From Archangium violaceum (GTDB taxonomy: Bacteria > Myxococcota > Myxococcia > Myxococcales > Myxococcaceae): a stretch of 64,000 bases of DNA. Below, in pieces: positions 1 to 64,000 of this stretch. The position numbers and the translations under genes were made by a program. How positions within the stretch are numbered: the first letter of the stretch is position 1; every line of letters begins with the position of its first letter. Under the pieces are notes generated by a model. The model saw only the letters and a program-made list of their open reading frames with translations. It was not told where the DNA came from and made no database searches. Where the stretch lies: positions 1,701,001-1,765,000 of the forward strand of contig NZ_CP069396.1 of assembly GCF_016887565.1 (NCBI RefSeq), written 5' to 3'.

Positions 1-1011
1 GTCCAGCTCGGGTTGGATGAAGGTCCGGGTGAAATAGGTCTCCATCGTCTCCAGGTAGAACCGCCGGGCCGCCTCGGAGGCCTCCTCCAGTGCCGCCCGC
101 AGGTTCTCCTGCTCCCGCAGCTTCCGGGCCTGGTCGATCTCCGTCCTCAGTTGCTCTCGTGCCTCCGAGGGGGCCGCGTCGAGCCGCGCCTTCTCCTCCT
201 GCTGGTTCAGCCTCTCGGCGGGCTGCCGCAGCTCCAGGCTCGCCTGGATGCGCCGGAGGAATTGCTGGGTGGCGAAGAGGCCCTGCTGCTCGGACTTCTT
301 GATGATCTCCTGCATCCGGTTGCTGACCTCGATGGACCAGTCATACGCCGTGCGCCGGCTGCTGAAGGCCAGCATGGTCTCGGCCGAGGCGAACTGCGGC
401 TGCCCCAGCTCGGTGGGCTCCGTGCTGTCGGCGGCCCTCACGGGCTGGATGACGAGCAGGCTTCCCGTCAGCGAGGTGTGTCTCGGGATGAAATGCTCGG
501 AGTGGGGGCTGAGCGCGCCCGCGATGTTCCCCGCGAGCCCGGGTTGCCCCGCCGAGACGATCTGCGACAGGCCCACCTGCAACCTCTGGGGCGCGGGGAT
601 GCCGCCCACCGCGCCGAGCACCTGCGAGAACACCGGCGAGGAGAGCTGATTCGATGCGACGTATCGCTCGAGCGTCTCCGTCAGCGTCGGGCGGTACCTC
701 TCGTAGATGCCGTGGAAGGCCGTGCCAGTGGGTGGAGTCAGCGGCTTGTCGGCGTTGCAGGTGGCCAGCACCTGCTGGAGCCGGGTGAGGGCCTCGGCGC
801 GCAGCGCGGGCCAGTTCTCGAGGGCGACTCCCTCGGGGGGCGTGTCCCACTGCTGGCCGGCCATCAAGGCGGTACCGAGCACGTCGTGGGTGCCGTCGCT
901 CAGGAATCCCACGAGCGGGTTCGCGGCGCAGGCGGGGCGCTCCTGTGCCGTGGCGTTCGTCGCCGTCAGCAGGAGCCCGAGGGTGAGCAACAGGCGGTGG
1001 GGCGAGCGCAT
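1..1011 (-). CDS. Secreted hypothetical protein (partial, 3' end outside window)
   Basis: The gene reads open from an ATG at 1011 down to the window edge (337 codons, no stop seen). The N-terminus is a convincing signal peptide: basic MRSPHR, a leucine-rich core, and an Ala-rich cleavage region ending near residue 23 (TNATAQ). The mature part has a region rich in Pro and Leu, then from about residue 255 a charged Glu/Arg/Gln-rich stretch that looks like a long helix or coiled coil. I recognise no family. The start overlaps the stop of the upstream gene by one base (TGATG), so the two are probably translationally coupled and form one operon. The product is most likely periplasmic or outer-surface. 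The function is unknown. Confidence 0.75.
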   Translation of the reverse strand, partial: MRSPHRLLLTLGLLLTATNATAQERPACAANPLVGFLSDGTHDVLGTALMAGQQWDTPPEGVALENWPALRAEALTRLQQVLATCNADKPLTPPTGTAFHGIYERYRPTLTETLERYVASNQLSSPVFSQVLGAVGGIPAPQRLQVGLSQIVSAGQPGLAGNIAGALSPHSEHFIPRHTSLTGSLLVIQPVRAADSTEPTELGQPQFASAETMLAFSSRRTAYDWSIEVSNRMQEIIKKSEQQGLFATQQFLRRIQASLELRQPAERLNQQEEKARLDAAPSEAREQLRTEIDQARKLREQENLRAALEEASEAARRFYLETMETYFTRTFIQPELD

Positions 1012-1283
1012 CAGTGCACCTCGTAGCGGAGGGTGACCATCTCCTTCTTCGTGGCCGATTCGGTCCGCGGAACCGCGAAACCCTCCTGGCCCTCGAGTGT
1101 CGCCGTCAACGTGCGCATGCGCCTGTCCATGACGGTGAGCGTGTAGAAGCCGGGCTGTTTGGTGGGCAGCTCCTTTTCGAGGCGCACCTCCTCATCGAGG
1201 TTGTCCGGCCCGGTGAGCCTGGCCTTGTAGTCGTCACTGGTGGTCGTGAACGACAGATCGCTTCCTTGCGCTACGCGCATGTC
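1011..1283 (-). CDS. Small hypothetical protein, coupled to the next gene
   Basis: A 90-residue protein begins at an ATG preceded by a near-perfect ribosome site (GGGAGGGG, 5 bases upstream). This decides the start against a longer reading from 1376. There is no signal peptide or membrane segment. The sequence is an alternation of short polar and hydrophobic stretches suggestive of a small beta-rich domain (for example FYTLTVMDRRMRTLTATLEG). Its TGA overlaps the ATG of the secreted protein downstream by one base, so the pair is co-translated. I do not recognise the family. Confidence 0.7.
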   Translation of the reverse strand, partial: DMRVAQGSDLSFTTTSDDYKARLTGPDNLDEEVRLEKELPTKQPGFYTLTVMDRRMRTLTATLEGQEGFAVPRTESATKKEMVTLRYEVH

Positions 1284-1482
1284 CCCTCCCGTGGGCCACG
1301 CTTCGTGTGCGGCCCGGAGCCGGAGCCTAGCGAGAGCACCCAAATCTTTCTCAAGGATTGAGTGGCCGACACCCACAAGGATTACTGGAAAATCGGATTT
1401 CTCAGATGTTAAGACGCGCCCTCCCCCACCGTGGGGCGGGGCGACGTGTTGCCCGGCTCCGCGGTCCTACCCGAGGCTCGCG

Positions 1483-2535
1483 ATGAAGCTGCGATACACG
1501 CTGTTCCTGTTGCCGGCGCTGTACCTGGTGGGCTGTGGCCCCGCCAAGGACGAGGTCGTGGTGGATGCGCTCACCGGCGAGGTGCTCGAGCCGGCCACCA
1601 CCGAGTACGACATGCACCGGCTGCTCGAGGACACCGACATCACCGGCGGCCAGTGGATCACCACCGCGCAGGTGCAGCAGTTCCTGGTGCAGAAGGGCTC
1701 GTACCTGGCCACCTACAAGGATCCGGCCTGGAACAACAAGACGGCGGCGGCCCTCATCGTGGAGCAGTCCAAGGCCCAGACCATCAACCCCCTGTACATG
1801 CTGGCGCGCATCCAGACGGAGTCGAGCCTCATCACCAGCGGCACCTCCACCAACCTGGCCAAGGCCACCGGCTGTGGTTGCCCCGACAGCGGCGGGTGCT
1901 CCTCCTCCTATGCGGGCTTCGGCAAGCAGATTGAGTGCTCGGCCAAGAAGATGCGCGGCTACCTCACCGACCTGGACGCCGGCCGCGCCACCGTCTCCGG
2001 GTGGAAGCCGGGCGTGACGAAGAGCACCTCGGATCCGTGCTCGGTGAAGCCCGTCAACAAGGCCACCGCGGCGCTCTACACGTACACGCCCTGGGTGGGC
2101 GCGTACGCCATCCAGTGCGGCCGCACCGACATCGGCGGCTCGTCCCTGGTGTCGGTGAAGTACAACCAGTTCAAGGGCGAGTACAACTGGGGTACCGGCT
2201 CCACCACCGTCACCTGCTACACCGGCACGGTGGACGCCAACGTGGCCGTGGGCGTGTGCGTGCAGAGCTCCTCGGACGCCATCTGGCGGCAGTGCCAGGC
2301 CGACGGCACCTTCACGGCGGGCACCACCACCAAACCCACCAACTGCACCGCGTCCTGGCCGTGGTGCAGCTCCGCCACCCTGGGACAGTCCGTGCCGGCG
2401 CGCACGTGCGTGCAGTCCAGCGGAGACCTGCAGTGGCACCAGTGCGGCTCCGAGGGCGCGTGGCTGTCCGCCCCGAACGCGCCCACCACCGGCAGCGGCC
2501 CGGTGGGCACCTGCTACGCCAGCTACGCGCTGTGA
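1483..2535 (+). CDS. Lipoprotein with lysozyme-like domain and C-terminal Cys-rich repeats
   Basis: The 350-residue product starts with a short basic and hydrophobic leader ending in a lipobox (LVGC, Cys at about 18), so it should be a lipid-anchored envelope protein. Residues about 45-230 resemble a lysozyme-like fold of the glucosaminidase or transglycosylase kind: a helix ending in ARIQTESSLI supplies a plausible catalytic Glu, followed by a Cys-rich GCGCPDSGGCSSSYAGFG loop. The C-terminus (about 245-345) holds two related units containing CVQSS and WRQC or WHQC, probably disulfide-stabilised binding repeats. The ATG at 1483 is preferred because it gives the lipoprotein signal; the same frame is open further upstream. 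Enzymatic activity on peptidoglycan is inference from the fold only. It converges with the next gene, one base apart. Confidence 0.7.
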   Translation: MKLRYTLFLLPALYLVGCGPAKDEVVVDALTGEVLEPATTEYDMHRLLEDTDITGGQWITTAQVQQFLVQKGSYLATYKDPAWNNKTAAALIVEQSKAQTINPLYMLARIQTESSLITSGTSTNLAKATGCGCPDSGGCSSSYAGFGKQIECSAKKMRGYLTDLDAGRATVSGWKPGVTKSTSDPCSVKPVNKATAALYTYTPWVGAYAIQCGRTDIGGSSLVSVKYNQFKGEYNWGTGSTTVTCYTGTVDANVAVGVCVQSSSDAIWRQCQADGTFTAGTTTKPTNCTASWPWCSSATLGQSVPARTCVQSSGDLQWHQCGSEGAWLSAPNAPTTGSGPVGTCYASYAL

Positions 2536-2536
2536 G

Positions 2537-3406
2537 CTAGGAGCGGCCCACCGCGAGCAGGATGAGCGCGATGTAGCCTCCGCCGCAGAGCATGCAGAAG
2601 GTCAGTGGCGCGGCCAGGGCACCGACCGCCGCCACGCCCCACGTCGTCCGGTGCAGCCCCCGGTAGGCGAAGACGCGCGCCACCAGCACCCAGAAGGGCG
2701 CCACCTGCGCGCCGATGATGGGCACCCCCCCGAGCACCATCGGCGCCTGGGACAGGGCATTGGCCCGGAGCGTCACCGCGAAGTCCCGGGTGATGCCGCC
2801 CATGCGCAGGAAGAGGTGGTCCACACCCGCGTTCAGCAGGGTGAAGACCAGGGTCAACGGGGGGATGACGAGCACGCAGAAAGCGAACGTGGCCAGCCCC
2901 ACCCACTGGAACCGCTGCTCCACTTCGGGTTGTGTGCTCGCAACCGGGAATACCTGGGTCATGAAGCTGAACAGGCCCAGGTAGGTGACGCCGGTCACGA
3001 AGCTGCTCGGCAGGGAGCTCAGCAGCGCGAACAGCAGTGAGCTGCCCACGCTCCCCTCGGCCCGGACCGTGGAGAAGCTACCCGGGCGCAGCAGCACCTC
3101 GACGAACGTCTTCCAGAAGGCCATGAACGTGCCCAGCTCCTCGCGCCTGTCCCACGGGAGCAGGACGTCCGGCTCGCGCTCGTGACAGTTCTGGCAGAGC
3201 ACCTGTCCCCGCGAGTCGACGCGCAGGCACATGGCGCAGGCGAACGCGCCGCACCGGTCGCAGGTGCCGAGGCTTCGCAGCGTGGGGTGGATGGCGCACG
3301 CTGGCTCCGCGCCGTCCACCTCGATGAGCAGCGAGGCGCCACAGTGGGCGCAGGACGGGGCTCCGGGAGTGAGGGCCTGTTGGCAGCGCGGGCATGGAAT
3401 GGACAT
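2537..3406 (-). CDS. Zinc-ribbon / B-box protein with Yip1-like membrane domain
   Basis: A 289-residue protein. Residues 1-25 form a zinc ribbon (CPRCQ...CAHCG). Residues about 35-80 form a second Cys/His cluster of B-box type (CAIHP, CDRCGAFACAMC, CQNCHE). From about 95 on come five or so hydrophobic segments in the pattern of Yip1-domain membrane proteins, including the characteristic amphipathic AFWKTFVEVLLRPGSF entry segment. This architecture recurs in myxobacterial genomes. The role is unknown; Yip1-domain proteins are generally linked to membrane trafficking or organisation. It is divergent from the RCC1 gene across 179 bases that carry a direct repeat close to this start. Confidence 0.75.
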   Translation of the reverse strand: MSIPCPRCQQALTPGAPSCAHCGASLLIEVDGAEPACAIHPTLRSLGTCDRCGAFACAMCLRVDSRGQVLCQNCHEREPDVLLPWDRREELGTFMAFWKTFVEVLLRPGSFSTVRAEGSVGSSLLFALLSSLPSSFVTGVTYLGLFSFMTQVFPVASTQPEVEQRFQWVGLATFAFCVLVIPPLTLVFTLLNAGVDHLFLRMGGITRDFAVTLRANALSQAPMVLGGVPIIGAQVAPFWVLVARVFAYRGLHRTTWGVAAVGALAAPLTFCMLCGGGYIALILLAVGRS

Positions 3407-3422
3407 GCGCCGCCCATCCTGC

Positions 3423-3454
3423 CGCGATTCGTCACCCGGTGTCGCGATTCGTCA
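3423..3454. promoter_or_regulatory. Two 12-base direct repeats, 20-base period
   Basis: CGCGATTCGTCA occurs exactly at 3423-3434 and 3443-3454. The period of 20 bases (about two helical turns) would place two protein contacts on the same DNA face. They lie 17-48 bases upstream of the zinc-ribbon/Yip1 gene start. An operator function is inference. Confidence 0.4.
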
Positions 3455-3519
3455 TGCCTCCGCGCGTGGTGCCGCGCGCAACCTCCCGGGAATTGGTGCG
3501 GACCGGAGCGGCCGGGCAT

Positions 3520-3535
3520 GGGCACGGTTTCTGCT
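3520..3535 (+). promoter_or_regulatory. Candidate sigma-54 promoter of the RCC1 gene
   Basis: GGGCACGGTTTCTGCT matches the -24/-12 consensus TGGCACG-N4-TTGCW with GG and GC in correct register and two mismatches at less conserved positions. A start near 3546 would leave a leader of about 40 bases before the ATG at 3586. Confidence 0.4.
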
Positions 3536-3585
3536 CACGCGTCGCCACGCTCGAAGCGCTGAGCCAATCCCAGGAGCATCATTCG

Positions 3586-5835
3586 ATGAGAAGAGAGCGC
3601 GTGTGCGGCGGAGCCGGTGTGACTCGGCTCCTGCTGGCCATTTGCATGATGGTGATGTGGAGCGGACGGGCCCTCGCCGGTGAGACCACCGAGAGCCAGG
3701 AGCTTTCGGCCAGGGCCAGGCGAGGCCTGCTCGCGACCGGGGACGGCCACTCGTTGGCGGTCGCTCCGGATGGCTCCGTGTGGGGCTGGGGGGCCAATGG
3801 CTTCGGCCAGCTCGGAGATGGGAAGTACGGTAAACACTCCCTGCCGGTGCGCGTGCCGGGAATCGGCCGGGTCATCACCGTGGCGGCCGGTGACTTCTAT
3901 TCCATGGCCTTGCGTGTGGACGGCTCCGTCTGGGCCTGGGGGCTCAACGACGCGGGACAGCTCGGGGTCGAGTCGCCGTACTCGAGGCCCCAGCCCGCTC
4001 CGGTGCCGGGCCTCACGGGCGTGGTGGCCCTCGCGGCCGGTGAACGTCACGTGCTGGCGTTGCGCGCGGATGGCTCCGTCTGGGCCTGGGGCGACAACTT
4101 CCAGGGCCAGCTCGGAGTGGAGCTGGAGTCCTGGCCCTCCTCCCGGTTCGAGCCCGCTCCGGTGCCGGGCCTGACGGACGTGGTGGCGGTCGCGGCGGGG
4201 AAAGCCCTCTCGCTGGCGCTGCGCGCGGATGGCTCCGTCTGGGCCTGGGGCGACAACTCCTACGGCCAGCTCGGGACCCCGGAGCCTTATTCCAGGGCGC
4301 AACCCGCTCCGGTGCCGGGCCTGACGGACGTGGTGGCCCTCGCCACCCATGGCGAGCACGCGCTGGCGGTGCGCCAGGACGGCTCCGTGTGGTTCTGGGG
4401 CGAGGACTCACTGGACCTGGTGGGGGATGGGTTCGAGAATTCCATCGCCACGCCCCATGCGGTGCCGGGCCTCACGAACGTGGTGGCCGTGGATGACGCC
4501 TTCGACCGTTCGATGGCGCTGCGCCGGGATGGCACCCTGTGGGCCTGGGGACAGAACAACTGGGGCCAGCTCGGCGACGGGACGACGCAACTGCGCACCC
4601 GCCCGGTCCAGGTCGGGGTGGGCCACGTGGTGGACTTCGCGGTGGGCGGTACCCACTCGCTGGCCGTGCGCCGGGATGGCTCCCTGTGGAGCTGGGGAAA
4701 CAACATGACGGGCGCGCTCGGCACGGGAACGGACCAGCGGCTCACCCCCATCCAGACGCGGGTGCTCACCGACGTGGTGTCCCTGTCCGCCGGCTCGGCC
4801 CGCTCGCTGGCGGTGCGGGAGGATGGCTCCGTCTGGAGTTGGGGCTCGGAACCGGCCCAGGTGGCGGCGCTCTCGAGCACGAAGGCCGTCTCGTCCGGTG
4901 ACTCCCACTGGCTGGCGCTGGGCACGGACGGCTCCGTCCGGGCCTGGGGCTTCAACACCTACGGCCAGCTCGGCGATGGAACCCAGACCTACCGCGCCCT
5001 GCCGGTGCCGGTGCCGGGCCTCACGGACGTGGTGGACCTCTCGGCTGCTGAGCTCTCCTCGCTGGCGGTGCGCGCGGATGGCTCCGTCTGGGGCTGGGGC
5101 GCCAACTTCCAGGGCCAGCTCGGTCCGGGGACGACGCAACCCCGGACGAGCCCGGTTCAGATCTCCGGGCTGGACCAGGTGGTGGCCGTGTCGGCCAGTG
5201 CCTCCTACTCGCTGGCGGTGCGCGCGGATGGCTCCGTCTGGGCCTGGGGCGACAACTCCTACGGCCAGCTCGGCGTCGAGTCGCCGTACTCGAGGCCCCA
5301 GCCCGCTCCGGTGCCGGGCCTCACGGACGTGGTGGCCCTCTCGGCCGGCAGCTCCCACGCGCTGGCGCTGCGCCGGGACGGCTCCGTCTGGGCCTGGGGG
5401 AGCAACGCCCAGGGCCAGCTCGGCGATGGTTCTCGGGTCTCCCGTCCCACGCCGGCTCCGGTGCCGGGCCTCTCGCGCGTGGTCTCCCTGACTGCCCGAG
5501 GAAACGTCTCGCTGGCGCTGCGCGAGGACGGCTCCGTCTGGGCCTGGGGAAGCAACCCCGACGGGCTCGGAGACGGGACGCGCGAGCCCCGCGCCTCTCC
5601 GGTCCAGGTGGTGGGCCTCACGGATGCCGTCGCCATCTCGGCGGGCGGTTCCCACGCGCTGGCGGTGCGGGAGGACGGCTCCGTCTGGGGCTGGGGGAAC
5701 TCCGCGATGCTCGGTGCGGGCCTCTCCGTGGTGCAGCCCACGCCCACCCGCCTGACGTTGCCCTGCCGCGTCCCGGGCGGGCCGGGGCGGGAGCACCGCG
5801 CGGGTGAGCCCCGGCGGTGCCACGTGGCGCAGTAG
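3586..5835 (+). CDS. Secreted RCC1-repeat beta-propeller protein (14 repeats)
   Basis: The product of 749 residues has a signal peptide (LLLAICMMVMWSGRALA, cleavage near residue 34) and then 14 RCC1-type repeats, each marked by a DGSVWxWG core. The cores begin at residues 62, 112, 162, 215, 265, 315, 364, 413, 448, 498, 548, 598, 648 and 697. Spacing is 49-53 residues, except that repeat 8 is only 35 residues long because it lacks the usual GxGQLGDG stretch. As canonical RCC1 folds as a seven-bladed propeller, 14 repeats suggest two propellers in tandem. The start is supported by AGGAG nine bases upstream of the ATG. Secreted RCC1 proteins are usually taken as binding scaffolds; no partner is evident. 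Several repeats are nearly identical at DNA level, implying recent duplication or conversion. Confidence 0.88.
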   Translation: MRRERVCGGAGVTRLLLAICMMVMWSGRALAGETTESQELSARARRGLLATGDGHSLAVAPDGSVWGWGANGFGQLGDGKYGKHSLPVRVPGIGRVITVAAGDFYSMALRVDGSVWAWGLNDAGQLGVESPYSRPQPAPVPGLTGVVALAAGERHVLALRADGSVWAWGDNFQGQLGVELESWPSSRFEPAPVPGLTDVVAVAAGKALSLALRADGSVWAWGDNSYGQLGTPEPYSRAQPAPVPGLTDVVALATHGEHALAVRQDGSVWFWGEDSLDLVGDGFENSIATPHAVPGLTNVVAVDDAFDRSMALRRDGTLWAWGQNNWGQLGDGTTQLRTRPVQVGVGHVVDFAVGGTHSLAVRRDGSLWSWGNNMTGALGTGTDQRLTPIQTRVLTDVVSLSAGSARSLAVREDGSVWSWGSEPAQVAALSSTKAVSSGDSHWLALGTDGSVRAWGFNTYGQLGDGTQTYRALPVPVPGLTDVVDLSAAELSSLAVRADGSVWGWGANFQGQLGPGTTQPRTSPVQISGLDQVVAVSASASYSLAVRADGSVWAWGDNSYGQLGVESPYSRPQPAPVPGLTDVVALSAGSSHALALRRDGSVWAWGSNAQGQLGDGSRVSRPTPAPVPGLSRVVSLTARGNVSLALREDGSVWAWGSNPDGLGDGTREPRASPVQVVGLTDAVAISAGGSHALAVREDGSVWGWGNSAMLGAGLSVVQPTPTRLTLPCRVPGGPGREHRAGEPRRCHVAQ

Positions 5836-5847
5836 GCACGGCGCCTC

Positions 5848-5877
5848 CTCCGCCCTCTCCCCGGTGGGAGGGCGGAG
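5848..5877. terminator. Bidirectional hairpin terminator
   Basis: A perfect 10-bp inverted repeat (CTCCGCCCTC at 5848-5857, GAGGGCGGAG at 5868-5877) with a 10-base loop sits in the 50-base gap between the convergent RCC1 and P450 genes. There is no T-tract, so it is hairpin evidence only. Confidence 0.6.
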
Positions 5878-5885
5878 TGTCCGTC

Positions 5886-7097
5886 TCAGAAGGCCACGGG
5901 CAGGCGCTGCAGGCCGCGCACGAGGATGCCGTCACGCCAGCGCAGCTCGGACGGGTCCACGCCGAAGCGCAGGCGGGGCAGGCGCTCCAGCAGCAGGTTG
6001 ATGGCGATGGTGGCCTCCAGCCGGGCCAGGGGCGCGCCCAGGCAGAAGTGGATGCCGAAGCCGAAGGCGATGTGCCGGTTGGGCTCGCGGGTGATGTCGA
6101 ACCGCTCCGGCTCCGGGAACTGCTCGGGGTCGTGGTCGGCCGACAGCAGCGAGGCGAGGATGGTCTCCCCCCGGGGAATCACCTGGCCATGGAACTCGGC
6201 GTCCTGCGCGGCCCAGCGCTGGGTGGTGGTCTCCACCGGGCCGCAGTAGCGCAGCATCTCCTCCACCGCGGACTCGATGAGGGCCGGGTTGGCGCGCAGC
6301 CGCTCCAGCTGCTCCGAGTGGTTCAGCAGCGCCCAGACGCCGTTGCCAATGAGGTTCACCGTCGTCTCGTGGCCCGCCACCAGCAGCAGGAACAGCATGC
6401 TCATCAGCTCCAGGGGCGAGAGCCGGTCCCCCTGCTCCTCCGCGGACATGAGGGCGGTGAGCAGATCATCCCGAGGGTCCGCCCGGCGCCGCGCCAGCAA
6501 CTGCTGGAAGTACTGGATGAACTGCCTGCCGGCCTCCCGGAGCGGCTCGAGGTTCCCCTCGGACGGCGGGCTGATGATGGTGGTCGTCCAGTCGCGGAAC
6601 TGGTCCCGGTCCTCCACCGGCACGCCGAGCAGCTCGGCGATGACAGTGATGGGCAGGGGGAAGGCGAAGGCGTCCAGCAGATCCATGGAGCCCGGGTCCT
6701 TCGCCGTGTCCAACAGCTGGCTGGCGATGGCGGCGATGCGCGGGCGCAGCTCCTCCACGCGGCGCGGGGTGAAGGCCTTGGACACCAGGGAGCGCAGCCG
6801 CGTGTGGTCCGGCGGATCCGCCGAGAGCATGTGCCGGCTGATGGCTTCCATATCCGCGGAGCGCATCTGGCGGTGGGGCGAGTCCTCGGGGAGCTTCTTC
6901 ACGTCCTTGGTGAAGCGCGGATCTCGCGCCAGCTCCACCGCGTCCTTGTAACGCGTCACCACCCATACCGGCTGTCGCAGGGTGGGGTCGTACAGCCGGA
7001 CCACGGGGGCTTCCTGCCGCATGCGCGCGTAGAGGGGCAGGGGATTGGCGCGCGTCTCCGGGGACCACAGGTCGTAGCGAGGGGATGTCGTGCTCAC
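5886..7097 (-). CDS. Cytochrome P450 (bacterial class I type)
   Basis: A soluble P450 of 403 residues, a normal bacterial length. Landmarks are the I-helix oxygen-activation motif AGHETT, the K-helix and meander region before EPERFD, and the heme-binding loop [15 protein letters not shown] with the thiolate Cys at about residue 352. It needs ferredoxin and reductase partners, which are not encoded nearby. The start is a GTG at 7097 with GGAG eight bases upstream. It lies 41 bases behind the NtrC-type regulator and on the same strand, so kinase, regulator and P450 probably form one transcript. The substrate cannot be read from the sequence; overall similarity is to the CYP107-like group of oxidative tailoring and detoxification enzymes. 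Confidence 0.93.
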
Positions 7098-7138
7098 AAT
7101 GGATTCTCCAGGGGTGGAAGGAACGGAGGTGGAGCCGC

Positions 7139-8535
<1,397 letters not shown>

Positions 8536-8539
<4 letters not shown>

Positions 8540-9999
8540 GCCTTGGCCTCCTCGGTTTCCTTCGCCTCGGGTGGGAGGAAGATGGAGAAGCAACTACCGC
8601 GTCCGGGTTCGCTGCTCACGGAAATCCAGCCGCCGTGGTCCCGAATGAGTCCGTAGGAGACAGACAGGCCCAGGCCCGTGCCCTCTCCTACGTCCTTGGT
8701 GGTGAAGAAGGGCTCGAAGATACGGGGCAGCGCTTCGGGGGAGATGCCCTCGCCCTCGTCCGTGACGTCCATCCGCACCCACTCGCGCTCCGGCCCTCCC
8801 AGGTCCGCTGGCGGCAGGGCGTGCTCCCTCCCCAGGCGGACCCGCAGCGTGCCCGGACGTTTCATCGCATGCATGCCGTTGACCATCAGGTTGGTGAGGG
8901 CCTGTTGAATCTGCCCGGCGTCCACCTCCAGGTTCACCGGCCCTGGCGCCTCGCTGGCGAGGACGATGTTGCGCCGTGTCGCCATGGGCCGCAGCAGCGT
9001 CAACGTCCGCTCCACCAGCTCGTTCAAATTTTCCGGGGCGCGCCGGGGCGTGCGCCGCCGGGCGAAGTCCAGCAGCTGACGGATGATGGCCGTCATGTGC
9101 TGCACCTGCTGGGAGATGATGCGGGCGCACTCCTTCGTCTCCTCTCCCTCGGCCTCGCCGGAGGCGATCATCTTCGCCCGGCCGAGCACCACGTTGAGCG
9201 GAGTGCCCAGCTCATGGGCCACGCCGGAGGCCAGCTTGCCCACCGTGCCCAGCCGGTCCGCGTGCCGCAGGTGCTCGAGCGTGGCCAGGCGCGCCGCCGT
9301 CTCGGCCGCCACCTGTGCGCGCGCCGTGGCCAGCCCCGAGGCCATCTGGTTCATCGCGTCCGCGAGCGTGGCCAGCTCGTCCTTCTGTGTCAGGTGCACC
9401 CGCGCCCCCAGGTCCCCCTGGCCGATGCGGTGCGCGAGCCCCACCAGTTGCTCCACGGGACGGCCCACCAGCCGTCTGCCCATGGCCATGGCCACCAGCA
9501 GGAAGGCCAGGGTGATGGCGCCGGTGGCCACCGCCGTGCCCACCACCGTCTGGCGCACGTGCAGCAGCTGCTCCGTGAGGGGCTCGGTGACCTCGATGGC
9601 CCCCCGCCGCTCTCCGACGATGATGGGGGTGAAGGAGCGCAGCAGGCTGATCTCATGGCTGTGGTCCTCGTAGGAGGTGTCCCATCCGGAGCGCAGCGCC
9701 TGGAGCTGATCCGGGGGCAGCTGCGTCGCCTCCGGCATGTCCAGCCACAGCCAGCCCAGCCGCACCTGCTCCTGGAGGCGGTTGGCGTTGGCGAGCACCG
9801 CCCGGGCCTCGTCCTCGCCTTCCAACTCCCAGGTGCGGACGAACGCGCCGCCCACCGTGTAGCCGAGCAGGCGGTGGTCGTTGCGCATGTCCAGCGCCGA
9901 GCGGGCCAGCTCGCGTTGCACCTCCACGGTCTCCAGCCCCGCGATGACGGCGAAGGCGAGCAGGACCAGGGCGAGGGTGATCTTCCGAGCGAGCTTCAT
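8536..9999 (-). CDS. Membrane sensor histidine kinase (NtrB-like)
   Basis: The 487-residue kinase has a first membrane segment at residues 6-22, an extracytoplasmic sensor of about 140 residues of no recognised type, a second membrane segment (about 165-188), a HAMP linker ([23 protein letters not shown]), a HisKA helix with phospho-accepting His262 in [11 protein letters not shown], and a HATPase domain with N-box, [14 protein letters not shown] and GTGLGLSV boxes. It overlaps the downstream NtrC-type regulator by four bases, and the P450 follows. The signal sensed is unknown. It is divergent from a small response regulator, which may be a second output or a phosphate sink. Confidence 0.93.
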
Positions 10000-10150
10000 T
10001 CAGCTACTACAACGCGCGCACCCACCCCGGGTCCATGATCAGAGGAGGGGAACGAGGCGTGCCCGGGGGCTCGGGGCAGAATGCCCCCGGTGGGGCGGCT
10101 TGCCCCACGCCATTCCCGAGGGAAGACGCCCCCTGAGAGGGACGGCGTGC

Positions 10151-10166
10151 TGGCACGGGTCCTGCT
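10151..10166 (+). promoter_or_regulatory. Sigma-54 promoter (-24/-12)
   Basis: TGGCACGGGTCCTGCT differs from TGGCACG-N4-TTGCW at one position, with GG and GC exactly spaced. The predicted start of transcription is near 10177. That lies downstream of the GTG at 10167, so the response regulator should start at 10203 or 10206. Confidence 0.65.
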
Positions 10167-10202
10167 GTGAAGAGGCAGATAACTCTCCGTTCGGGTCCTT
10201 CC

Positions 10203-10631
10203 ATGATGCCTCCCCTGCCGACCGAACCCCGCCCGCCGCGCATCCTCCTGGCCGAGGATGATGACGAGATGCGTGCGCTCCTCACCCTGACGCTGGCGAG
10301 GGCTGGCTATGCCGTGGTGGCACTGGAGGACGGCTTCGAGTTGTCGGACTACGTGCTGTTGACGCAGGTGTGTGGCGGCCCCCTGTTGGCGCCGGATCTC
10401 ATCCTCTCGGACGTGCGGATGCCGGGGAGGACCGGGCTGGAGGTGCTCGTCCAGGTGCAGGCGTGCGGGCTCGCCTGTCCGGTGGTCATCCTGTCAGCCT
10501 TCGCCGACGGCGAGACGCGCGAGGAGGCGCGGAGGCTCGGGGTGAACGCGGTGCTGGACAAGCCCGTGGACCTCGAGGAGCTGAAGGCCACGCTGCACGC
10601 GCTGGCCCGCGCCGCCGTCCCGTACCGGTGA
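10203..10631 (+). CDS. Single-domain response regulator (CheY-like)
   Basis: About 142 residues, all receiver domain: acidic pocket LLAEDDDEM, phospho-Asp in LILSDVRMPGRTG, Ser in VVILSAFAD, and Lys in NAVLDKPVDLEE. There is no output domain, so it probably acts by protein contact or as a phosphorelay step. Two adjacent ATGs (10203, 10206) are the likely starts because the sigma-54 promoter upstream places the transcript start near 10177. No good ribosome site is visible. It is divergent from the NtrB/NtrC-type pair, which could control it. Confidence 0.82.
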   Translation: MMPPLPTEPRPPRILLAEDDDEMRALLTLTLARAGYAVVALEDGFELSDYVLLTQVCGGPLLAPDLILSDVRMPGRTGLEVLVQVQACGLACPVVILSAFADGETREEARRLGVNAVLDKPVDLEELKATLHALARAAVPYR

Positions 10632-10640
10632 AGGCCGTAC

Positions 10641-10656
10641 TGGCCCGCCGTGTGCG
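10641..10656 (+). promoter_or_regulatory. Weak candidate sigma-54 promoter
   Basis: TGGCCCGCCGTGTGCG keeps GG and GC in register with the -24/-12 consensus but has several mismatches. It would leave a leader of about 165 bases before the cytochrome gene. In GC-rich DNA chance matches of this quality are expected, so this is tentative. Confidence 0.2.
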
Positions 10657-10831
10657 GCCCGGTGGGCTCCCCCGAGGTTTCCACGTTCCGCCACCGCCCG
10701 GAGCTCCGGGCTCGCGAGGTTCCGCCGTGACGCAGTGGCGGGAACATCGGGCCCCGGGTGACTCGCCCCAGCAGACCGCTCGCGGTTGAGATAGCGTCTG
10801 CGTACCCTCTCGCCCGCGCCTCCCCCCTCGT

Positions 10832-12904
10832 ATGTCCCGCTCCCGTACGCTCGCTCTCGCGGTCGCCGTCGTGTTCTTCCTGGCCGCCGGGGCCGTCATC
10901 TGGCGCCCGGCCGCGCCGAACGCCCCGCCCGCCGCGCCCATCGGCTCCCAGCAGGTGGCTGTCCGCTCCGCCTCGTCCACCGTGCCCGCCCCGGCCGCGC
11001 CCCAGGTGACGGTGAAGCTGCAGTCGTCCGCCACCGGTTATGTCGGCTCGGAGAAGTGCTCCGAGTGCCATGACGACGAGCATGCCGCGTGGAGCAAGGA
11101 CTGGCATGCCCGCGCGCTCTCCGAGGCCACCCCGCGCTACGTGGTCGGCGACTTCACCCAGACGCACTTCAAGGGCGAGTCCAGCGAGGCGTGGATGTCC
11201 CGGCGGGACGAGCACTCCTTCATGCGCACGCGAGGGCCCACCGGCGCCACCTTCGAGTACCCCGTGCACTGGGTGGTGGGCGGCAAGCGGATGCAGGACC
11301 CCGTCACCGTCATGCCCGATGGCCGCTGGCAGGTGCTGCCCATCTACTTCCACGTCACCGGCAAGGGCGAGTGGGTGGACTACTCCGAGACCAAGCAGGG
11401 CGCGCTGACGACGGACCATCCCTTCTTCTGGTCCAACTGGCAGCGCAACGCCCAGCACTCGTGCCTGGACTGCCACGTCACCGGCCTCAACGCGACGTAC
11501 GACCGGCAGGCGCACCGGTGGAGCACCGGCTTCGCGGACGCGGGCGTGGCCTGCGAGAGCTGCCATGGCCCCGGCGCGCGCCACGCGGAGACGCAGCTGA
11601 AGAAGGACATCGTCCAGCCGGCGAAGCTGCCGCCGCGCAAGGGGCTGGCCGTGTGCGGGCAGTGCCACGGGCCGCACCGCACGCTCTTCCCGCTGCTGGA
11701 CGCGCAACACCGCTTCCATCCCGGGGACTCGTACGAGGACCACTACCAGCCCATGGTGGTCACCCTCGGCAACGAGCGCTCCGGGGACTACTTCGACGAT
11801 GGGCGCCCCAAGACGTCCAGCTTCGAGTACCAGGCCCTCACCCAGTCCCAGTGCTACCTGCAGGGCGGCGCCACCTGCCTCTCCTGCCACACCGCGCCCC
11901 ACGGCGAGCACGCACCCAATGAAGTCAAGCTGCCCAAGCACCTCGCGAAGGGCGTGACGGTGGGCTCGGCGAGCTGCCAGGGCTGCCACGCGAAGGTGTT
12001 CGCCGAGGGCACGAAGCACACGCACCACGCCTCGGCGGAGGCACAGGACTGCCTGGCCTGCCACATGCCGCCCACCATCTCGGGCGTGCTGGACCACTTC
12101 GCGGACCACGCCCTCGACGTGCCGGTGCCGCGGAACACGGTGAAGCACGGCATCCCCAACGCGTGCAACGCGTGCCACACGCACGAGAAGGCCACGCCCG
12201 AGTCGATGGTGACGGCGATGGAGCAGTGGTGGCCGAAGGCGAAGCTGAGGCAGGCGCGGCGGATGCGGCTGGCGGACGCCATCGCCCAGAAGACCGCCGC
12301 GGACAGCCGCCAGCCGCTGGAGCAGGTGCTGGCGGACAAGAAGGAGGCTCCCACCCTGCGCGGCGTGGCGGCCCTGCTGCTGGCCCAGCGCTTCCGCAAG
12401 GAGGCCGTGCCCGCGCTGAAGGCGGCGCTCGCCACCGCGACGGACCCCACCCTGCGCTCGGAGCTCGCCGAGGCGCTGGCCACCACGGGCACGCGCGACG
12501 TGGCGGACACGCTCGCCCCGCTGCTGAAGGACAAGTCGCTCTGGGTGCGCCAGGCCGCCGCCATTCCGCTGGCCAGCGTGGGGGATGCGCGCGGGACCGC
12601 GGCGCTGGAGGAGATGGCGCGCCGGCCCGAGTCCGAGGGGCTGCCGGTGCCGCACGTGCTGCTCGGCCAGATGGCCTTCCGCCGGGGCGACCTGACCACC
12701 GGCATCGCGGAGCTGGAGCGCTCGCTGGACCTGCAGCCGTACAACGTGGAGGTGTTGGTGCTGCTTGCCGATGCCTACGCCCGCCAGGGTGACATGGGGC
12801 GGGCAAGGGACCGGCTGGAGGAGGCGCTTCGGTTCGACCCGCGGCACCGCGGGGCCCAGCAGCGCATGAACCTCATGAAGAATGGGCGTGGCCCGGGACG
12901 GTGA
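10832..12904 (+). CDS. Octaheme c-type cytochrome with HEAT/TPR C-terminus
   Basis: The 690-residue protein has an N-terminal signal or anchor (residues 7-25) and eight CXXCH heme sites, starting at Cys 76, 211, 241, 275, 349, 382, 407 and 445. It should therefore be a periplasmic or membrane-tethered octaheme cytochrome. After the heme domain (about 70-460) comes an alpha-helical solenoid: HEAT-like repeats (about 480-620) and TPR-like repeats (about 625-685, SLDLQPYNVEVLVLLADAYARQGD). Heme-rich domains of the cytochrome c554/hydroxylamine oxidoreductase kind move electrons or reduce small N or S compounds; the tail suggests docking to a partner. The substrate is unknown. No cytochrome-maturation genes are nearby. 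It ends next to the start of the membrane/spermidine-synthase fusion. Confidence 0.88.
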   Translation: MSRSRTLALAVAVVFFLAAGAVIWRPAAPNAPPAAPIGSQQVAVRSASSTVPAPAAPQVTVKLQSSATGYVGSEKCSECHDDEHAAWSKDWHARALSEATPRYVVGDFTQTHFKGESSEAWMSRRDEHSFMRTRGPTGATFEYPVHWVVGGKRMQDPVTVMPDGRWQVLPIYFHVTGKGEWVDYSETKQGALTTDHPFFWSNWQRNAQHSCLDCHVTGLNATYDRQAHRWSTGFADAGVACESCHGPGARHAETQLKKDIVQPAKLPPRKGLAVCGQCHGPHRTLFPLLDAQHRFHPGDSYEDHYQPMVVTLGNERSGDYFDDGRPKTSSFEYQALTQSQCYLQGGATCLSCHTAPHGEHAPNEVKLPKHLAKGVTVGSASCQGCHAKVFAEGTKHTHHASAEAQDCLACHMPPTISGVLDHFADHALDVPVPRNTVKHGIPNACNACHTHEKATPESMVTAMEQWWPKAKLRQARRMRLADAIAQKTAADSRQPLEQVLADKKEAPTLRGVAALLLAQRFRKEAVPALKAALATATDPTLRSELAEALATTGTRDVADTLAPLLKDKSLWVRQAAAIPLASVGDARGTAALEEMARRPESEGLPVPHVLLGQMAFRRGDLTTGIAELERSLDLQPYNVEVLVLLADAYARQGDMGRARDRLEEALRFDPRHRGAQQRMNLMKNGRGPGR

Positions 12905-12942
12905 GGCGCGGAGGCGGGTCTCGGGGTAGACTCGCGCCTCCC

Positions 12943-15522
12943 GTGAATCGAATCTCCGCCAGGGTGTTCGCCGCCGTGGGCCTGCTCTTCGTCGCCTCCG
13001 GCATGAGCGGGCTCGTCTTCGAGGTCATCTGGGTCCGCTACCTGACGCTGGTGGTGGGCCACACCACGTTCGCCGCGAGCCTGGTGGTGTCCGCCTTCCT
13101 GGCGGGGCTCGTCCTGGGCAGTCTCGCCCTGGGGCGGCTCGCGGACAGGTTGAGCCGCCCGCTGCTGGCCTACGGGCTGCTGGAGGCCGCCACGGGGGTG
13201 CTCGCGCTGGGCATCACCCATGTGCTGGCCACCCTGCCCGAGTGGCTCTCCGCGCTGGGCCTGCCGGGCGGAGGGCCGCTGCCGGTGCGCGGGGTGCTGG
13301 CCTTCCTGCTGGTGCTGCCGCCCACCTTCTTCATGGGTGGCACGCTGCCGGTGCTCGTGCGCTTCGTGGCGCGCCAGCTGGAGGGGCTGGGGCGCTCCTT
13401 CGGCGTGCTGTACGCCCTCAACACCCTGGGCGCGGCGCTCGGCTGCGGGCTGGCGGGCTTCTACCTCATCGGCGCGGTGGGCCTGTGGCGCACGGCGGCG
13501 CTCGCCTCGGGGCTCAACCTGCTGGTGGGGCTCGCCGTGTTCCTCCTGCACCTGCGGCTGCGCCCCGAGCCCCTTCCGGCCAGCGCGCCCGCCCCCGCCG
13601 AGGCTCCCGACGCCTCCGCCACCTTCCACGGCGCGCGCCGCACGTTGCTCGTCACCGCCTTCGCGCTGTGCGGCTTCGCGTCCATCTCCTACGAGGTGCT
13701 CTGGTTCCGCGTCCTCTCCACCTCGCTGGACTCCTCCACGTATGCCTTCACCATCCTCCTGGTGACGTTCCTGCTGGGGCTCGTCATCGGAGGGCTCTTC
13801 TACTCGCTGCGGCTGGCCGGGCGGGTGCGCGAGCTGGAGCTCTTCGTCTCCGTGGAGGCGATGCTGTCCTTCGCGGGCCTGCTCTCCCTGGCGCTGCTGG
13901 GCATGTCCCGCCCGGTGAGCCAGGTGCTCTCCGGGCTGGTGGGCGGCTGGGGCCCCAACGCCGTCTACGCCGGCATGCTGCTGCACGCGGCGCTCGTCAT
14001 CCTCGTGCCCGCTTCCCTCATTGGAGTCATCTTCCCGCTGGTGGTGCAGCTCACCACCCGGCACGTGGCGAGCGCCGCCAGCAACGTGGGACTGCTGTAC
14101 TCGGTGAACACGCTGGGCGGCATCGTCGGCTCGCTGCTGGTGGGCTTCGTGCTGGTGCCGGCGGTGGGGACGCAGTGGACGTTCGTGGGGGTGTGCGGGC
14201 TCAACATGGCGCTCGCGCTGGGTGTGCAGGCGCTGGACTCCGAGGCGCGGCCGAGCGCCCGGCGCAGCATGTGGGCCGGGGCGGCGCTGCTCGTGGTGGC
14301 GGTGGTGATGGTGCCGGGGGACCTGCTGGTGCGCGCCTTCGCCGAGCACTCGGATTCGCGGGTGCGCTTCGTGCGCGAGGGCGTGGACGGGGCGCTGGCG
14401 GTGCTCGAGTACGACACCACGTCCGTGTGCGACTCGGGCCTGTACGCGTGCGGCCCGGGGTGCCGGGAGCGGAGCTTCCGCCACCAGCAGTTGCTGTTCG
14501 GCTCGGTGTCGTACGCGAACACGGCGCTGCCGAGGAAGCGCTACATGGCCACGCTGGCGCACCTGCCCATGCTGCTGCACCCGGAGCCGAAGCAGGTGCT
14601 GCAGGTGTGCTTCGGCACGGGCAGCACCGCGGGCTCCTTCGCGAGCCATCCGGGGCTGGCCTCGCTCACCATCGTGGACACCAACCCGGACGTGCTGGCC
14701 GCCGCGCCGCACTTCGCCGAGCACAACCATGGCGTGGCGGAGGATCCGCGCGCGCACGTGGTGTTCGACGACGGGCGACACTTCCTGCTGTCCACGCAGG
14801 GGAGCTACGACGTCATCTCCTTCGAGCCTCCGCCGCCGCGCTCGGCGGGCGTGGTGAGCCTCTACACCACCGAGTTCTACCAGCAGGTGAAGCGGCGGCT
14901 GGCGCCAGGCGGGGTGCTGGCGCAGTGGATTCCCCTGCAACAGCAGCCGGACAACCTGACGCGGGGCATGGTGGCCTCGTTGCTGGAGGCCTTCCCCGAG
15001 GTGACGTTGTGGATTCCCTCGGACTACGAGGCGGTACTGGTGGCGTCGGACCGGCCGCTGGCGGTGGACGTGGCGGGCTGGGAGGCCCGGTGGACGCAGG
15101 CCTCGGTGGCGCGCTCGCTGGCGGACGTGGGATTCACCTCGCCGTATGGACTCATGGGCACGTACGTGGCGGGCACGGAGGCGCTGCGGCGCTGGACGCA
15201 GGGTTACCAGCCGGTGACGGACGACGAGCCGGCGGTGGAGTACTTCCTCTTCAACGCGGACAAGCCGTTCGACCCGGAGGCGATGCTCGCGCTGGCGCAG
15301 CCCCCGGCGCTCGTGAGGGCGGAGCAATTGGATGCGAGGCGGCTGTCGCGCGAACTGGAAGCCAACCGGCGGGTGCTGGAGTCCACGCGGCTCAAGCGCG
15401 AGGGCTCGTGGGACGCGGCGCGGGCGCGGGTGGAGGAGGCGCGCGCGGCGGTGGGGGACAACGCCTTCCTGTCCTTCCTGCTGGACCTGGAGCTGGACTG
15501 CCTGCGGCCGGCGGGGCGCTGA
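12943..15522 (+). CDS. Fused multipass membrane protein / spermidine synthase-like protein
   Basis: A product of about 859 residues. The first ~465 residues contain a dozen or so membrane segments arranged in two halves, like a transporter of MFS type. The next ~270 residues form a Rossmann methyltransferase-like spermidine synthase domain: VLQVCFGTGSTAG for the nucleotide loop, IVDTNPDV for the acidic strand end, VVFDDGRHFLL, and a YTTEFYQQVKRRLAPGG tail. Such SpeE-like fusions are common in environmental bacteria and mostly uncharacterised; true aminopropyl transfer is not proven. The start is taken at GTG 12943; a GTG at 12901 overlapping the cytochrome stop (GTGA) is an alternative that adds 14 residues. 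It is probably cotranscribed with the cytochrome. Confidence 0.82.
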   Translation: MNRISARVFAAVGLLFVASGMSGLVFEVIWVRYLTLVVGHTTFAASLVVSAFLAGLVLGSLALGRLADRLSRPLLAYGLLEAATGVLALGITHVLATLPEWLSALGLPGGGPLPVRGVLAFLLVLPPTFFMGGTLPVLVRFVARQLEGLGRSFGVLYALNTLGAALGCGLAGFYLIGAVGLWRTAALASGLNLLVGLAVFLLHLRLRPEPLPASAPAPAEAPDASATFHGARRTLLVTAFALCGFASISYEVLWFRVLSTSLDSSTYAFTILLVTFLLGLVIGGLFYSLRLAGRVRELELFVSVEAMLSFAGLLSLALLGMSRPVSQVLSGLVGGWGPNAVYAGMLLHAALVILVPASLIGVIFPLVVQLTTRHVASAASNVGLLYSVNTLGGIVGSLLVGFVLVPAVGTQWTFVGVCGLNMALALGVQALDSEARPSARRSMWAGAALLVVAVVMVPGDLLVRAFAEHSDSRVRFVREGVDGALAVLEYDTTSVCDSGLYACGPGCRERSFRHQQLLFGSVSYANTALPRKRYMATLAHLPMLLHPEPKQVLQVCFGTGSTAGSFASHPGLASLTIVDTNPDVLAAAPHFAEHNHGVAEDPRAHVVFDDGRHFLLSTQGSYDVISFEPPPPRSAGVVSLYTTEFYQQVKRRLAPGGVLAQWIPLQQQPDNLTRGMVASLLEAFPEVTLWIPSDYEAVLVASDRPLAVDVAGWEARWTQASVARSLADVGFTSPYGLMGTYVAGTEALRRWTQGYQPVTDDEPAVEYFLFNADKPFDPEAMLALAQPPALVRAEQLDARRLSRELEANRRVLESTRLKREGSWDAARARVEEARAAVGDNAFLSFLLDLELDCLRPAGR

Positions 15523-15638
15523 GGGGGTACACCAGGACCGGCCTCCCCTGGGGGAGCGGTCGGCCAGCCGAGCGAGCCGATGCGCGCGCGACCGCGTTGC
15601 GCGCCCCGGGAAGATGGCGGAAGGATGCGTCCACCTCC

Positions 15639-16484
15639 GTGACGCCCTTCCTCTTCACCGTCGTGGTGTTCGTCGTGTCCCTCGGAGCCGGGCTGATGGG
15701 CTCGCTCCTGGGACTCGGAGGAGGCCTCATCCTCGTGCCGGTGCTCACCCTGCTGCTCGGCGTGGACATCCGCTACGCGGTGGGCGCCTCCATCGTGTCC
15801 GTCATCGCCACCTCCAGTGGTGCCGCGGCCGCCTATGTGCGTGAGCGTCTCACCAACCTGCGCGTGGCCATGTTCCTCGAGCTGGCCACCACCGCCGGGG
15901 CGCTGACGGGCGCCTCGCTCGCGGGCCTCATCAGCGGGCGCTGGCTGTACGTCGTCTTCGGCGTGGTGATGGGGTACTCGGCGCTCGCCATGCTGAGCAA
16001 GCTGCGCGGTGGGCAGTGCGTGGCCGGGGCGCTTCCGCCCGACGCGCTCGCGGACCGCCTGGGGCTGCACGGCAGCTACTGGGACGAGGAGACCGGACGC
16101 GAGGTGCCCTACCGCGTCACCCGCCCCCTGACGGGCCTGGGCCTCATGTACGCGGCGGGCACGGTGAGCGGGCTGCTGGGCATCGGCTCGGGAGCGCTGA
16201 AGGTGCCGGCGATGGACCTGGCCATGGGCCTGCCCCTCAAGGTGTCCACCGCCACCAGCAACTTCATGATTGGAGTCACCGCCGCGGCCAGCGCGGGCGT
16301 CTACTTCGCGCGAGGTGACATCGACCCGTTCATCGCCGGCCCTGTGTGCGCCGGGGTGGTGCTGGGCGCCCTCACCGGCTCTCGCTTCCTCACCAAGGTG
16401 AAGAGCTCCTGGCTGCGAGGCCTCTTCGTGGTGGTGCTGCTGGGGGTCGCCTTCCAGATGCTGCGCAAGGGAGTGAGCCCATGA
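15639..16484 (+). CDS. TSUP (TauE/SafE) family anion permease
   Basis: About 281 residues with eight or so membrane segments. It has the family hallmark of two Gly-rich repeats, GxGGGLILVPVL near residue 25 and LLGIGSGALKVPAMD near residue 190. TSUP proteins export or import small organosulfur or carboxylate anions across the inner membrane. The start is a GTG at 15639 with GGAAGGA about 12 bases upstream; the reading frame is open far upstream, so the exact start is uncertain. The next gene starts inside its stop codon (ATGA) and encodes a DUF1634 protein, a regular partner of TSUP genes. Confidence 0.85.
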   Translation: MTPFLFTVVVFVVSLGAGLMGSLLGLGGGLILVPVLTLLLGVDIRYAVGASIVSVIATSSGAAAAYVRERLTNLRVAMFLELATTAGALTGASLAGLISGRWLYVVFGVVMGYSALAMLSKLRGGQCVAGALPPDALADRLGLHGSYWDEETGREVPYRVTRPLTGLGLMYAAGTVSGLLGIGSGALKVPAMDLAMGLPLKVSTATSNFMIGVTAAASAGVYFARGDIDPFIAGPVCAGVVLGALTGSRFLTKVKSSWLRGLFVVVLLGVAFQMLRKGVSP

Positions 16485-16912
16485 GCGTGGAGCCTTTCGT
16501 CTCGCATTCCCCTGACACCTCGGACGCGTTGGCGCGGGACGCGGGCCCCGAGGTACTCATCAGCAACCTGCTGCGCGCCGGAGTGGTGGTCAGCCTCACG
16601 CTGGTGACGTTCGGCATGTCGCTGACCTTCTTCCACCACCGCGACTACTTCTCCTCGGCACAGGCGCTCCAGCGCCTCACGGCTCCGGAGCGCGGGCCGC
16701 ATGCGCTGGCGGAAGTGCTCGCGGACGCGATGAACGCCCGGGGGCAGGCTTTCGTGATGGTGGGGCTGCTGGTGTTGATGGCCACCCCGGTGCTGCGGGT
16801 GGCCCTCTCGCTGCTCACCTTCGGCCGGCAGCGGGACCGGGCCTTCGTCACGGTGACGTCCGTCGTCCTCACCCTGCTGTTGCTGTCCTTCCTGCTGGGC
16901 GGGGTGGAGTAG
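16481..16912 (+). CDS. DUF1634 small membrane protein
   Basis: 143 residues with three membrane segments (about 35-53, 85-107, 118-140), matching the DUF1634 family. Members are found beside TSUP permeases and are presumed accessory subunits. The ATG overlaps the permease stop by four bases, so stoichiometric translation is likely. It converges with the TamB gene four bases away. Confidence 0.8.
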   Translation: MSVEPFVSHSPDTSDALARDAGPEVLISNLLRAGVVVSLTLVTFGMSLTFFHHRDYFSSAQALQRLTAPERGPHALAEVLADAMNARGQAFVMVGLLVLMATPVLRVALSLLTFGRQRDRAFVTVTSVVLTLLLLSFLLGGVE

Positions 16913-16916
16913 GGCG

Positions 16917-19900
16917 TCAGTACTCCTTGCCCCAGATGACGTCCGCGCCACCCACCTGGAGGTCACCGTACTCCAGCTGGAAGCCCCAGCTCGGGGTGAA
17001 CTGGTACTCCAGCCGCACGGTGTTGGCGTTCTCCCGCCGGGTGGTGGACTGGTTTTGCGGAGTCCCCAGGCGGCCGCTGTAGCCCAGGTACAGCTTCTCC
17101 GTGAGGTACTTGCCCACCTCCAGCCGCGTCCCCGCCAGGCCATCGTCACCGGCCTCGAGGGTGAACACGTCCAGCGGCAGCTTCGCGGCCAGCGCGTTGC
17201 GCACTTGCGAGGCCAGCACCGAGCCCAGCACCGACGCCACCTGTCCCTGGTTCATCGACGCGCCCGAGCCCGCCCGGAGCGTGCGCCGGCCCGTGGCCAG
17301 CAGGGTGTAGATCTCCGTCTCCGGCAGCGGCGGATCACTCGTGGGCTTGATGGTGAAGTCCTTGCCCTGTCCGCGGATGGCGACGAACACCTTCACGCCC
17401 GAGCGCTCGTTGTCGTACTCGGCGGTGGCGTTGATGAAGGGCTGGGTCGGCGGGCCGGTGAAGCGCACGTAACTGGAGTTCTGCACCGTGAAGCGCCGGC
17501 CCAGCACCTCCACCTCGCCGCGCAGGACCTTCACCGTGCCGCCCAGGGAGAGTTCGTCGTTCTGGTATTGCACGCGCAGGCCGCGCTCGAAACCGAGCTC
17601 CGCGTTGATGTCCGAGCTGTGGATCCACAGGTTCCTCGGGGCATTCACGATGATTTCGTAGCGGAGCTGCGACTCCTCCTGCGTGCCCGCACCACCCGTG
17701 GCCGTGCCGGGCGCGTTTCCATTGGCGGGCGCCTTCTTGCGCTTGTCCGGTTCCAGCGGCACCCCGTTGCGCACCAGGACGATGCCCTCGGGGCGATCCA
17801 TCGACTGGACGTCCTTGCGCTTCGCCTCCGGGAGGTTGATGTGCGCCTCGGGGAGGGAGACGTCGCTCAGGTAGACCTGCTTGTCGCTCACCAGTCCCTT
17901 GAGCGTGGTGTGCAGGGAGAGGGTGGCAATCAGCTGGTCGTCGGAGACGAGCGGGAAGTCATTCATCTCCCCCTCGCCGGTGAGATCGTAATAGCTCTCC
18001 GGACCCTTCCTCCCGTCGGTGAGCTTCCGGTCCGCCTGGGCGGTGAAGCGCAGGGTGCCGGAGCCGCTGCGGGCGGAGAGCTCGGTGAGCGCCAGGTGCT
18101 TGTCGGTGACGTCGAGCGCCACCTGCACGTCCCGGTACTCGCCGTAGCCATCGAGGGCGAGCCGGCCGTCCTTCCACTGGAAGGTGCCGCGGTAGCTGGG
18201 AGCTCCGACGGTGCCGCTCATGTGAGCATCCGCCTGAAGCATGCCGCCGATGGTGCGCACCATGGGAATCTGCGAGCCGGAGAGGAAGGACAGGTCGAAC
18301 TGCCGCGCGTCCAGGTCCATCTCGAAGGACGCGCGGGTGAAGTCCACGCCCCGGCGCATCGCGGGCAGGGAGAGCGTCTGCTTCGCCTGGCCGCGCACCA
18401 GCAGCGTGCCCCCATTGGGCGAGGTGAGGAGCGCGTCCAGCGCGGAGCGGGTGTCCTCGTAGGTGTAGTGGAGGCGCGCCTGGCCGAGCGCGAACTGGCG
18501 CACGCCGAGCTGCTGCATGCCGGAGGTGAGCTCCACCTTGGGGTCATCCAGCGTGCCGCTCGCGGCCAGCTCCAGGGAGAGGATGCCCTGGAGGGGCTGC
18601 TGGGGAGCGGCGGGCGTCCGCTGCTGCTGCGAGGCCATGCCGGGCAGCTCCCGCAGGGGCACGGGGCCGCTGCGTGCGTGGAGCTTGAAGGGCACCTGTC
18701 CCACCACCTCCTGGTCCTGCAGCGCGGCGATGGGCGCGTCGATGAGGGCGTCCACCTGCGCCAGCAAAGAGGCCTCGCGCTTCGCGACGAGCTGGAGCTT
18801 CACGCTGGAGGCGTCCGTGTACAGCGTGAGGGTGCCGTCGAGCGGCTCGATGCCATTCATCGTCGCCCGCCGGGCTTCCACCTTCAGCTCGCCCACGGGC
18901 GCCAGCAGGGGGCCGGTGAGATTGGCCGTCATGGACACCAGGCCACCGGCCCGCGTGGCGAGGCCGAGCTGCGACAGCAGCCCCAGCGGAGCCTCGGTCA
19001 CATGGGCCTCCAGCTTCCGCATGGGCGTCTCCATGAATTGAGCCGCGGTGGGCGGGTTGGAGATCAGCCGGCCCAGGGAGAAGGGCGTCTCCACCGAGGC
19101 ATAGGCCGTCGAGCCGATGCCTCGGAGGTCCAGGCGCGCGCTGAGCGAGCCGTCCTTGTCGTCGGAGCGGGCGACGAGCTCGAAGCCCAGCGGCTCACCC
19201 CGCAGCTCGGGTGGGAGCGCGCCGGGGGCGAGCACCACGGGTGGGGGCTGCTGGGGAGGCACGCCCCAGTAGCGCAGCTGCGAGCCCTTCAGCGACAGCT
19301 CCAGACGCGGGTCGTTCGCCAGCCCCTGTACGCGCACGGTGCCGGAGAGGATGCCGGTGGCGGACTCGGGCTGCCCGGCCATGCGCAGCGCGGGGCCGAT
19401 GTCCACCTGGTCCATCGTCAGCTCCAGGCTCACGGGCTCGCGGCGGCGCTTCATCAGTCCCTGCACGGGGACGTCGAAGTTGGCGGAGGCGCGGCCAGCG
19501 GGAGCGCTCATGGCGAAGGTGCCGGTGGCGCGGTCTCGCAGGTACTTGCCCCGCAGGTCGAGGTCCAGGTCCGCGTATTGCTGGTAGCGACCGCCCCGCA
19601 GGGTGAGGTCCATGTCGGCGTCCGGCTGGGGCAGGCGCCCGTTCACCGCCAGGTGGCCGGAGAGCTGTCCGTCCACGTCGAGCGAGGGCGGAAGGAACGC
19701 CTTGGGCAGTCGTCCGAGGTCGAAGGCCTGTAGCTCCGTGCGCGCGGTGATGCGCTCGCCCTCCATGGCCAGGGCCAGCGAGAGGGATTGAGGCCCGGAG
19801 GAGAGGGTGAGGGGCGGCGCTACCTCCACACGGCCGTTGCCCCAGCTCACGTGCGTGGGGCGCTGGAGCGTCCACCCCGCCTCGGGGTAGCGCAGCGCGA

Positions 19901-21617
19901 GGGCGTCGATGCCGAGGCCCTGGCTGTCCTTGTCCACGGTGCCCCGCAGCGAGAGGAGGAGGTTCGTCGTGCCCCCGGTGGTCACGCTGGCCTCGAGGGC
20001 CCGGCCCTGGGTGGCGAGCGAGGCATTCAGGTTCTCGAAGGTGCGGCCGCCGGTGGTCAGCCGGGCGGCCTCGAGCGTGGCGTCCGCGGTGAGGGGCTGG
20101 GTGACGTCCGGCACGCGCGCCTCCAGCGTGAGGCCCGTCACGGCCGTGTCCGCCCAGGCGAGCGCGTCGAACCCGCCGGAGAGGGCGATGGCGGGCTGGC
20201 GGACGGAGCCGGACACGGTGAAGTCCAGGGCGCCATGGCCGGAGAGGGGCAGGGGCTTTCCACTGCCCAGCCGGCCCACGGTGTTGGCGAAGGTGTCCAG
20301 GTTGGAGGCGACGAGTCGGCCCTCGAGGCGGAAATCCTCCTGGGTGCCTCCGCCGCGCGCGGTGAGGCTGGCGCCGGGAGCCTGCGCCTGGAGCTGGGAG
20401 AGCTCGAAGCGGCCGTTGTTCGCGCTGGCGTGCAGCTCCACCGGCCCGAGTGGCCGGTCGGCGATGCGCGAGGGCGGCACGGTGAGATCCACCGTCCCCT
20501 GGAGCGTCTCCAGGCTCTTGCCGCCCCCCGTCACGCGCAGGTCCGCCGCGAGCTGGGTGCTCGGTCCGCCGCCCAGCAGCTTCGCCAGGTCCAACTCGCG
20601 CACGCGGGCGGTGAGGCCGTCCGTGCGCAGTTGCTCCATGTCCAGGGCGCCCTTCACCTCGGTGGTGCCGCCCGCGGCCCGAGCGCCCAGGTCCACCTGG
20701 AGCGTGTCCCCCTTCTGGTCCACGGTACCCGCGAGGGTGACGGGGACGACCACGGGGTACGAGGGCACGAGGGCGCGCGCCAGCTCCGGGCCGAGGGTGA
20801 GGTTGCGCACCTCGGCGTGTGCCTGCTGCTCGCCCTGCATCCCACCGCGGGCCTGGAGGCCGAGTCCGGGAGCGTCGAGGTCCACGTCGGCGTTCAGCTT
20901 GCCCTCTTCACCTTGTGCCTTCAGGGACAGGCGCACCGGGCCCGTCGTGGGACGGGCGAGGCTGGCGGTGGCGTCGAGCTTCGCGTCGAGTCCCTCGGTG
21001 GCCGCCACCCAGGCCGCGGCGCCGTTGGCATCGAGGTCATCCAGGCGCACCTCGCGGTTGCCCTCCGGCGCCTCGACCACGTAATCGACGGAGCCATTCT
21101 CCAGCTGGAAGTCCTCGAGGGTGAATCGCAGGGTGCCCCGCTGCGACGTGGCGGGCTCCTCCGGCTTGGGCTCCCGGGGAGCGATGGCACGGGTGAGGTT
21201 GAGGCCGCGCTCGTCCTGACGGAGGTAGAGGTGGGGCTGCTCCATCCGCGCGGAGCGCAGCACCACGTGCTTGCGCAGCAGCGGGGCGAGTCCCAGTTGC
21301 ACCTCCACCCGCTCCACCTCCGCCACCAGCTCCCCCTCGGGGTCATACAGCTTCAACCCGGTGAGGACAGCGGAGCGCACACCCAGGTCCAGTCCCCCCA
21401 CCTCCAGGCGGCCGGAGAGCTGCTTGTTCGCCTGCTCGACGGCCAGGGCGCGGACGCGGGCCTCACCGGCGGCTCCCGTCAAGTAGACGAGCGCGCCGGC
21501 CACGAGCACCACCACGAGCCCGAGGAAACCGAGCAGGCCCCAGAGGAGCCAACGTCCCCGGCGGCGCCGAGGAGAGGAGGGAGTCCCGGGACCCGATTCG
21601 CTGACGCTGCCGCTCAA
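16917..21617 (-). CDS. tamB: Translocation and assembly module protein TamB
   Basis: A protein of 1566 residues with one N-terminal membrane anchor (about 24-48, after an Arg-rich RRRRGR stretch), then more than a thousand residues of repetitive amphipathic beta strands, and at the C-terminus the DUF490/TamB domain (about 1330-1566, including QNSSYVRFTGPPTQPFINATA). TamB-like proteins form long hydrophobic grooves bridging the inner and outer membranes and are linked to outer-membrane protein insertion and phospholipid transport. It is translated from a TTG that overlaps the stop of the upstream Omp85 gene (TTGA), a coupled pair as in other tamA-tamB operons. The length is above the E. coli protein (about 1260), as usual in delta-group bacteria. 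Confidence 0.9.
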   Translation of the reverse strand: MSGSVSESGPGTPSSPRRRRGRWLLWGLLGFLGLVVVLVAGALVYLTGAAGEARVRALAVEQANKQLSGRLEVGGLDLGVRSAVLTGLKLYDPEGELVAEVERVEVQLGLAPLLRKHVVLRSARMEQPHLYLRQDERGLNLTRAIAPREPKPEEPATSQRGTLRFTLEDFQLENGSVDYVVEAPEGNREVRLDDLDANGAAAWVAATEGLDAKLDATASLARPTTGPVRLSLKAQGEEGKLNADVDLDAPGLGLQARGGMQGEQQAHAEVRNLTLGPELARALVPSYPVVVPVTLAGTVDQKGDTLQVDLGARAAGGTTEVKGALDMEQLRTDGLTARVRELDLAKLLGGGPSTQLAADLRVTGGGKSLETLQGTVDLTVPPSRIADRPLGPVELHASANNGRFELSQLQAQAPGASLTARGGGTQEDFRLEGRLVASNLDTFANTVGRLGSGKPLPLSGHGALDFTVSGSVRQPAIALSGGFDALAWADTAVTGLTLEARVPDVTQPLTADATLEAARLTTGGRTFENLNASLATQGRALEASVTTGGTTNLLLSLRGTVDKDSQGLGIDALALRYPEAGWTLQRPTHVSWGNGRVEVAPPLTLSSGPQSLSLALAMEGERITARTELQAFDLGRLPKAFLPPSLDVDGQLSGHLAVNGRLPQPDADMDLTLRGGRYQQYADLDLDLRGKYLRDRATGTFAMSAPAGRASANFDVPVQGLMKRRREPVSLELTMDQVDIGPALRMAGQPESATGILSGTVRVQGLANDPRLELSLKGSQLRYWGVPPQQPPPVVLAPGALPPELRGEPLGFELVARSDDKDGSLSARLDLRGIGSTAYASVETPFSLGRLISNPPTAAQFMETPMRKLEAHVTEAPLGLLSQLGLATRAGGLVSMTANLTGPLLAPVGELKVEARRATMNGIEPLDGTLTLYTDASSVKLQLVAKREASLLAQVDALIDAPIAALQDQEVVGQVPFKLHARSGPVPLRELPGMASQQQRTPAAPQQPLQGILSLELAASGTLDDPKVELTSGMQQLGVRQFALGQARLHYTYEDTRSALDALLTSPNGGTLLVRGQAKQTLSLPAMRRGVDFTRASFEMDLDARQFDLSFLSGSQIPMVRTIGGMLQADAHMSGTVGAPSYRGTFQWKDGRLALDGYGEYRDVQVALDVTDKHLALTELSARSGSGTLRFTAQADRKLTDGRKGPESYYDLTGEGEMNDFPLVSDDQLIATLSLHTTLKGLVSDKQVYLSDVSLPEAHINLPEAKRKDVQSMDRPEGIVLVRNGVPLEPDKRKKAPANGNAPGTATGGAGTQEESQLRYEIIVNAPRNLWIHSSDINAELGFERGLRVQYQNDELSLGGTVKVLRGEVEVLGRRFTVQNSSYVRFTGPPTQPFINATAEYDNERSGVKVFVAIRGQGKDFTIKPTSDPPLPETEIYTLLATGRRTLRAGSGASMNQGQVASVLGSVLASQVRNALAAKLPLDVFTLEAGDDGLAGTRLEVGKYLTEKLYLGYSGRLGTPQNQSTTRRENANTVRLEYQFTPSWGFQLEYGDLQVGGADVIWGKEY

Positions 21618-23860
21618 AACGCCTCTCCAATCGACAGGAAGAACGTGCAGAGTCCTTCCGGGGCTCCCGCGTAAGGGACGGAGACGCTCTTCCCGTTGCT
21701 GTCCTTTTTCGCTCCGAGTCCGAAGCAGTCCTTGAATCCGTCGACGGTGTCGCCGGCCTGGCCCGTCGTGGGGTCGAAGATGGGCAGGGGCTTGCCGATA
21801 TTCAACCGACGGGCGATGTCCAGCCGGATGGGCCCCACGATGGTGAAGTAGCGCACGCCGATACCCACCGCCTGGTAGTGGTAGTCTCCGAAGATGCGGC
21901 TGCTCTCCTTGCGGATGTCGTCCTGGTGGGGACCGAAGTTCAGCGAGCCGGCGCCAGCCAGGCCGGAGTCGTGGAAGGCGGCGAGCTCCAGGTCCTTGAA
22001 CAGCTTGTAGCGCAGCTCCACGGAGGTCTCGACGAGGCTGTTGCCACCGACGGGGACGACCTGGTCCGAGGGCTGCTCCGCGCCCGGGTTGCTCTTGTTC
22101 ATGGGAGACAGCCGCCGGGCGTTGAAGCCACGCATGGAGGAGCCTCCACCCCCGAAGAAGCGGTTGACGATGGCGCTCTCCTGCCGGACGCGCTCGCCGG
22201 CTTCGTTGGTGATGACGGGGGTCAGGAGGGTGCCCATCCGCAGCCGCGCCGCGAGGATGAAGCGGTCCTTCGGGCCGAAGTTGATGTAGCCGCGCACTTC
22301 CGGGAGCACGCGCCCGAAGGTGTAATCCCCCAGCAGCGGCCCACCACCTGCCTGCAGTGACAGCGCGGCGTAGTAGCCACTGTTCGGCGCGAGCGGATCA
22401 TTGCGGCGGTCCCACTCGGCGATCTCCTCGAGGTAGCTCACCGAGATGTTGCAGGTGTCCAGCTGACCCGTGCCCGACGGGCAGCCCAGCACGAGGGGCG
22501 GGACGGTCGTCTGGTCCTGCAGGCCTCGCTGGCCCTGGAGCCGGTAGACCTCCAGGTTGTAGCTGGAGTTGAGGGAGAAGTCCGGGTGGGGCTGCCAGAC
22601 GACACCGCCTCGCCCGCGCCCGCCGATGAAGTTGTAGGCCTGCTCCAGTCCCCGCTCCCCGGTGAGGGAGGCCTGCAGCCGCAGGTCGCGGGCGAGGAAC
22701 CGCGGCTGCTCGAACTGGACGTAGAGCTGGCCGACGAGGCCGTGCGGGGTGGAGATGTTCGGCTCGTCCCCGTCCCCATCCCCATCGATGTCGATCTTGT
22801 CGAAGGCGGCGGTGATGTTGGGGATGAAGGCGTAGCCCAGCCGGCCGCCCACGGTGAGCCGGCGCAGGCCGCCGAAGAAGTTGCGGTGCGTCCACTCGCC
22901 CAGCACGCGCACCTCCTGCCGGGCCGAGTCCACGCCCACGCCGCCTCCCAGCCGGATGGAGCGGAAGGGGGCCTCGCGCACGTCCACCACCACCGGCACC
23001 GTGCGGGAGTCGCGGTCTGGCGCGCCGCGGTTGACCTTCACCGCGCCGAAGACGCCCATGCGGAAGACGCGTGCCTGGGCCTCGGCCAGCGCCGACTCGC
23101 TGAACCAGTCACCCTTGCGGACGGCGCCCTGCGCCTGCTCGATGATGCGCCGCGGGTTCACCTGCGGATTGGCGTCCGTGGCCACGAAGATGGTGCCGAA
23201 GCGGTAGCGCGGGCCCGGCTCCACCCGCAGGTCCACCTGTGCTCCCAGCGTGACCACGTCCACCCGGACCTCGCCGCTCACCGTCGCCTCGGCGTAGCCC
23301 AGCTCGCGCAGCCGCTGTTGCACCACCTCCTTCATCGCTTCCCAATCCTCCTCGCGGAAGACATGGCCCTGCGCCAGTGGCAACTCCTCCAGCGCCTTCT
23401 CCCGGTGCGCCGCGGGCAGCTCCTCCAGGCCCGTCACGCCGACGGCGGTGACCTGGGTGGGCTGGCCCTCGCTCACGTTCACCTCGAGCGCCACGGCATC
23501 GTCCCCCTCGGGCCGCACCGCCTCGGAGAGGATCTTCGCCTGATAGAAGCCCTCGGACTCGTAGTAACGGAGGATGCGCTTGAGGTCCGCCTGCCACGTG
23601 TTGGGGTCGAAGTAGTTCGGCGGGACGAAGGGGTTGAAGGGCTCCCACCAGGGTGTCTTGCTGGTGACGATCTTGTCCTTGATGTCGGAGGCCTTGACCT
23701 GGTTGGTGCCCTGGATGTCGAGCCCCACCACCTTGGGCTGGTCCGGTGCCTGGGCGCCCGAAGAGGAGGTGGTGGCGCACCCGGCCGAGAGGGCGAGGAG
23801 GACGAGGACTGGGAGGAGTTGACGAAGGTGTCGGGCCGCGACGTCCACACACGGGTACAT
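21614..23860 (-). CDS. tamA: TamA-like Omp85 outer membrane protein
   Basis: The 748-residue protein has POTRA-type repeats (about 40-330; for example VVGLDIQGTNQVK and TAVGVTGLEELPAAHREKA) followed by a C-terminal 16-strand barrel region. The barrel carries the Omp85 lid-lock loop motif MRGFNARR near residue 560 and a terminal Phe. Unusually, the leader ends in LLALSAGCATTSS, which reads as a lipobox (Cys about 28), so the N-terminus may be lipidated. It sits directly upstream of tamB with overlapping stop and start, which supports TamA rather than BamA. The start at ATG 23860 is not firmly fixed. Confidence 0.85.
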   Translation of the reverse strand: MYPCVDVAARHLRQLLPVLVLLALSAGCATTSSSGAQAPDQPKVVGLDIQGTNQVKASDIKDKIVTSKTPWWEPFNPFVPPNYFDPNTWQADLKRILRYYESEGFYQAKILSEAVRPEGDDAVALEVNVSEGQPTQVTAVGVTGLEELPAAHREKALEELPLAQGHVFREEDWEAMKEVVQQRLRELGYAEATVSGEVRVDVVTLGAQVDLRVEPGPRYRFGTIFVATDANPQVNPRRIIEQAQGAVRKGDWFSESALAEAQARVFRMGVFGAVKVNRGAPDRDSRTVPVVVDVREAPFRSIRLGGGVGVDSARQEVRVLGEWTHRNFFGGLRRLTVGGRLGYAFIPNITAAFDKIDIDGDGDGDEPNISTPHGLVGQLYVQFEQPRFLARDLRLQASLTGERGLEQAYNFIGGRGRGGVVWQPHPDFSLNSSYNLEVYRLQGQRGLQDQTTVPPLVLGCPSGTGQLDTCNISVSYLEEIAEWDRRNDPLAPNSGYYAALSLQAGGGPLLGDYTFGRVLPEVRGYINFGPKDRFILAARLRMGTLLTPVITNEAGERVRQESAIVNRFFGGGGSSMRGFNARRLSPMNKSNPGAEQPSDQVVPVGGNSLVETSVELRYKLFKDLELAAFHDSGLAGAGSLNFGPHQDDIRKESSRIFGDYHYQAVGIGVRYFTIVGPIRLDIARRLNIGKPLPIFDPTTGQAGDTVDGFKDCFGLGAKKDSNGKSVSVPYAGAPEGLCTFFLSIGEAF

Positions 23861-24012
23861 AGCCTGGAAGTTGGTCGGTTGACTCGTCTGGCGGGAGTGC
23901 CCTCCTGCAACGGACAGTCGGTACCGTTCTTCGGGACACTCTGTCCGGTGGCACGCGCCAGGAGGCCCTTCGGACGTGCATCGCGCGCTTGCCTGCTACA
24001 GAGTTGGTCCGT

Positions 24013-24330
24013 ATGCCATGGGCAATCAGAGGACTCCTGGGCGCGGCGGCGTTGGTGGTGCTCACCTCCTGCGGGGTGTCCCCGGACGAAGCGGTACGGG
24101 TGAAAGAAGGCCAGACGCTGGGTGACCCGGAGGCGGGTCTCCAGTACTGCTCCACGTTCGGCTGTCCCTATGAGGGCCAGGCCTGTCTGGAGGTGTTCTT
24201 CGACTACGGCCGCTCACCCGCGCTGTGCCTCTTCCTGGATGTGTGCGAGCGGCTCCAGTGCGAGAAGGAAGGGCGCCAGTGCGCCATCTTCGATGGCTTC
24301 CCCGGCCAGGTGAAGTGCATCGAGCCCTGA
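24013..24330 (+). CDS. Small Cys-rich lipoprotein
   Basis: 105 residues with a lipoprotein signal (MPWAIRGLLGAAALVVLTSC, lipobox LTSC). The mature part contains about eight further Cys residues, probably paired in the periplasm. There is no recognised family. It is divergent from the tamA-like gene across about 150 bases and convergent with another small Cys-rich lipoprotein. Function unknown. Confidence 0.7.
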   Translation: MPWAIRGLLGAAALVVLTSCGVSPDEAVRVKEGQTLGDPEAGLQYCSTFGCPYEGQACLEVFFDYGRSPALCLFLDVCERLQCEKEGRQCAIFDGFPGQVKCIEP

Positions 24331-24334
24331 TGGG

Positions 24335-24727
24335 TCAGGGCGTGCCCGCGTCGGTGGAGGCCTTCTCGCAGGCGTAGACGGCGTCCCAGGGCTCGCGGCA
24401 CGTGTCGAACTGGGTGAGGGTGCGGCCTCCGCCCTCCTTGGGGACGCAGAACCAGGAATGGTCCGCGCCGCAGCCGTAGGCCTGCACGAGAGGGGTGCGG
24501 CAGGCCTCGCCAGCGGAGTCGAGGTCCTTCTGGCAGGTGCGCACGCACTCGTCCCAATAGTCGCCGTCGGACGACTCGCAGGACGTCGCCCCGTTGCTGG
24601 GGACCGCCTGGAACTGCCCGTAGCAGTAGCGCTGGCAGAGCCGCTCCTCGGGGGTGGGAAGCTCCGGACAGGCCGTGGCCAGGGCCGCGAGGCCCAGCAG
24701 CACCGGCGAGAGGAGGCGAATCTTCAT
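24335..24727 (-). CDS. Small Cys-rich lipoprotein
   Basis: 130 residues. The leader ends in a lipobox (LATAC). The mature region has regularly spaced Cys residues (CQRYCYG, SCES, CVRTCQ, CRTP, GCG, FCVP, CRE, ACEK) typical of small disulfide-rich myxobacterial lipoproteins. No family is recognised. It stands alone between a convergent lipoprotein gene and malQ, from which 62 bases separate it. Function unknown. Confidence 0.72.
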   Translation of the reverse strand: MKIRLLSPVLLGLAALATACPELPTPEERLCQRYCYGQFQAVPSNGATSCESSDGDYWDECVRTCQKDLDSAGEACRTPLVQAYGCGADHSWFCVPKEGGGRTLTQFDTCREPWDAVYACEKASTDAGTP

Positions 24728-24789
24728 ACGTCCCCCGGGGAGTTGGGCGCCGGGCCGCCCTGGAGAGCGGCCCGGGCCGGTGGGTGGCC

Positions 24790-26337
24790 TCAGCGACGGG
24801 CCGAGGCGGTGAGGAGTCCCAGCCGCTCGGCGGCCGTGCGCGTCTCCTCGAGGGTGAGGAGCTCCTCCACGTTCTGGGTGATGCGGTAGGACCAGTTGGC
24901 GTCGTTCATGGAGCCCGGCAGGTTGATGCGGTCACGCGTGCCGAGCACGTCCTGCCAGGGCAGCACGCACAGGTCGCTCCCCGCGTTGAGCGTGGAGGCC
25001 AGCATGGCGCGGTGGATGGCCGGGGTGAACTCGCGCGTCACGGTGGCTTCCTGGAACTCGGGGTAGACGCGCGCGATGCTCCGGCGCTCCTCGTCGGTGG
25101 CCGTCTCCCACCACTCGGCCACGGGCTCGGTGTCGTGCGTGCCGGTGGTGACGAGCGACACGGCCGGGAAGTCATGGGGGTTGCGGTAGACGTTGTCGTC
25201 GCGCTCCCAGCGCAGCACCCGGTAGCCCGGCAGGCCCAGCTCCTTGAGGATGGTACGCACGAAGGGCGGAATCACTCCCAGGTCCTCGGCGACGATGCCG
25301 GCGTTCTGCGACAGCAGGCGGAAGTGGTGCTCGCCCTGGCGCTTCCAGGCCTCCTCGTTGTCGGGGATGAAACGGCCCTTGGGCGTCTTCTCGTCGCGAA
25401 TCCACTGGCGGAAGTAGCCCACCGCGTGGTCCACCCGGCGCAGGTCGTAGTAGCTGGCCGCCTTGGCGGCGCGCGACTTGAGCCAGCGGTAGCCGTCCTT
25501 CTGCATCTGCTCGAAGTCGAAGTAGGGCAGGCCCCAGTCCTGGCCCGTCTCGGAAAAGGCGTCCGGAGGCACGCCCAGGCGCGCGTCGCGGCGCAGCACG
25601 TCCCGGTGGGCCCAGACGTCCGCGCTGTCCTGGCCGATGATGAAGGGCTCGTCACCGCACAGGAGGATGCCGCGCGCCTTGGCCAGCCCGCGCACCGCGT
25701 TCCACTGCACCTCGGCCACCCATTGCAGCCAGGCGTGGTAGCGCACCTCGCGCTCCAGCCGAGCCGTCTCGGCGTTGAGCGCCTCCGGGTGCCGGTCGCG
25801 CAGCGGCTCCGGCCACTCCCACCAGGGGGACTGGTTCCGCTCGTGGGAGATGGCGGTGTAGAGCGCGTAGCTCTCCAGCCATTCGCCCTGCTGCTGGCGC
25901 CACGCCGCGAACTCCTGGGCACGCGGGCTGCGGGGCCACTCGGTGCGCTCGAAGTGCTCGAAGGCGCGCCGGAAGGCGGCACCCTTGAGGCGGAAGACGA
26001 GGTCATAGCGGATGCGGGGGGCCGAGCGCGCCTCGGCCAACATGCGCTTGTCCTCATCGGAGAGCGCCGCCTCGCCTCCGGTGGCGTGGAACTCGGGCAG
26101 CATCTCCAGGTTGATGAAGAGCGCGTTGAGGCCGAACGCCGAGCGCGTGGCGTAGGGGCTGGGATCGCCCGGGGCCGTGGGCAGCAGCGGCAGCAGCATC
26201 AACAGGCGCTGACGCGCCGCCTCCATCCAGTGGAAGAGGCCATCGAGCCCGCCAAAGTCGCCGATACCGAAGTCGGTCTTCGAGCGGAGGGAGAAGAGGG
26301 GAAGCAGTAGACCGGAAATGCGGCCGGTGGAAGCCAT
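24790..26337 (-). CDS. malQ: 4-alpha-glucanotransferase (amylomaltase, GH77)
   Basis: A cytoplasmic enzyme of 515 residues, normal for compact bacterial MalQ. It transfers maltooligosaccharide segments between alpha-1,4-glucans in glycogen or maltodextrin metabolism. Landmarks are an N-terminal GIGDFGGLDG, the QLLPLLPTAPGDPSPY-like sugar-binding start, the nucleophile Asp303 in RRVDHAVGYF, the acid/base Glu in IVAEDLGVIPPFV, and the third carboxylate region TTGTHDTEPVAEWW. The ATG at 26337 (MASTGR) is chosen; the open frame extends upstream without similarity. No other glycogen genes are adjacent. It is divergent from the DNA glycosylase gene. Confidence 0.93.
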   Translation of the reverse strand: MASTGRISGLLLPLFSLRSKTDFGIGDFGGLDGLFHWMEAARQRLLMLLPLLPTAPGDPSPYATRSAFGLNALFINLEMLPEFHATGGEAALSDEDKRMLAEARSAPRIRYDLVFRLKGAAFRRAFEHFERTEWPRSPRAQEFAAWRQQQGEWLESYALYTAISHERNQSPWWEWPEPLRDRHPEALNAETARLEREVRYHAWLQWVAEVQWNAVRGLAKARGILLCGDEPFIIGQDSADVWAHRDVLRRDARLGVPPDAFSETGQDWGLPYFDFEQMQKDGYRWLKSRAAKAASYYDLRRVDHAVGYFRQWIRDEKTPKGRFIPDNEEAWKRQGEHHFRLLSQNAGIVAEDLGVIPPFVRTILKELGLPGYRVLRWERDDNVYRNPHDFPAVSLVTTGTHDTEPVAEWWETATDEERRSIARVYPEFQEATVTREFTPAIHRAMLASTLNAGSDLCVLPWQDVLGTRDRINLPGSMNDANWSYRITQNVEELLTLEETRTAAERLGLLTASARR

Positions 26338-26495
26338 GGTGGGCGCACAATGCACCACGCGCCCCCCGCTGTGAACTGTCCTGGCGACCGGATGGGGGCC
26401 CTGGTGGCTGCCTGTCAATCCAGGGGAGTCTCGGGCCCCTCGCTCCACTCCGGGCATTGACGGCGGGAGGGCCGGGCGGCATCCATCCACTCGCC

Positions 26496-27077
26496 GTGTC
26501 TCTTCCGCTCTCCTTCTACGCGCGCCCCGCGCTCACCGTTGCCCGCGAATTGTTGGGTGCTCATCTCGTCGTCGACGAAGGGGGCTGGCGGCGCGTGGGC
26601 CGTATCGTGGAGACGGAGGCCTACGTCGGCGAGCACGACCTGGCCTGCCATGCCGCCAAGGGGCGTACCCCGCGTACCGAGGTGCTCTTCGGGCCGCCGG
26701 GGCGGGCCTACGTCTACCTCATCTACGGCATGTACCACTGCTTCAACGTGGTGACGGATGTGGAGGGGGTGGCGTCGGCGGTGCTGGTGCGGGCGGTGGA
26801 GCCGGTGGAGGGGCTGTCCCCGGAGGCCCGCACGGACGGGCCGGGGCGGCTGTGCCGTGCCTTGGGGTTGACACTGGCGCACAATCGCTGGGACCTGGCG
26901 AGCGAGCGGCTTCACCTGGAGGCGGGAAGGGCGGTGACCGAGGTCGAGGTGGAGCGGGGGCCGCGCATCGGGGTGGACTACGCCGGAGAGTGGGCCCTGG
27001 AACCCTACCGGCTCTGGGTCCGTGGCAGTCAACACGTGAGCCGTCCTCCCGTCCGCAGGCGCCGAGAGCGCGCTTGA
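26496..27077 (+). CDS. 3-methyladenine DNA glycosylase (AAG/MPG family)
   Basis: A protein of about 193 residues, typical for bacterial AAG-type glycosylases, which flip out and excise alkylated or deaminated purines. It has the family landmarks RELLGAHLV, VETEAYVGEHDLACHAA with the catalytic Glu, PGRAYVYLIYGMYHCFNVV with the Tyr wedge and nucleotide-pocket residues, and DGPGRLCRALGL. The start is taken at GTG 26496, directly before SLPLSFYARPALTVA; a TTG at 26457 would add 13 unconserved residues. It is followed closely by the ECF sigma gene. Confidence 0.92.
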   Translation: MSLPLSFYARPALTVARELLGAHLVVDEGGWRRVGRIVETEAYVGEHDLACHAAKGRTPRTEVLFGPPGRAYVYLIYGMYHCFNVVTDVEGVASAVLVRAVEPVEGLSPEARTDGPGRLCRALGLTLAHNRWDLASERLHLEAGRAVTEVEVERGPRIGVDYAGEWALEPYRLWVRGSQHVSRPPVRRRRERA

Positions 27078-27112
27078 CGCCGGACGGTCTTGGCTGGGAG
27101 GGTGCGCCCCAA

Positions 27113-27727
27113 ATGTCCGACGAGGCCGACAAGGAAGAAGACCGGCAGCTCGTGGCGCGGGCCCAGGCCGGCGACATCAGCGCCTTCGAGGCGTTGGTGG
27201 ATGCGAACCGGGACAAGGTGTACGGCTTGGCGCTGCGGATGACCCGCTCCGAGGCGGATGCCGCCGAAATCTCCCAGGACACCTTCCTGTCCGCCTATCA
27301 ACACCTCAAGGACTTCCGCGGGGATGCGGCCTTTGGCTCGTGGGTGCACCGGATCGCCGCGAACAATTCCCTGATGCGGCTGCGGCACCGCCGCGTGGTG
27401 CAGGCGGCCGAGGGGGAGATCCAGGGCCCGGAGTTCACCGAGCGGGGGAGCCTGGCCGAGTACCCCGCCCAGGACTGGAGCCGGAGTGCCGAGGGCCGCA
27501 TCCTGGACGCCGAGCTGGGGCGGGCCATCCAGGAGGCGACCGACCGGTTGCCCGAGGGGTACCGGGAGGTCTTTCTCTTGAAAGACCTGGATGGGCTCAG
27601 TTACGAACAGATCGCTGAGGTAACGGGGGATTCCATCCCCGCCATCAAGAGCCGGTTGCATCGCGCACGGCTCGCCCTTCGCGAAGCCATCGATCGGTTC
27701 TACAATCAGGGCAGTACGAGCGGGTGA
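27113..27727 (+). CDS. ECF-type RNA polymerase sigma factor
   Basis: 204 residues with sigma region 2 (about 20-90: FEALVDANRDKVYGLALRM, then DAAEISQDTFLSAYQHL and GSWVHRIAANN) and region 4 (about 145-200: LPEGYREVFLLKDLDGLSYEQIAEVTGDSIPAIKSRLHRAR). It directs RNA polymerase to a dedicated set of promoters, probably in an envelope or developmental response. The next gene encodes a zinc-binding anti-sigma candidate, a common control pair. It resembles the RpoE-like ECF factors of myxobacteria, but I cannot assign an orthologue. The ATG at 27113 has GGGAGGG about 11 bases upstream. Confidence 0.92.
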   Translation: MSDEADKEEDRQLVARAQAGDISAFEALVDANRDKVYGLALRMTRSEADAAEISQDTFLSAYQHLKDFRGDAAFGSWVHRIAANNSLMRLRHRRVVQAAEGEIQGPEFTERGSLAEYPAQDWSRSAEGRILDAELGRAIQEATDRLPEGYREVFLLKDLDGLSYEQIAEVTGDSIPAIKSRLHRARLALREAIDRFYNQGSTSG

Positions 27728-27787
27728 AACCCATCGGGGGGCTGGGCATCTTCGTGAGTAGCGGGGCACGCCACAGCCGAGGTCCGG

Positions 27788-28027
27788 ATGTACACGTGTA
27801 AAGACGCCATCACCCTCCTGTTGGACTTCATCGATGGCGAGATGTCGCCCGAGGATGCTCAACATCTGCGCGAGCACCTGTCCGGTTGCGCGCCGTGCAT
27901 CGATTTCCTGCGCACCTACAAGGCGACGCCGGGCCTGTGCAAGCGGGCGCTGGCCCAGCAGATGCCGCAGGAAGTGTCGACGAAGCTCACCGAATATCTG
28001 CGCGCGCGCATCAAGTCCGCCTCGTGA
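27788..28027 (+). CDS. Zinc-finger (ZAS-type) anti-sigma factor candidate
   Basis: 79 residues with the zf-HC2 pattern of an N-terminal Cys and then HLREHLSGCAPC (His-x3-Cys-x2-Cys arrangement) that binds zinc in ZAS-type anti-sigma factors. There is no membrane segment, so a soluble, possibly redox-sensing form. It lies 60 bases after the ECF sigma gene and its stop overlaps the rlmN start (GTGA), tying sigma, anti-sigma and rRNA methylase into one transcript. Confidence 0.8.
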   Translation: MYTCKDAITLLLDFIDGEMSPEDAQHLREHLSGCAPCIDFLRTYKATPGLCKRALAQQMPQEVSTKLTEYLRARIKSAS

Positions 28028-29091
28028 AACTCAACCTGAAGTCGCTGTCGCTGCCGGAATTGGAGCAGGCGCTGTCCGCCGCGCAGCCCTCTCCCACCGC
28101 GGTGCGCAAGGTGTTCGCCGCCGTGTTCGCCCATGGCGCCGCCTCGGTGGAGGAGGTGTGCCAGGCGCCCCAGGTGCCGCGGCGCGTCGCGGAGCTCCTC
28201 CGGGAGAACGCGGAGATGCCCCGGCTGGAGGTGGTGGAGCGCCGCCGGGCCGATGACGGCTTCGTGAAATACCTCTTCGCCTCGCCCCTGGGCGGCCGGG
28301 TGGAGGCGGTGCGCATCCCCATCTTCGACGAGAAGTACGTGGTGTGCGTCTCCAGCCAGGTGGGTTGCGCGCTGGCCTGCGACTTCTGCATGACGGGCAA
28401 GCTGGGCTTCCAGCGCAACCTGCGCACCTGGGAGATATTGGACCAGGTGATGCAGATCCGCGCCGAGGCGGACCGGCCCGTGCGCGGCGTGGTGTTCATG
28501 GGGATGGGGGAGCCGCTGCTCAACTACGCGGAGACGCTGCGCGCGGCGCAGATCCTCTCCCACCCGGCGGGCTTCGCCATCGCCGGTCCGTCCATCACCT
28601 TCTCCACCGCGGGCATGGTGCCGGCCATCCGGCGCTACGTGCGCGAGGGGCACCCGTACCGGCTGGCCTTCTCGGTGACGAGCGCCATTCCGGAGAAGCG
28701 CATCCAGGTGCTGCCCATCGAGAAAGCGCACCCGCTGCCGGAACTGGTGGACGCCATCCGCGAGTACGCTACGGTGCGCCGCGAACGGGCGATGATCGCC
28801 TACGTGACCATCAGCGGCTTCAACATGGGGCGCGAGGACGCGCTGGCGCTGAAGGAGACGTTCGAGGGCATCCCCATCAAGGTGGATCTCATCGACGTGA
28901 CGGACCCGACGGGGAAGTACCTGCCGCCCTCGGCCGACGAGCTGAAGGCCTTCCGGGACCACCTGCAGATTCTGGGAGCGCCCATTGCCCGGCGCTACTC
29001 GGGGGGCAAGGAGATCGGCGCGGCGTGCGGGACGCTGGAAGCTTCACAGTATGGTGGAGTGGTGCTGCCGCCTCCCGAGGCCGCTGGTTAG
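28024..29091 (+). CDS. rlmN: RlmN-type radical SAM rRNA/tRNA methyltransferase
   Basis: 355 residues. The radical SAM cluster motif is Cys115, Cys119, Cys122 in GCALACDFCMTGKLGF. The conserved downstream boxes GVVFMGMGEPLLNY and SITFSTAGMVPAIRR, and the C-terminal methylated Cys335 in IGAACGTLEAS, fit the RlmN mechanism of C2 methylation of adenosine (23S A2503 and tRNA A37). A Cfr-like specificity at C8 is possible but less likely without resistance context. It starts at a GTG overlapping the anti-sigma stop, so it is part of the sigma operon, an unusual place for rlmN. Confidence 0.9.
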   Translation: MKLNLKSLSLPELEQALSAAQPSPTAVRKVFAAVFAHGAASVEEVCQAPQVPRRVAELLRENAEMPRLEVVERRRADDGFVKYLFASPLGGRVEAVRIPIFDEKYVVCVSSQVGCALACDFCMTGKLGFQRNLRTWEILDQVMQIRAEADRPVRGVVFMGMGEPLLNYAETLRAAQILSHPAGFAIAGPSITFSTAGMVPAIRRYVREGHPYRLAFSVTSAIPEKRIQVLPIEKAHPLPELVDAIREYATVRRERAMIAYVTISGFNMGREDALALKETFEGIPIKVDLIDVTDPTGKYLPPSADELKAFRDHLQILGAPIARRYSGGKEIGAACGTLEASQYGGVVLPPPEAAG

Positions 29092-29102
29092 TTTAGCGGC
29101 CT

Positions 29103-29723
29103 ATGGTCGAGTACCTCGACAACCTCATCGCTCACATCGGATTGCTGGGGCTGCTGGTGCTCGGGTTGGCGGCGGCGTTGGAGTACGTGGTGCCGCCGTT
29201 TCCCGGAGACACCATCACGCTGCTGGGCGGGGTGTACGCGGTGCGAGGCGAGCACCCCTGGCCGCTGGTGTTCCTCGTGGTGGTGGCGGGGAGCGTGGCG
29301 GGGGCATTCATCAACTACCAGGTGGGCCGGTGGCTGGTGGGGCGCTTCGAGCGGCGGCCGCATGATGCGTTCTTCGGAATCACGCATGCGCGACTCGAGT
29401 CGGTGCAGTCCCAGATGCGGCACAAGGGGCCGTGGCTGTTGCTGGCCAACCGCTTCATCCCAGGCGTACGGGGATTGATTTTCGTGGCGGCGGGAGCGGC
29501 GCACATGCCGCGCAGCAACGCGCTCACCCTCGGGGCGCTGTCGGCGATGGCTCACACGGGGCTGGTGCTGGCGCTGGGGGCGGCGGTCGGTGGAAACCTG
29601 GAGCGGCTGGAGTCGCTGATGTGGCGCTACCAGCGGGCCGTTCTCGGCCTGGTGGTGGTGGGCGTGCTGGCGGTGGTGGTTCGAGCCCTCGCGAAGCGGA
29701 AGACGCCGGCGACGGAGCGGTGA
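29103..29723 (+). CDS. DedA family membrane protein
   Basis: 206 residues with four to five membrane segments and the DedA signatures EYVVPPFPGDTI, the GRWLVGR region, and the amphipathic NRFIPGVRGLIFVAAG helix containing the conserved Arg. Proteins of this class act in undecaprenyl phosphate or phospholipid flipping and membrane homeostasis. It starts 11 bases after rlmN and is probably the last gene of the sigma operon. Confidence 0.88.
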   Translation: MVEYLDNLIAHIGLLGLLVLGLAAALEYVVPPFPGDTITLLGGVYAVRGEHPWPLVFLVVVAGSVAGAFINYQVGRWLVGRFERRPHDAFFGITHARLESVQSQMRHKGPWLLLANRFIPGVRGLIFVAAGAAHMPRSNALTLGALSAMAHTGLVLALGAAVGGNLERLESLMWRYQRAVLGLVVVGVLAVVVRALAKRKTPATER

Positions 29724-29727
29724 ACCC

Positions 29728-29798
29728 CAGGTCTGGTCAACCAGACCTGAAGTGCAGCGACCTCGGCCCGTGCAGGTCAGGTCTGGTCAACCAGACCT
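29728..29798. repeat. Two identical palindromes spaced 50 bases
   Basis: The arms AGGTCTGGT and ACCAGACCT around a CA centre occur at 29729-29748 and again at 29779-29798. One flanking base on the left and four on the right are also identical. The spacing is exactly 50 bases. They lie about 190 and 140 bases upstream of the predicted start from the sigma-54 promoter at 29904, the usual position of enhancer sites for NtrC-type activators. Confidence 0.75.
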
Positions 29799-29903
29799 GA
29801 ACCGCGGGCGCCCGTCTTGCGCCGCGGATGCCGTCCTTGTGCCAGGACTCCAGTCAGCCCCTTGATGGCTAGTTAAAGGCGCGAAATCATTGGGAGATTC
29901 TGG

Positions 29904-29919
29904 TGGCCCGCGACTTGCG
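29904..29919 (+). promoter_or_regulatory. Sigma-54 promoter (-24/-12)
   Basis: TGGCCCGCGACTTGCG matches TGGCACG-N4-TTGCW with two mismatches and GG/GC exactly spaced. Predicted transcription start is near 29930, giving a 46-base leader to the ATG at 29976. Confidence 0.65.
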
Positions 29920-29975
29920 ACGGCCCGCCCGCCGCACTTCAGCGGCCTGAAATCCCAATTGGGGGGTTCACCAAG

Positions 29976-30644
29976 ATGCAGGACACGAATGGAAGCGACA
30001 CCCTGTCCACCCTGACGCTCGAGCAGGCGAAGGACTCGATTCTCGCCTACGTGGCACAGGGCAACTCCGGCCACTACAACATCGGCAGGCTCTACAACCA
30101 CATCGTCGACAACGACCTGGCGCGGAAGAGCGGGTACGACAGCGCCCAGGAGTTCTTCAGCCAGCACGTCAAGGTGCTCTCCAAGGCGACCCTGAGCCTG
30201 TACGGCACCGTCTCCCGGGAGTTCTCGGAGCCCATCTGCGTGGCGTACGGGATGACCCTCCTGGGGACCCTGCTCACCTACGAGAAGGCGGCCGGTCTGC
30301 GGCTCCCGGAGGGTGATCCGGGCCAGGTGCCCATCGAAGTGCCGGTGGAGGGCGGCACCGTGCAGTCGAAGCCCTTCGCCGACTGCTCCCTGGATGAGCT
30401 GAAGCTGGCTCTCAAGCACAAGCGCGTGCCGGCCACGCCCGTGTCTTCCTCGGATGCCGCCCGCGTCCAGTTCCTTCGCGACAGCCTGATGAAGCACTTC
30501 GCGAAGAGCTCGCGCGTGAGTGTCAGCGCGCGCGTCCACCGCGGCAAGACGCTGCTGAGTGTGCAGGACGTCCCCCTGGCCGAGCTGGAGCGGTTCGCCG
30601 AAGCCCTCCTGGATGGCATGCAGCCGGTGCGTGCGGTGGGGTGA
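29976..30644 (+). CDS. Hypothetical protein with N-terminal helical domain
   Basis: 222 residues, no signal peptide or membrane segment. Residues about 15-115 look like an all-helical domain (QAKDSILAYVAQGN, IGRLYNHIVDNDLA, SAQEFFSQHVKVLSKATLSLYG). A Pro/Gly linker follows near 115-130, then an alpha/beta C-terminal part (130-222). The N-terminal part recalls small DNA-binding or partition-type domains, but I do not recognise the family. It sits alone between a sigma-54 promoter and a strong hairpin, as an independently regulated single-gene unit. Confidence 0.75.
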   Translation: MQDTNGSDTLSTLTLEQAKDSILAYVAQGNSGHYNIGRLYNHIVDNDLARKSGYDSAQEFFSQHVKVLSKATLSLYGTVSREFSEPICVAYGMTLLGTLLTYEKAAGLRLPEGDPGQVPIEVPVEGGTVQSKPFADCSLDELKLALKHKRVPATPVSSSDAARVQFLRDSLMKHFAKSSRVSVSARVHRGKTLLSVQDVPLAELERFAEALLDGMQPVRAVG

Positions 30645-30670
30645 CGTCCCGCTGGACGTTGCCCGAAGGA

Positions 30671-30696
30671 CACGGTGGAGCGGTTCCTCCACCGTG
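30671..30696 (+). terminator. Hairpin terminator
   Basis: A perfect 10-bp stem (CACGGTGGAG with CTCCACCGTG) and 6-base loop lies 26 bases after the hypothetical gene. There is no T-run, which is common for terminators in such GC-rich genomes. Confidence 0.6.
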
Positions 30697-30747
30697 AGTC
30701 ACGAGGGGGCGTTGAGAGCGCGCAGGGGGCCGCGATAAGTGGCAACC

Positions 30748-32817
30748 ATGCTCCGTTCCCGCCCCTGGTTCCTCCTCCTCGTGGCGTTCGTGCTCGTTGG
30801 CGGCTGCCGGTGTGCTGAGCCGCCCGTGGGCGGGACACGCGGAGACTTCCGGGTGGAGCCGACGGCGCTCGACTTCGGCCGGGTGCTCGAGGGAGACACG
30901 GCACGCCGTTCGGTGACGGTGGTGGGCACGGGCCGAGCCGGAGTGACGGTGTTCGCCTTGGTGAAGAACGGACCCTTCACCCTGTCCGAGACCGAGGTGT
31001 CCGTTCCCGGTGTTGGCTCGGCCTCCCTGGAGGTGCTGTTTCCGGCGGGCAACGGCCTGGCGGAGGGCTCGCTGGTGCTGTCCGCGGGAAGCCACACGGA
31101 GGAGGTGGCCTTGCGAGGCGAGGGCGTGCGGCCCTTGGCGTGCGTACCCTCGGCGCCGTGCCGCGAGTCCCGCTTCGAACTGGAGCCGGGCGGGTGCGTG
31201 GAGTCGGTGGCCCCGGACGATACGGCGTGCATTCCCGACAGCCGGTGCCAGGAGAAGGGCCGTTGTCAGGCCGGAGTGTGCGCGGGCTCGCCACGCTCGT
31301 GTGATGACGGCAACCCCTGCACCCGGGACGCGTGCGCGCCGGACCTGGGCTGTGTGACGTCGCCCGTGGTGTGTCCCTCGTCGGGCAATCCCTGCCGAGT
31401 GGGAGTGTGTGACCTGAAGCGAGGTTGCACCGAGGTGGATGCCCAGGACTTCTCCGTCTGCGGCGAGGTGGACTGCGTCTCCGCGCGGTTGTGTGTCTCC
31501 GGCACCTGCCGGGAGGTGCCAACTCCCGAGGGCTTCCTCTGTGCGCCCGCCACGCCCTGCCAGGGCGAAGGCCACTGCGGCGGCGGCAGGTGCGTGCGTC
31601 CGGACGCGGGGGAGCTCGAGCCAGCCTTCTCCCAGGCTCTTGGTGGCGAGCCATCCTCCGAGTCCGGCGGGCCGGTGCTGCTCTCACATGGCGGCGCCCT
31701 CTTCGCCTCGGTGTGTCGTGATGATGCCGGTTGCCGATTGGTGTCGTACACGGGTGATGGCTTCCTGCGCTTCGAGACGCCCTACCCGGATGGTGCGGCG
31801 CGCACGCTGCTCGCCGTCTCGGACGCGGGCGTGGTGCTGCACGAGCCGGGAGCCATCGAGTCCTACGCATCCTCGGGGACGGGGGCCTCGTTGTGGCGCG
31901 TTCCACTCAGTGGCCTCGAAGCGCCGTTGGATGCTGGAGGGCTCGTCCCCTCCACGGGCGCTGGGCGGACCGCGATCGGCCTCCAGGGGGAGGTGGTGTC
32001 GCTCGTGTCGTGGGCGCCGCCAGATGCGGGGGTGGGGCAGGGCGCGGCGCTCGTGGTGCTCTCTCCCGATGGGGGAGTGCTGCGCTCGGGGCTGGTGGAC
32101 GGCTTCGCGGGAAGCTCGCGGGTGGCACTGGACTCGCGCGGAGAGGTGTTCCTCTTCGCCCCGGGTGGACCGCTCGCGCGCGCCACCGCGGATGATGGAG
32201 GGACGGGCTTCCAGACAGTACCGCTGCTCACGGAGGTGCCGGAGTCGAGGGCCTCGCTCGCCGTGGCGGGAGAGTGGCTCTTCGCCGGGGCTCGGTCCTT
32301 CGTGGCCGCGGACGGGGGGACATCGGTGCTGGCGGACTGGGATGCGGGGACGCGGGTGACACGGCCGCTCGACGAGCCCGTGCTGTTGCTGGACGACACC
32401 GGGTATGCCTTCGCCTGGTCGGAGGAGGCGGGGCTCGTGCTGCGTGCATTCGATGCCCGCGCGGGCGCGGTGCGCTGGGAGACGGCCGTGCTGTCGGAGG
32501 AGAGCCCGGGCGTGCTGCACGAGGCCGCGCTGGTCCAGGGCGGCGCGGTGAGCACGGTGACGAGCGTTGGGTTCGATGGGGGGACCCAGTCACACGTGCA
32601 GGTGTTCGCCGAGGGCCAGCGGCTCATGCAGTGCCCGCTGCCCGGCACTCCCCGCGTGGCTGGTGCCGCCTACGTGGGGCGCTCCGTCTACGTCATGCTC
32701 GAACGTGAGGGCACCTGGCGGCTGGAGGCGTTCGACCTCGGGTCGCTCGTCACGGCGGAGACACGCGGATGGCCCCAGGGGTCCGCGGTCTCCGGCTCAC
32801 GGCGCGAGCGCCCCTGA
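30748..32817 (+). CDS. Lipoprotein with ASH-like, Cys-rich and propeller-like regions
   Basis: About 689 residues. The leader ends in a lipobox (VLVGGC, Cys about 20). Residues about 34-110 resemble an ASH/HYDIN-type immunoglobulin-like domain (FRVEPTALDFGRVLEGD). Residues about 122-265 hold many Cys in repeated CxxGxC patterns of the kind common in myxobacterial surface proteins (CDDGNPCTRDAC). From 290 to the end is a beta-rich region with propeller-like repeats. It is expected to sit in the outer membrane, facing out or in. The start may be ATG 30748 or GTG 30739. Function unknown; binding rather than catalysis is more likely. It is convergent with the chemoreceptor fusion. Confidence 0.78.
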   Translation: MLRSRPWFLLLVAFVLVGGCRCAEPPVGGTRGDFRVEPTALDFGRVLEGDTARRSVTVVGTGRAGVTVFALVKNGPFTLSETEVSVPGVGSASLEVLFPAGNGLAEGSLVLSAGSHTEEVALRGEGVRPLACVPSAPCRESRFELEPGGCVESVAPDDTACIPDSRCQEKGRCQAGVCAGSPRSCDDGNPCTRDACAPDLGCVTSPVVCPSSGNPCRVGVCDLKRGCTEVDAQDFSVCGEVDCVSARLCVSGTCREVPTPEGFLCAPATPCQGEGHCGGGRCVRPDAGELEPAFSQALGGEPSSESGGPVLLSHGGALFASVCRDDAGCRLVSYTGDGFLRFETPYPDGAARTLLAVSDAGVVLHEPGAIESYASSGTGASLWRVPLSGLEAPLDAGGLVPSTGAGRTAIGLQGEVVSLVSWAPPDAGVGQGAALVVLSPDGGVLRSGLVDGFAGSSRVALDSRGEVFLFAPGGPLARATADDGGTGFQTVPLLTEVPESRASLAVAGEWLFAGARSFVAADGGTSVLADWDAGTRVTRPLDEPVLLLDDTGYAFAWSEEAGLVLRAFDARAGAVRWETAVLSEESPGVLHEAALVQGGAVSTVTSVGFDGGTQSHVQVFAEGQRLMQCPLPGTPRVAGAAYVGRSVYVMLEREGTWRLEAFDLGSLVTAETRGWPQGSAVSGSRRERP

Positions 32818-32820
32818 GGC

Positions 32821-35800
32821 TCAGTTTTTCAGCTGCTCCAATTCCTGCTTGTCCAGCCACAGGTCCTCGAAGCGCACCTGCGGGGGGGTCTGGTGCAGCC
32901 GCAGTCCCTGCACCCGGCCGCTCGCCGCCGCGTGCACGCGGTGGTGGAAGAGCGGGATGGTGGGGCAGTCCTCGTGGACGATCTGCTCCGCGAGCCGGTA
33001 GAGCTGCTTGCGCTGCTCCGGGTCGATGGTGACGCGCGCCTCCGTGGTGAGCCTGTCCAGCTCCGCGTTGCGGTAGCCCAGCGAGTAGATCAGCTGCGCC
33101 TTCGAGTTGAGGTGGAAGAAGAGGAAGTTGTCCGGATCCGGGTAGTCGGCGATCCACCCCACCCGGAAGACCGGCAGCCGTCCCTCGCGCCGCCGCTCCC
33201 CGAAATCCTCCGCGCGCAGCTCCTGGTGCCTGAGCTCCACCAGCCCCGCCTCCACCAGCGGCCGGAACAGGACGGTATCCTCCTCCGAGGTGTCGCGCCC
33301 CACCGCGTGGTAGATGGTCAATGGCAGCATCCGCAGTCCAGCCTCGCGCAGCAGGCGCTCGGCCAGGCCGATGTCCAGGCGCGGCTCGGGCATCAAGCCC
33401 TCGTCGTCCAGCAGCTCCGGGGGCGTCATCGAGCGGGCCACGCGCGCGCCCTTGTGGAAGTGGTCCACCAACCCCTGGATGTCCATGCCCGCCCGGATGG
33501 CCTTGCGAACCCGCACATCGTTGTACGGCGCCTCCCTCAGGCTGAAGCCGAGGAACGACGTGGAGGGCGTGGTGCTGGCGACCACCTGTTGCCCGTCCTG
33601 TTCGAGCGACTCCACGTGCCGGGCGAACAGGTGGGAGACGATGTCCACCGTCCCTTCCCGCAGCGCGGCCACGGCCTGCTCTCGCGACTCCACCAGATGG
33701 AACTCGAGCCGGTCCAGCAGGGGCTGTTCCTTGCGCCAGTAGGTGGGGTTGCGCTCGAGCGTGATGAGGCTCGAGTCGAAGCCCACCTGCCGGAAGGGGC
33801 CCGTGCCCACCGCCTGGCCGCCCGGACCCAACCGGGCCACCGCCGCGCGCGGCAGGGTCATCAGCTGGAGGAAGAAGGCCTTGGGCTCCTCCAGCCGTAT
33901 CTCCAGCGTGAGCTCGTCCAGCACCTCGATGCCGGTCACCTCGCGAGCCTGGCCCGTGACGAACGCCTTGGCGCCCTCCACGTCCTCCAGCAGGCCTCTA
34001 TCCGGCGACTTCACCATCGGGTCCAGCAGCCGCTCGAAGTGACGCTTCACGTCGCGCGCGTTCAGCGGCATCCCATCGTGGAAGGTGACGCCCCGCCGCA
34101 GGTGGAAGCGGTAGCGGCGTGCCGAGGGATCCGCCTCCCAGCGCTCGGCCAGATCCGGCACCAGCACGCCATCATCCATCCGCAGCAGGCCCGAGAAGAC
34201 GCAGGCGCACATCTCCAGCAGCTGGTTCTCCACGGCGAAGAGCGGATCCAACCCGCCCTGCACCCGGACGAAGGCCGTCTGGTGGATGCCGACGTGCAGC
34301 GTGCCGCCCGGGTTCGGCGCTGGCAGCCGGAAGCGGAACACCTCTCCATCCAGACTGGCCGCCTCGTGCGCCAGCTGCTCCACCGTACGGCTCAGTCCGT
34401 CGCCGATCCGGATGACCTGGAGCGCGTCCTCGCGCACCCGAGCCACCTCCTCGCCAATGGCCGAGTCCCCGCGCATCAGCACGTCGTGCGCCGCGCGAAT
34501 CTCCTCGATGGCCGTGCTCAGCCGCACCACCGCGTTGGACAGGTCGCGGCCCGTGCGCGCCTGGCCCTCCGCCTTGTGCGAGGCCTCCTGTGCCAGCTTG
34601 GCCATCTGCTGCGTCTGGTGCACCAGCTCGCGCCCGTGCCCCGCCTGCTCGATGGCCGCCCGCGTCACGTCGTCCACGCGCCGCGCCACCCGTCGGCTGG
34701 CCTCCACCACCGTGGAGCCCTGGGCCTCCAGCCGCTTCGTCTCCGCCACCGTGGCCTCCACCGCCGTGAAGGTGCGCTGGGTGATGGTGCGGATCTCCAT
34801 CAGCGCCTCGGCCGCCCGGTCTCCCAGGAGCACGCCCGTGCCGGCCTGCTCGCGGCCCTCCTTCACCAGCGAGACGGCCGTGTCCACCTCCCTGCGCACG
34901 CCCCCGACGATGGTGGCGATCTCCCGCGTGGAGCGCGCGGTGCGCTCGGCCAGGCTGCGGATTTCATCCGCCACCACGCCGAAGGGCCGGCCCTGCTCGC
35001 CCGCCTGCGCGGCGATGATGGCGGCGTTGAGCGCCAGCAGGTTCGTCTGGTCGGCGATCTCCTGGATGACGTCCACGATGCGGCCAATCTGGGTGGAACG
35101 AACGCCCAGCGAGTCCACCAGCTCCGCGGCCTTGCGGACCGTCTCCTCCACCCGGTACATGCCCTGGACGCAGTCGTTGACGAGCACCTCGCCGCGCTCG
35201 GCGGTGGCCGTCACCGCGTGCGCCAGCTGGTTCGTCTCCGAGGCGCGGTGGCGCACGGCGTCGATGCCCGTCTGCACCATCTGGACGAAGGCTTCCGCCT
35301 CGCTGGCGAAGCGCGCCAGCTCGTCGCCCGAGGACGCGATGTGGTGCAGCCGCTCGCTCATGGCCTGCACCTGCTGGGTGGTGCGGTGCGAGAACTCGTC
35401 CAGCGCCAGCAGCGCCTCGGCCACCTGTCCCAGCCGCTCGGTCATCTCCACCAGCGAGCCGTTCGTCTCCTGGGCGAAGCTCTCCAGTTGCGTCACGCGC
35501 TTGCCCGCGGCCTGGAGACTCTGGCCCATGCTGTCCACCGACTCCTGTGAGCGCTCCACCGCTCCGCCCTGGCGGCGCGCGGCCTCCAGGAGCATGCGCA
35601 CCTCCTCGCTCACCCCCTGGCAGGTGCGGTGCACGTTGCCCGTCACCCGCTGCACCTGGGTGAGCGCGCGGCGCAGGGAGTAGAGGAGCCGGCGCACATC
35701 GCGCTGATCTCCGATACCCCCGTAGGACATGCTGGTGAGGTCGCCTTCGGCGAGCCGGGTGAGCAGGCTGCTGCGGTCCTGGGCGCGCTCCGATACCCAG

Positions 35801-35979
35801 GAGAACCAGAAGAGGTAGCTTGTCACCAGGAGCAGCGTCGGCGAGCCCGCGAGCAGCACCGTCCAGCCCACCCAGTCATCGGGGTGGCCGGTGAAGAAGC
35901 GCAGCAGTCCGCCGAGAACGAGGGCCAGCGTGAGCCCTCCGACGACCATGAAGGCGAGGAGATACTTTTTGGCGGCCAT
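32821..35979 (-). CDS. Chemoreceptor signalling domain fused to oligopeptide-binding (SBP_bac_5) domain
   Basis: A product of 1052 residues. Two membrane segments (about 5-27 and 37-60) are joined by a loop of only about ten residues, so there is no periplasmic sensor. Then comes a long methyl-accepting chemotaxis signalling helix pair (about 120-530) with the conserved tip [16 protein letters not shown] and [21 protein letters not shown] family 5 extracellular solute-binding domain (about 556-1040), of the OppA/DppA type, follows: [39 protein letters not shown] and [10 protein letters not shown]. By topology the binding domain would be cytoplasmic, not periplasmic. SgrR-type regulators provide a precedent for a cytoplasmic SBP_bac_5 domain. 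The ATG at 35979 (MAAKKYLL) is chosen over an open upstream extension. The ligand is unknown. Confidence 0.9.
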
Positions 35980-36052
35980 GAGTGTACGGTTTCGCACCGT
36001 AGCCCGCATTCTCGCTCGGGTCTTCAATTCGGCACAGACTGAGGGGGTGCTC

Positions 36053-37069
36053 GTGCTCGCTCCCTTGCTCCTGCTCGCTCTTCCCGCGGGGGGAGTGCCA
36101 TCCGCCCCCTCCCCGGTGGAGAGCGCCCGCTTCGTCTTCGCCTGGAGGGGCGTCCCCGTGGGGACCGTCACCCTGTCTCTCGACTCCGAGGCAAGACGCT
36201 TCACCTACACCTCTCGCCACCTGCACACCCGAGGGACGCACGTCGGGGAGAGCGTCCGGGAGGTCTCCTTGGAACTCCAACCCGGAGGCACGGTGGTGGG
36301 GCGCACGAGCGTTCCTCAGGCGCTGTGGTTGTGGCGAGGCCCCCCTGTCCTCGGGTGCGTGACGGGGCGGGAGGAACTCTCCGGTCGGGAGGGGCCGCAC
36401 TGTGTCACCGCCGTTCGGGGGGCCGTGGTGGAGGGCACACTGCTCGGCCAGCCCTTCACCGCGCACCATGACGAGCACGGACGGATGGTGGTGCTGGAGG
36501 TGGGGCAAGCGCGTTTCACCGCCGTGCCGCCAGGACAGCGGCTGAGGCCTCCCCCGGAGCTCTTCGCGGAGGGCCTGCCCGTGGAGGGGGAGTCCGGTCC
36601 GCTCGCCTTCTCGCCCGCATGGCCCGCGGAGCCGCGCCCAGGATGGCTGACGGCCTGGCGGGCGTTGGAGGCGCGGGCGCTCGCGGCGGAGGTTCATGCG
36701 GCCTTCGCGGAGAAGGGCCCGGGCGCCGCGGACTTCCGTGAGGACGGTGAGGGCGAGGCGGGCGGGTGTCTGGCGCATGCGTCACGCTTCGCGGCCCGGG
36801 CGGCGGCGCGCGGGCAGCGAGTGGCGCTGGTGCACGGGTTGCTCGTCGTGGACGGAGGCCCCGCCCGGCCTCATGCCTGGGTGCGCGTGGGCCTCGTGGG
36901 GGGCGGTACGTTGGAACTGGATCCCACCTCGTTGGACCCCGTCACCCCCGAGACGCATCTGCCGCTCGCGGTGGCCCGGCCGGGAGCGCCTTCGGTGGAG
37001 GCCGGGGAGCGGTGGCTGGCGCTGCTGCGCGGTGAGCACCGCGTGGTGCGTCTCAGTCGAAGGGAATGA
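36053..37069 (+). CDS. Secreted transglutaminase-like protein
   Basis: About 338 residues with a signal peptide ([18 protein letters not shown]). The N-terminal half is beta-rich and resembles DUF3108-like domains ([18 protein letters not shown]). The C-terminal part carries a transglutaminase-like triad in order: Cys239 in GGCLAHA, His274 in PHAWVRV and Asp290 in LDPTSLDP, with typical spacing. Such proteins are cysteine proteases, amidases or crosslinkers of the periplasm. The start at GTG 36053 has GAGGGGG five bases upstream; an ATG at 35978 would make a poorer leader. It is divergent from the chemoreceptor fusion and its 3' end overlaps the astA 3' end by 17 bases. Confidence 0.72.
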
Positions 37070-38078
37070 CGGACAGCTTCGCGCCCGCGGGCGCGTCCAG
37101 CAGCTCCTTGGCCCGCGCCGGCAGGTACGCGTTCTTGTCGTCCAGCCGGGCCGTGGTGCGCACCGCGCGGAAGCGGTTGCGCCCCGACTCGCGCTCGAAG
37201 GAGACGAGCACGTCATCCCCCTCCATCTCGAAGTCCTGCTCGGCCAGCTTCACCGAGCGGTAGCGTCGCACCAGGGTGATGTCCGCCAGGTTGGCCTCGA
37301 AGTGGGGGCCACCGTCGAATGGATCGATTCGCTCCACGTAGCGGAACCCCACGCGCTCCAACATCCGCTGCACGCCCTGGGTGTTGGGACCCACCTCGCC
37401 GAGCACCTTCTGTACGCGGTCCGGGAAGAGCGACGCGTAGATGTCCGAGGAGGGGAAGAGCTCCTTGATGAACTCCTTGTTCTGCCGGCTGAGGCGGTCC
37501 GCCTCCTGGTAGGTGAGGCCGGTGAACTTCTTGCCGCACGCCTCCCAGAGCAGGCTGCGCCCATCCGGCAGCAGCGGCGGCAGCAGCTCGGCCAGCACGC
37601 GCGGGCGGAAGATGCGCCTGTGCATGGCCATGAAGAGGAAGCGCACGTAGGACAGCTGCTTGCCGGGCTTGTCCGGCGTGGCGCGGTAGGGCGGGTCCAC
37701 CACCAGGCCGCCAATCTCCGTGGGGCCCTCGTAGTTGTAGCCGATGGAGAGCACCTTGTGCCGGAAGTGCCGGCCGATGCTGGCCGAGTAGTGCTCGCGC
37801 TCGGACACGTCGTAGTAGATGTGCGGCGACTCGTAGGTGCCGTGCTGCGCGATGATCATCGACGTGCCGATGATGAGCTCGTTGCGCACGTCCTCCAGGA
37901 CGAAGAGGTACTCGCGCTCGAAGGGATTCTTCACCTTGCCCGCGAAGCTCTTCACGGACTTGTCGATGATGGCCTCGAGCGTCTCCTCGTTGTTGGGCAG
38001 GTTGACGGTGTTGAGCACCGCGGCGAGCCGCTTCAGGCCGGGCAGGTCGGTCTTCTGGACATCGCGCAAGACGAGCAT
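37053..38078 (-). CDS. astA: Arginine N-succinyltransferase (AstA family)
   Basis: 341 residues, the usual length for AstA, a GNAT-fold enzyme that succinylates arginine as the first step of the ammonia-producing arginine succinyltransferase pathway. Matching features are the N-terminal VLRDVQKTDLPGLKRLA, a long GNAT core (LSIGYNYEGPTEIGGLVVDPPYR), YVRFLFMAMHRR, and the C-terminal ERIDPFDGGPHFEA box. The other ast genes are not in the window, so the physiological substrate may differ (arginine or ornithine). Confidence 0.87.
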   Translation of the reverse strand: MLVLRDVQKTDLPGLKRLAAVLNTVNLPNNEETLEAIIDKSVKSFAGKVKNPFEREYLFVLEDVRNELIIGTSMIIAQHGTYESPHIYYDVSEREHYSASIGRHFRHKVLSIGYNYEGPTEIGGLVVDPPYRATPDKPGKQLSYVRFLFMAMHRRIFRPRVLAELLPPLLPDGRSLLWEACGKKFTGLTYQEADRLSRQNKEFIKELFPSSDIYASLFPDRVQKVLGEVGPNTQGVQRMLERVGFRYVERIDPFDGGPHFEANLADITLVRRYRSVKLAEQDFEMEGDDVLVSFERESGRNRFRAVRTTARLDDKNAYLPARAKELLDAPAGAKLSVIPFD

Positions 38079-38386
38079 GGGAGCACCCGGGTGTCTCCTC
38101 GCATGGAGTCACCACAGAGGGAGCGCACCATACACCAGCCCTGCATCCAGTCAGCCGCCTGGATGGCCTCCTGTGTCGACGCGCCGCGTTGGCCCCCGCT
38201 CGCTCGGCTGGCCGCTGGGTCTCATGAGAATTTTCGTCTCCGGAAAGACGATCGCCGGGAGGCAGACGCCTCTCCGCTCGCCCGCTCTGCTGTCAAGGCA
38301 AAAGAAATAACAGTCGCTTGAAATAAAGGTGGAACGTGGGACCGTAGGCCCTCGCCGTTGGGTGCAAAACATTAGCGAGGGAGCCC
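38079..38386. other. Intergenic region between divergent astA and polysaccharide lyase genes
   Basis: 308 bases without a convincing gene. The right half (about 38220-38330) is clearly AT-richer than its surroundings and probably contains both promoters. I see no clear -24/-12 site and no strong hairpin. Confidence 0.5.
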
Positions 38387-39316
38387 TTGAGAGAACTCCT
38401 GGTTTCACTTCTCGCCGTGCTGATGCCGGGTCTGTCATGGGCCGGAGTCGTCTGGAAGGGCGACTTCGAGACGGGGGACCTCGGCCAGTACTCGAGCTAC
38501 CAGTGGATGAGCGCGGACCGGCTCCAGGTGGTGCAGTCCCCGGTGCTCCAGGGGCGCTACGCGCTCAAGGCCACGGTGAGGCAGGGGGATGACCCCATCA
38601 ACTCCAGCGGCAACCGCAACGAGCTCGTCTACAAGGGTCGTGAGCTGGAGGGCTCGGAGTACTACTACCGCTGGCAGGTGATGTTCGCGCCGGACTTCCC
38701 CAGCGTGAAGACGTGGCAGGTCTTCACCCAGTGGCACCACAATGGCTGCTGCGGCTCTCCTCCAGTGGAGTTCTTCGTCTACGGCGAGGAGCTTCGCCTC
38801 ACGCTCACCGACAGCGCGACACCCTGGAAGACGAAGCTGGAGCGCGGCGTCTGGCAGGACTTCATCTTCCACGTGAAGTGGTCGTCGGACCCGAGCGTGG
38901 GCTTCGTCGAGCTGTGGCACAACGGTCAGCGGGTGCTGCCCCGGTACATGCACGCGACGATGTATCCGGGCGATGGCATCTACCTGAAGCTGGGCCTGTA
39001 CCGCAGCGACACCGTGCAGCCGGTGGGCGTCGTGTACCACGATGGTTTCGTGCAGGCGACGCGGCTGGACGACGTGCTGCCGCCCGCACCCGCGCCGGCA
39101 CCTGACGCGGGCACTCCGCCAGGAGGGGGCTCTTCGTCTCCTCCGAGTGAAGAGCCGCCACCCGTCGGCTCCTCCTCTCCGTGGCCCGATGGCTCCCCCC
39201 CTTCGACGTTCCCGGAGGAGCCCTCGCGCTTCGGTTGCTCGAGCGCGGGCGGACCGCTCTGGGCGGTGGCACTGCTGGGGTTGGGTGGACTGCTGCGGCG
39301 CGTGCGGCGCCGGTAG
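38387..39316 (+). CDS. Secreted polysaccharide lyase-like protein with MYXO-CTERM tail
   Basis: 309 residues with a signal peptide (LLVSLLAVLMPGLSWA). Residues about 20-230 form a jelly-roll like the heparin-lyase-I-type polysaccharide lyases: WKGDFETGDLGQYS at the start, the NRNELVYKG strand, WQVFTQWHHNGCCGSPPVEF, and WQDFIFHVKWSSDPSVGFVELWHNG. A Pro/Ser/Gly-rich linker (230-280) leads to a MYXO-CTERM tail: a Cys (GCSSAGG), one hydrophobic segment and an Arg cluster (RRVRRR), expected to be cleaved and anchored at the surface by myxosortase. The start is a TTG with GAGGG five bases upstream. It is likely to degrade or remodel an anionic polysaccharide; the substrate is unknown. Confidence 0.85.
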   Translation: MRELLVSLLAVLMPGLSWAGVVWKGDFETGDLGQYSSYQWMSADRLQVVQSPVLQGRYALKATVRQGDDPINSSGNRNELVYKGRELEGSEYYYRWQVMFAPDFPSVKTWQVFTQWHHNGCCGSPPVEFFVYGEELRLTLTDSATPWKTKLERGVWQDFIFHVKWSSDPSVGFVELWHNGQRVLPRYMHATMYPGDGIYLKLGLYRSDTVQPVGVVYHDGFVQATRLDDVLPPAPAPAPDAGTPPGGGSSSPPSEEPPPVGSSSPWPDGSPPSTFPEEPSRFGCSSAGGPLWAVALLGLGGLLRRVRRR

Positions 39317-39392
39317 GCCCTTGGTACTCGGTGCTACCCGTCGCGCGGGGGCCGTCGTATGAGGGGCGCGACGCCCGAGAGGAGACACCGAG

Positions 39393-40904
39393 ATGAGCGA
39401 CGCGCGTGAAGGAGCGGTGCCCCACCTGAGCTCCGAGGAGTTCCGGCGACTGGGCCACCGGATGGTGGATTGGATCGCCGACTACTGGTCCCGGCTGGAG
39501 TCCTTTCCGGTGCGCGCGGCGGTGGCGCCGGGCGAGGTGATGGCGAAGCTCCCCGAGCACCCGCCCGAGGAGGGCCTGGGCGGTGAGGCGGGCTGGGAGT
39601 CCGTCTTCCGCGACCTGGAGAACGTGGTGCTGCCTGGCATCACGCATTGGCAGTCGCCTTCCTTCTTCGCCTACTTCCCCGCGAACGCCTCCGGGCCCGC
39701 GGTACTCGGCGAGCTGCTGTCCGCCGGCCTGGGCGTGCAGGGCATGCTCTGGTCCACCAGCCCCGCAGCCACTGAGATGGAAACGCGCGTGCTGGACTGG
39801 TTGGCCGAGCTGACGGCGTTGCCGGCCTCCTTCCGCTCGGACTCGGGCACTGGCGGTGGCGTCATCCAGGGGACGGCGAGCGAGGCCACCCTGGTGGCCA
39901 TGGTGGCGGCGCGCGAGCGGGTGCGTGCCAGGCTCGGCCGCGAGGCGGAGCTGGTGGCCTACACCTCCACGCAGGCACACTCGTCCGTGTTGAAGGCGGC
40001 CATGCTGTCCGGCGTGGTGCGTGGCGTGTCGGATAACGTGCACCTGCGCTCGCTCGGAACGGATGCGCGGTGCGCGCTGAGCCCGGAGCTGCTGGAGAAG
40101 GCCATCCGCGAGGACCTGGCCGCGGGCCGTCAGCCCTTCTTCGTGTGCGCGTCGCTGGGCACCACCTCCTCGGGGGCCATGGACCCGCTGCCCGCCCTCC
40201 AAGGGGTGTTGGAGCGGACGGGCTTCACCGGCTCGGGCGGCTGGCTGCACGTGGACGCGGCCTGGGCGGGCTCCGCGCTCGTCTGCCCCGAGCACCGGGA
40301 CATGCTGCGGGGGCTGGAGGACGTGGACTCCTTCGCCTTCAATCCGCACAAGTGGCTGCTGACCAACTTCGACTGCAACGCCTTCTACACGCGAGACCGC
40401 AAGGCCCTGCTGGAGGCGCTCAGTGTCATGCCGGAGTACCTGCGCAACGCGGCCACCGCGAGCGGCGCGGTCATCGACTACCGCGACTGGCAGGTTCCGC
40501 TGGGCCGCCGCTTCCGCGCGCTGAAGCTGTGGTTCGTGCTGCGCCACTATGGCGCCAAGGGGCTGCGGGCCTACATCCGCGAGCACGTGCGACAGGCGGA
40601 GCTGTTCGCCTCCTGGGTGGAAGCGGACGCACGCTTCGAGCTGGCCGTGCCGCGCTCGCTGGCCCTGGTGTGCTTCCGGCTGCGGCCGAGGCCGGGCGAG
40701 GAGTCCGCGGCCACGGACGCGCGCAATCGCCAGCTGCTGGAGCGGCTGAACGCGAGCGGGAAGGCCTTCCTCACGCACACGGTGCTGCCCGGGGTGGAGG
40801 GTGCGCCCGCGCGCTACGTGCTGCGCATGGCCATTGGTTCGTCGCGCACCGAGGAGCGGCACGTGCGCGCGGTCTGGGAGCAGCTCGTGGCGCTCACTGA
40901 TTGA
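39393..40904 (+). CDS. PLP-dependent aromatic L-amino acid decarboxylase-like enzyme
   Basis: 503 residues, matching group II PLP decarboxylases (DDC/tryptophan or phenylalanine decarboxylase size). Features are the N-terminal EEFRRLGHRMVDWIADYW and HWQSPSFFAYFPANAS, the conserved GVIQGTASEATL, the pyridine-contacting Asp in LHVDAAWAGSALVCPEHR, and the Schiff-base Lys320 in FNPHKWLLTNFDC. It makes an arylalkylamine (tyramine, tryptamine or phenethylamine) from the amino acid; substrate choice is not readable. GAGGAGA precedes the ATG. It converges with a small gene by 11 bases. Confidence 0.93.
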   Translation: MSDAREGAVPHLSSEEFRRLGHRMVDWIADYWSRLESFPVRAAVAPGEVMAKLPEHPPEEGLGGEAGWESVFRDLENVVLPGITHWQSPSFFAYFPANASGPAVLGELLSAGLGVQGMLWSTSPAATEMETRVLDWLAELTALPASFRSDSGTGGGVIQGTASEATLVAMVAARERVRARLGREAELVAYTSTQAHSSVLKAAMLSGVVRGVSDNVHLRSLGTDARCALSPELLEKAIREDLAAGRQPFFVCASLGTTSSGAMDPLPALQGVLERTGFTGSGGWLHVDAAWAGSALVCPEHRDMLRGLEDVDSFAFNPHKWLLTNFDCNAFYTRDRKALLEALSVMPEYLRNAATASGAVIDYRDWQVPLGRRFRALKLWFVLRHYGAKGLRAYIREHVRQAELFASWVEADARFELAVPRSLALVCFRLRPRPGEESAATDARNRQLLERLNASGKAFLTHTVLPGVEGAPARYVLRMAIGSSRTEERHVRAVWEQLVALTD

Positions 40905-41196
40905 TGAGCGGTTGCAGCACGCCCAGGCGCTCGATGTCCTGGCGCATGGCCGAGCGCACCGCGTCGATGATGGCCTCGTCGGAGAAGTTCTTCACGAGGA
41001 CCATCCCGGGGGTCACCAGGGAGAGCGCCTGGTCGAGCTGGCGCCGCAGGTGTTCGGGGGTGAGGAGGGTGAGTCCGAAGCGGCGTCCGTCCTTCAGGCG
41101 GACCATGATGTCCAGACTGTCGCTCTGACTCGTGGCGAGCTCCTCGGCGACCAGCACCGAGGCGATCTGCCCATCCTTGATGTCGAGGGTGCGCAT
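40894..41196 (-). CDS. Small hypothetical protein
   Basis: 100 residues, no signal or membrane segment, alpha/beta composition with a C-terminal helix. It starts at an ATG (MRTLDIKDG). No family recognised. Its 3' end overlaps the decarboxylase gene by 11 bases. Judged real because its frame has the GC-rich third positions of its neighbours and no other frame is better. Confidence 0.55.
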   Translation of the reverse strand: MRTLDIKDGQIASVLVAEELATSQSDSLDIMVRLKDGRRFGLTLLTPEHLRRQLDQALSLVTPGMVLVKNFSDEAIIDAVRSAMRQDIERLGVLQPLINQ

Positions 41197-41280
41197 GGTG
41201 GCTCGACTGTAACCGCCCGCCGGCCAGGGGAGGGGGCTCGGGGTGGGGCTCCCGTCCACCGGTTCACCATCCGGCCGGGG

Positions 41281-41886
41281 ATGCCGACGCCGAGGAGACG
41301 GTATAGGTTCAGGTCACGGGAGGAACGCCTGAAGTCACCTCGGAGGCCCACGAAGGAAGAGCTCCTCGCCGCGGTGGGGAGGACGATGCCGGATCTGCTC
41401 GGTTCCGGGCTGAAGGTCCTCTTCTGCGGCATCAACCCCAGCGTGTACTCGGCGGTGGTGGGCTACCACTTCGCCAGACCGGGCAATCGCTTCTGGCCGG
41501 CGCTGCATGCCTCGGGTTTCACGGACCGGTTGCTGGCACCCCACGAGCAGGACGAGCTGCCACGGCTCGGGCTGGGCATCACCAACGTGGTGGACCGGGC
41601 CACCGTCTCGGCGGATGTCCTGACGGCGGAGGAGCTCGCCGAGGGCGGGCGGAGGCTGGCGGCGAAGGTGCGGCGCTACCGTCCCCGGTACCTGGCGGTG
41701 CTGGGAATCGGCGCCTGGCGCACGGCCTTCCGACACCCCGGGGCCTCGCTGGGGCTACAGCCGGAGTCGCTGGGCGAGACGCGCGTCTGGGTGCTGCCCA
41801 ACCCGAGCGGGTTGAATGCCCATTACACACCGGCGGCGCTGGCGCGGCTGTTCCGCGAGCTGCGCGGGGTGGTGGAAGGCGGCTAA
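41281..41886 (+). CDS. mug: Mismatch-specific uracil/thymine DNA glycosylase (Mug/TDG family)
   Basis: About 201 residues. Motif 1 is VLFCGINPSVYSAVVGYHF, with the Asn of GINP that positions water. The segment ARPGNRFWPALHASGF is the family signature, and motif 2 is NPSGLNAHY. The enzyme removes uracil or alkylated cytosine from G-U type mismatches. The start is uncertain: ATG 41281 gives a basic N-terminal extension, while a CTG at 41329 is preceded by a good ribosome site (GGGAGG, 5 bases) and begins the conserved region. The stop region overlaps the end of the Rieske gene by four bases. Confidence 0.88.
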   Translation: MPTPRRRYRFRSREERLKSPRRPTKEELLAAVGRTMPDLLGSGLKVLFCGINPSVYSAVVGYHFARPGNRFWPALHASGFTDRLLAPHEQDELPRLGLGITNVVDRATVSADVLTAEELAEGGRRLAAKVRRYRPRYLAVLGIGAWRTAFRHPGASLGLQPESLGETRVWVLPNPSGLNAHYTPAALARLFRELRGVVEGG

Positions 41887-43028
41887 CCGCGGACTCCGAG
41901 CGCCTGGTCCATGGCCTCGTGGAAGTAGCGCAGGCCCTGCTCGAAGCGGGCCAGCCGCAGGGAGGCGTTGGCGCCCGAGCGCAGTCCGCGTTGGATGGAC
42001 TCGCCCATGCGGATGTCCTCGTGCACCGCTTGCAGCAGGATGTCGACGTTCTTGTCCCAGTACCGGGTGGCCTTCTCGCTGGTGGGGGCCTCGGGGATGA
42101 GCGTGAAGGTGCGCAGCTCCGTGCGATCCAGATCCACCGGGTACACGGTGGTGACGGTGACGTGGTCCGGCTGCACCAGCAGCAGCGTGTTGGGGAAGAC
42201 GAAGTAGAGGATGTTGGCGTGCATGCGCAGCCGCCACTCCTCCTCGGGTGTCCCCACCAGGTCGCGCACGGTGCGTTTGGGGAAGACGCAGCGCAGGTGT
42301 GGCGACAGCCGGTCCACCAGCCCCATGTTGTCGATGAAGAGCGGGTAGATGGAGGTCCGGTGCGCGTGCTTCACGTGGTAGGCCTCGAGGAAGATCTCGA
42401 TGGCCAGCTTCCAGTTGAGTCTCAGCTCGAGCCGCTGGGGTCGGTACACCACATGGGTGTGCAGCCCGTAGCTGGAGAGCTCGGCGGCGACGGGGGCGAG
42501 GAAGCAGTCGGCGGCGAAGCGCGAGTCCTTGCGGCCCTGGGCCCAGAGGAAGCCGAAGCGCTCGGCGAGGGACACGCGCACCAGCCCCACGTTCTCGGAG
42601 GGGCGGCTGGGGAAGCCCACCTCGTGTGGCACGGCGCGCAGGCTGCCCTCGGTGTCATACGTCCAGCCGTGATAGGGGCAGACGAAGGCGTGCTTGTGTC
42701 GGCCGCACGCCTCCTCCACCAGCCGGGTGCCCCGGTGACGGCAGACGTTGAGGAAGGCGACGGGCTCGCCCGAGGGGGTACGGCAGATGAGCAGCGGCAG
42801 GCCGCTCACGTCATGGGTGAGGTAGTCCCCGGGCTCCGGCAATTGCGAGACGTGTGCCACCAGCAGCGGGCGGCGCTGGAAGAGGGTCTCCCGCTCGGCC
42901 TCCAGCCGGTCCGCGCGCAAGTAGCTCTCCACGGGAAGGCGGGACTCCTCGGCCTCCATCTGTGTGGTGCCCGTACGCAGGTGCTCCTGGATGCGGCGGA
43001 TGAGCTCGACCTGGGTCGTGTGATCCAT
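41883..43028 (-). CDS. Rieske non-heme iron ring-hydroxylating oxygenase, alpha subunit-like
   Basis: 381 residues. The Rieske cluster ligands are Cys96-x-His98 and Cys117-x2-His120 (CRHRG and CPYHGW). The catalytic mononuclear iron site lies in FLEAYHVKHAH (His218 and His223), with the third acidic ligand later. Such oxygenases hydroxylate or demethylate aromatic and amine-type substrates and need a reductase, which is not encoded nearby. The start at ATG 43028 is fixed by GGGGGAGGT seven bases upstream. It is divergent from the lysine-less PLP gene across 200 bases containing a 17-base palindrome. Confidence 0.92.
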   Translation of the reverse strand: MDHTTQVELIRRIQEHLRTGTTQMEAEESRLPVESYLRADRLEAERETLFQRRPLLVAHVSQLPEPGDYLTHDVSGLPLLICRTPSGEPVAFLNVCRHRGTRLVEEACGRHKHAFVCPYHGWTYDTEGSLRAVPHEVGFPSRPSENVGLVRVSLAERFGFLWAQGRKDSRFAADCFLAPVAAELSSYGLHTHVVYRPQRLELRLNWKLAIEIFLEAYHVKHAHRTSIYPLFIDNMGLVDRLSPHLRCVFPKRTVRDLVGTPEEEWRLRMHANILYFVFPNTLLLVQPDHVTVTTVYPVDLDRTELRTFTLIPEAPTSEKATRYWDKNVDILLQAVHEDIRMGESIQRGLRSGANASLRLARFEQGLRYFHEAMDQALGVRG

Positions 43029-43100
43029 GCACTGACCTCCCCCTGGGCTGCTGAGGGTAGTCCACCTACATCGGGCCCATGCAAGTGATTCAGGGCCTCT

Positions 43101-43117
43101 CATTCCCTGAGGGAATG
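43101..43117. promoter_or_regulatory. 17-base palindrome, operator candidate
   Basis: CATTCCC-TGA-GGGAATG is a perfect 7-bp inverted repeat with a 3-base centre. It lies 73 bases upstream of the Rieske gene and 112 upstream of the divergent PLP gene, a fitting place for a repressor or activator site. Confidence 0.45.
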
Positions 43118-43228
43118 ACGGGGAGTGCGAGGCATGGCGAAGATGGGTGACGCGCGGAGTGCGGCCCCATTAGGACCGCGCTGGGTGTCGATCATTCGTC
43201 ACTCGACAGGAGATCACCCGGCCGGTAG

Positions 43229-44563
43229 ATGCGCCGCCACATCATGAGCTCTTCCATCCACGTCCTGGAGCATCTGTTTTCCGCGGAGGGTTTCACGCCT
43301 GAGCAGAGGCGGCTGTGGCTGGTCGCGCTGGAGCGGCTGCTCGTCCCGGCGGGCGTGGGGCATGAGTCGGCGGTGCTCGCGGAGAAATGGGGGCGGATGA
43401 GCGCGCTGGATGATGGGCGCCGAGTGGACCCGCGCGAGCTGCCCGTGAGGGGCGAGAGCCTGGACGTGGTGGTGGAGCAGTTGCTGTTCCTGATGAAGGG
43501 GGCGCCGTCCGGGGTGAACCTGCCCGGGCTGCTCGGCGCGGTGTCCGCGGTGCTCGCGAGCGGTGGTGGGGCGCGGCAGGAGGAGGGCCTGCTGGCGGAT
43601 GAGGCGCAGTCGCGCGTCGTCGCCATGGTGGCGCGGGTGGTGGGCTACGACGCCGAGCGGAGTCAGGGCTTCACCGTCTGGGGTGCGCGCGCGGCGGTGC
43701 TGGCGGGGTTGCGCATGGCCATCGCGAGGCAGGCTCCCACGGCCCGGAGGAAGGGCGTGCCGCGCAACCTCTACTGCTTCGCCTCGGAGGCGGGGCACGA
43801 GGCCCTGAGCGAGGCGGTGGAGACCACGGGGATTGGGGGCTACCACCTCATCCGCGTGAGGACGCGCAAGGATGGCGCGATGGATCCGTCGGATCTGCAC
43901 GACAAGATGCGGGCCGTTGCTTGCGGTGGGGACGTGCCCGCCTATGTGGTGGCGACCACCGGCAGCGAGGGCGCGTGCGCCCTGGATGACCTGCAGGAGC
44001 TGCGTGAGGTGGCGGACAGCCTCACCACACGCCATGGGCTGAGGCCCGTGCACCTCCATGCGGACGCGGCGTGGGGCGGGCTCTATGGCGTCTTCAACGA
44101 CTATGACTTCCAGGCCAACCCGCTCGGCTTCGAGCCCCTGGTGTTGGAGGCGCTCGCGCACATCCGGACGCGGGTGCGGCACCTGCACCTGGCGGATTCG
44201 GTGGGGCTCGACTTCCGGTGGCTGGGGCGGGCCTCGTACCCGGCGGGCCTCTTCCTGCTGAGGGATGGGGTGGATCTGCACTCGGTGGGACTGCGAGCGC
44301 TGGAGACGGGAGGCGCGCTGGCCCTGCACGCGCAGCTGCGCGCCTTGGGGCTCGATGGCCACCGCCGGCTGCTGGCCGACGTGCTCCGGAGCGAGCGCGT
44401 CATCCGCCGCGGCCTGGGGCTGGGCCTGTCCGGTGTCTCCGCGGGTGCCGAGACACGGCGCCGGAGTGGTACGGATCAGGTCGCGAACCAGGCCTCCGGC
44501 CTCCCGCTGGAGGTGATGACCTTCTCCGGCGCGCGTGCGCCCCTGGCTCGGCCGCGGAACTGA
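43229..44563 (+). CDS. PLP-decarboxylase-like protein lacking the catalytic lysine
   Basis: 444 residues with the fold of group II PLP decarboxylases (glutamate/tyrosine decarboxylase, sphingosine-phosphate lyase type). The pyridine-binding Asp is kept (LHADAAWGGLYG) and so is the following strand ADSVGLD. At the place of the canonical D-P-H-K-W motif, however, the sequence is D-F-R-W (codons GAC TTC CGG TGG near 44210), so the Schiff-base Lys is absent. It is either a non-catalytic homologue or uses PLP otherwise. The start is ATG 43229 or ATG 43244; no clear ribosome site decides. It is divergent from the Rieske oxygenase. Confidence 0.8.
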   Translation: MRRHIMSSSIHVLEHLFSAEGFTPEQRRLWLVALERLLVPAGVGHESAVLAEKWGRMSALDDGRRVDPRELPVRGESLDVVVEQLLFLMKGAPSGVNLPGLLGAVSAVLASGGGARQEEGLLADEAQSRVVAMVARVVGYDAERSQGFTVWGARAAVLAGLRMAIARQAPTARRKGVPRNLYCFASEAGHEALSEAVETTGIGGYHLIRVRTRKDGAMDPSDLHDKMRAVACGGDVPAYVVATTGSEGACALDDLQELREVADSLTTRHGLRPVHLHADAAWGGLYGVFNDYDFQANPLGFEPLVLEALAHIRTRVRHLHLADSVGLDFRWLGRASYPAGLFLLRDGVDLHSVGLRALETGGALALHAQLRALGLDGHRRLLADVLRSERVIRRGLGLGLSGVSAGAETRRRSGTDQVANQASGLPLEVMTFSGARAPLARPRN

Positions 44564-44584
44564 GGGGCCGGGGCGAGAGGGCTC

Positions 44585-44995
44585 TCAGGCCACGTGCACC
44601 TGTTCCTTGCGTTTGCGCTCGTAGAGGGCGCGCGCCTCCGCCTCGGTGTTGGCGAAGAGGAAGTCGAGGTGCGACTTGCCGGTGACGTAGATGGCGATGG
44701 CCATGGCCTTGGTGGCGGCCTTCTGCACGAAGCCCGCGCCGACGTACACCACGCCGAGGAGCCACTCGGTGCGCAGGTTCTGGATGAAGTGCTCGCGGGC
44801 CTTCTTGTCGAGCTCGGACTCGGCGACGTCCACGATGAGGAAGAAGGGCTGCTGCGAGCCCAGCTCGCGGTAGATGGCGGTGGTGCGCCGGGCCTCCTCG
44901 AGGCTGGTGAGGCCGGAGTACTTCGCGACGACCAGGTCAGGAGGTTCGAAGCGCACTCGGTTGGTGCCGAACATCCACTCGCGGTGAGCCGTCAT
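44585..44995 (-). CDS. STAS/SpoIIAA-like protein
   Basis: 136 residues, no membrane segment. The pattern of a short beta strand, helix and FFLIVDVAES strand, followed by an amphipathic helix, resembles STAS-like/SpoIIAA-like domains found widely in myxobacteria. The family commonly binds lipids or partner kinases. Function unknown. It is divergent from the radical SAM gene. Confidence 0.65.
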   Translation of the reverse strand: MTAHREWMFGTNRVRFEPPDLVVAKYSGLTSLEEARRTTAIYRELGSQQPFFLIVDVAESELDKKAREHFIQNLRTEWLLGVVYVGAGFVQKAATKAMAIAIYVTGKSHLDFLFANTEAEARALYERKRKEQVHVA

Positions 44996-45102
44996 GATCG
45001 GACCTCCAGGGAGGATGCGACCAGTCTAGCGAGGGTTGGTCCGCCCGCGAGGGGTGCGACAATGGCTCTGTCGGCTGGTGGAGCGTGTTAATTTTCGACG
45101 AG

Positions 45103-46386
45103 ATGTCCTCCACCAAGAACAAGGTCGCGCTCGTCCTGAGCTACCAGTACCCGGGCAAGTACGCGCTCACCGTCCTCGCGGGGGCGGTGGAGGCGGACGC
45201 GGTGGGGCGGGACGTGGCCCTGCGCTTCCCCAGAGACCGGGAGTCGCTGCTGACGGCGGTGCGCCAGTGCCACGATGAGGGGTACCGGGTGGTGGTGGCG
45301 TGGTCGTTCTACTCGGCGAGCTTCCCCGGAGCGGTCGAGGAGCTGGCGTGGCTGCGTGAGCGGCTGGAGGGCCGCGAGGTGCTGTGCATCGCGGGCGGGG
45401 TGCACGCCACGGCGGAGACGGAGCAGACGCTGCGAGCGGGCTTCGATCTGGTGGCGGTGGGCGAAGGCGAGCCGGTGTTGTTGGAGCTGCTCGGCCGGCT
45501 GGTGCGCGGCGAGGACCCGAGACAGACGCGGGGCATGGCCCGGTTGGTGGAGGGGCGGATGGTGCCGCAGGGGCGGAGCGAGGGCGTGGTGCTGGACACG
45601 TACCCGCCGTTCGCGGCGGGGCACGCGAAGTTCGGGGCGATCGAGATTACACGGGGCTGCATCTACGCGTGCCGGTTCTGCCAGACGCCCTTCATGAGCA
45701 AGGCGCGCTTCCGGCACCGGAGCGTGGAGAACATCGCGCACTGGACGCGGGTGTTGAGGAAGGCGGGCAAGCGGGACGTGCGCTTCATCACGCCGACGTC
45801 CATGTCGTACGGCTCGCCGGACGAGTCGGTGAATCTGGAGGCACTGGAGCGGCTGCTGGCGGCGGTGCGCGAGGCGATGGGCCCGGAGGGGCGGGTGTTC
45901 TACGGGACCTTCCCCTCGGAGGTGAGACCGGAGCACGTGACGCCCGAGGCGTTGGCGCTGCTCAAGCGCTACGTGGACAACGACAACCTCATCATCGGAG
46001 GGCAGTCGGGGAGCGAGCGGATTCTCCAGGCGAGTCACCGGGGGCACGACGTGGAGACGGTGGTGAGGGCGGCGAGCCTGGCGGTGGAGGCGGGGTTCGT
46101 GCCGAACGTGGACTTCATCCTCGGGCTGCCGGGCGAGGCGCCGGAGGACGTGAGGGCGACGCTGGAGCTGATGAAGCGGCTGGCGGACCTGGGGGCGAAG
46201 GTGCACGGGCACACGTTCATGCCGCTGCCGGGGACGCCGTACCGGGATGCGGCGCCGGGCGCGGTGGACGACGAGACGCGGAGGGAACTGGACCGGCTGG
46301 CCTCACAGGGCCGGCTCTACGGTCACTGGAAGCAGCAGGTCAAACTGGCGAACGGAATCGCGGAAAGACGCCAACCCAGACGCTAA
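45103..46386 (+). CDS. B12-binding domain / radical SAM protein
   Basis: About 427 residues. An N-terminal cobalamin-binding-like Rossmann domain (about 5-140; GGVHATAE, FDLVAVGEGEPVLLELL) is followed by a radical SAM domain with Cys186, Cys190, Cys193 in RGCIYACRFCQ, GGQSGSERIL, and FILGLPGEAPEDV. It resembles the MiaB/BchE-like class called B12-binding radical SAM; the archaeal-type MJ1487 group is the closest I can name. The reaction is unknown; methyl transfer or a tRNA or small-molecule modification are possible. The start is ATG 45103 or GTG 45085. A REP-like element follows the stop. Confidence 0.85.
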   Translation: MSSTKNKVALVLSYQYPGKYALTVLAGAVEADAVGRDVALRFPRDRESLLTAVRQCHDEGYRVVVAWSFYSASFPGAVEELAWLRERLEGREVLCIAGGVHATAETEQTLRAGFDLVAVGEGEPVLLELLGRLVRGEDPRQTRGMARLVEGRMVPQGRSEGVVLDTYPPFAAGHAKFGAIEITRGCIYACRFCQTPFMSKARFRHRSVENIAHWTRVLRKAGKRDVRFITPTSMSYGSPDESVNLEALERLLAAVREAMGPEGRVFYGTFPSEVRPEHVTPEALALLKRYVDNDNLIIGGQSGSERILQASHRGHDVETVVRAASLAVEAGFVPNVDFILGLPGEAPEDVRATLELMKRLADLGAKVHGHTFMPLPGTPYRDAAPGAVDDETRRELDRLASQGRLYGHWKQQVKLANGIAERRQPRR

Positions 46387-46390
46387 CCAC

Positions 46391-46438
46391 CCATCCCCCA
46401 CCCACCCCTCTCCCTCCGGGAGAGGGACGGGGTGAGGG
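46391..46438. repeat. REP-like palindromic element
   Basis: The core CCCTCTCCC-TCC-GGGAGAGGG at 46406-46426 has a 9-bp stem, flanked by CCCACCC on the left and GGACGGGGTGAGGG on the right. It has the form of the short palindromic repeats scattered in many proteobacterial genomes and may terminate the radical SAM gene. The truncated HlyD gene reads into it. Confidence 0.65.
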
Positions 46439-46797
46439 TATCCGTTCCCGTCCAGCAGGGGAGCGCGGGTTGCGCGCTCCAGTGTCGGCGTGTCGATGAG
46501 GGCGAGCAATTGATCCTTCTCTACGACATCGCCCTCCCGCACCAGGAGGCGCATGAGCGGCCCAGCGGCCCGCGCCCGGATGTCGACCCGGTCCTTCGCC
46601 GCGACGGTCCCGTTGGCATGGACCGCTTCGACCGCCATGCCCCGCACCACCTGGACGGCGACCAGCCGCCGAGGGTGCAGCCTCCAGTAGAGGAGCCCTC
46701 CCGCCAGGATGACCCACCTTCCTCGCGGCCTGCGCTTCCATACAGCGACGCGGGCCGGCTGAGGGACATCGATGGGCAGAGCGTTGGGCATATCCAT
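46439..46797 (-). pseudogene. Truncated HlyD-type membrane fusion protein
   Basis: From ATG 46797, about 110 residues look like the start of an HlyD/MacA-type adaptor: basic N-terminus, membrane anchor (WVILAGGLLYWRL), the beta strand GTVAAKDRVDIRARAAGPL and the biotinyl-lipoyl-like hinge LLVREGDVVEKDQLLALID. The normal coiled coil and beta-barrel (about 200 residues more) are missing. After TPTLERA the frame runs into the REP-like repeat (PHPVPLPEGEG), which is not protein-derived. It follows the MFS gene on the same strand and may be its decayed partner in an EmrAB-like efflux system. Confidence 0.7.
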
Positions 46798-46948
46798 GGT
46801 CTTGGCCTGTCACGGGTGGGGGGACGCCGCGCCTGCCTTTCCGCCGGGAGCGGCCCACCTGGAACAGGAGCTGCCCCGGACCCGCTGCAATACCCCCTAC
46901 GAAATCCGCTCCGGGGGCGATGAAGTGGTTGTACGTGGCCGTGGATGG

Positions 46949-48406
46949 CTATTCTCCGCGTGAATCCCCATGTGCCTTGCCTCCAAGGGCAAGGCTGACC
47001 AGGCCGGCGGCAAGTGAGATGAGGCCCATGAAGATCCAGCCCGCGCGGAACTGCATCTCCGCCGGCTCTCCCGTCGACGGCCGGCTGAGCAGGACGATCA
47101 AGATGGCCACGCCAAGGACCCCTCCCAACTGGCGGCTCGTCACGTTCACTGCGCTGCCGACGGCAAAGCGCGCCGGCGGCAGCGCCAACATGGAGGCGCT
47201 GGAGAGCGTCGGGAAGGCCATCCCGACGCCTGCACCCATGAGCAACGAGCCAGGGAGCCAATGCCTGACGTAGGCCACCTCGGGGCCAACGCGCAGAATG
47301 AGCCAGGCGGCGCCGACCGCGAACACGACCGTGCCGGTCACCACAATCCAGCGGTGGCCGAAGCGATCCGCCAGCACTCCGGCTGGCCCTGCGACGACCG
47401 CGGCGGCGATCGGCGTTGTCGTGATGGCCAGCCCCGCGGTCAGCGGCGGGTAGTGCCAGACCGAGGTAAGGAACAGGACGTACCCGAGCAGAGCGGAGAA
47501 GAACGCCGCGGAGAACAACAGGGTCGCGAGGTTGGCGATCGTGAAGGAGCGTATCCGGAAGAGCGAGAGATCGAGCACGGGAGACGGGTGCCGCGCGCAG
47601 CGCCAGATCAGCAGCGGAAACAGCCCTATCACGCCTGCCAACGAGGCGAGCCGGCGCGGGTCGAACCAGGGATATGCGGCGCCCTGGATGATCCACAGCG
47701 CGAACAGGCCCACCGTCGCGATGGCGGCCAGCACGCCGACCAGATCGGGCCAGTGCACGGCGTCCGGGTCACGGGACTCGTCGAGGACCTTGCGGCCCCA
47801 CAGCCACGCGAAGAGCCCCACGGGCAGGTTGATGAAGAAGGCCCAGCGCCAGTTGGCCCATTCGAGTAGAGCGCTCCCCAGGATGGGCCCCAGTGCCGAG
47901 GCGAGCGCCGCGATGGCGCCCCATAACCCGATCGCAGTGGCGCGCCGCGAGACCTCGAACGCGGGAAGGAGCAACGCCAGCGATGCGGGGATGAGCGCCG
48001 CCGCCCCGATCGCCTGAAGGGCCCTGGCCGCGATGAGCAGTGATGCCGTCGGCGCGAGACCGCAGAGCCCCGATGCCAACGTGAAGAGGTTCAGCCCGAT
48101 GAAGAAGACCCGGCGCCGCCCGACGAGATCCGCCACGCGACCCGCGCTGACCAGCAGCGCGGCGAACACGATGAAGTAGGCGTTGAGCACCCAGGACAGG
48201 GCCACCTGCGTCGTGCCGGGAAAGGTGCTTTGTATCGCCGGGAAGGCGACGTTGACGATCGTCGTGTCCAGGGAGACCATGAACACGCCGAGCGACGTGA
48301 TCAGCAGAACCCTCCGCCGCTGGCTGCGCGCGGTGCGGACCCTGGGCCCGCTCACGGAGGCCGCGACAGGGGAGCCAAACGTTGTCTCAAGGCTGGGATG
48401 CTTCAC
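46949..48406 (-). CDS. MFS drug exporter, DHA2 (EmrB/QacA) family
   Basis: About 485 residues with 14 membrane segments. The DHA2 motifs are visible: FMVSLDTTIVNVAFP in helix 1, GRVADLVGRRRVF after helix 2, and GPILGSALLEWANWRWAFFINLP (motif C then D1). Such exporters use proton motive force to expel hydrophobic compounds. The GTG at 48406 is preceded by GGAGGG five bases upstream; this leaves 43 bases after the previous gene, whereas a reading from 48517 would overlap it. As the last intact gene of the cluster's left transcript it is the likely product exporter or self-resistance. Confidence 0.9.
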   Translation of the reverse strand: MKHPSLETTFGSPVAASVSGPRVRTARSQRRRVLLITSLGVFMVSLDTTIVNVAFPAIQSTFPGTTQVALSWVLNAYFIVFAALLVSAGRVADLVGRRRVFFIGLNLFTLASGLCGLAPTASLLIAARALQAIGAAALIPASLALLLPAFEVSRRATAIGLWGAIAALASALGPILGSALLEWANWRWAFFINLPVGLFAWLWGRKVLDESRDPDAVHWPDLVGVLAAIATVGLFALWIIQGAAYPWFDPRRLASLAGVIGLFPLLIWRCARHPSPVLDLSLFRIRSFTIANLATLLFSAAFFSALLGYVLFLTSVWHYPPLTAGLAITTTPIAAAVVAGPAGVLADRFGHRWIVVTGTVVFAVGAAWLILRVGPEVAYVRHWLPGSLLMGAGVGMAFPTLSSASMLALPPARFAVGSAVNVTSRQLGGVLGVAILIVLLSRPSTGEPAEMQFRAGWIFMGLISLAAGLVSLALGGKAHGDSRGE

Positions 48407-48449
48407 CGGTTCCCTCCAGCGCCAGGACGTCTCCTCGACGTCCAATGAA

Positions 48450-49637
48450 TCAGCCACGGCTGCACGCCTGGCGCCACTTGCCTCGTGGATTCCTGAACAA
48501 GGATTTAGCTGGCGCATCAGCGCTCGCTTCCATCTGCTTGTGGACTTGCTGGGTGCGATAGCGGTTCATCCACGCCCGCTGCAGCGGCAAGCTCAACCGA
48601 ACGCCCAGATTGTACCCCTTCACGTAGATGAACTGGTCCTCCAGGCGGCCTCCCATCCTCACCTTCGGCGTGTACGTTGTCTGGCCGAGGTATGAGAGGG
48701 GAATCCCGCGTTCGATGGCGCGGATGATACAATAGTAGTTCAAGACATTATAGATGACCGGGCTCTCCTCATCCGTGTAGTCGATGCCGATCCTCTTGTT
48801 CAGCTGTTGCTCCGCGTTGTAGAGGACGAGGTAGGCGCCGACGATGCGGGAGCCCTTCTCGCAAAGGACCATCTCGGAGCTCGGGGGGTGGGCGCGGCCG
48901 CACTCGACGAAGAACTGAGGAGGGAGCTCTTCCAGCTTGAACTGAGCCTTCATGTATGTGGCTCGGAAGAGCGGGTACACGTCAGGGATGAGGGAGGCGA
49001 AGTCCGTCACCACGCGCAGGGTGAAGTTCTTGCCCACCTTGCGGAGCGTCCGCCGAGCGTGGCTGCGCCCGTTCGTGCTCAGGCTCTGGATGTAGTCATC
49101 CGACGACTTGAAGTGGGTATCGATCCTCACTGTCGGCAGTGAGTAGCATTCGACGAAGCCGGCGGCGCGCACGCGCACGCGGCCCGGGAAATCCTGGTGC
49201 AGATCCTTCAGGAAGCAGACCTGGACCTTCTCCTCCCGGGCCAGGGCGTCAATCTCCCGGATCATCAATTCGATGACCGCGTCGTGGTCGCAATCAGGGT
49301 GGAGCGGGATGAAGCCCCGGTCCGAGACGAGAGAGCCGACCACCGCGATCTTGTAAGCGGCGGCGAGGCCCAGACGGTCGACGAGTGCCGGATAGCCGGT
49401 CTGAACCAGGGTCGGCATGGCGGCGGTGAACGCGATGTTCGTTCCGATATTGACCGGAATGAACGCCAGGACCCTTCCCCCCTCTTCGATGCTGAGATAG
49501 CGGATCTTGAGGTCTCCCCATAGCGAACGCTCGAGCGCCCGCAAGAGGCCGTACGAGAAATCGATCGGCGAGCCCTGCAGCGGGGCGATCCGGTCCGGAC
49601 CGATCTCATCGATTGACTGGTACACTGCGCAATGCAT
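48450..49637 (-). CDS. FemAB/GNAT-like transferase
   Basis: 395 residues. The two-part GNAT-like fold of FemAB-like proteins is suggested by ending features such as SYLGQTTYTPKVRMGGRLEDQFIYVKG and a basic middle segment (SHARRTLRKVGKNF). Members of the family transfer aminoacyl groups from aminoacyl-tRNA to amines, or acyl groups to other substrates. In the valanimycin pathway the VlmA enzyme performs a seryl-tRNA-dependent acylation of a hydroxylamine; whether this protein is a relative must be checked by search. The start is ATG 49637 with AGAGG seven bases upstream. It is divergent from the heme-oxygenase-like gene and leads the MFS exporter by 43 bases. Confidence 0.7.
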   Translation of the reverse strand: MHCAVYQSIDEIGPDRIAPLQGSPIDFSYGLLRALERSLWGDLKIRYLSIEEGGRVLAFIPVNIGTNIAFTAAMPTLVQTGYPALVDRLGLAAAYKIAVVGSLVSDRGFIPLHPDCDHDAVIELMIREIDALAREEKVQVCFLKDLHQDFPGRVRVRAAGFVECYSLPTVRIDTHFKSSDDYIQSLSTNGRSHARRTLRKVGKNFTLRVVTDFASLIPDVYPLFRATYMKAQFKLEELPPQFFVECGRAHPPSSEMVLCEKGSRIVGAYLVLYNAEQQLNKRIGIDYTDEESPVIYNVLNYYCIIRAIERGIPLSYLGQTTYTPKVRMGGRLEDQFIYVKGYNLGVRLSLPLQRAWMNRYRTQQVHKQMEASADAPAKSLFRNPRGKWRQACSRG

Positions 49638-49903
49638 GAAGCGGCCTCTTTCCAATCCGTTGCAGGAGCGCTGTCGTCTGCCTGCTGTATGGGTGAGCGC
49701 GGGCGCTGCACCGCCCAGGAAAACCTAACCTGCGTCCCCGGTCGCCGCTCCGCAAAATGGATCCACGCCATGTCGTGAGCCCGGTAGCGGTTCTAGATTG
49801 TGCGAGGAAGAGGGATTTTCGGCGAGTAAAAACATGTTGCCAATATGAGGGCCCATTTGGGAATCGCCGCCTGCTGTGTTTCAAGGACGAAGGAGTGGTG
49901 TCA

Positions 49904-50614
49904 ATGGAAGCGGATCTTGGCACGAGCAGCGCTGTGGTGACGTTCGCCGATGAGCTCGCGGCGTACATCCAGCCTTTCCGGCAGGCAGTGATCAACTGCT
50001 CCTTCCTGAGGCAAGCCGCGACGGGCTCGCTCTCGCTCAGGCATTGCCGCGCGTGGGTCTCGCAGCAGTACCATTACGTCAATCAGTTCCCGGCGTGGCT
50101 GGGCATGCTGCTGCGCAAGGTCGACAACCCCGAGTGCCGGGACGCTCTCATGATCAATCTCTACGAGGAGCGCACCCACCCGAAGCTCTGGATGCGCTTC
50201 GCAACAGCCTGGGGCTTGTCGGAAGAGCAGATCGTGACCACCGAGCTATGTCCCGAGATGCAGGCGCTCAACGACTACCTCAGCCGGCTCGCGTTCGACG
50301 GGCACGTCGCCGAGGCCGGAGCGGCGCTGTGCATGGGCCTGGAGGGCATCTCCAAGAACATCATCGAGTCCGTCGGCCCCGCCCTCTTCCAATACTACAA
50401 CGGGCGCGAAGGCGTGGCGCTCGACAAATCCTCGCTGGCGTGGCTGACGGTGCACTCCGACGTCGACCCGCAGCACGTCCACGAGGGCGCGCTCCTGGTC
50501 AATCGCTATGCCACGACCCCCTCGGTGCAGGCCAAAGCGAAGTTCGCCGCTCGTCGCGCGCTCGAGTTCCTCCAGTTGGGGTTCGACGGTGTTCATCGCC
50601 GCTACGGCGCCTGA
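49904..50614 (+). CDS. Heme-oxygenase-like diiron oxidase (HDO/TenA-like)
   Basis: 236 residues, all-helical, of the heme-oxygenase-like fold. Candidate metal ligands are Glu88/Glu89 and His92 (YEERTH), Glu147 (GLEG), and a His/Asp cluster near His184, Asp188, His191 and His193 (HSDVDPQHVH). That is the pattern of HDO enzymes such as UndA, SznF and RohS, which N-oxygenate amines or cleave C-C bonds, rather than of heme degraders or thiaminases. In this cluster a role in N-hydroxylating the alkylamine, or in chain desaturation, is plausible. ATG 49904 has AGGAG eight bases upstream. It is the only cluster gene on the plus strand, divergent from the FemAB-like gene. Confidence 0.75.
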   Translation: MEADLGTSSAVVTFADELAAYIQPFRQAVINCSFLRQAATGSLSLRHCRAWVSQQYHYVNQFPAWLGMLLRKVDNPECRDALMINLYEERTHPKLWMRFATAWGLSEEQIVTTELCPEMQALNDYLSRLAFDGHVAEAGAALCMGLEGISKNIIESVGPALFQYYNGREGVALDKSSLAWLTVHSDVDPQHVHEGALLVNRYATTPSVQAKAKFAARRALEFLQLGFDGVHRRYGA

Positions 50615-50851
50615 CGAGCGCGGGGGAGGGCTGTCGAAATCGGAGGTGTATGCGATAACGAAGATGAAATGATTTAGATCTGGTGCCGCGGCATGCGGCT
50701 TTACTGGATTGATCCTCTTCTTGTGCGGCACCGTGGGAATCAAAACCGGCCGCGGTCCCGCCTGGCCAGCGCGGTCTCGTACCAAGGTCGCCCCGATGTA
50801 GATGAGGAGCGCCGCGGGGAGGTAGATCATGGTCACATCCTTGAGCCCGCC
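50615..50851. other. AT-richer gap with small hairpin
   Basis: 237 bases between convergent genes. A 5-bp stem (GCCGC-ggcat-GCGGC then TTT, about 50685-50702) is a weak terminator. On the minus strand a reading from 50836 starts with a hydrophobic stretch (MIYLPAALLIYIGATLV) but continues antisense into the HDO gene. I see no real gene. Confidence 0.4.
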
Positions 50852-51724
50852 TCACGCCGACTTCCCGAGCTTCTCGAGAAACCACTTCGCTGTCTCCTCC
50901 CAGGTCGGTTGCGATCGGTGGCTCAACACAAGCGACATGTGTGTCGCGGCTGAGACGCTCTTGAGAGTGTGGTCGGGGACGGGCGCCAGGTAGCGCTCGC
51001 AGCACTCTCTGAGACAGAGGAGGTCGTCCTTCTCGCCAACATAGGCCAGCACCGGCTGCCGGACCCGGGCTCGACCGGCCAGGTAATCGGCGCCATCGGA
51101 TTCGCGGAGGCAGCGGTCGGTCGCTGCCCAGCGATTGAAGTCGGCGACGAGCCCGAGCGCTTCATCGTCGGTGCCTGTGCGCATGAGGCGGGCGGGGTAA
51201 TGGCCAACCGTCCGGCTCACCAGGAGCCAGAGGGCCAGCAGGGTGCGCTTCTTGAACCAGCGCAGACGGGAGGGGTCGAAGCTTGGCACCCACACATTCG
51301 CCGCATAGAGCACGAGCGCGTCCACGGGGGCGTCCGGGTGCTGGCCAAGCCAGTGCAGGGCGGCATGCCCGGCCAAGCTGTGTCCGAGGACGCCGAGCCG
51401 GAGATCGGGGTGGCGGGCGCGCGCCCATGCCACCACGGCAGGCAGGTCGTGGTTGACGAGATCGTCGTAGGTCCACCGGCCGCCCGCCCCAGCAGTGGCG
51501 CCGCTCTGGCCGTGCCCACGGAAGTCGAATGTGTAGACATGCAGCCCAGCCATGGCGAGCGCGCTGGCGAGCCCCTTGCCCGGCGGACGGTCGAGGGTCG
51601 ATCGGTTGCACATCATCGCGTGACCCAGGACGACCACGCCGCGCGCATCACCGATCGCGGGAAACTCGGAGGCCGCCAGCATGAAGTCGCTCGTCGTGCG
51701 GATCCGATGTACTTGCTCGTTCAT
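50852..51724 (-). CDS. Alpha/beta hydrolase
   Basis: 290 residues with the alpha/beta-hydrolase fold: oxyanion region VVVLGHAMM, strand 4-5 TFDFRGHGQSG, nucleophile Ser in LGHSLAGHAA, an acidic residue in YVGEKDDLLCLREC, and a late His (SAATHMSLVL). The substrate is unknown; thioesterase, esterase or amide hydrolysis in the cluster are all possible. ATG 51724 has GGAG seven bases upstream. It is probably the last gene of the main cluster operon, 24 bases after the flavoprotein gene. Confidence 0.85.
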   Translation of the reverse strand: MNEQVHRIRTTSDFMLAASEFPAIGDARGVVVLGHAMMCNRSTLDRPPGKGLASALAMAGLHVYTFDFRGHGQSGATAGAGGRWTYDDLVNHDLPAVVAWARARHPDLRLGVLGHSLAGHAALHWLGQHPDAPVDALVLYAANVWVPSFDPSRLRWFKKRTLLALWLLVSRTVGHYPARLMRTGTDDEALGLVADFNRWAATDRCLRESDGADYLAGRARVRQPVLAYVGEKDDLLCLRECCERYLAPVPDHTLKSVSAATHMSLVLSHRSQPTWEETAKWFLEKLGKSA

Positions 51725-51748
51725 GAATAACTCCACACTTCTACAATT

Positions 51749-52879
51749 CTACAGCTTATTGAGCGGCTCACCGGCAAGGTAACCCGCGAGCGCGGCGCCG
51801 CTGCTGAGCCGCGATGGCGGATGGAACGCCAGCGCGCGGGAGGCCCCCATGAGGTAAGCCACCTCGGGCGAGCTGATGAATGCCATTCCACCCAACACCT
51901 CGGCCGCGAGCATGGTCGCCCGTTCGATGGCCGACTGCACTGCATAGCGCACGAGGAGCGCCCGGGGCAGGAGCTCCGGCTTGGGCTCGCCCATCATCGA
52001 GCGCGCGACGCTCTCGAGCGCCTCCATTGCCGCCTCGACCTCGATCCCCAGGAGGGTCCGCTCCGTGGCCCCGCCCTTGCCGGCGACGATGACGCGCTCG
52101 ACCAGGCCGCTGGCGGTGCCGAGGTAGGAAGCTGTGACGAGCAGCTGGAACCACAGGTAGCCTGCGACTTCGACCGAATCGAGGTGGTCCTCGGCGTCCG
52201 GAAAGAACAGGCAATCCCCGGGGATCGGCACGTCGTTGAGGATCACCTCGTCGCTCTCGGCGCCCGTGATGACAGAGCTCCGCCAGAACGGTCGGCGCTC
52301 GAGGCCAGGAGAGTCCGCGGGGACGAGCACGACCGCCCTGCGCGAGCCCCCGCCCGAGGGATTCTGGATCATGACGCTCGCGCTCAGCAGATCCATCGAG
52401 TACGTGAGCGAGCACGGCTTCTTGCTTCCGCTGATGAGATAGCCCCCGTCGGGCGTCGCCCGTGCCTGCATCGTCGCGGCGAGGATGTGCGCGCCGCTGC
52501 GGCCCTCGGCGAAGCCCGAGGCCATGAACAGGTTGTCCTCCGCGATGGCGGAGAGCACGGCGGCGCCCGAATCATCGGCACCAAAGACGCCAAACTCCAC
52601 CAGCGTCGCGATCGAGAAGTTGTGCATGGTCGCCACCACCGCCAGAGAGGGTGAGCGGCTTCCGAGGGCGCGTTGAACGCGCACGGCCTGCAGCGGAGTG
52701 GCTCCTTTGCCGCCCAGGTCGCGTGGGATGACGAGGGCAGGCCCTCCGGCCGCCCGGAACAGGCTGATGCAGGGATTGCCCGGGCGCTCCAGCTCCGCCA
52801 GGGGAATCGCCGCCAGTGTTTCATCCAGGCCGGGAAGCAACTCGGCCAACGTTGCTCGTTCTCTCTCCAAGAGGCCCAT
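51749..52879 (-). CDS. Acyl-CoA dehydrogenase-fold flavoprotein
   Basis: 376 residues with acyl-CoA dehydrogenase landmarks: mixed helical N-terminus, FMASGFAEGRSGAHILAATM and YLISGSKKPCSLTYSMDLL in the beta-barrel, and the C-terminal helical bundle ending in AEVLGGMAFISSPEVAYLMGASR. This fold also houses class D flavin monooxygenases (the isobutylamine N-hydroxylase VlmH, DszC) that use reduced flavin from a partner. I cannot tell by eye which chemistry applies; in an alkylamine pathway either N-hydroxylation or desaturation of the chain fits. No separate flavin reductase is in the window. AAAGGTG precedes the ATG by six bases. Confidence 0.83.
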   Translation of the reverse strand: MGLLERERATLAELLPGLDETLAAIPLAELERPGNPCISLFRAAGGPALVIPRDLGGKGATPLQAVRVQRALGSRSPSLAVVATMHNFSIATLVEFGVFGADDSGAAVLSAIAEDNLFMASGFAEGRSGAHILAATMQARATPDGGYLISGSKKPCSLTYSMDLLSASVMIQNPSGGGSRRAVVLVPADSPGLERRPFWRSSVITGAESDEVILNDVPIPGDCLFFPDAEDHLDSVEVAGYLWFQLLVTASYLGTASGLVERVIVAGKGGATERTLLGIEVEAAMEALESVARSMMGEPKPELLPRALLVRYAVQSAIERATMLAAEVLGGMAFISSPEVAYLMGASRALAFHPPSRLSSGAALAGYLAGEPLNKL

Positions 52880-52885
52880 GGATGT

Positions 52886-53995
52886 TCACCTTTCAATCAC
52901 AGCATGAGGTCCACCCGGGATGAGCCTCATGGCGATCGAGCGCGCGGAGACGGCGTCAAGGACCCGTGCCAGGAACGCGTCGGGAGGCGGACAGGTGACG
53001 CCGAGCGGCTCAAGCAGGTTCCTGGCCAGAAAACCGTCGAACACGCTTCGCTGGTGGAGGTAGGGCTTGAGTGAGCTCCAGCGACCGGGAAACGCCGCCA
53101 CCCGGCCGAAGCTCAAGCGGCTGAGCAGCCGCGCTAGGGACGCCAGGAGTGGAGGCAGAAACCCGAGCTGGGCGGTGCGGCAACGGGTCTGCACCATCTC
53201 GACCAGCTCCCGCAGCGTCCAGGACTTCTCCCAGCCTGCGACGAGGTGGCACGTCCTTCCGGCGGCCCCCGGGTGGTCTGCCAGGGCCACCGCTCCCTCG
53301 GCCAGATACTCCATGGGAATGACGTCCACGCGGATGCGCGGATCCCCCGAGACCAGGATTCGCCACCCGCCGAGCAACGATTGAATGACGGATTCGAGCG
53401 TCATCGTCCCCGCGGTGACTCCGCGCTGGGGCCCGCCCAGGGCCAGGCTTCGCCTGACCACGGTGACCCGCCCGGAGATGGAGGAGTCCCGTAGAAGGCG
53501 CTCCGCCTCGTGTTTGCTCTGCTCGTAGGCGTTGTAGAAGCCCTGCCCGCAATCCAGATCGAACTCCGTGAACAGGCCCCTCTTCGTCCCCGCGACCCAA
53601 GTGGTCGACAAGTGGACGAGCCGGGCGCCGCGAGCCTTCTCGAGCAGCGCGATCAAGGTGCGCACCGGCTGGACGTTCCCCTCCCGCGCCTTCTCGAGGT
53701 CCTGGTCGATTTCAGCTCGCTCGGCGCAGTGGAAGATGGTGTCGACGGTGGCGCAGAGATCGTCGAACGCCCATTCGTCCAGCCCGAGCCGGGGAAGCCG
53801 CACGTCGCCCGAGAGAGGCAGCACCTCCTGGGCCTTCGCCGCCGCGGAGGAGCGGGCGCTTGCCAGGGAGGGCGGCGGGCTCGCCACGCCCTGCGAGAGC
53901 AGGTAGATGCGGGCGATGTCGTGCCTCTCCACCAGGAGCTCGAGGACTTGAGCTCCCACGGCGTTGGAGGCGCCGGTGAGCAGTACGTTTTTCAT
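52886..53995 (-). CDS. NAD(P)-binding SDR, thioester-reductase-like
   Basis: 369 residues: Rossmann motif TGASNAVG at the N-terminus, an extended short-chain dehydrogenase catalytic pair Tyr-x3-Lys (NAYEQSKHEAE), the strand VHLSTTWVAGTKRG, and a C-terminal helical region typical of NAD_binding_4 (thioester reductase/male-sterility) members. It would reduce an acyl thioester, or oxidise or reduce an alcohol on the product. The ATG at 53995 is best because AAGGG lies six bases upstream; an ATG at 54001 overlaps the upstream stop (ATGA). Tightly packed, six bases before the flavoprotein gene. Confidence 0.8.
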   Translation of the reverse strand: MKNVLLTGASNAVGAQVLELLVERHDIARIYLLSQGVASPPPSLASARSSAAAKAQEVLPLSGDVRLPRLGLDEWAFDDLCATVDTIFHCAERAEIDQDLEKAREGNVQPVRTLIALLEKARGARLVHLSTTWVAGTKRGLFTEFDLDCGQGFYNAYEQSKHEAERLLRDSSISGRVTVVRRSLALGGPQRGVTAGTMTLESVIQSLLGGWRILVSGDPRIRVDVIPMEYLAEGAVALADHPGAAGRTCHLVAGWEKSWTLRELVEMVQTRCRTAQLGFLPPLLASLARLLSRLSFGRVAAFPGRWSSLKPYLHQRSVFDGFLARNLLEPLGVTCPPPDAFLARVLDAVSARSIAMRLIPGGPHAVIER

Positions 53996-53997
53996 GC

Positions 53998-54993
53998 TCA
54001 TCCCTTGAAGGATATGGATGAAAAGCCCTGGCCGGCCGCATTGGCGGGCATGAGCCCCATGTAGGCGAGCCGTGTCCTCTGCATCGCGCCCGCCCATTCC
54101 ATCTGGAGCTCGAGTCGCTCCTCCACACCGGTGTCGATAAGCCGCCTGCCCCGGACGATCTCGTAGTCCTTGAGGAACTCCGCGTGCTCCTGGATCCCCT
54201 GCTGAAACAACACTTCGCGACGCACGATGACATCGCGGATCGGCACCGTCTTCCAGAGTTCCATCCCCTGGCCGACCAGGGCGAGGAGGCGGGGGCGATC
54301 CTCCGGGTGCTTCAGGAGGTGGTCTCGTATGATGGCGCTGCCGACGCAAAGATGGCGGACCTCGTCGATGTTGGCGCCTCGGGCGGTCTGCGCTGCCGGC
54401 GGGTCGAGGAGCCTCCACTTGCGCTCGCTCAACTCCGACGCGGGGGCGAGCACACCCTCCACGATGACGGTCAACATCAGGACGCCGACGATGAAATCGT
54501 CCCGCCCTCCCACCGTGTCGAGGGCGAACTTCTCGAGCGGCACGAGCACGCTGTCGCGCTTGTCCCCCACGAATTCATCGATGAGCTTGGGGACGTCACT
54601 CTCCGCGATACCCAGATCGACAAGGTGACGGCGGAACACCGCGGCGTGGCGCGCCTCGTCGAGCAATTGTGTGGCGTAGAAGTCCATCGTGGCCGCGGTC
54701 GGCGCCGTGCGGACAAGATGAGTGATCGCGCGCGTGCCCATCTCCTCGGAGACGGTTCGAAAGGCGAACTCTTCCAGGATGGCGGACCGCAGCGGGCCAG
54801 GTTCAAGGAGGTATGGAGGGACGGTTGCGTCGGGCAGATGCCCATGAACCTGGCCGAGCAGCGTCCCCTGGACCACCGCCTGCAGCCAGTATTCCATGCC
54901 GCACTCGTCCGGAGTGAGCTCCAGCTTCATGGACCCTTCGAGGAGGTCGGGCGCTGCCTCCCAGTCAGTCTCGTTGCCGGTGGATATATTCAT
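53998..54993 (-). CDS. Ferritin-like diiron oxygenase
   Basis: 331 residues, helical. Candidate diiron ligands form two Glu-x2-His pairs, Glu113/His116 (DEARH) and Glu211/His214 (DEVRH), plus Glu83/84 and Glu179, the pattern of ferritin-like oxygenases such as the AurF and VlmB-type proteins. Such enzymes oxidise nitrogen centres; in the valanimycin pathway the VlmB protein (with VlmO) is linked to the azoxy step. The start at ATG 54993 (MNISTGN) has AAAGAGGTG eight bases upstream. Its stop overlaps the SDR start region. The neighbour upstream encodes a small membrane protein that may be its partner. Confidence 0.8.
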   Translation of the reverse strand: MNISTGNETDWEAAPDLLEGSMKLELTPDECGMEYWLQAVVQGTLLGQVHGHLPDATVPPYLLEPGPLRSAILEEFAFRTVSEEMGTRAITHLVRTAPTAATMDFYATQLLDEARHAAVFRRHLVDLGIAESDVPKLIDEFVGDKRDSVLVPLEKFALDTVGGRDDFIVGVLMLTVIVEGVLAPASELSERKWRLLDPPAAQTARGANIDEVRHLCVGSAIIRDHLLKHPEDRPRLLALVGQGMELWKTVPIRDVIVRREVLFQQGIQEHAEFLKDYEIVRGRRLIDTGVEERLELQMEWAGAMQRTRLAYMGLMPANAAGQGFSSISFKG

Positions 54994-55061
54994 GAAGAAA
55001 ACACCTCTTTCTTGTATCCAATGACAGGCGAGCGGTCTCCGATCGGCAGGCTCGCCGCCGT

Positions 55062-55526
55062 CTACCACCGTCCCTTTTTCTTGTACTCAGCCAGGAACCG
55101 TTGGAAGTCCTTGAAGGTTACTGGCTCGAACGAGAGCCCGAGGGGCTTGTAGATGTTGCCAAAGAGCGCTCGATCCCCGCAGAGGTGAATGGGGGCGGCG
55201 AGCATCGCCCACTCCCAGCCACCGTGAAGCACGACCCACACCAGCGTCACGACCACGTTGGTCCCGACGCTGTGGCAGGTGTTGTAAAGAAAATAAAATA
55301 TCGGGTGGATGCTGCGGTGCTCACCGGAGCGGCGCAAGTAGTAGACGTAATAGGCTGGGAGCACGCCCACCAGATCGATCCAGGCAAAGGCGATCACGAA
55401 CGGCAACCACCGCACCTCCCTCGCGTGGACCAGCACCAGCGTGCTGCAGAAGATGAGGAGGACGAGGTAATCCAGGCGCACCAGATTGTAGGTCGCTCGG
55501 GTATGAAATGTATTGTGCTTGTCCAT
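55062..55526 (-). CDS. Small polytopic membrane protein
   Basis: 154 residues with four hydrophobic segments (about 17-36, 40-62, 76-99, 103-119). Conserved-looking polar residues lie near or within the membrane (NTCHS, IHLCGDR, EHRSIHP), which suggests a metal, heme or catalytic role. No family recognised by eye. It lies between the megaenzyme and the diiron protein and is probably functionally linked to the latter; the pairing recalls VlmB with the membrane protein VlmO. The start is ATG 55526 with GGAG five bases upstream. Confidence 0.7.
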   Translation of the reverse strand: MDKHNTFHTRATYNLVRLDYLVLLIFCSTLVLVHAREVRWLPFVIAFAWIDLVGVLPAYYVYYLRRSGEHRSIHPIFYFLYNTCHSVGTNVVVTLVWVVLHGGWEWAMLAAPIHLCGDRALFGNIYKPLGLSFEPVTFKDFQRFLAEYKKKGRW

Positions 55527-55551
55527 GCGAGCTCCAATCTGAGTTTGAATC

Positions 55552-58500
55552 TCAGGGATGGCTGTTGGCGACCTTCGGGGGCCATGTCGTGCGCGTCAAG
55601 GCGGCAACCTTGAATCCATGCAGATCGGCGAGCTGGCGCATGAGCCTGAGCCCCGCCACGTCGATGTTCGCGCCGAGGCTCATGTGGGCGTACCGCTGCT
55701 CCAGGGCCAGCATCATCGTCTCGGCCATGCACGCATAGGTCAGGCCCGGATCCAGATCGAAGCTCCCGATGTCGGGCCTCCCTGGGATCTCGATCACGCC
55801 GCCGTCGATGACCAGGACGTCGGGCCGCGCCTCCTGGACCTCCCGGCCCACATTCCTCGGACGAGAGAGATCGCACACCAGCGCGTTCTGTCCCAGGTGG
55901 TGGGGCTTCACGAGGGCTGTGGTGGCGTTCGTGGCGAGGATCACGACATCCGCGAGCGGGAGGACCTCGCCCATGCCGTAGGCAACCAGGAAGAGGCCAT
56001 CACGCTCCATCTGCTCTGCCATGACCGTGAGCTCTTCTTGCGACAAGTCGGGGGACCGCAGGAGTCCTGAGGTCAGCATCCTGTGCGCCAGAGTGCCTCT
56101 GCGAAACACGACGTTGCGGCTCGCCTCGACGGCGAGGTAGCGGCACGCCTCCCCGGCGACGCGGAGGAGCTGGCTCCGGCTATGCTCCTTGCCGTGGAGC
56201 GGGTTGCCAATGAGGATCAGCAGGGAGGCGTCCTCCGCCATGAGGATCGCCGTGGCGCGTCCGATCGCGCCGGCAGCGCCGACAACAGCCACGGCCGGCG
56301 CGGTGACCTCCGGGCGCCAGGTACGCTGAGCCAGGCGCACGCCCTCCAGCGCTGACACCGCGGTGAATGTGTTGCCGGTGGTCACGGCGACGTCGCTCTC
56401 CGCCACCGTCAAGCCACCGTGGGTCACGATCGACGTGAAGGCCCCCAGCCCGACGATTCGAGCCCCGCGCCCGCGAGCGAGCTCCACGGCGCCACGCACC
56501 TCCTTCGCGGCAGCCTCGCGAGGCATCGCCATCAGCTCGTCAGCGGTGCGCCTGACGAGGATGAACTCGCCATAGGCGGAGCGCCCACTCTTCGCCACGA
56601 TCCGGGTCTCGCCCACGATCGCGGGCTTGCCCGTGCCGTGAACGATCTTGGCCGCGTTCTCCAGATCCGCGGCGCCAACCGTGGCCAGCGTGGAGTCGAA
56701 GCTGGCGTAGCTGCGCAGATCGAGTGGGTGCAGGATGAAGGCGAAGCGACCCTCGTCTGGGCGTGGCTGGATCGGCGCACGGGGCATGGTGCGCGCCATG
56801 ACCTCCGGCGCGCTTCGCGGAGCTCTGCTCAGGATCGAGCCGAGGACCCGGCCCGTGTCTCCCGTGTCGAACACCGCGAGGGCCCGCTCGAGCGCGCCGA
56901 GCACGACCTCACACTGCTGCCATGTGGCCGTGAGCGGAGGCTCGATGCGTAGGACGTCGGTGCTGTTCAGCGTCGGGGCGATGCGCACGCCCTCGACGTT
57001 GAGGAGATAGCTGGCGAAGATCGGCGCGAGGCCGCCCTCCTCGGCGGCGAGAGCGAGGATGCTCGACGGCCAGGTCCGACGATTGACGCCGAGCTGGATG
57101 CCGAGGAAATAGCCCCGCCCGCGGATCTGGCTGATCAACCTCGGATAGCGGCGCTGTAACTCGAGCAGCGCGCCCTTGAGCCGGGCTCCGTTCTCCGCGA
57201 CCTGCTTGACCAGGGCGAAGTTGTCTCGCTCCAGGAGCTCGAGCGTGGCCAGCCCCGCCTCGCAGGCCAGCGTGCCTCCAGCGAACGTGGACGAATGCTT
57301 GAGCGCGAAATCCTCGCTGTAGGCTTCCTCCGAAGAAATGCAGGCGCCTATGGGAAACAGCCCCCCGCCGAGCGCCTTGGCCAGCGCCATTACGTCCGGC
57401 TCCACGCCTTCCGCGCTGCTCGCGAAGAGCGTCCCCGTCCGGCCGAGCCCGGTCTGGACCTCGTCGAAGACCAGGAGCACCCCCGCCTCCCGGCAGAGCT
57501 TCTTGGCTGCGGCGAGATAGCCGACCGGCGGTTCGACAATGCCCCCCTCGCCTTGAATCGGCTCCACGACGAAAGCCGCATAATAGGCGGGCCTCTCCAG
57601 GAGAGCGTCCCGGAGCGCCTCGATATCCCCGAAGGGTATGCCGTGGAAGAACGGTACCGGCGCGCCGAAGTTGTGCTGGTATCTGGCGTTCCCGGTGGCG
57701 GACAGCGCGCCCAGGGTCTTGCCGTGGAAGCTGCCGGCGGTGGACAGGATCCCGAGGCGCCCCGTGTTGGTGCGGCACAGCTTGATCGCGGCCTCCACCG
57801 CCTCGGTGCCGCTGTTGGCGAACGTGACGTACCGCAGCCCCGAGGGTGCCACGCCGATGAGGCGGCGTGCCAACTCTCCCGCGGAGGCGAGCAGCGAGGG
57901 CTGGACGAAGCCGGGCTTCTCGCTCTCCCTGGCCGCGAGCAGCGCCGCCCAGAGCTCCTTCGGGTTGTGGCCAAAGGGAAGCGCGCCGTACGAGGCCACG
58001 AAATCGAGGTAGTGCCGTCCCTCCGCGTCATACAGGTCACAGCCCGAGCCGCGGACGAAGCTCTTGTCGAGCTTGAACCGCTCGAGGAGCTTGCTCAGGT
58101 ACGGATTGAGGTACTCTGTATAGGGATGCCGGCGCGCCTCGGACGGGGCGAGCTCCCGGGTGTGATGGTGAGGGCGCCCCATCGAGACCGGCTCTCCCGC
58201 CAGATGGCGGGCCATGAGATCGATCGTCGGGAACTCCCAGATTAGCGTCGCCGGGATGGGGCGATCCAGAAAGGTCTCGAGCTCTCCGGCCAGCAGGGCC
58301 GCCTCCACCGAGTCGAGCCCGAGGTCTGTGAGGCGCGATGTGCGCTCGATGTGCGTCGTCGGAAGGCCGAAGCCATGGCTCACATAATCGATGAGCCATC
58401 GCTCGATCTCCGCTGCCGTCTTGCCCGCGGTGGTCGTGCCAACCTCTTCATTCCGCGGCGCCGGCTCCCGAGCGGCGGCCCCCGTCAGCGCGCTCCGCGC

Positions 58501-60261
58501 GATCTCGCTCAGCGTTCCGGCGAGGAATCCCTCTCGGCAGGCGCCCCGCTGGATCTTCCCGCTGGACGTCTTGGGGATGGTGCCCGGCATGATGAGCACG
58601 ATGTTGTCGACCCGGATCTCGTGGACCTCGGCGATTGCTCGCTGGATCGCAAGCAGGGCCTCCTGGGTGTCCCCGTCTCCATCGACTCCCTTGGCAAGCT
58701 CCGCCACCACCACGAGCCGTTCAGACTCCGCTCCTTTCGGGTTCGTTCGTGGCTGGGATTCCAGGGAGAATGCGGCGCAGCAGCCGCGCCGGATCCGCGG
58801 ATGGCAGCTCTCCACGGTCGCCTCGATGTCCTGAGGATGGTGGTTGCGGCCACGAATGATGACGAGATCCTTGAGCCGCCCGGAGACGATGAGCTCGCCG
58901 TCGTGGAGGAACCCGAGATCTCCGCTGCGCAGGAACTTCCGCCCGTCGTGGTGCGCCGGCGTTGAAACCAGCTCGGCATGGAACGTCGCGCTCGTCTCCT
59001 CGGAGCGGCCCCAGTAGCCTCGCGCCACACTCGGGCCCGAGATCCAGATCTCGCCGATCTCGTGCTCGCCGCAAAGGGTACCGGAGTCTGGGTTGACGAC
59101 GACCACCTCGAACCCGGGGCCTGCGGCGCCGGAGCCGACGAGCTCGATGCGCTCCACTGCGTCAGGTGACACGGCGACGGCGCGCTTCTGCTCGTAGGCG
59201 GGCTTGCTGAAGGAGTGCACTCGAAAGCCAGTCTTCCTCGAGGCGCCCGTCACGAAGAGCGTAGCCTCCGCCAATCCATAGCAGGGGAAGAAAGCCTGGC
59301 GGTCGAACCCGCAGGAGCCAAACGTCTCCGCGAACACGTCGAGGGTCCGCTCGCGGATGGGCTCCGCGCCCACGAACGCCACTTCGAGACAACCGAGGTC
59401 GAGCGTGGCCCGCTGCTCCTCCGAGACCTTGCGGGAGCAAAGCTCGTACGCGAAGTTCGGTCCCCCGGTCACGGTGACGCGATGGCGCGAGATGGCGCTG
59501 AGCCAGGAAAAAGGACGGCGCATGAAGTGCATCGGAGACATCAGGACGAGCGGCGCGCCCACATAGATGGGGACGAGGATCGAGCCGATCAGCCCCATAT
59601 CGTGGTAAGGCGGCAGCCAGCTGGCGACCCGATCTTTATCGCTCATGCCGAAGCAGCGGCGCATCACCTCCAGGTTCTCCACCAGGTTGCCGTGGGTCAG
59701 CATCACCCCTCTCGGGTCGCGCGTGGTCCCGGAGGTGTACTGCAGAAACGCCAACGACGACTCCGTCAACTCAGGCCCGACGTAGCTGCGCTCCGCGCCG
59801 TCGATCGAGTCGGTGGCGACCCACTGCGGCGCGCCGAACTCGTTGTCTCCGAGGAAGAGCTGCTCCGCCATGGCCAGGATTGACGATGTCGTGAGGGCCA
59901 GCGTCGGCTGTGAGTCCTTCAGGATGGACTTGAGCCGGGGCAGGGTTCGCTCGAGGCGAGTCGGGTCGGGTGGATACACCGGCACCGCGACCAGCCCGGC
60001 ATAGAAGCAGCCAAAGAACGCGATGATATAATCCAGGCCCGCAGGATAAAGCAGGAGGGCCCGATCGCCGGGCGCGGCGAGGCCTTGCAGGATGGAAGCT
60101 GTCGCGCGCGCGCGCCGATCCAGCTCACCGTACGTGATATGCGCCTCCTGGCCGTCGCCTTCCTCGAGGAACGTGCACGCGACCCTGTCGACCTCGGTGA
60201 GGGCTCTGCGTTTGACGACATCGACCAGATTCTGCGTCGAATGAAAATCAGTCTGCATCAT
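55552..60261 (-). CDS. Tetradomain enzyme: fatty acyl-AMP ligase, ACP, class III aminotransferase, acyl-ACP reductase
   Basis: About 1569 residues in four parts. (1) Fatty acyl-AMP ligase, about 1-600, with the FLQYTSGTTRDPRGVMLTHG P-loop and QAFFPCYGLAEATLFV. (2) Acyl carrier protein, about 605-690, carrier Ser651 in LGLDSVEA. (3) Class III aminotransferase, about 700-1150: YDAEGRHYLDFVASYG, FANSGTEAVEAAIKL, VFDEVQTGLGRTG, and PLP Lys962 in LAKALGGG. (4) Acyl-ACP reductase of cyanobacterial AAR type, about 1175-1569: GLGAFTSIVTHGG, TTGNTFTAVSALEG, Rossmann VVGAAGAIGRATA, and thioester Cys1511 in YACMAETMM. Predicted sequence: fatty acid, acyl-AMP, acyl-ACP, aldehyde, primary alkylamine. The start is ATG 60261 or 60258; no good ribosome site. 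Confidence 0.9.
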   Translation of the reverse strand: MMQTDFHSTQNLVDVVKRRALTEVDRVACTFLEEGDGQEAHITYGELDRRARATASILQGLAAPGDRALLLYPAGLDYIIAFFGCFYAGLVAVPVYPPDPTRLERTLPRLKSILKDSQPTLALTTSSILAMAEQLFLGDNEFGAPQWVATDSIDGAERSYVGPELTESSLAFLQYTSGTTRDPRGVMLTHGNLVENLEVMRRCFGMSDKDRVASWLPPYHDMGLIGSILVPIYVGAPLVLMSPMHFMRRPFSWLSAISRHRVTVTGGPNFAYELCSRKVSEEQRATLDLGCLEVAFVGAEPIRERTLDVFAETFGSCGFDRQAFFPCYGLAEATLFVTGASRKTGFRVHSFSKPAYEQKRAVAVSPDAVERIELVGSGAAGPGFEVVVVNPDSGTLCGEHEIGEIWISGPSVARGYWGRSEETSATFHAELVSTPAHHDGRKFLRSGDLGFLHDGELIVSGRLKDLVIIRGRNHHPQDIEATVESCHPRIRRGCCAAFSLESQPRTNPKGAESERLVVVAELAKGVDGDGDTQEALLAIQRAIAEVHEIRVDNIVLIMPGTIPKTSSGKIQRGACREGFLAGTLSEIARSALTGAAAREPAPRNEEVGTTTAGKTAAEIERWLIDYVSHGFGLPTTHIERTSRLTDLGLDSVEAALLAGELETFLDRPIPATLIWEFPTIDLMARHLAGEPVSMGRPHHHTRELAPSEARRHPYTEYLNPYLSKLLERFKLDKSFVRGSGCDLYDAEGRHYLDFVASYGALPFGHNPKELWAALLAARESEKPGFVQPSLLASAGELARRLIGVAPSGLRYVTFANSGTEAVEAAIKLCRTNTGRLGILSTAGSFHGKTLGALSATGNARYQHNFGAPVPFFHGIPFGDIEALRDALLERPAYYAAFVVEPIQGEGGIVEPPVGYLAAAKKLCREAGVLLVFDEVQTGLGRTGTLFASSAEGVEPDVMALAKALGGGLFPIGACISSEEAYSEDFALKHSSTFAGGTLACEAGLATLELLERDNFALVKQVAENGARLKGALLELQRRYPRLISQIRGRGYFLGIQLGVNRRTWPSSILALAAEEGGLAPIFASYLLNVEGVRIAPTLNSTDVLRIEPPLTATWQQCEVVLGALERALAVFDTGDTGRVLGSILSRAPRSAPEVMARTMPRAPIQPRPDEGRFAFILHPLDLRSYASFDSTLATVGAADLENAAKIVHGTGKPAIVGETRIVAKSGRSAYGEFILVRRTADELMAMPREAAAKEVRGAVELARGRGARIVGLGAFTSIVTHGGLTVAESDVAVTTGNTFTAVSALEGVRLAQRTWRPEVTAPAVAVVGAAGAIGRATAILMAEDASLLILIGNPLHGKEHSRSQLLRVAGEACRYLAVEASRNVVFRRGTLAHRMLTSGLLRSPDLSQEELTVMAEQMERDGLFLVAYGMGEVLPLADVVILATNATTALVKPHHLGQNALVCDLSRPRNVGREVQEARPDVLVIDGGVIEIPGRPDIGSFDLDPGLTYACMAETMMLALEQRYAHMSLGANIDVAGLRLMRQLADLHGFKVAALTRTTWPPKVANSHP

Positions 60262-60356
60262 GGCCACTTGTTTCTGATCAGGCGTTTCTCATATCCAAAC
60301 AGCCATGGCTGGGCGACCTGGGGCCATCGCCGATAAATAAGAGCAGAATCGATGCT

Positions 60357-60821
60357 TTAGCCCTCAGCGCGACCGAACCGGTGCTCGACACGATCCAGGA
60401 ACTTGCCGATATCCTTCCTGACCTCGCGCGCGACGATCGGCTTGAAGAGCTTGGCCATCAGGTTGGTAATGGGCAGATCGGGGGCGAGCATCTCACGGAA
60501 GCGGATCTCGGTGTTCGGCGCGTCCAGCTGGCGCAGGATGACTTCGCCCTGGGTATCAAGATTCCCGTCGATCGTGCGCCATGTCACGTGGTCGGTGCCG
60601 TTGCCGTGGTACTCGACAGTATAGTCAGCCAGGTAGCGGATCCCCTTCTCGACCTTCTCGGTGAGGATCCAGTGCGCCCTGTTGCCCTCGAGAAGCTCAA
60701 ACCGCTCGACATCGGCGGTTTCCTCCTTGATGAGCCCGGGATCATTGAAAAACTGATAGACGTCTTTCAGCGGCGACCGAACCCGCAAGGTACGTTCCTC
60801 GGTAGCTACGATTTTCGTCAT
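60357..60821 (-). CDS. SRPBCC (START-like) lipid/polyketide cyclase-type protein
   Basis: 154 residues with the START/SRPBCC pattern: N-terminal strand, DVYQFFNDPG helix, and a long C-terminal helix (VAREVRKDIGKFLDRVEHRF). Such small proteins bind hydrophobic ligands or catalyse cyclisation and dehydration. It is the first gene of the main cluster operon, 95 bases before the megaenzyme. It could hold the alkyl-chain intermediate; function not readable. Confidence 0.75.
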   Translation of the reverse strand: MTKIVATEERTLRVRSPLKDVYQFFNDPGLIKEETADVERFELLEGNRAHWILTEKVEKGIRYLADYTVEYHGNGTDHVTWRTIDGNLDTQGEVILRQLDAPNTEIRFREMLAPDLPITNLMAKLFKPIVAREVRKDIGKFLDRVEHRFGRAEG

Positions 60822-61240
60822 GGGGTCCGTCCTCGATTCTTACTGCTGGGTTGTTGGTTGAAAACACCAGCTCCCATTCCGTGTGCGCACTCAGAGAGAG
60901 CAGGCCTCGGATGAATGTGATTGGTGAGCTGCCCATGTCCGCCCGACCCCCTCGTCGAGCCTCTCCCACGAGCGGGCGTGTGTCTGCCTGGTGACCGAGC
61001 ACCTTTATCGGCTACCAGGGCGAGCGCCTCGGCGAGGTGCGCTCGAGACGGCTCGCCGAGCTACGCGGTGACGGAAGGATGGAAGGCCTGTTGAGGGGGG
61101 CGGGCTGGAGCGCAGGGGCCCGAGGAGGGCCGCTGACAGGGGCCGCCCGAGCAGTGCGCCCGGTCGGTGGAGCCGGATCTCCGGATTCGCCCAGGGTTCG
61201 TGGGGCCACGCTATCAGGACGGCTAGTGTGCGGGCCCACG
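60822..61240. other. 419-base divergent gap at right edge of the cluster
   Basis: No convincing gene. The left part (60830-60890) is AT-richer and likely contains the cluster operon promoter. A 9-bp inverted repeat (CTCGGCGAG at 61028-61036, CTCGCCGAG at 61052-61060) may be a hairpin. No -24/-12 site was seen. Confidence 0.5.
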
Positions 61241-62497
61241 ATGCGCTTCAAGTTCGTCCACGCGGCCGATCTGCACCTGGATACTCCGTTCCGCGGCATC
61301 CCCGCGGACTCGAGTCTGTTGAGCCTCTTCCAACAGGCCACGTTCCGGGCCTTCTCGCGCGTGGTGGACCTGTGCCTGCGCGAGCACGTGGCCTTCCTGC
61401 TGCTGGCGGGAGACCTCTTCGACGCGAAGGACCGCTCGGTGCGCGCGAGGTTGGCACTGCGGCGCGAGCTGGACCGGCTGCACGTGGCTGGCATCCAGAC
61501 CTTCATCGTCCACGGGAACCATGACCCGCTGAGCGGAGACACGGGGGCGCTGGGGCTGCCGGGCTCGGTGAAGGTCTTCGGCGCCGACTGGGAGGAGGTG
61601 GAGGTGCGCCGCGAGGGGAGGGCGCTCTGCCGGGTGCAGGGCATCTCCTATCCGGAGGTGGAGGTGCGCGAGAACCTGTCGTCGCGCTTCCGGCGGACGG
61701 CACCGGACTTCACGGTGGGCCTGCTGCACGCGAACCTGGGCGGAGTGGAGGGCCATGCCAACTACGCGCCGTGCACGGTGGAGGACCTGGGGGCGCGCGG
61801 GCTGGACTACTGGGCGCTGGGCCACGTGCACACGCGGGCCGAGTACGCGCTCGCCAACGGAGCGGTAGCGGTGTACCCGGGCAACCCGCAGGGGCGGCAC
61901 GTGAACGAGCCGGGTGAGCGCGGCTGCGTGCTGGTGGAGGTGGAGGAGGGGAGGACGCGCAGGCGCTTCGTCCCGGTGGACCGGGTGCGCTGGCACCGGC
62001 TGGAGGTGCCGCTCGTGGGGCTCGGGTCACTGGATGGGCTCGTGGCGGCGGTAACGGAGCAGGTGGACGCGAGCTGCGCGCAGGAACTGGACGGGCACGT
62101 GGTGCGTCTCACGCTGACGGAGCGGGGCCCGCTGCACCGCGAGCTGTCCCGGCCGGAGGCGCTCCAGCAGTTGGAAGCGGACCTGCGCGAGCAGCTCTCG
62201 CGGCGTCACCCGCCGGTGCTGCTGGAGTCCCTGCGCGACGCGAGCCGGCCCGAGTTGGACCTCCAGACGGTGCGACTGGCGGGAGGCTTCACCGGGACGC
62301 TGCTGGCCGAGGCCGACGCCCTGGCCGCGGACCCGGAGGCGTTGGAGACGGTGTGGAAGGAGGACGCGGAACTGCGCTCGCTGCGCCAGCGCTTGTCGCG
62401 GCTGGGCGTGGACGCGCTGGAGAAACCCCGGCCGGAGTGGGTGGAGCAGGCGGGGCTGCGGGTGGTGGAGCAGCTCCACGAGGAGGACGAGACGTGA
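61241..62497 (+). CDS. SbcD/YhaO-type DNA repair metallophosphoesterase
   Basis: 418 residues. The calcineurin-like phosphoesterase core has HAADLHLDTPF, LLLAGDLFDAKD, VHGNHDPLSG and LGHVHTR, the five dimetal motifs of Mre11/SbcD exonucleases. The length and C-terminal partner-binding part fit YhaO-like proteins, which pair with a YhaN-type AAA protein; the next gene, overlapping by four bases, encodes one. ATG 61241 starts the conserved region; the frame is open upstream. Probable role: DNA end processing in repair. Confidence 0.88.
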   Translation: MRFKFVHAADLHLDTPFRGIPADSSLLSLFQQATFRAFSRVVDLCLREHVAFLLLAGDLFDAKDRSVRARLALRRELDRLHVAGIQTFIVHGNHDPLSGDTGALGLPGSVKVFGADWEEVEVRREGRALCRVQGISYPEVEVRENLSSRFRRTAPDFTVGLLHANLGGVEGHANYAPCTVEDLGARGLDYWALGHVHTRAEYALANGAVAVYPGNPQGRHVNEPGERGCVLVEVEEGRTRRRFVPVDRVRWHRLEVPLVGLGSLDGLVAAVTEQVDASCAQELDGHVVRLTLTERGPLHRELSRPEALQQLEADLREQLSRRHPPVLLESLRDASRPELDLQTVRLAGGFTGTLLAEADALAADPEALETVWKEDAELRSLRQRLSRLGVDALEKPRPEWVEQAGLRVVEQLHEEDET

Positions 62498-64000
62498 GCG
62501 GGGGACTGAGGATCGACCTGGTGCGCGTGCACGGCTTCGGCCACTTCTCCGACTACGCGCTGGAGCTGAAGCCGGGCCTCAACCTGCTGTACGGGCCGAA
62601 CGAGGCGGGCAAGAGCACGCTGCTCGCGTTCATTCGGGGCGTGCTGTTCGGCTTCGAGAAGCGGGGCCCCCGGTACGAGCCCGAGGCGGGGACCTTCGGG
62701 GGCGAGCTGTGCGTGAGCACGGGTGTTGGCCCGATGGTGGTGCGCCGCGTGGTGGACCGGCGGGGGAGGGCGGTGGCGACGGTACACGCTCCGGAAGGAC
62801 ACGAGCTGCTCGCCTCGCGGCTGGACGAGGCGCTGGCGCACGTGTCCCGGGAGCTGTTCTGCGAGGTGTTCGCCTTCAGCCTGGAGGAGCTGTCCACCTT
62901 CGAGAAGCTGGCCGAGGAGGACGGAGTCTCCCGAGCGCTCTTCGCGGCCGGGCTGAGGGGCGCGCGCCGGCTGCCGGAGGTGGAGAAGCAGTTGGAGAAG
63001 CGGGCCGGCGAGCTGTTCAAGCCGAGCGGGCGCAACCCCGAGCTCAACCAGGTGCTGAAGGAGCTGGAGGAGGTGAAGGCGAAGCTGCACGCGCTGGAGG
63101 ATCGCCCGGAGAGGTATGCCGAGGAGCGCGAGCGGCTCGGCTCGCTGTTCCGGCAGCAGGAGGAGGCGGCGGTGCTGCGGGACGGCATCTCGCGGGAGCT
63201 GGGGCGGCTGACCCGGCTGGAGGCGGCGTTGGGGGATCTGGGCGAGCTGGTGCGGGCGCGGGCGGAGCTGGCCGGGCTGCCGGACCTGACGGCCTTCCCG
63301 GTGGGAGGGGAGGCCCGGCTGGAGGAGCTGCTGCAGCGGCTGAAGGAGACGAGGGCGCGGCGGGCGCACATCGAGGAGCTGCTGTCCTCGGGTGAGGCCG
63401 AGCTGGCGCGGCTGTCGGGAGCGTCGGGAGTGCGCGAGAGGCAGGGGGAGTGGCGCTCGGCGCTGGCGGCCTTCACGGCGAGGGCCGAGCTGCTGCGGGC
63501 CTTGCCGGGCCGTCGCGCGGCGCTCGAGTCCAGGCGCCGGGAGGTGGAGCAGGCCCTGAGGGGGTTGGGGCTGGAGGTGGATGCCGCGGGCCTGCTGGCG
63601 TTGGAGCTGGGGGCGGCGGCGCGAGGCACCCTGGAGGCCCTGGCGGACCGTCTGGCGAGGGCGGAGACGGAGCATCGGGACGCGGAGGGGGCGCTCGGGC
63701 GGGCGCGCCTGGGACTGGAGCGTATCGATGGGGCCCTGTCACGTCTGGAGGCGGAGCGTGCCCGGCTGCCGCCTGTTGCCGTCATGGAGGTCCGTCGCCG
63801 ACAGGCGGCGCTGGGGCGTCTGCGGCCCCTGCGCGTGGAACGGGAGCAGGTGGTGGGCCAGCGTGCCGAGCAGAGACAGCGGCTCGAGGCGCTCCGGTCC
63901 CAGGTGGAGCCCGGGTTGGGGCCAACACCCGCCCCCTGGCCGGTGGCGGCTGGCGTGGCGGGCGCGGTGGTGCTGGCCGTGCTCCTCGGGCTGTACGCGG
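62494..64000 (+). CDS. YhaN-type AAA/SMC-like ATPase (partial)
   Basis: 502 codons to the window edge, starting at a GTG overlapping the phosphoesterase stop (GTGA). Walker A GPNEAGKSTLL (about 28-38) and the following ring of the SMC/Rad50-like N-lobe are present. Then long heptad-rich coiled coils (about 160-470), and at the edge a hydrophobic membrane segment (WPVAAGVAGAVVLAVLLGLY), which is typical of YhaN-like proteins. The Walker B half lies outside the window. Confidence 0.88.
   Translation, partial: MSGGLRIDLVRVHGFGHFSDYALELKPGLNLLYGPNEAGKSTLLAFIRGVLFGFEKRGPRYEPEAGTFGGELCVSTGVGPMVVRRVVDRRGRAVATVHAPEGHELLASRLDEALAHVSRELFCEVFAFSLEELSTFEKLAEEDGVSRALFAAGLRGARRLPEVEKQLEKRAGELFKPSGRNPELNQVLKELEEVKAKLHALEDRPERYAEERERLGSLFRQQEEAAVLRDGISRELGRLTRLEAALGDLGELVRARAELAGLPDLTAFPVGGEARLEELLQRLKETRARRAHIEELLSSGEAELARLSGASGVRERQGEWRSALAAFTARAELLRALPGRRAALESRRREVEQALRGLGLEVDAAGLLALELGAAARGTLEALADRLARAETEHRDAEGALGRARLGLERIDGALSRLEAERARLPPVAVMEVRRRQAALGRLRPLRVEREQVVGQRAEQRQRLEALRSQVEPGLGPTPAPWPVAAGVAGAVVLAVLLGLYA

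Follow-up and report, generated by a model that had tools for sequence, protein, structure and literature searches.

An McpK-type orphan chemoreceptor of Archangium violaceum with a C-terminal oligopeptide-binding-type domain predicted to face the cytoplasm

The 64,000-nucleotide stretch of the Archangium violaceum genome analysed here (the window; NZ_CP069396.1, positions 1,701,001 to 1,765,000) holds a gene for a chemoreceptor that continues, beyond its signalling helices, into a complete family-5 solute-binding domain (SBP). Within Archangium, the protein represents a known, uncharacterised kind of receptor, exemplified by McpK from Myxococcus xanthus. With modest confidence, it is regarded as an orphan receptor that senses internal peptides, or a related metabolite, and signals through its C-terminal helix.

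The open reading frame lies on the minus strand, from an ATG at 35979 to a stop codon ending at 32821, and is one intact gene for a chemoreceptor of 1052 residues with a C-terminal domain of the oligopeptide-binding type. An in-frame GTG extension up to 36204 is also present; the start conserved among 39 aligned homologues is the ATG at 35979. The MCP and the complete SBP domains share this single frame. Pfam recognizes MCPsignal at residues 251–427 (123 bits against a cut-off of 34.6, E 1.2e-35) and SBP_bac_5 at residues 606–959 (228 bits against a cut-off of 32.4, E 3.3e-67), and gives no match to HAMP in this receptor. Since solved oligopeptide-binding proteins (OppA, DppA) match residues ~576–1026 over nearly their whole length in sequence comparison, the SBP is whole at the sequence level, with both lobes. 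The features of the gene are collected in Table 1.

Table 1. Features of the McpK-type receptor gene, in window coordinates.
Feature	Position	Strand	Basis
McpK-type chemoreceptor gene, C-terminal solute-binding domain, 1052 aa	32821..35979	(-)	ORF, Pfam, matches in family genomes
Predicted membrane helix 1, residues 7-29, after a short N-tail rich in Lys	35893..35961	(-)	Hydropathy and charge, 39 homologues
Predicted membrane helix 2, residues 39-60, ~10-residue loop from helix 1	35800..35865	(-)	Hydropathy and charge, 39 homologues
HAMP-like remnant, residues 63-110, motif LAEGDLT	35650..35793	(-)	Aligned with the HAMP end of the McpJ-like receptor
MCP helical hairpin, residues 111-552	34324..35649	(-)	Pfam MCPsignal 251-427; alignment with the McpJ-like receptor
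Signalling tip, residues 310-350, most conserved part	34930..35052	(-)	89% mean identity
Complete family-5 solute-binding domain, residues 556-1045, predicted cytoplasmic	32845..34314	(-)	Pfam, sequence matches to solved structures, hydropathy
Asp945 codon, aligned with OppA Asp419	33145..33147	(-)	Alignment; Asp in 38 of 39 homologues

Asp945 gives an indication of the ligand. This residue aligns with Asp419 of OppA, which binds the alpha-amino group of the peptide, and it is an aspartate in 38 of the 39 homologues. It lies in a strongly conserved motif, W-x-x-D-x-x-D-P-D, in which Trp942, Asp948, and Asp950 are invariant. The retention of Asp945 makes a peptide-like ligand likely; to judge by the alignment, the ligand probably bears an amine and would most simply be a short peptide. 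The whole two-lobe domain and the amine-anchoring aspartate are shared with OppA and DppA. However, those proteins are exported and work with ABC transporters, whereas the fusion, of which the SBP is the C-terminal part, has neither a signal peptide nor adjoining transporter genes. By contrast, L063, a stand-alone SBP encoded in this genome, has a lipobox-like N-terminus and is followed by permease-like ORFs.

It is unlikely, despite a precedent, that the cytoplasmic SBP senses some other metabolite (an amino acid, a sugar phosphate, or an arginine-derived compound), as the C-terminal SBP_bac_5 domain of SgrR does. The precedent is that of the SgrR/DsvR transcription factors, which are cytoplasmic and hold a C-terminal SBP_bac_5 sensor like the fusion, and among which SgrR, reported to bind glutamate, counts in favour of this alternative (PMC13060122). 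Unlike the fusion, these regulators have a DNA-binding output, and no N-terminal DNA-binding (HTH) domain was found in the receptor. Furthermore, the SgrR profile matches the fusion SBP weakly (26.8 bits against a cut-off of 476, E 1.9e-6) and over ~70 residues, whereas the oligopeptide profiles cover the whole domain. A sugar phosphate, proposed beside peptides in the first-pass annotation, was discarded as a candidate, this same short SgrR match being the one point in its favour and nothing specific to such a ligand being found.

The genetic neighborhood offers a second argument for another metabolite. About 1 kb upstream of the receptor lies the only gene for an AstA-like arginine succinyltransferase in the genome (37053–38078, minus strand), and, of the neighbours tested, AstA alone remains near the receptor in L032, a homologue from another family. 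AstA is found within ~5 kb of the receptor in 18 of 33 flanking loci; however, four genomes with the receptor have no AstA at all, and six carry it on a different contig. The link is thus not obligatory, a functional connection between both genes is weakly supported, and no arginine-related ligand is claimed. The single AstB of the genome is encoded elsewhere, at 11.06 Mb. Between the receptor and AstA, a divergent gene (36047–37069, plus strand) shows a weak transglutaminase-like match, and the remaining neighbours are unrelated genes. Associated che genes, which the first-pass annotation had proposed to look for in other genomes, did not turn up near the receptor in this one: the closest match to a CheW domain lies at a distance of ~340 kb, and the receptor is therefore an orphan.

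Improbable, too, is a loss of small-ligand binding, by which the SBP would have become a docking or scaffold domain, for instance for a peptide transporter, at its cytoplasmic face, or for another regulator. Many SBP positions are indeed more variable than those of the MCP, and the nine neighbour proteins scanned include no ABC permease or other transporter component. Nevertheless, both the strong conservation of the amine-anchor motif and the retention of the full two-lobe length argue against such a loss.

Conservation also differs among the other regions of the protein. Mean identity over the 39 homologues is 89% in the signalling tip, 70% in the MCP helices, 63% in the SBP, and 42%, the lowest value, in the N-terminal hairpin, and the junction EVFRFxLP....GGTL is kept in nearly all of them. 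That the hairpin is the true sensor (of membrane state, lipids, or proton motive force), with the SBP merely modulating it, is very unlikely. Although the hairpin is kept in nearly all homologues, it is the least conserved region, and its consensus contains no invariant charged residue.

The first-pass annotation had described two membrane helices separated by about ten residues and had placed both the MCP helices and the SBP inside the cell, and the homologues bear out both statements at the level of prediction. Hydropathy of the window protein reveals hydrophobic segments at about residues 2–31 and 41–59, ~10 residues apart, and a two-segment hairpin with a ~10-residue loop opens nearly all 39 aligned homologues; the hydrophobic stretch of L032 and L034, both distant homologues, is instead shorter or merged. 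Over the 39 homologues, the N-tail of six residues contains on average 1.74 Lys and Arg residues, compared to 0.33 for the loop and 4.4 for the 20 residues after helix 2, a positive-inside pattern that supports an N-in/C-in topology. Past residue 120, the window protein has no predicted membrane helix, its maximum 19-residue hydropathy (1.29) being under the level of a helix, and none recurs between MCP and SBP across the 39 homologues. Two of these, L039 and L061, have single SBP windows barely over the hydropathy threshold of 1.5 (1.52 and 1.55, respectively); as these are missing from the other homologues, they resemble buried strands or helices.

The conservation of the tip fits a cytoplasmic contact with CheA and CheW. 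As the tip would lie inside and no helix separates it from the SBP, the latter is predicted to be cytoplasmic as well, with both termini inside. AlphaFold2 models made from few homologues reached a mean pLDDT of 42 for the SBP alone and 39 for the whole protein, which counts against the favoured reading. An external SBP, arising from a single spanning helix or from an extra helix ahead of the domain, is most unlikely: the three TMHMM helices listed for McpK in Table 1 of PMC3945109 would switch its side, but no hydrophobic segment recurs between MCP and SBP, in the absence of one, an external C-terminus would bring the conserved CheW/CheA tip outside as well, and the charge bias favours N-in/C-in.

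The same fusion, sought in other genomes as the first-pass annotation had advised, is widespread. It is present in 88 of 96 family genomes and in 80 of the 83 of good quality (E <= 1e-70), nearly always at full length and with 52–96% identity to the window receptor. Beyond the family, three more families of the order or class contain relatives with ~37–48% identity; a scan of genome contigs for the fusion returned Archangium relatives only. Since the window sits within a single 13.2-Mb contig and the fusion recurs nearly always full length across the family, a chance fusion or an assembly error joining two genes, the latter considered in the first-pass annotation, is ruled out.

Two orthologues are exceptions. 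In one genome (G057:C4:214696-217831) the gene is broken exactly at the MCP/SBP junction, with residues 1–556 and 555–1050 in different frames, owing to a split or a sequencing error. In another (L050 5744-9050, G062) the hairpin reads as unrelated, frameshift-like sequence while the remainder is intact, so that helix 1 appears to have been lost via a frameshift. Several Archangium genomes hold a second McpK-type copy, 77–80% identical to the window protein (L059, L015, L008, and L010), and none was detected in G000 or G003. Two of these second copies (L059 and L015), available with several kb of flank, lack the AstA neighborhood.

The architecture is real, and its novelty is limited by the fact that it was already tabulated in 2014 for McpK (MXAN_6456) from M. 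xanthus. According to the main text and Table 1 of PMC3945109, McpK has 1048 residues, an MCP signalling domain at 246–463, a solute-binding domain, no HAMP, three TMHMM helices, and an orphan gene. The layout of MCP and solute-binding domains, the lack of HAMP, and the orphan position are shared with the window receptor, and several orthologues also have 1048 residues. Both differ in the number of membrane helices, three in the published table and two here; homologue hydropathy does not support the third. That main text contains no analysis of the topology, ligand, or conservation of McpK, and McpK-GFP is outside the ten clearly localised fusions it describes in M. xanthus, which counts against the favoured reading. 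Direct orthology to MXAN_6456 is presumptive; nearly all family genomes contain one full-length relative, and synteny is conserved. A search of mainly open-access literature found nothing beyond PMC3945109 on MXAN_6456 or on other MCP-SBP_bac_5 fusions.

How a ligand bound inside the cell might act on the receptor can be outlined from the domain arrangement. The short hairpin would merely anchor the receptor dimer in the inner membrane, and the MCP bundle would extend into the cytoplasm, with its tip touching CheW/CheA. As in MCPs of known geometry, the C-terminal helix would run back from the tip to a membrane-proximal level. Counted from the tip (~residue 324), the C-terminal helix spans ~220 residues and the N-terminal one ~240, which should suspend the SBP at the membrane's inner face, where a linker of a few residues would tie it to the C-terminal helix. 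The SBP would close upon binding a ligand from the cytoplasm that has a free amino group, most likely a short peptide that was imported or released by protein turnover; as the linker is so short, lobe closure could shift the C-terminal helix directly, changing CheA activity and, in turn, motility or development.

Chemoreceptors are usually informed of external solutes by binding proteins in the periplasm. A C-terminal cytoplasmic sensor following the MCP helices is also found in TlpD-type chemoreceptors; however, their CZB domain is an unrelated and far smaller zinc-binding domain, and TlpD, unlike the fusion, has no membrane anchor. Tentatively, and with less confidence than the receptor function itself, McpK-type proteins might constitute a near-universal myxobacterial gauge of internal nutrients, in which an inside Venus-flytrap domain reads the peptide pool and drives the MCP from its C-terminal helix, rather than through a periplasmic sensor and HAMP, for chemosensory control of motility or development. 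If so, the chemosensory network of a protein-eating predator would be coupled to its internal peptide or amino-acid state, and a large two-lobe domain would be able to drive an MCP bundle from the C-terminal end. The interest of the system is moderate, since M. xanthus, which has a counterpart and genetics, allows a direct test of the inside-facing binding domain.

The closest other MCP of the genome suggests how the fusion may have originated. This receptor of 729 residues with HAMP and MCPsignal (L062 3893-6079, G000:C1:2570615), called McpJ-like here for its resemblance to M. xanthus McpJ in size and layout, scores 293 bits against a profile of the fusion-receptor family, compared to 117 for the next MCP. 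Both proteins align from residue 75 to 552 of the fusion over 486 columns; the eight gapped positions all fall within the HAMP-like region, so that the MCP helices align ungapped. The tip NAAIIAAQ occurs only in these two among the receptors of the genome whose tip was found, the others having a glutamate in place of the second isoleucine. Unlike the fusion, the McpJ-like receptor has an N-terminal sensor region and HAMP, and it ends at the equivalent of residue 552, just where the SBP begins (residue 556). One simple scenario derives the fusion from an McpJ-like receptor that would have gained a binding domain at its end, its outer sensor being reduced to a hairpin.

This relationship also bears on the signalling partner. 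PMC3945109 groups McpK with DifA, Mcp7, McpJ, and McpB and suggests a link to Dif from the heptad class 44H. The assignment to the Dif module was not adopted here, as the tip and the HMM score in Archangium favour the McpJ-like receptor instead, and any partner kinase is to be taken as a candidate. Lastly, the fusion has two consensus-like methylation sites, both poorly conserved, compared to eight in the McpJ-like receptor, and methylation-based adaptation may therefore be reduced in the fusion receptor.

Follow-up and report, generated by a model that had tools for sequence, protein, structure and literature searches.

The closest described systems are the Vlm-type pathways, whose chemistry is set out in two papers (PMC11705231, PMC9379638) and in which the metal residues D51, H82, H110, and D114 of VlmO have been found by mutagenesis to be required (PMC11705231). 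The characterised azoxy clusters in the openly licensed literature come from Streptomycetaceae, and a search of that literature found no azoxy natural product or cluster for myxobacteria or Acidobacteriota. We analysed a window of 64,000 nt from Archangium violaceum (positions 1701001-1765000 of a 13.2 Mb single-contig genome), in which a first-pass annotation had proposed an azoxy-type cluster built on fatty alkylamines. The MFS, FemAB-like, HDO, ACAD-fold, diiron, membrane, and megaenzyme genes on which that proposal was based are intact open reading frames at the positions listed in Table 1. The SDR, the alpha/beta hydrolase, and the 154-aa protein at 60357-60821, also listed there, were not emphasised in it. 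The results point to an aliphatic azoxy cluster carried on a genomic island and following a stepwise route from the megaenzyme to export, a reading to which we assign a probability of about 0.87. The enzyme families and the order of the steps are well supported, and the aminoacyl step by the FemAB-like protein, the amino acid transferred, the tailoring, and the product are predictions.

Table 1. Features of the genomic island, with positions in the window
Feature	Position	Strand	Basis
Genomic island with the cluster	46454-61183		14,730 bp; blastn of the window against sister loci L135/L136 and flanking-gene searches
HlyD/EmrA-type adaptor, N-terminal remnant	46454-46797	-	Weak Biotin_lipoyl_2 match; truncated by the left edge of the island
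DHA2 (EmrB-type) MFS exporter (predicted)	46949-48517	-	TIGR00711 over cut-off
FemAB-like double-GNAT protein, putative aminoacyl-tRNA:hydroxylamine O-aminoacyltransferase	48450-49637	-	Comparison with L034 orthologue
Haem-oxygenase-like diiron oxidase (HDO, CADD/UndA-type)	49757-50614	+	Ligand-type motifs present; likely start near 49904
Alpha/beta hydrolase (Hydrolase_4)	50852-51736	-	Family match
VlmH orthologue, ACAD-fold flavin N-hydroxylase (predicted)	51749-52879	-	Homology to VlmH and ACAD tree
NAD_binding_4 (thioester/acyl reductase-type) SDR	52886-54001	-	Start overlaps VlmB stop
VlmB orthologue, diiron azoxy-forming oxygenase (predicted)	53998-54993	-	PDB 6d9f; invariant diiron motifs
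VlmO orthologue, polytopic membrane hydrazine synthase (predicted)	55062-55526	-	Homology and metal residues
FAAL-ACP-AT-AAR megaenzyme, 1571 aa	55552-60267	-	Domain matches and active-site residues
154-aa protein, tentatively SRPBCC-like	60357-60821	-	~25% alignment only

The two flanks of the island (44383-46453 and 61184-63587) lie only 35 bp apart in the sister genome G063, where they are 92-93% identical (blastn), and the same flanks are nearly contiguous in G065 (blastn). Of five genomes of the same genus, two have the flanking genes almost side by side, and in G061 and G062 about 5-6 kb of different DNA stands between them. The absence of the island from sister genomes indicates that it was either gained here or lost in the relatives, and the interval first annotated as the cluster (46949-60821) nearly equals this island. 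Neither a tRNA gene nor a clear flanking repeat was found at the island. From the megaenzyme through to the alpha/beta hydrolase, all genes share the minus strand and are separated by short gaps, and this close spacing, together with the stop-start overlap of the VlmB and reductase genes, suggests that they form one operon. The HDO-type gene, on the plus strand, is transcribed divergently from the neighbouring FemAB-like gene.

Three proteins of the island match, as VlmO, VlmH, and VlmB, genes that lie next to one another in five plasmid loci of Streptomyces (E 1e-31 to 1e-107). The gene content of one of them, L013, is that of valanimycin: ilvC, ilvN, serS, a PLP decarboxylase, and genes at the VlmA, VlmH, VlmO, VlmR, and VlmB positions, one product being annotated 'VlmB-like protein'. 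The VlmB orthologue matches PDB 6d9f ('Putative VlmB homolog') with E=6e-90 and is 44-56% identical to its azoxy-locus homologues. It contains the two ExxH motifs of VlmB-type diiron oxygenases, and its residues E84, E114xxH117, E180, and E212xxH215 are invariant in 82 of 82 sequences; in the VlmB tree it falls in a polytomy that leaves its placement unresolved. The VlmO orthologue (154 aa) is 40-44% identical to the VlmB-adjacent gene product of the five plasmid loci, with 35-51% as the overall range. Its D51, H85, H114, and D118 correspond to the four metal residues of VlmO and are invariant in all 62 sequences aligned. The AF2 model of this protein is all-helical (pLDDT 83), and a fold search with the model found no solved relative. 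The VlmH orthologue is 40-46% identical to the proteins at the VlmH position of the five plasmid loci and 54% identical to those of two Acidobacteriota loci, L034 and L047, with which it groups in the ACAD tree (support 96/92), while its matches to DszC-type enzymes reach E-values of only around 1e-12. These values indicate that the matches of VlmB, VlmO, and VlmH to azoxy loci are not due to chance. The best matches of the diiron and membrane genes fall inside azoxy-type clusters, so that for these two genes the refuting outcome named by the first-pass annotation did not occur, and the roles in N-N rearrangement and oxidation that it had given them agree with their identification as VlmB and VlmO orthologues. 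Its assignment of the cluster to N-N/azoxy chemistry is supported by gene content, with the product itself predicted.

An alignment-based scan across 84,980 species genomes returned 183 VlmB relatives. The best 80 of the 183 were used as named loci, giving 81 azoxy loci with the addition of L018; weaker relatives from other phyla may lie outside these 80. These best 80 of 183 come mostly from Streptomyces and other Actinomycetota, with two Acidobacteriota MAGs, and VlmH, VlmO, and VlmB co-occur in nearly all of them. Among 195 genomes of the phylum, a close VlmB is found in Archangium violaceum alone. Among 396 genomes of the phylum of L034, VlmB (E <= 1e-20) is found only in the genome of L034 itself, indicating that the azoxy cluster is rare in that phylum. 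The locus L018, from another genome of the same family as the window's, is a more distant AT-AAR azoxy cluster without VlmH and with another diiron protein, and the claim that such a cluster would be new in myxobacteria stands only with this qualification. The distributional novelty is provisional, as genome surveys in the field may already list Acidobacteriota or myxobacterial homologues of VlmO and VlmB.

No VlmA-type protein (PF09924) was found in the island, and the candidate for its step is the FemAB-like protein, whose start was set at M7 of a 401-aa open reading frame (48450-49655) by alignment with L034. An identification of this protein as VlmA was rejected, as the two show no blastp similarity and an hhalign probability of 0.4% and belong to different families (PF04339/PF13480 versus PF09924). 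The protein scores 23.8 bits for PF04339, under the 27-bit cut-off, and the L034 orthologue exceeds the cut-offs of both PF04339 and PF13480, a broad family in which the function of most members is uncharacterised. A Foldseek search with its AlphaFold model, which is poor (pLDDT 47), placed FemX (E 2e-7, probability 1.00, TM ~0.3), Sbb17, and Sba18 at the top, which supports an aminoacyl-transfer role without proving it. The comparisons suggest that the FemAB-like protein is on a different branch of the GNAT/Fem fold from VlmA, which would explain why its best matches lie outside actinobacterial N-N clusters; one close relative does lie inside an Acidobacteriota azoxy cluster.

That relative, in L034 (50% identity), is the only homologue of the FemAB-like protein in the 81 azoxy loci (the best 80 of 183 and L018), so that FemAB-like and azoxy genes occur together in two clusters only, the island and L034, among these loci and the island. 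No VlmA was found in the stretch of L034 examined, an absence that, in a MAG, weighs less than one from a finished genome. In contrast, a true VlmA lies about 1 kb outside the edge of L047, a locus that shares the FAAL/AT/AAR domains and VlmH/O/B. Among the azoxy clusters compared, a FemAB-like protein thus appears in place of VlmA only here and in L034, and its exchange for VlmA between the otherwise alike clusters L034 and L047 is the main argument that it performs the job of VlmA. The FemAB-like protein is therefore probably a non-orthologous aminoacyltransferase that replaces VlmA. Alternatively, the N-N machinery could be real and the aminoacyl step carried out by a distant LPG_synthase-type protein of the VlmA superfamily encoded elsewhere, with the FemAB-like protein serving, for example, in acyl- or peptidoglycan-type transfer. 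A VlmA-profile search of the genome did return two remote matches far from the cluster (E 1e-27 and 4e-22), and FemAB_like proteins are common in the phylum (49 of 195 genomes). However, the two matches sit in open reading frames of 891 and 591 aa, lengths expected for MprF-type lipid synthases, and the 50% orthologue lies within an azoxy cluster of a different phylum, whereas other FemAB_like proteins of the window's own phylum share at most 31-33% identity. We consider an aminoacyltransferase encoded elsewhere unlikely.

The megaenzyme has a FAAL (fatty acyl-AMP ligase) domain at about residues 1-600, an ACP with its serine in GLDSV (650-654), a class-III aminotransferase (738-1130) with the PLP lysine in KALGGG at 964, and an acyl-ACP reductase (AAR) domain at about 1160-1571. 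Cys294 of cyanobacterial AAR has its counterpart in Cys1513 of the megaenzyme, and the same conserved cysteine is Cys296 of PigE, whose AAR and aminotransferase turn a thioester into an amine (PMC8341465). The active-site residues of the megaenzyme are intact in sequence, and its domain set and active-site cysteine are kept in L034 and also in L047, where the protein may be split. These domains and residues uphold the earlier proposal of a fatty alkylamine supplied by an AAR-type megaenzyme. The combination of VlmH/O/B orthologues, this megaenzyme, and a FemAB-like protein that is not VlmA points to an aliphatic azoxy cluster in which the amine is supplied by a new kind of assembly line.

In the proposed route, the FAAL domain would adenylate a fatty acid for loading onto the ACP, the AAR domain would reduce the resulting thioester to an aldehyde through Cys1513, and transamination would give a fatty alkylamine. 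The VlmH orthologue would N-hydroxylate this amine, and the FemAB-like protein would move an amino acid, probably from an aminoacyl-tRNA, onto the hydroxylamine oxygen in the stead of VlmA. The O-aminoacyl hydroxylamine would be converted to a hydrazine by the VlmO orthologue and then to an azoxy acid by the VlmB orthologue in a four-electron oxidation; the SDR, hydrolase, and HDO would tailor the azoxy acid, and the EmrB-type pump, whose family match supports the MFS export already predicted, would export the product. The enzymes of amine supply, N-hydroxylation, rearrangement, and oxidation are identified here by homology and residue conservation, and their activities are predicted from characterised homologues. 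The main gap in this account is the missing VlmR-type flavin reductase, as none was found in the island and the genome's only PF01613 match, at 12.88 Mb, is partial and weak; reduced flavin must then come from a host reductase. VlmR is usual in azoxy clusters yet absent from some (L060-like stretches vary), and it was also not found in 20.9 kb of L034.

The same genes could instead yield a hydrazine, hydrazone, or azo product, or could act on a non-fatty amine of short-chain or polyketide origin. The HDO, SDR, and hydrolase might divert an intermediate, and the FAAL sequence here does not predict chain length; however, FAAL and AAR typically occur together where the acyl chain is medium or long. 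VlmO and VlmB tolerate various chains (PMC11705231), which would allow for a non-fatty amine; against a product other than azoxy, the VlmB orthologue has all invariant motifs and its characterised homologues yield azoxy compounds (PMC11705231). Either deviation from a fatty azoxy product appears improbable.

The first-pass annotation had left the N-hydroxylase as either the HDO or the ACAD-fold protein, and the latter is retained as the VlmH orthologue. We reject the HDO for this step, which is highly improbable even though SznF and CADD are HDOs able to oxygenate nitrogen, CADD/UndA-type motifs are present here, no flavin reductase lies nearby, and the related L018 cluster does without VlmH, because VlmH is kept in nearly all azoxy loci and an HDO homologue was found in none of the 81 (the best 80 of 183 and L018). 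Since it is not conserved with the azoxy core, the HDO is probably a tailoring enzyme, and together with the SDR and hydrolase it suggests further tailoring of the product. L034 encodes a 39% homologue of the SDR fused to an alpha/beta hydrolase. The 154-aa protein encoded at 60357-60821 matches no Pfam or NCBIfam family, and its PDB matches have E>0.2; an SRPBCC identity, which comes from the ~25% alignment, was not accepted as proven, and an SRPBCC gene is present in actinobacterial alkylamine-type azoxy clusters.

The VlmH/O/B core spans phyla with interchangeable front ends, here a one-protein fatty-amine line and an alternative, putative aminoacyltransferase. We give even odds to the further proposal that the FemAB-like proteins of this genome and the Acidobacteriota form a second class of aminoacyl-tRNA:hydroxylamine transferases for N-N bond formation, recruited independently and possibly using an amino acid that is neither serine nor alanine, which together with a one-protein route from fatty acid to amine would produce long-chain azoxy lipids in bacteria outside Actinomycetota. 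If the FemAB-like protein acts as its position implies, more kinds of enzyme would be known to prepare precursors of the N-N bond, and it could be used as a direct handle in searching slow-growing soil bacteria for azoxy lipids.

Compared to the valanimycin pathway (VlmH/R, VlmA, VlmO, and VlmB), the island has orthologous VlmH, VlmO, and VlmB, and the same order of chemistry is expected. Valanimycin draws its amine from the decarboxylation of valine by VlmD and uses VlmA for the aminoacyl step, whereas the island has a fatty-acid megaenzyme and putatively the FemAB-like protein in these positions, and it also lacks SerRS, VlmR, VlmJ, and VlmK. The Streptomyces loci L014 and L015, which by gene content appear to be of the azodyrecin/elaiomycin/KA57-A type, share the predicted long alkylamine, VlmH/O/B, and a class-III aminotransferase with the island, but their alkylamine route runs via separate proteins (a stand-alone aminotransferase, an aldehyde dehydrogenase, a KAS III, and an ACP) and they use VlmA, where the island has one FAAL-ACP-AT-AAR protein and the FemAB-like protein. 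PigE and TamH (prodigiosin and tambjamine) resemble the megaenzyme in fusing an AAR to a class-III aminotransferase with the catalytic cysteine conserved; in PigE the AAR precedes the AT, the reverse of the order here, and both lack FAAL, ACP, and N-N chemistry. FemX and the aa-tRNA-dependent synthases (Sbb17, Sba18, and BD-12 Orf11) have no significant sequence identity to the FemAB-like protein, whose predicted acceptor is an alkylhydroxylamine. The Acidobacteriota MAG loci L034 (JAFATB010000022.1) and L047 (CADEFT010000041.1) have FAAL/AT/AAR domains, VlmH, VlmO, and VlmB as in the island. L047 differs in its true VlmA and its flavin reductase. Both loci also contain genes for an APH-type kinase and an MmgE/PrpD protein, candidates for dehydrating a serine-derived moiety in the manner of valanimycin biosynthesis; as the island has neither gene, its product is predicted to retain the amino-acid side chain or to contain an amino acid other than serine. 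L034 additionally shares the FemAB-like protein and the SDR with the island.

Other inserts of 5-6 kb occupy the chromosomal site of the azoxy-cluster island in two same-genus genomes (G061 and G062), which suggests that this site is an insertion hot spot. Sister genomes share part of the stretch holding both decarboxylase genes.

Features in the window and in the compared genomes and loci
Feature	Location	Strand
Truncated HlyD/EmrA-type adaptor remnant at island edge, adjoining EmrB-type pump	window 46454-46797	-
PLP-dependent decarboxylase genes (PF00282), upstream of island	window 39393-40904, 43229-44563	+
Inserts at island's site	G061:C1:11301919-11307243; G062:C1:11628785-11634821	
L018 azoxy-type cluster genes	4788-7205, 8757-9614, 9614-10000, 9997-10968	
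Iron-containing redox enzyme genes, close to Streptomyces azoxy genes	L016:3650-4759; L017:10064-11095	

The same bacterial family holds a second azoxy-type cluster, L018 (G146:C147:1-17662), which contains an aminotransferase-acyl-ACP reductase (AT-AAR) fusion, VlmB (32%), VlmO (45%), a true VlmA and a DAG-kinase-like gene, and VlmH is absent from this locus. The AT-AAR gene is adjoined by a gene for a rubrerythrin/AurF-like diiron protein, a candidate that might serve as an alternative N-oxygenase. By blastp, similarity between the window's haem-oxygenase-like diiron oxidase and the L016 and L017 redox enzymes is undetectable. In four actinobacterial azoxy loci (L060, L062, L064, and L049), where aldehyde dehydrogenase was not found, the aminotransferase is adjoined by an NAD_binding_4 reductase, and this pair is possibly a third alkylamine route.

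Follow-up and report, generated by a model that had tools for sequence, protein, structure and literature searches.

An acquired cassette in Archangium violaceum with homologues of VlmO and VlmB and a predicted aliphatic azoxy lipid product

Gene content and genomic site of the cassette

The window (the whole stretch of 64,000 nucleotides that was analysed) lies at 1.701–1.765 Mb of the 13.2-Mb, single-contig genome of Archangium violaceum. The following features were assigned within it:

46454..61183, no strand: acquired cassette holding all cassette genes (empty site in sister species, lower GC)
46949..48517, minus: EmrB-type MFS efflux pump (TIGR00711, 266.9 bits, cut-off 230.2)
48450..49655, minus: FemAB-like GNAT protein, which may stand in for VlmA as an aminoacyl-tRNA-dependent transferase (PF04339, PF13480)
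49757..50614, plus, divergent: haem-oxygenase-like dimetal oxidase of the CADD/TenA/UndA family (PF14518, E=7e-23; CADD 8va9/1rcw, UndA 6p5q)
50852..51736, minus: alpha/beta hydrolase (Hydrolase_4, E=6e-20)
51749..52879, minus: VlmH homologue, putative flavin-dependent alkylamine N-hydroxylase with an acyl-CoA dehydrogenase fold (VlmH homology)
52886..54001, minus: SDR of thioester-reductase type (NAD_binding_4, E=4e-30; TIGR01746, E=3e-27, below its cut-off)
53998..54993, minus: VlmB homologue, putative ferritin-like diiron azoxy synthase, 331 aa from ATG 54993 (homology to VlmB-like proteins, diiron ligand set)
55062..55526, minus: VlmO homologue, putative membrane hydrazine synthase, 154 aa (homology, four invariant residues, four-helix model)
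55552..60267, minus: FAAL-ACP-class III aminotransferase-acyl-ACP reductase, 1571 aa, predicted to act as a fatty-amine synthase (Pfam AMP-binding, PP-binding, Aminotran_3)
60357..60821, minus: small SRPBCC-like protein, which might serve as a lipid carrier or chaperone (weak profile match only)

The order on the minus strand is SRPBCC-like protein, 1571-aa multidomain protein, VlmO homologue, VlmB homologue, SDR, VlmH-type flavoprotein and alpha/beta hydrolase. From the multidomain gene to the hydrolase gene the ORFs are nearly contiguous, with gaps of 25 and 68 bp, a 4-bp overlap (ATGA) of the SDR start with the stop of the VlmB homologue, and gaps of 6 and 12 bp. Beyond the hydrolase lie the divergent haem-oxygenase-like oxidase and then, again on the minus strand, the genes for the FemAB-like protein and the EmrB-type pump. 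A preliminary description of this DNA had pointed to adjacent genes for a diiron and a membrane protein, and both proved to be real genes which are neighbours on the minus strand.

The cassette represents a 14.7-kb insertion (about 46454–61183) with a GC content of 64–68% against about 70%, and its insertion as a unit is, like the operon order, directly observed. In sister species G005 the matches to window positions 44500–46453 and 61184–64000 lie only 35 bp apart, and in sister species G003 the site is likewise empty. G001 and G002 carry different DNA of about 5–6 kb at the same site, and VlmO was absent from all five sister species in which it was sought. The edges of the insertion (window 46381–46453 and 61073–61172) lie at short sequences which are dispersed many times in genomes of the genus. 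With its edges at such dispersed sequences and with different inserts in G001 and G002, the site looks like an insertion hotspot. The efflux pump, the FemAB-like gene and the second dimetal oxidase are counted as part of the cassette mainly because they lie inside the same insertion as the VlmO/VlmB pair; the pump probably provides self-resistance or export.

The diiron protein is a VlmB homologue

The reading frame of the diiron gene is open as far upstream as 55068. An AGAGGTG ribosome site precedes ATG 54993 (M26), homologues of the protein start at this position, and ATG 54993 is the likely start codon. Direct comparison with annotated VlmB-like proteins from azoxy-type clusters of Streptomyces gave 47–50% identity, and the PDB entries named "Putative VlmB homolog" (6d9f, 8wvr) were matched with E=8e-90. 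Pfam returned AurF only (E=0.065). Beyond VlmB itself, the profile of the family extends to R2-like ligand-binding oxidases and the small subunits of ribonucleotide reductase, and by these sequence matches the protein belongs to the ferritin-like superfamily. The wording of one review, which refers to VlmB as "heme-like" (PMC11705231), is unsupported by the ferritin-like matches.

The two DExRH pairs noted in the preliminary description are present as D137-E-A-R-H141 and D235-E-V-R-H239. They form part of a set of residues (E108, D137, E138, H141, E204, D235, E236 and H239) which is invariant in all 57 VlmB sequences, that of the window included, and the carboxylate/histidine diiron ligand set is thus complete. 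On its sequence the protein is a clear VlmB homologue, for which conversion of a hydrazine to an azoxy group is predicted. The second dimetal oxidase (49757–50614) was also considered as the VlmB of the cassette and was rejected, as it has a CADD/TenA fold and gave no blastp match to VlmB.

The membrane protein is a VlmO homologue

A Pfam search with the 154-aa membrane protein gave no hit. It is 40–44% identical to the proteins in the VlmO position of three annotated Streptomyces clusters. In the published account, as reviewed, mutagenesis of VlmO identified D51, H82, H110 and D114 as essential, metal-binding residues (PMC11705231). The window homologue has D51, H85, H114 and D118 with near-identical spacing, and these four are invariant in 87 of 87 VlmO sequences, again including that of the window. 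The cysteines vary, C84 being present in 1/87 and C116 in 36/87, so that of the His, Cys and Asp residues singled out in the preliminary description the first and last are conserved and the cysteines are not.

The protein has hydrophobic segments and is predicted to be a small multi-helix integral membrane protein. Its AF2 model (mean pLDDT 78.6) contains long helices at 10–33, 40–66, 75–101 (kinked) and 106–121, in line with the four helices expected earlier, with D51 in helix 2, H85 at the kink of helix 3, and H114 and D118 in helix 4. A fold search of the PDB with this model found no convincing relative, which says nothing on the novelty of the fold. In a phylogenetic tree the window VlmO was placed on a long branch without support.

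According to the same review, VlmO is a membrane hydrazine synthase, an enzyme in its own right whose product is passed to VlmB (PMC11705231). By analogy the window homologue is assigned as a hydrazine synthase acting upstream of the VlmB step and not as an accessory subunit, and a physical interface between VlmB and VlmO is unnecessary for function. The link to VlmB and VlmO made in the preliminary description is thus upheld by homology, catalytic residues and gene context, and the similarity to both proteins which it proposed to look for was found, far beyond chance. Its view of a membrane partner of a soluble diiron enzyme holds for the pairing; the word partner is too weak, because VlmO is its own enzyme, a hydrazine synthase which feeds VlmB. 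Nor is the pairing unusual, as had been thought, since the pair was characterised in work from 2023 onwards and is widespread among Actinomycetota.

The VlmO/VlmB pair in other genomes

A tblastn search of plasmids with the membrane protein detected 13 relatives, 11 of them in Streptomyces. The Streptomyces neighbourhoods contain genes annotated as VlmB-like, DUF2156 (VlmA), acyl-CoA dehydrogenase family (VlmH) and flavin reductase (VlmR). The locus of Streptomyces sp. NBC_00212 also encodes a seryl-tRNA ligase, MmgE/PrpD and a PLP decarboxylase, which are likewise part of the valanimycin set. It should also be noted that a 24-kb Pseudoalteromonas plasmid (L007, 13777–14214) carries a lone VlmO-like gene (34% identity) with VlmB, VlmH and VlmA not nearby. 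A scan of a genome collection with the VlmO alignment, from which the best 80 of 232 relatives were taken, gave nearly exclusively Actinomycetota together with five Paraburkholderia/Burkholderia loci.

Within the stretch examined around 86 distinct other VlmO loci (row L093 duplicates L003), VlmB was found in 56, VlmH in 79, VlmA in 78 and a VlmR homologue in 55. Wherever both genes are present in these loci (56 of 56), VlmB and VlmO share a strand, and in 50 of the 56 they are less than 1 kb apart. The 72 VlmO loci longer than 14 kb (drawn from L004 and the genome-collection loci L012–L091) include 27 with VlmB absent nearby. A DadA-like FAD oxidase occurs in 8 of these 27 and a class I methyltransferase in 10, against none of the 45 loci with VlmB in either case, and VlmO may feed oxidations other than that of VlmB.

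In the phylum survey VlmO was found in 2 of 195 genomes, namely that of the window and G010. Contig 147 of G010 (L110, about 4.8–11.8 kb) encodes an aminotransferase-reductase protein, VlmB, VlmO, a VlmA-type DUF2156 protein and a diacylglycerol-kinase-like gene (compare VlmJ), with the VlmB, VlmO and VlmA-type genes consecutive. Judged by its genes, this locus gives the bacterial family of the window another cluster of azoxy type.

Other enzymes of the cassette

The C-terminal region of the 1571-aa protein matches acyl-ACP reductases (6jzq, and PigE 4ppm), with TIGR04058 below its cut-off. For PigE there is evidence for both thioester reduction and aldehyde transamination (PMC8341465). From the FAAL, ACP, aminotransferase and reductase domains, conversion of a fatty acid to an aldehyde and then to a primary amine is predicted. 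Relatives of the FAAL and of the ACP-aminotransferase-reductase part, split in two proteins, adjoin VlmO in Paraburkholderia. The VlmH homologue is 42–44% identical over its full length to the VlmH-position proteins of three Streptomyces clusters. The metal motif of the second dimetal oxidase was located as E137ExxH141 ... H233xxxD237xxH240, and the SRPBCC-like protein showed a weak profile match (P=0.009) to an SRPBCC protein of 62 related loci.

Absence of VlmA and VlmR and the FemAB-like protein

A VlmA profile gave no match among 10 window proteins. Proteins with the PF09924 (DUF2156) domain, 23–30% identical to VlmA, are encoded elsewhere in the genome, far from the cassette. There is no VlmR flavin reductase among the cassette genes, and a single VlmR query of the whole genome found none, which is a weak negative.

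The likely, though unproven, replacement for VlmA is the FemAB-like protein, the best candidate. PF04339 was detected in five of five members of its family and PF13480 in four of five, and VlmA itself resembles FemABX transferases in sequence and structure (PMC12945691). A profile comparison of the two by hhalign was colinear and weak (probability 6.7%, P=0.0055) and is not significant. The single-sequence AF2 model of the FemAB-like protein (pLDDT 35) was uninformative, and a PDB search with a five-sequence profile gave chance matches only. In sister species G001 a FemAB-like relative directly follows an aminotransferase-acyl-ACP reductase protein; this locus (L109, 4.9–14.5 kb) continues with a LodA-type oxidase, a catalase-like protein and a P450, and VlmO and VlmB are absent from it. 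On plasmid p1 of Streptomyces sp. BHT-5-2 (L112, 1.6–10.1 kb) a FemAB-like gene is adjacent to genes for an NRPS, a class III aminotransferase and an SDR. FemAB-like relatives also occur in rhizobial lipid operons.

Proposed pathway and alternatives

It is considered probable (about 0.82) that an aliphatic azoxy lipid is the product of the cassette, formed by the logic of valanimycin and azodyrecin. For azodyrecin there is precedent for a fatty aldehyde, an amine, N-hydroxylation and a tRNA-dependent ester (PMC9379638). All of the reactions are inferred, as are the length of the chain, the identity of the amino acid and what the FemAB-like protein and the second oxidase do. The pathway would begin with the loading of a fatty acid by FAAL-ACP. 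The acyl-ACP reductase and aminotransferase domains would convert the fatty acyl group to a fatty amine, which the VlmH homologue would hydroxylate to an alkylhydroxylamine. An amino acid would then be attached through the hydroxylamine oxygen by a GNAT transferase (in all probability the FemAB-like one of the cassette is a candidate for this), the membrane VlmO would rearrange this ester to a hydrazine, and the diiron VlmB would oxidise the hydrazine to an azo and then an azoxy group. The SDR, hydrolase and second dimetal oxidase presumably tailor the product, specific reactions not being predicted for them, and the MFS pump would export it.

The lack of a VlmA homologue and of VlmR in the cassette counts against the azoxy-lipid reading. 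A fuller version of it, in which a FemAB-type transferase replaces VlmA in loading the hydroxylamine and is fed by the single FAAL-ACP-aminotransferase-reductase protein while the second dimetal oxidase tailors the chain beside the N-N group, is put forward tentatively, at somewhat under even odds. A less probable arrangement is that the pair works as VlmO/VlmB with the ester made by a chromosomal DUF2156 protein, the FemAB-like protein acylating the amine or a late product. The DUF2156 protein at 1.30 Mb, which is about 30% identical to VlmA, the presence of the FemAB-like family in rhizobial lipid operons and the non-significant FemAB-like/VlmA profile comparison all favour this arrangement. 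However, the transferase is encoded in the cluster in 78 of the 86 other VlmO loci, the FemAB-like gene lies inside the insertion and beside amine-making enzymes in two other genomes, and the resemblance of VlmA to FemABX enzymes (PMC12945691) speaks for the FemAB-like protein.

It is improbable that the product is N-N-bonded and non-azoxy (a hydrazine, hydrazone or azo compound) or that VlmB carries out some other N-oxidation. The 27 of 72 longer VlmO loci without VlmB indicate that the hydrazine step can stand alone, and a related AurF-type diiron enzyme forms diazo groups (PMC13061610), but the VlmB homologue here has all the ligand residues and its nearest relatives are in azoxy-type clusters. 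That the two genes are neighbours by chance, one encoding a ferritin-like oxygenase of no special kind and the other a small membrane protein unrelated to it, could be argued from Pfam, which names neither (AurF at E=0.065 for the first, nothing for the second). The homology to VlmB and VlmO, the invariant catalytic residues and the pairing in more than 50 other loci already refute it, and its probability is negligible.

Comparison with known systems

The cassette and the valanimycin system (Shi et al. 2023, reviewed in PMC11705231) have homologous VlmO and VlmB enzymes with the same essential or ligand residues, and VlmH is found in both. It differs in lacking VlmA, VlmR and VlmL, in an amine predicted to come from a fatty acid instead of valine, and in the extra haem-oxygenase-like dimetal oxidase. 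With the azodyrecin clusters of Streptomyces (Ady/Azd; PMC9379638) it shares, by prediction, a fatty-acid-derived amine, N-hydroxylation and azoxy formation of VlmO/VlmB type; those clusters have a separate dehydrogenase and aminotransferase, the VlmA-like Ady7 and a desaturase, whereas VlmA is missing from the cassette, which has a FemAB-like protein and a single FAAL-ACP-aminotransferase-reductase protein.

Paraburkholderia loci (for example P. phymatum pBPHY01, L004) are similar in encoding FAAL and ACP-aminotransferase-acyl-ACP reductase beside VlmO and VlmH, but there VlmA is present, VlmB is absent within the stretch read, and FAAL stands as a protein of its own. PigE of prodigiosin biosynthesis (PMC8341465) likewise unites an acyl-thioester reductase and a class III aminotransferase, although in reversed domain order, with no FAAL or ACP, and in another pathway. 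By its description, the cyanobacterial nocuolin A cluster (PMC5333925) also has FAAL-ACP, aminotransferase, acyl-ACP reductase, N-monooxygenase and AurF-like proteins and yields an N-N lipid; it is a larger PKS/NRPS hybrid, and VlmO/VlmB homologues are not described there.

Significance of the arrangement

The VlmO/VlmB enzyme pair itself is already known. The combination of a fused fatty-amine synthase, VlmB, a FemAB-like protein and an extra dimetal oxidase with no VlmA or VlmR is new within the loci sampled, since homologues of the FemAB-like protein and the second oxidase were found in none of the other VlmO loci compared and the acyl-ACP reductase domain occurred only in six Paraburkholderia/Burkholderia loci, all without VlmB. 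By its gene complement the cassette truly belongs to the VlmO/VlmB azoxy cascade, here arranged in a new way, and an aliphatic azoxy lipid is the predicted product.

Azoxy natural products are rare and bioactive. No myxobacterial azoxy pathway was found in the open-access literature, which is weak evidence as subscription papers were mostly outside its scope. A published genome survey covered actinobacteria and searched by VlmA/VlmH pairs (PMC9379638), a strategy that would miss this cassette because it lacks VlmA. The present locus is an indication of azoxy lipids in Myxococcota, supplies a predicted fatty-amine synthase of compact design, and presents, in testable form, a VlmO-type hydrazine synthase that would be supplied by an aminoacyl transferase of another kind.
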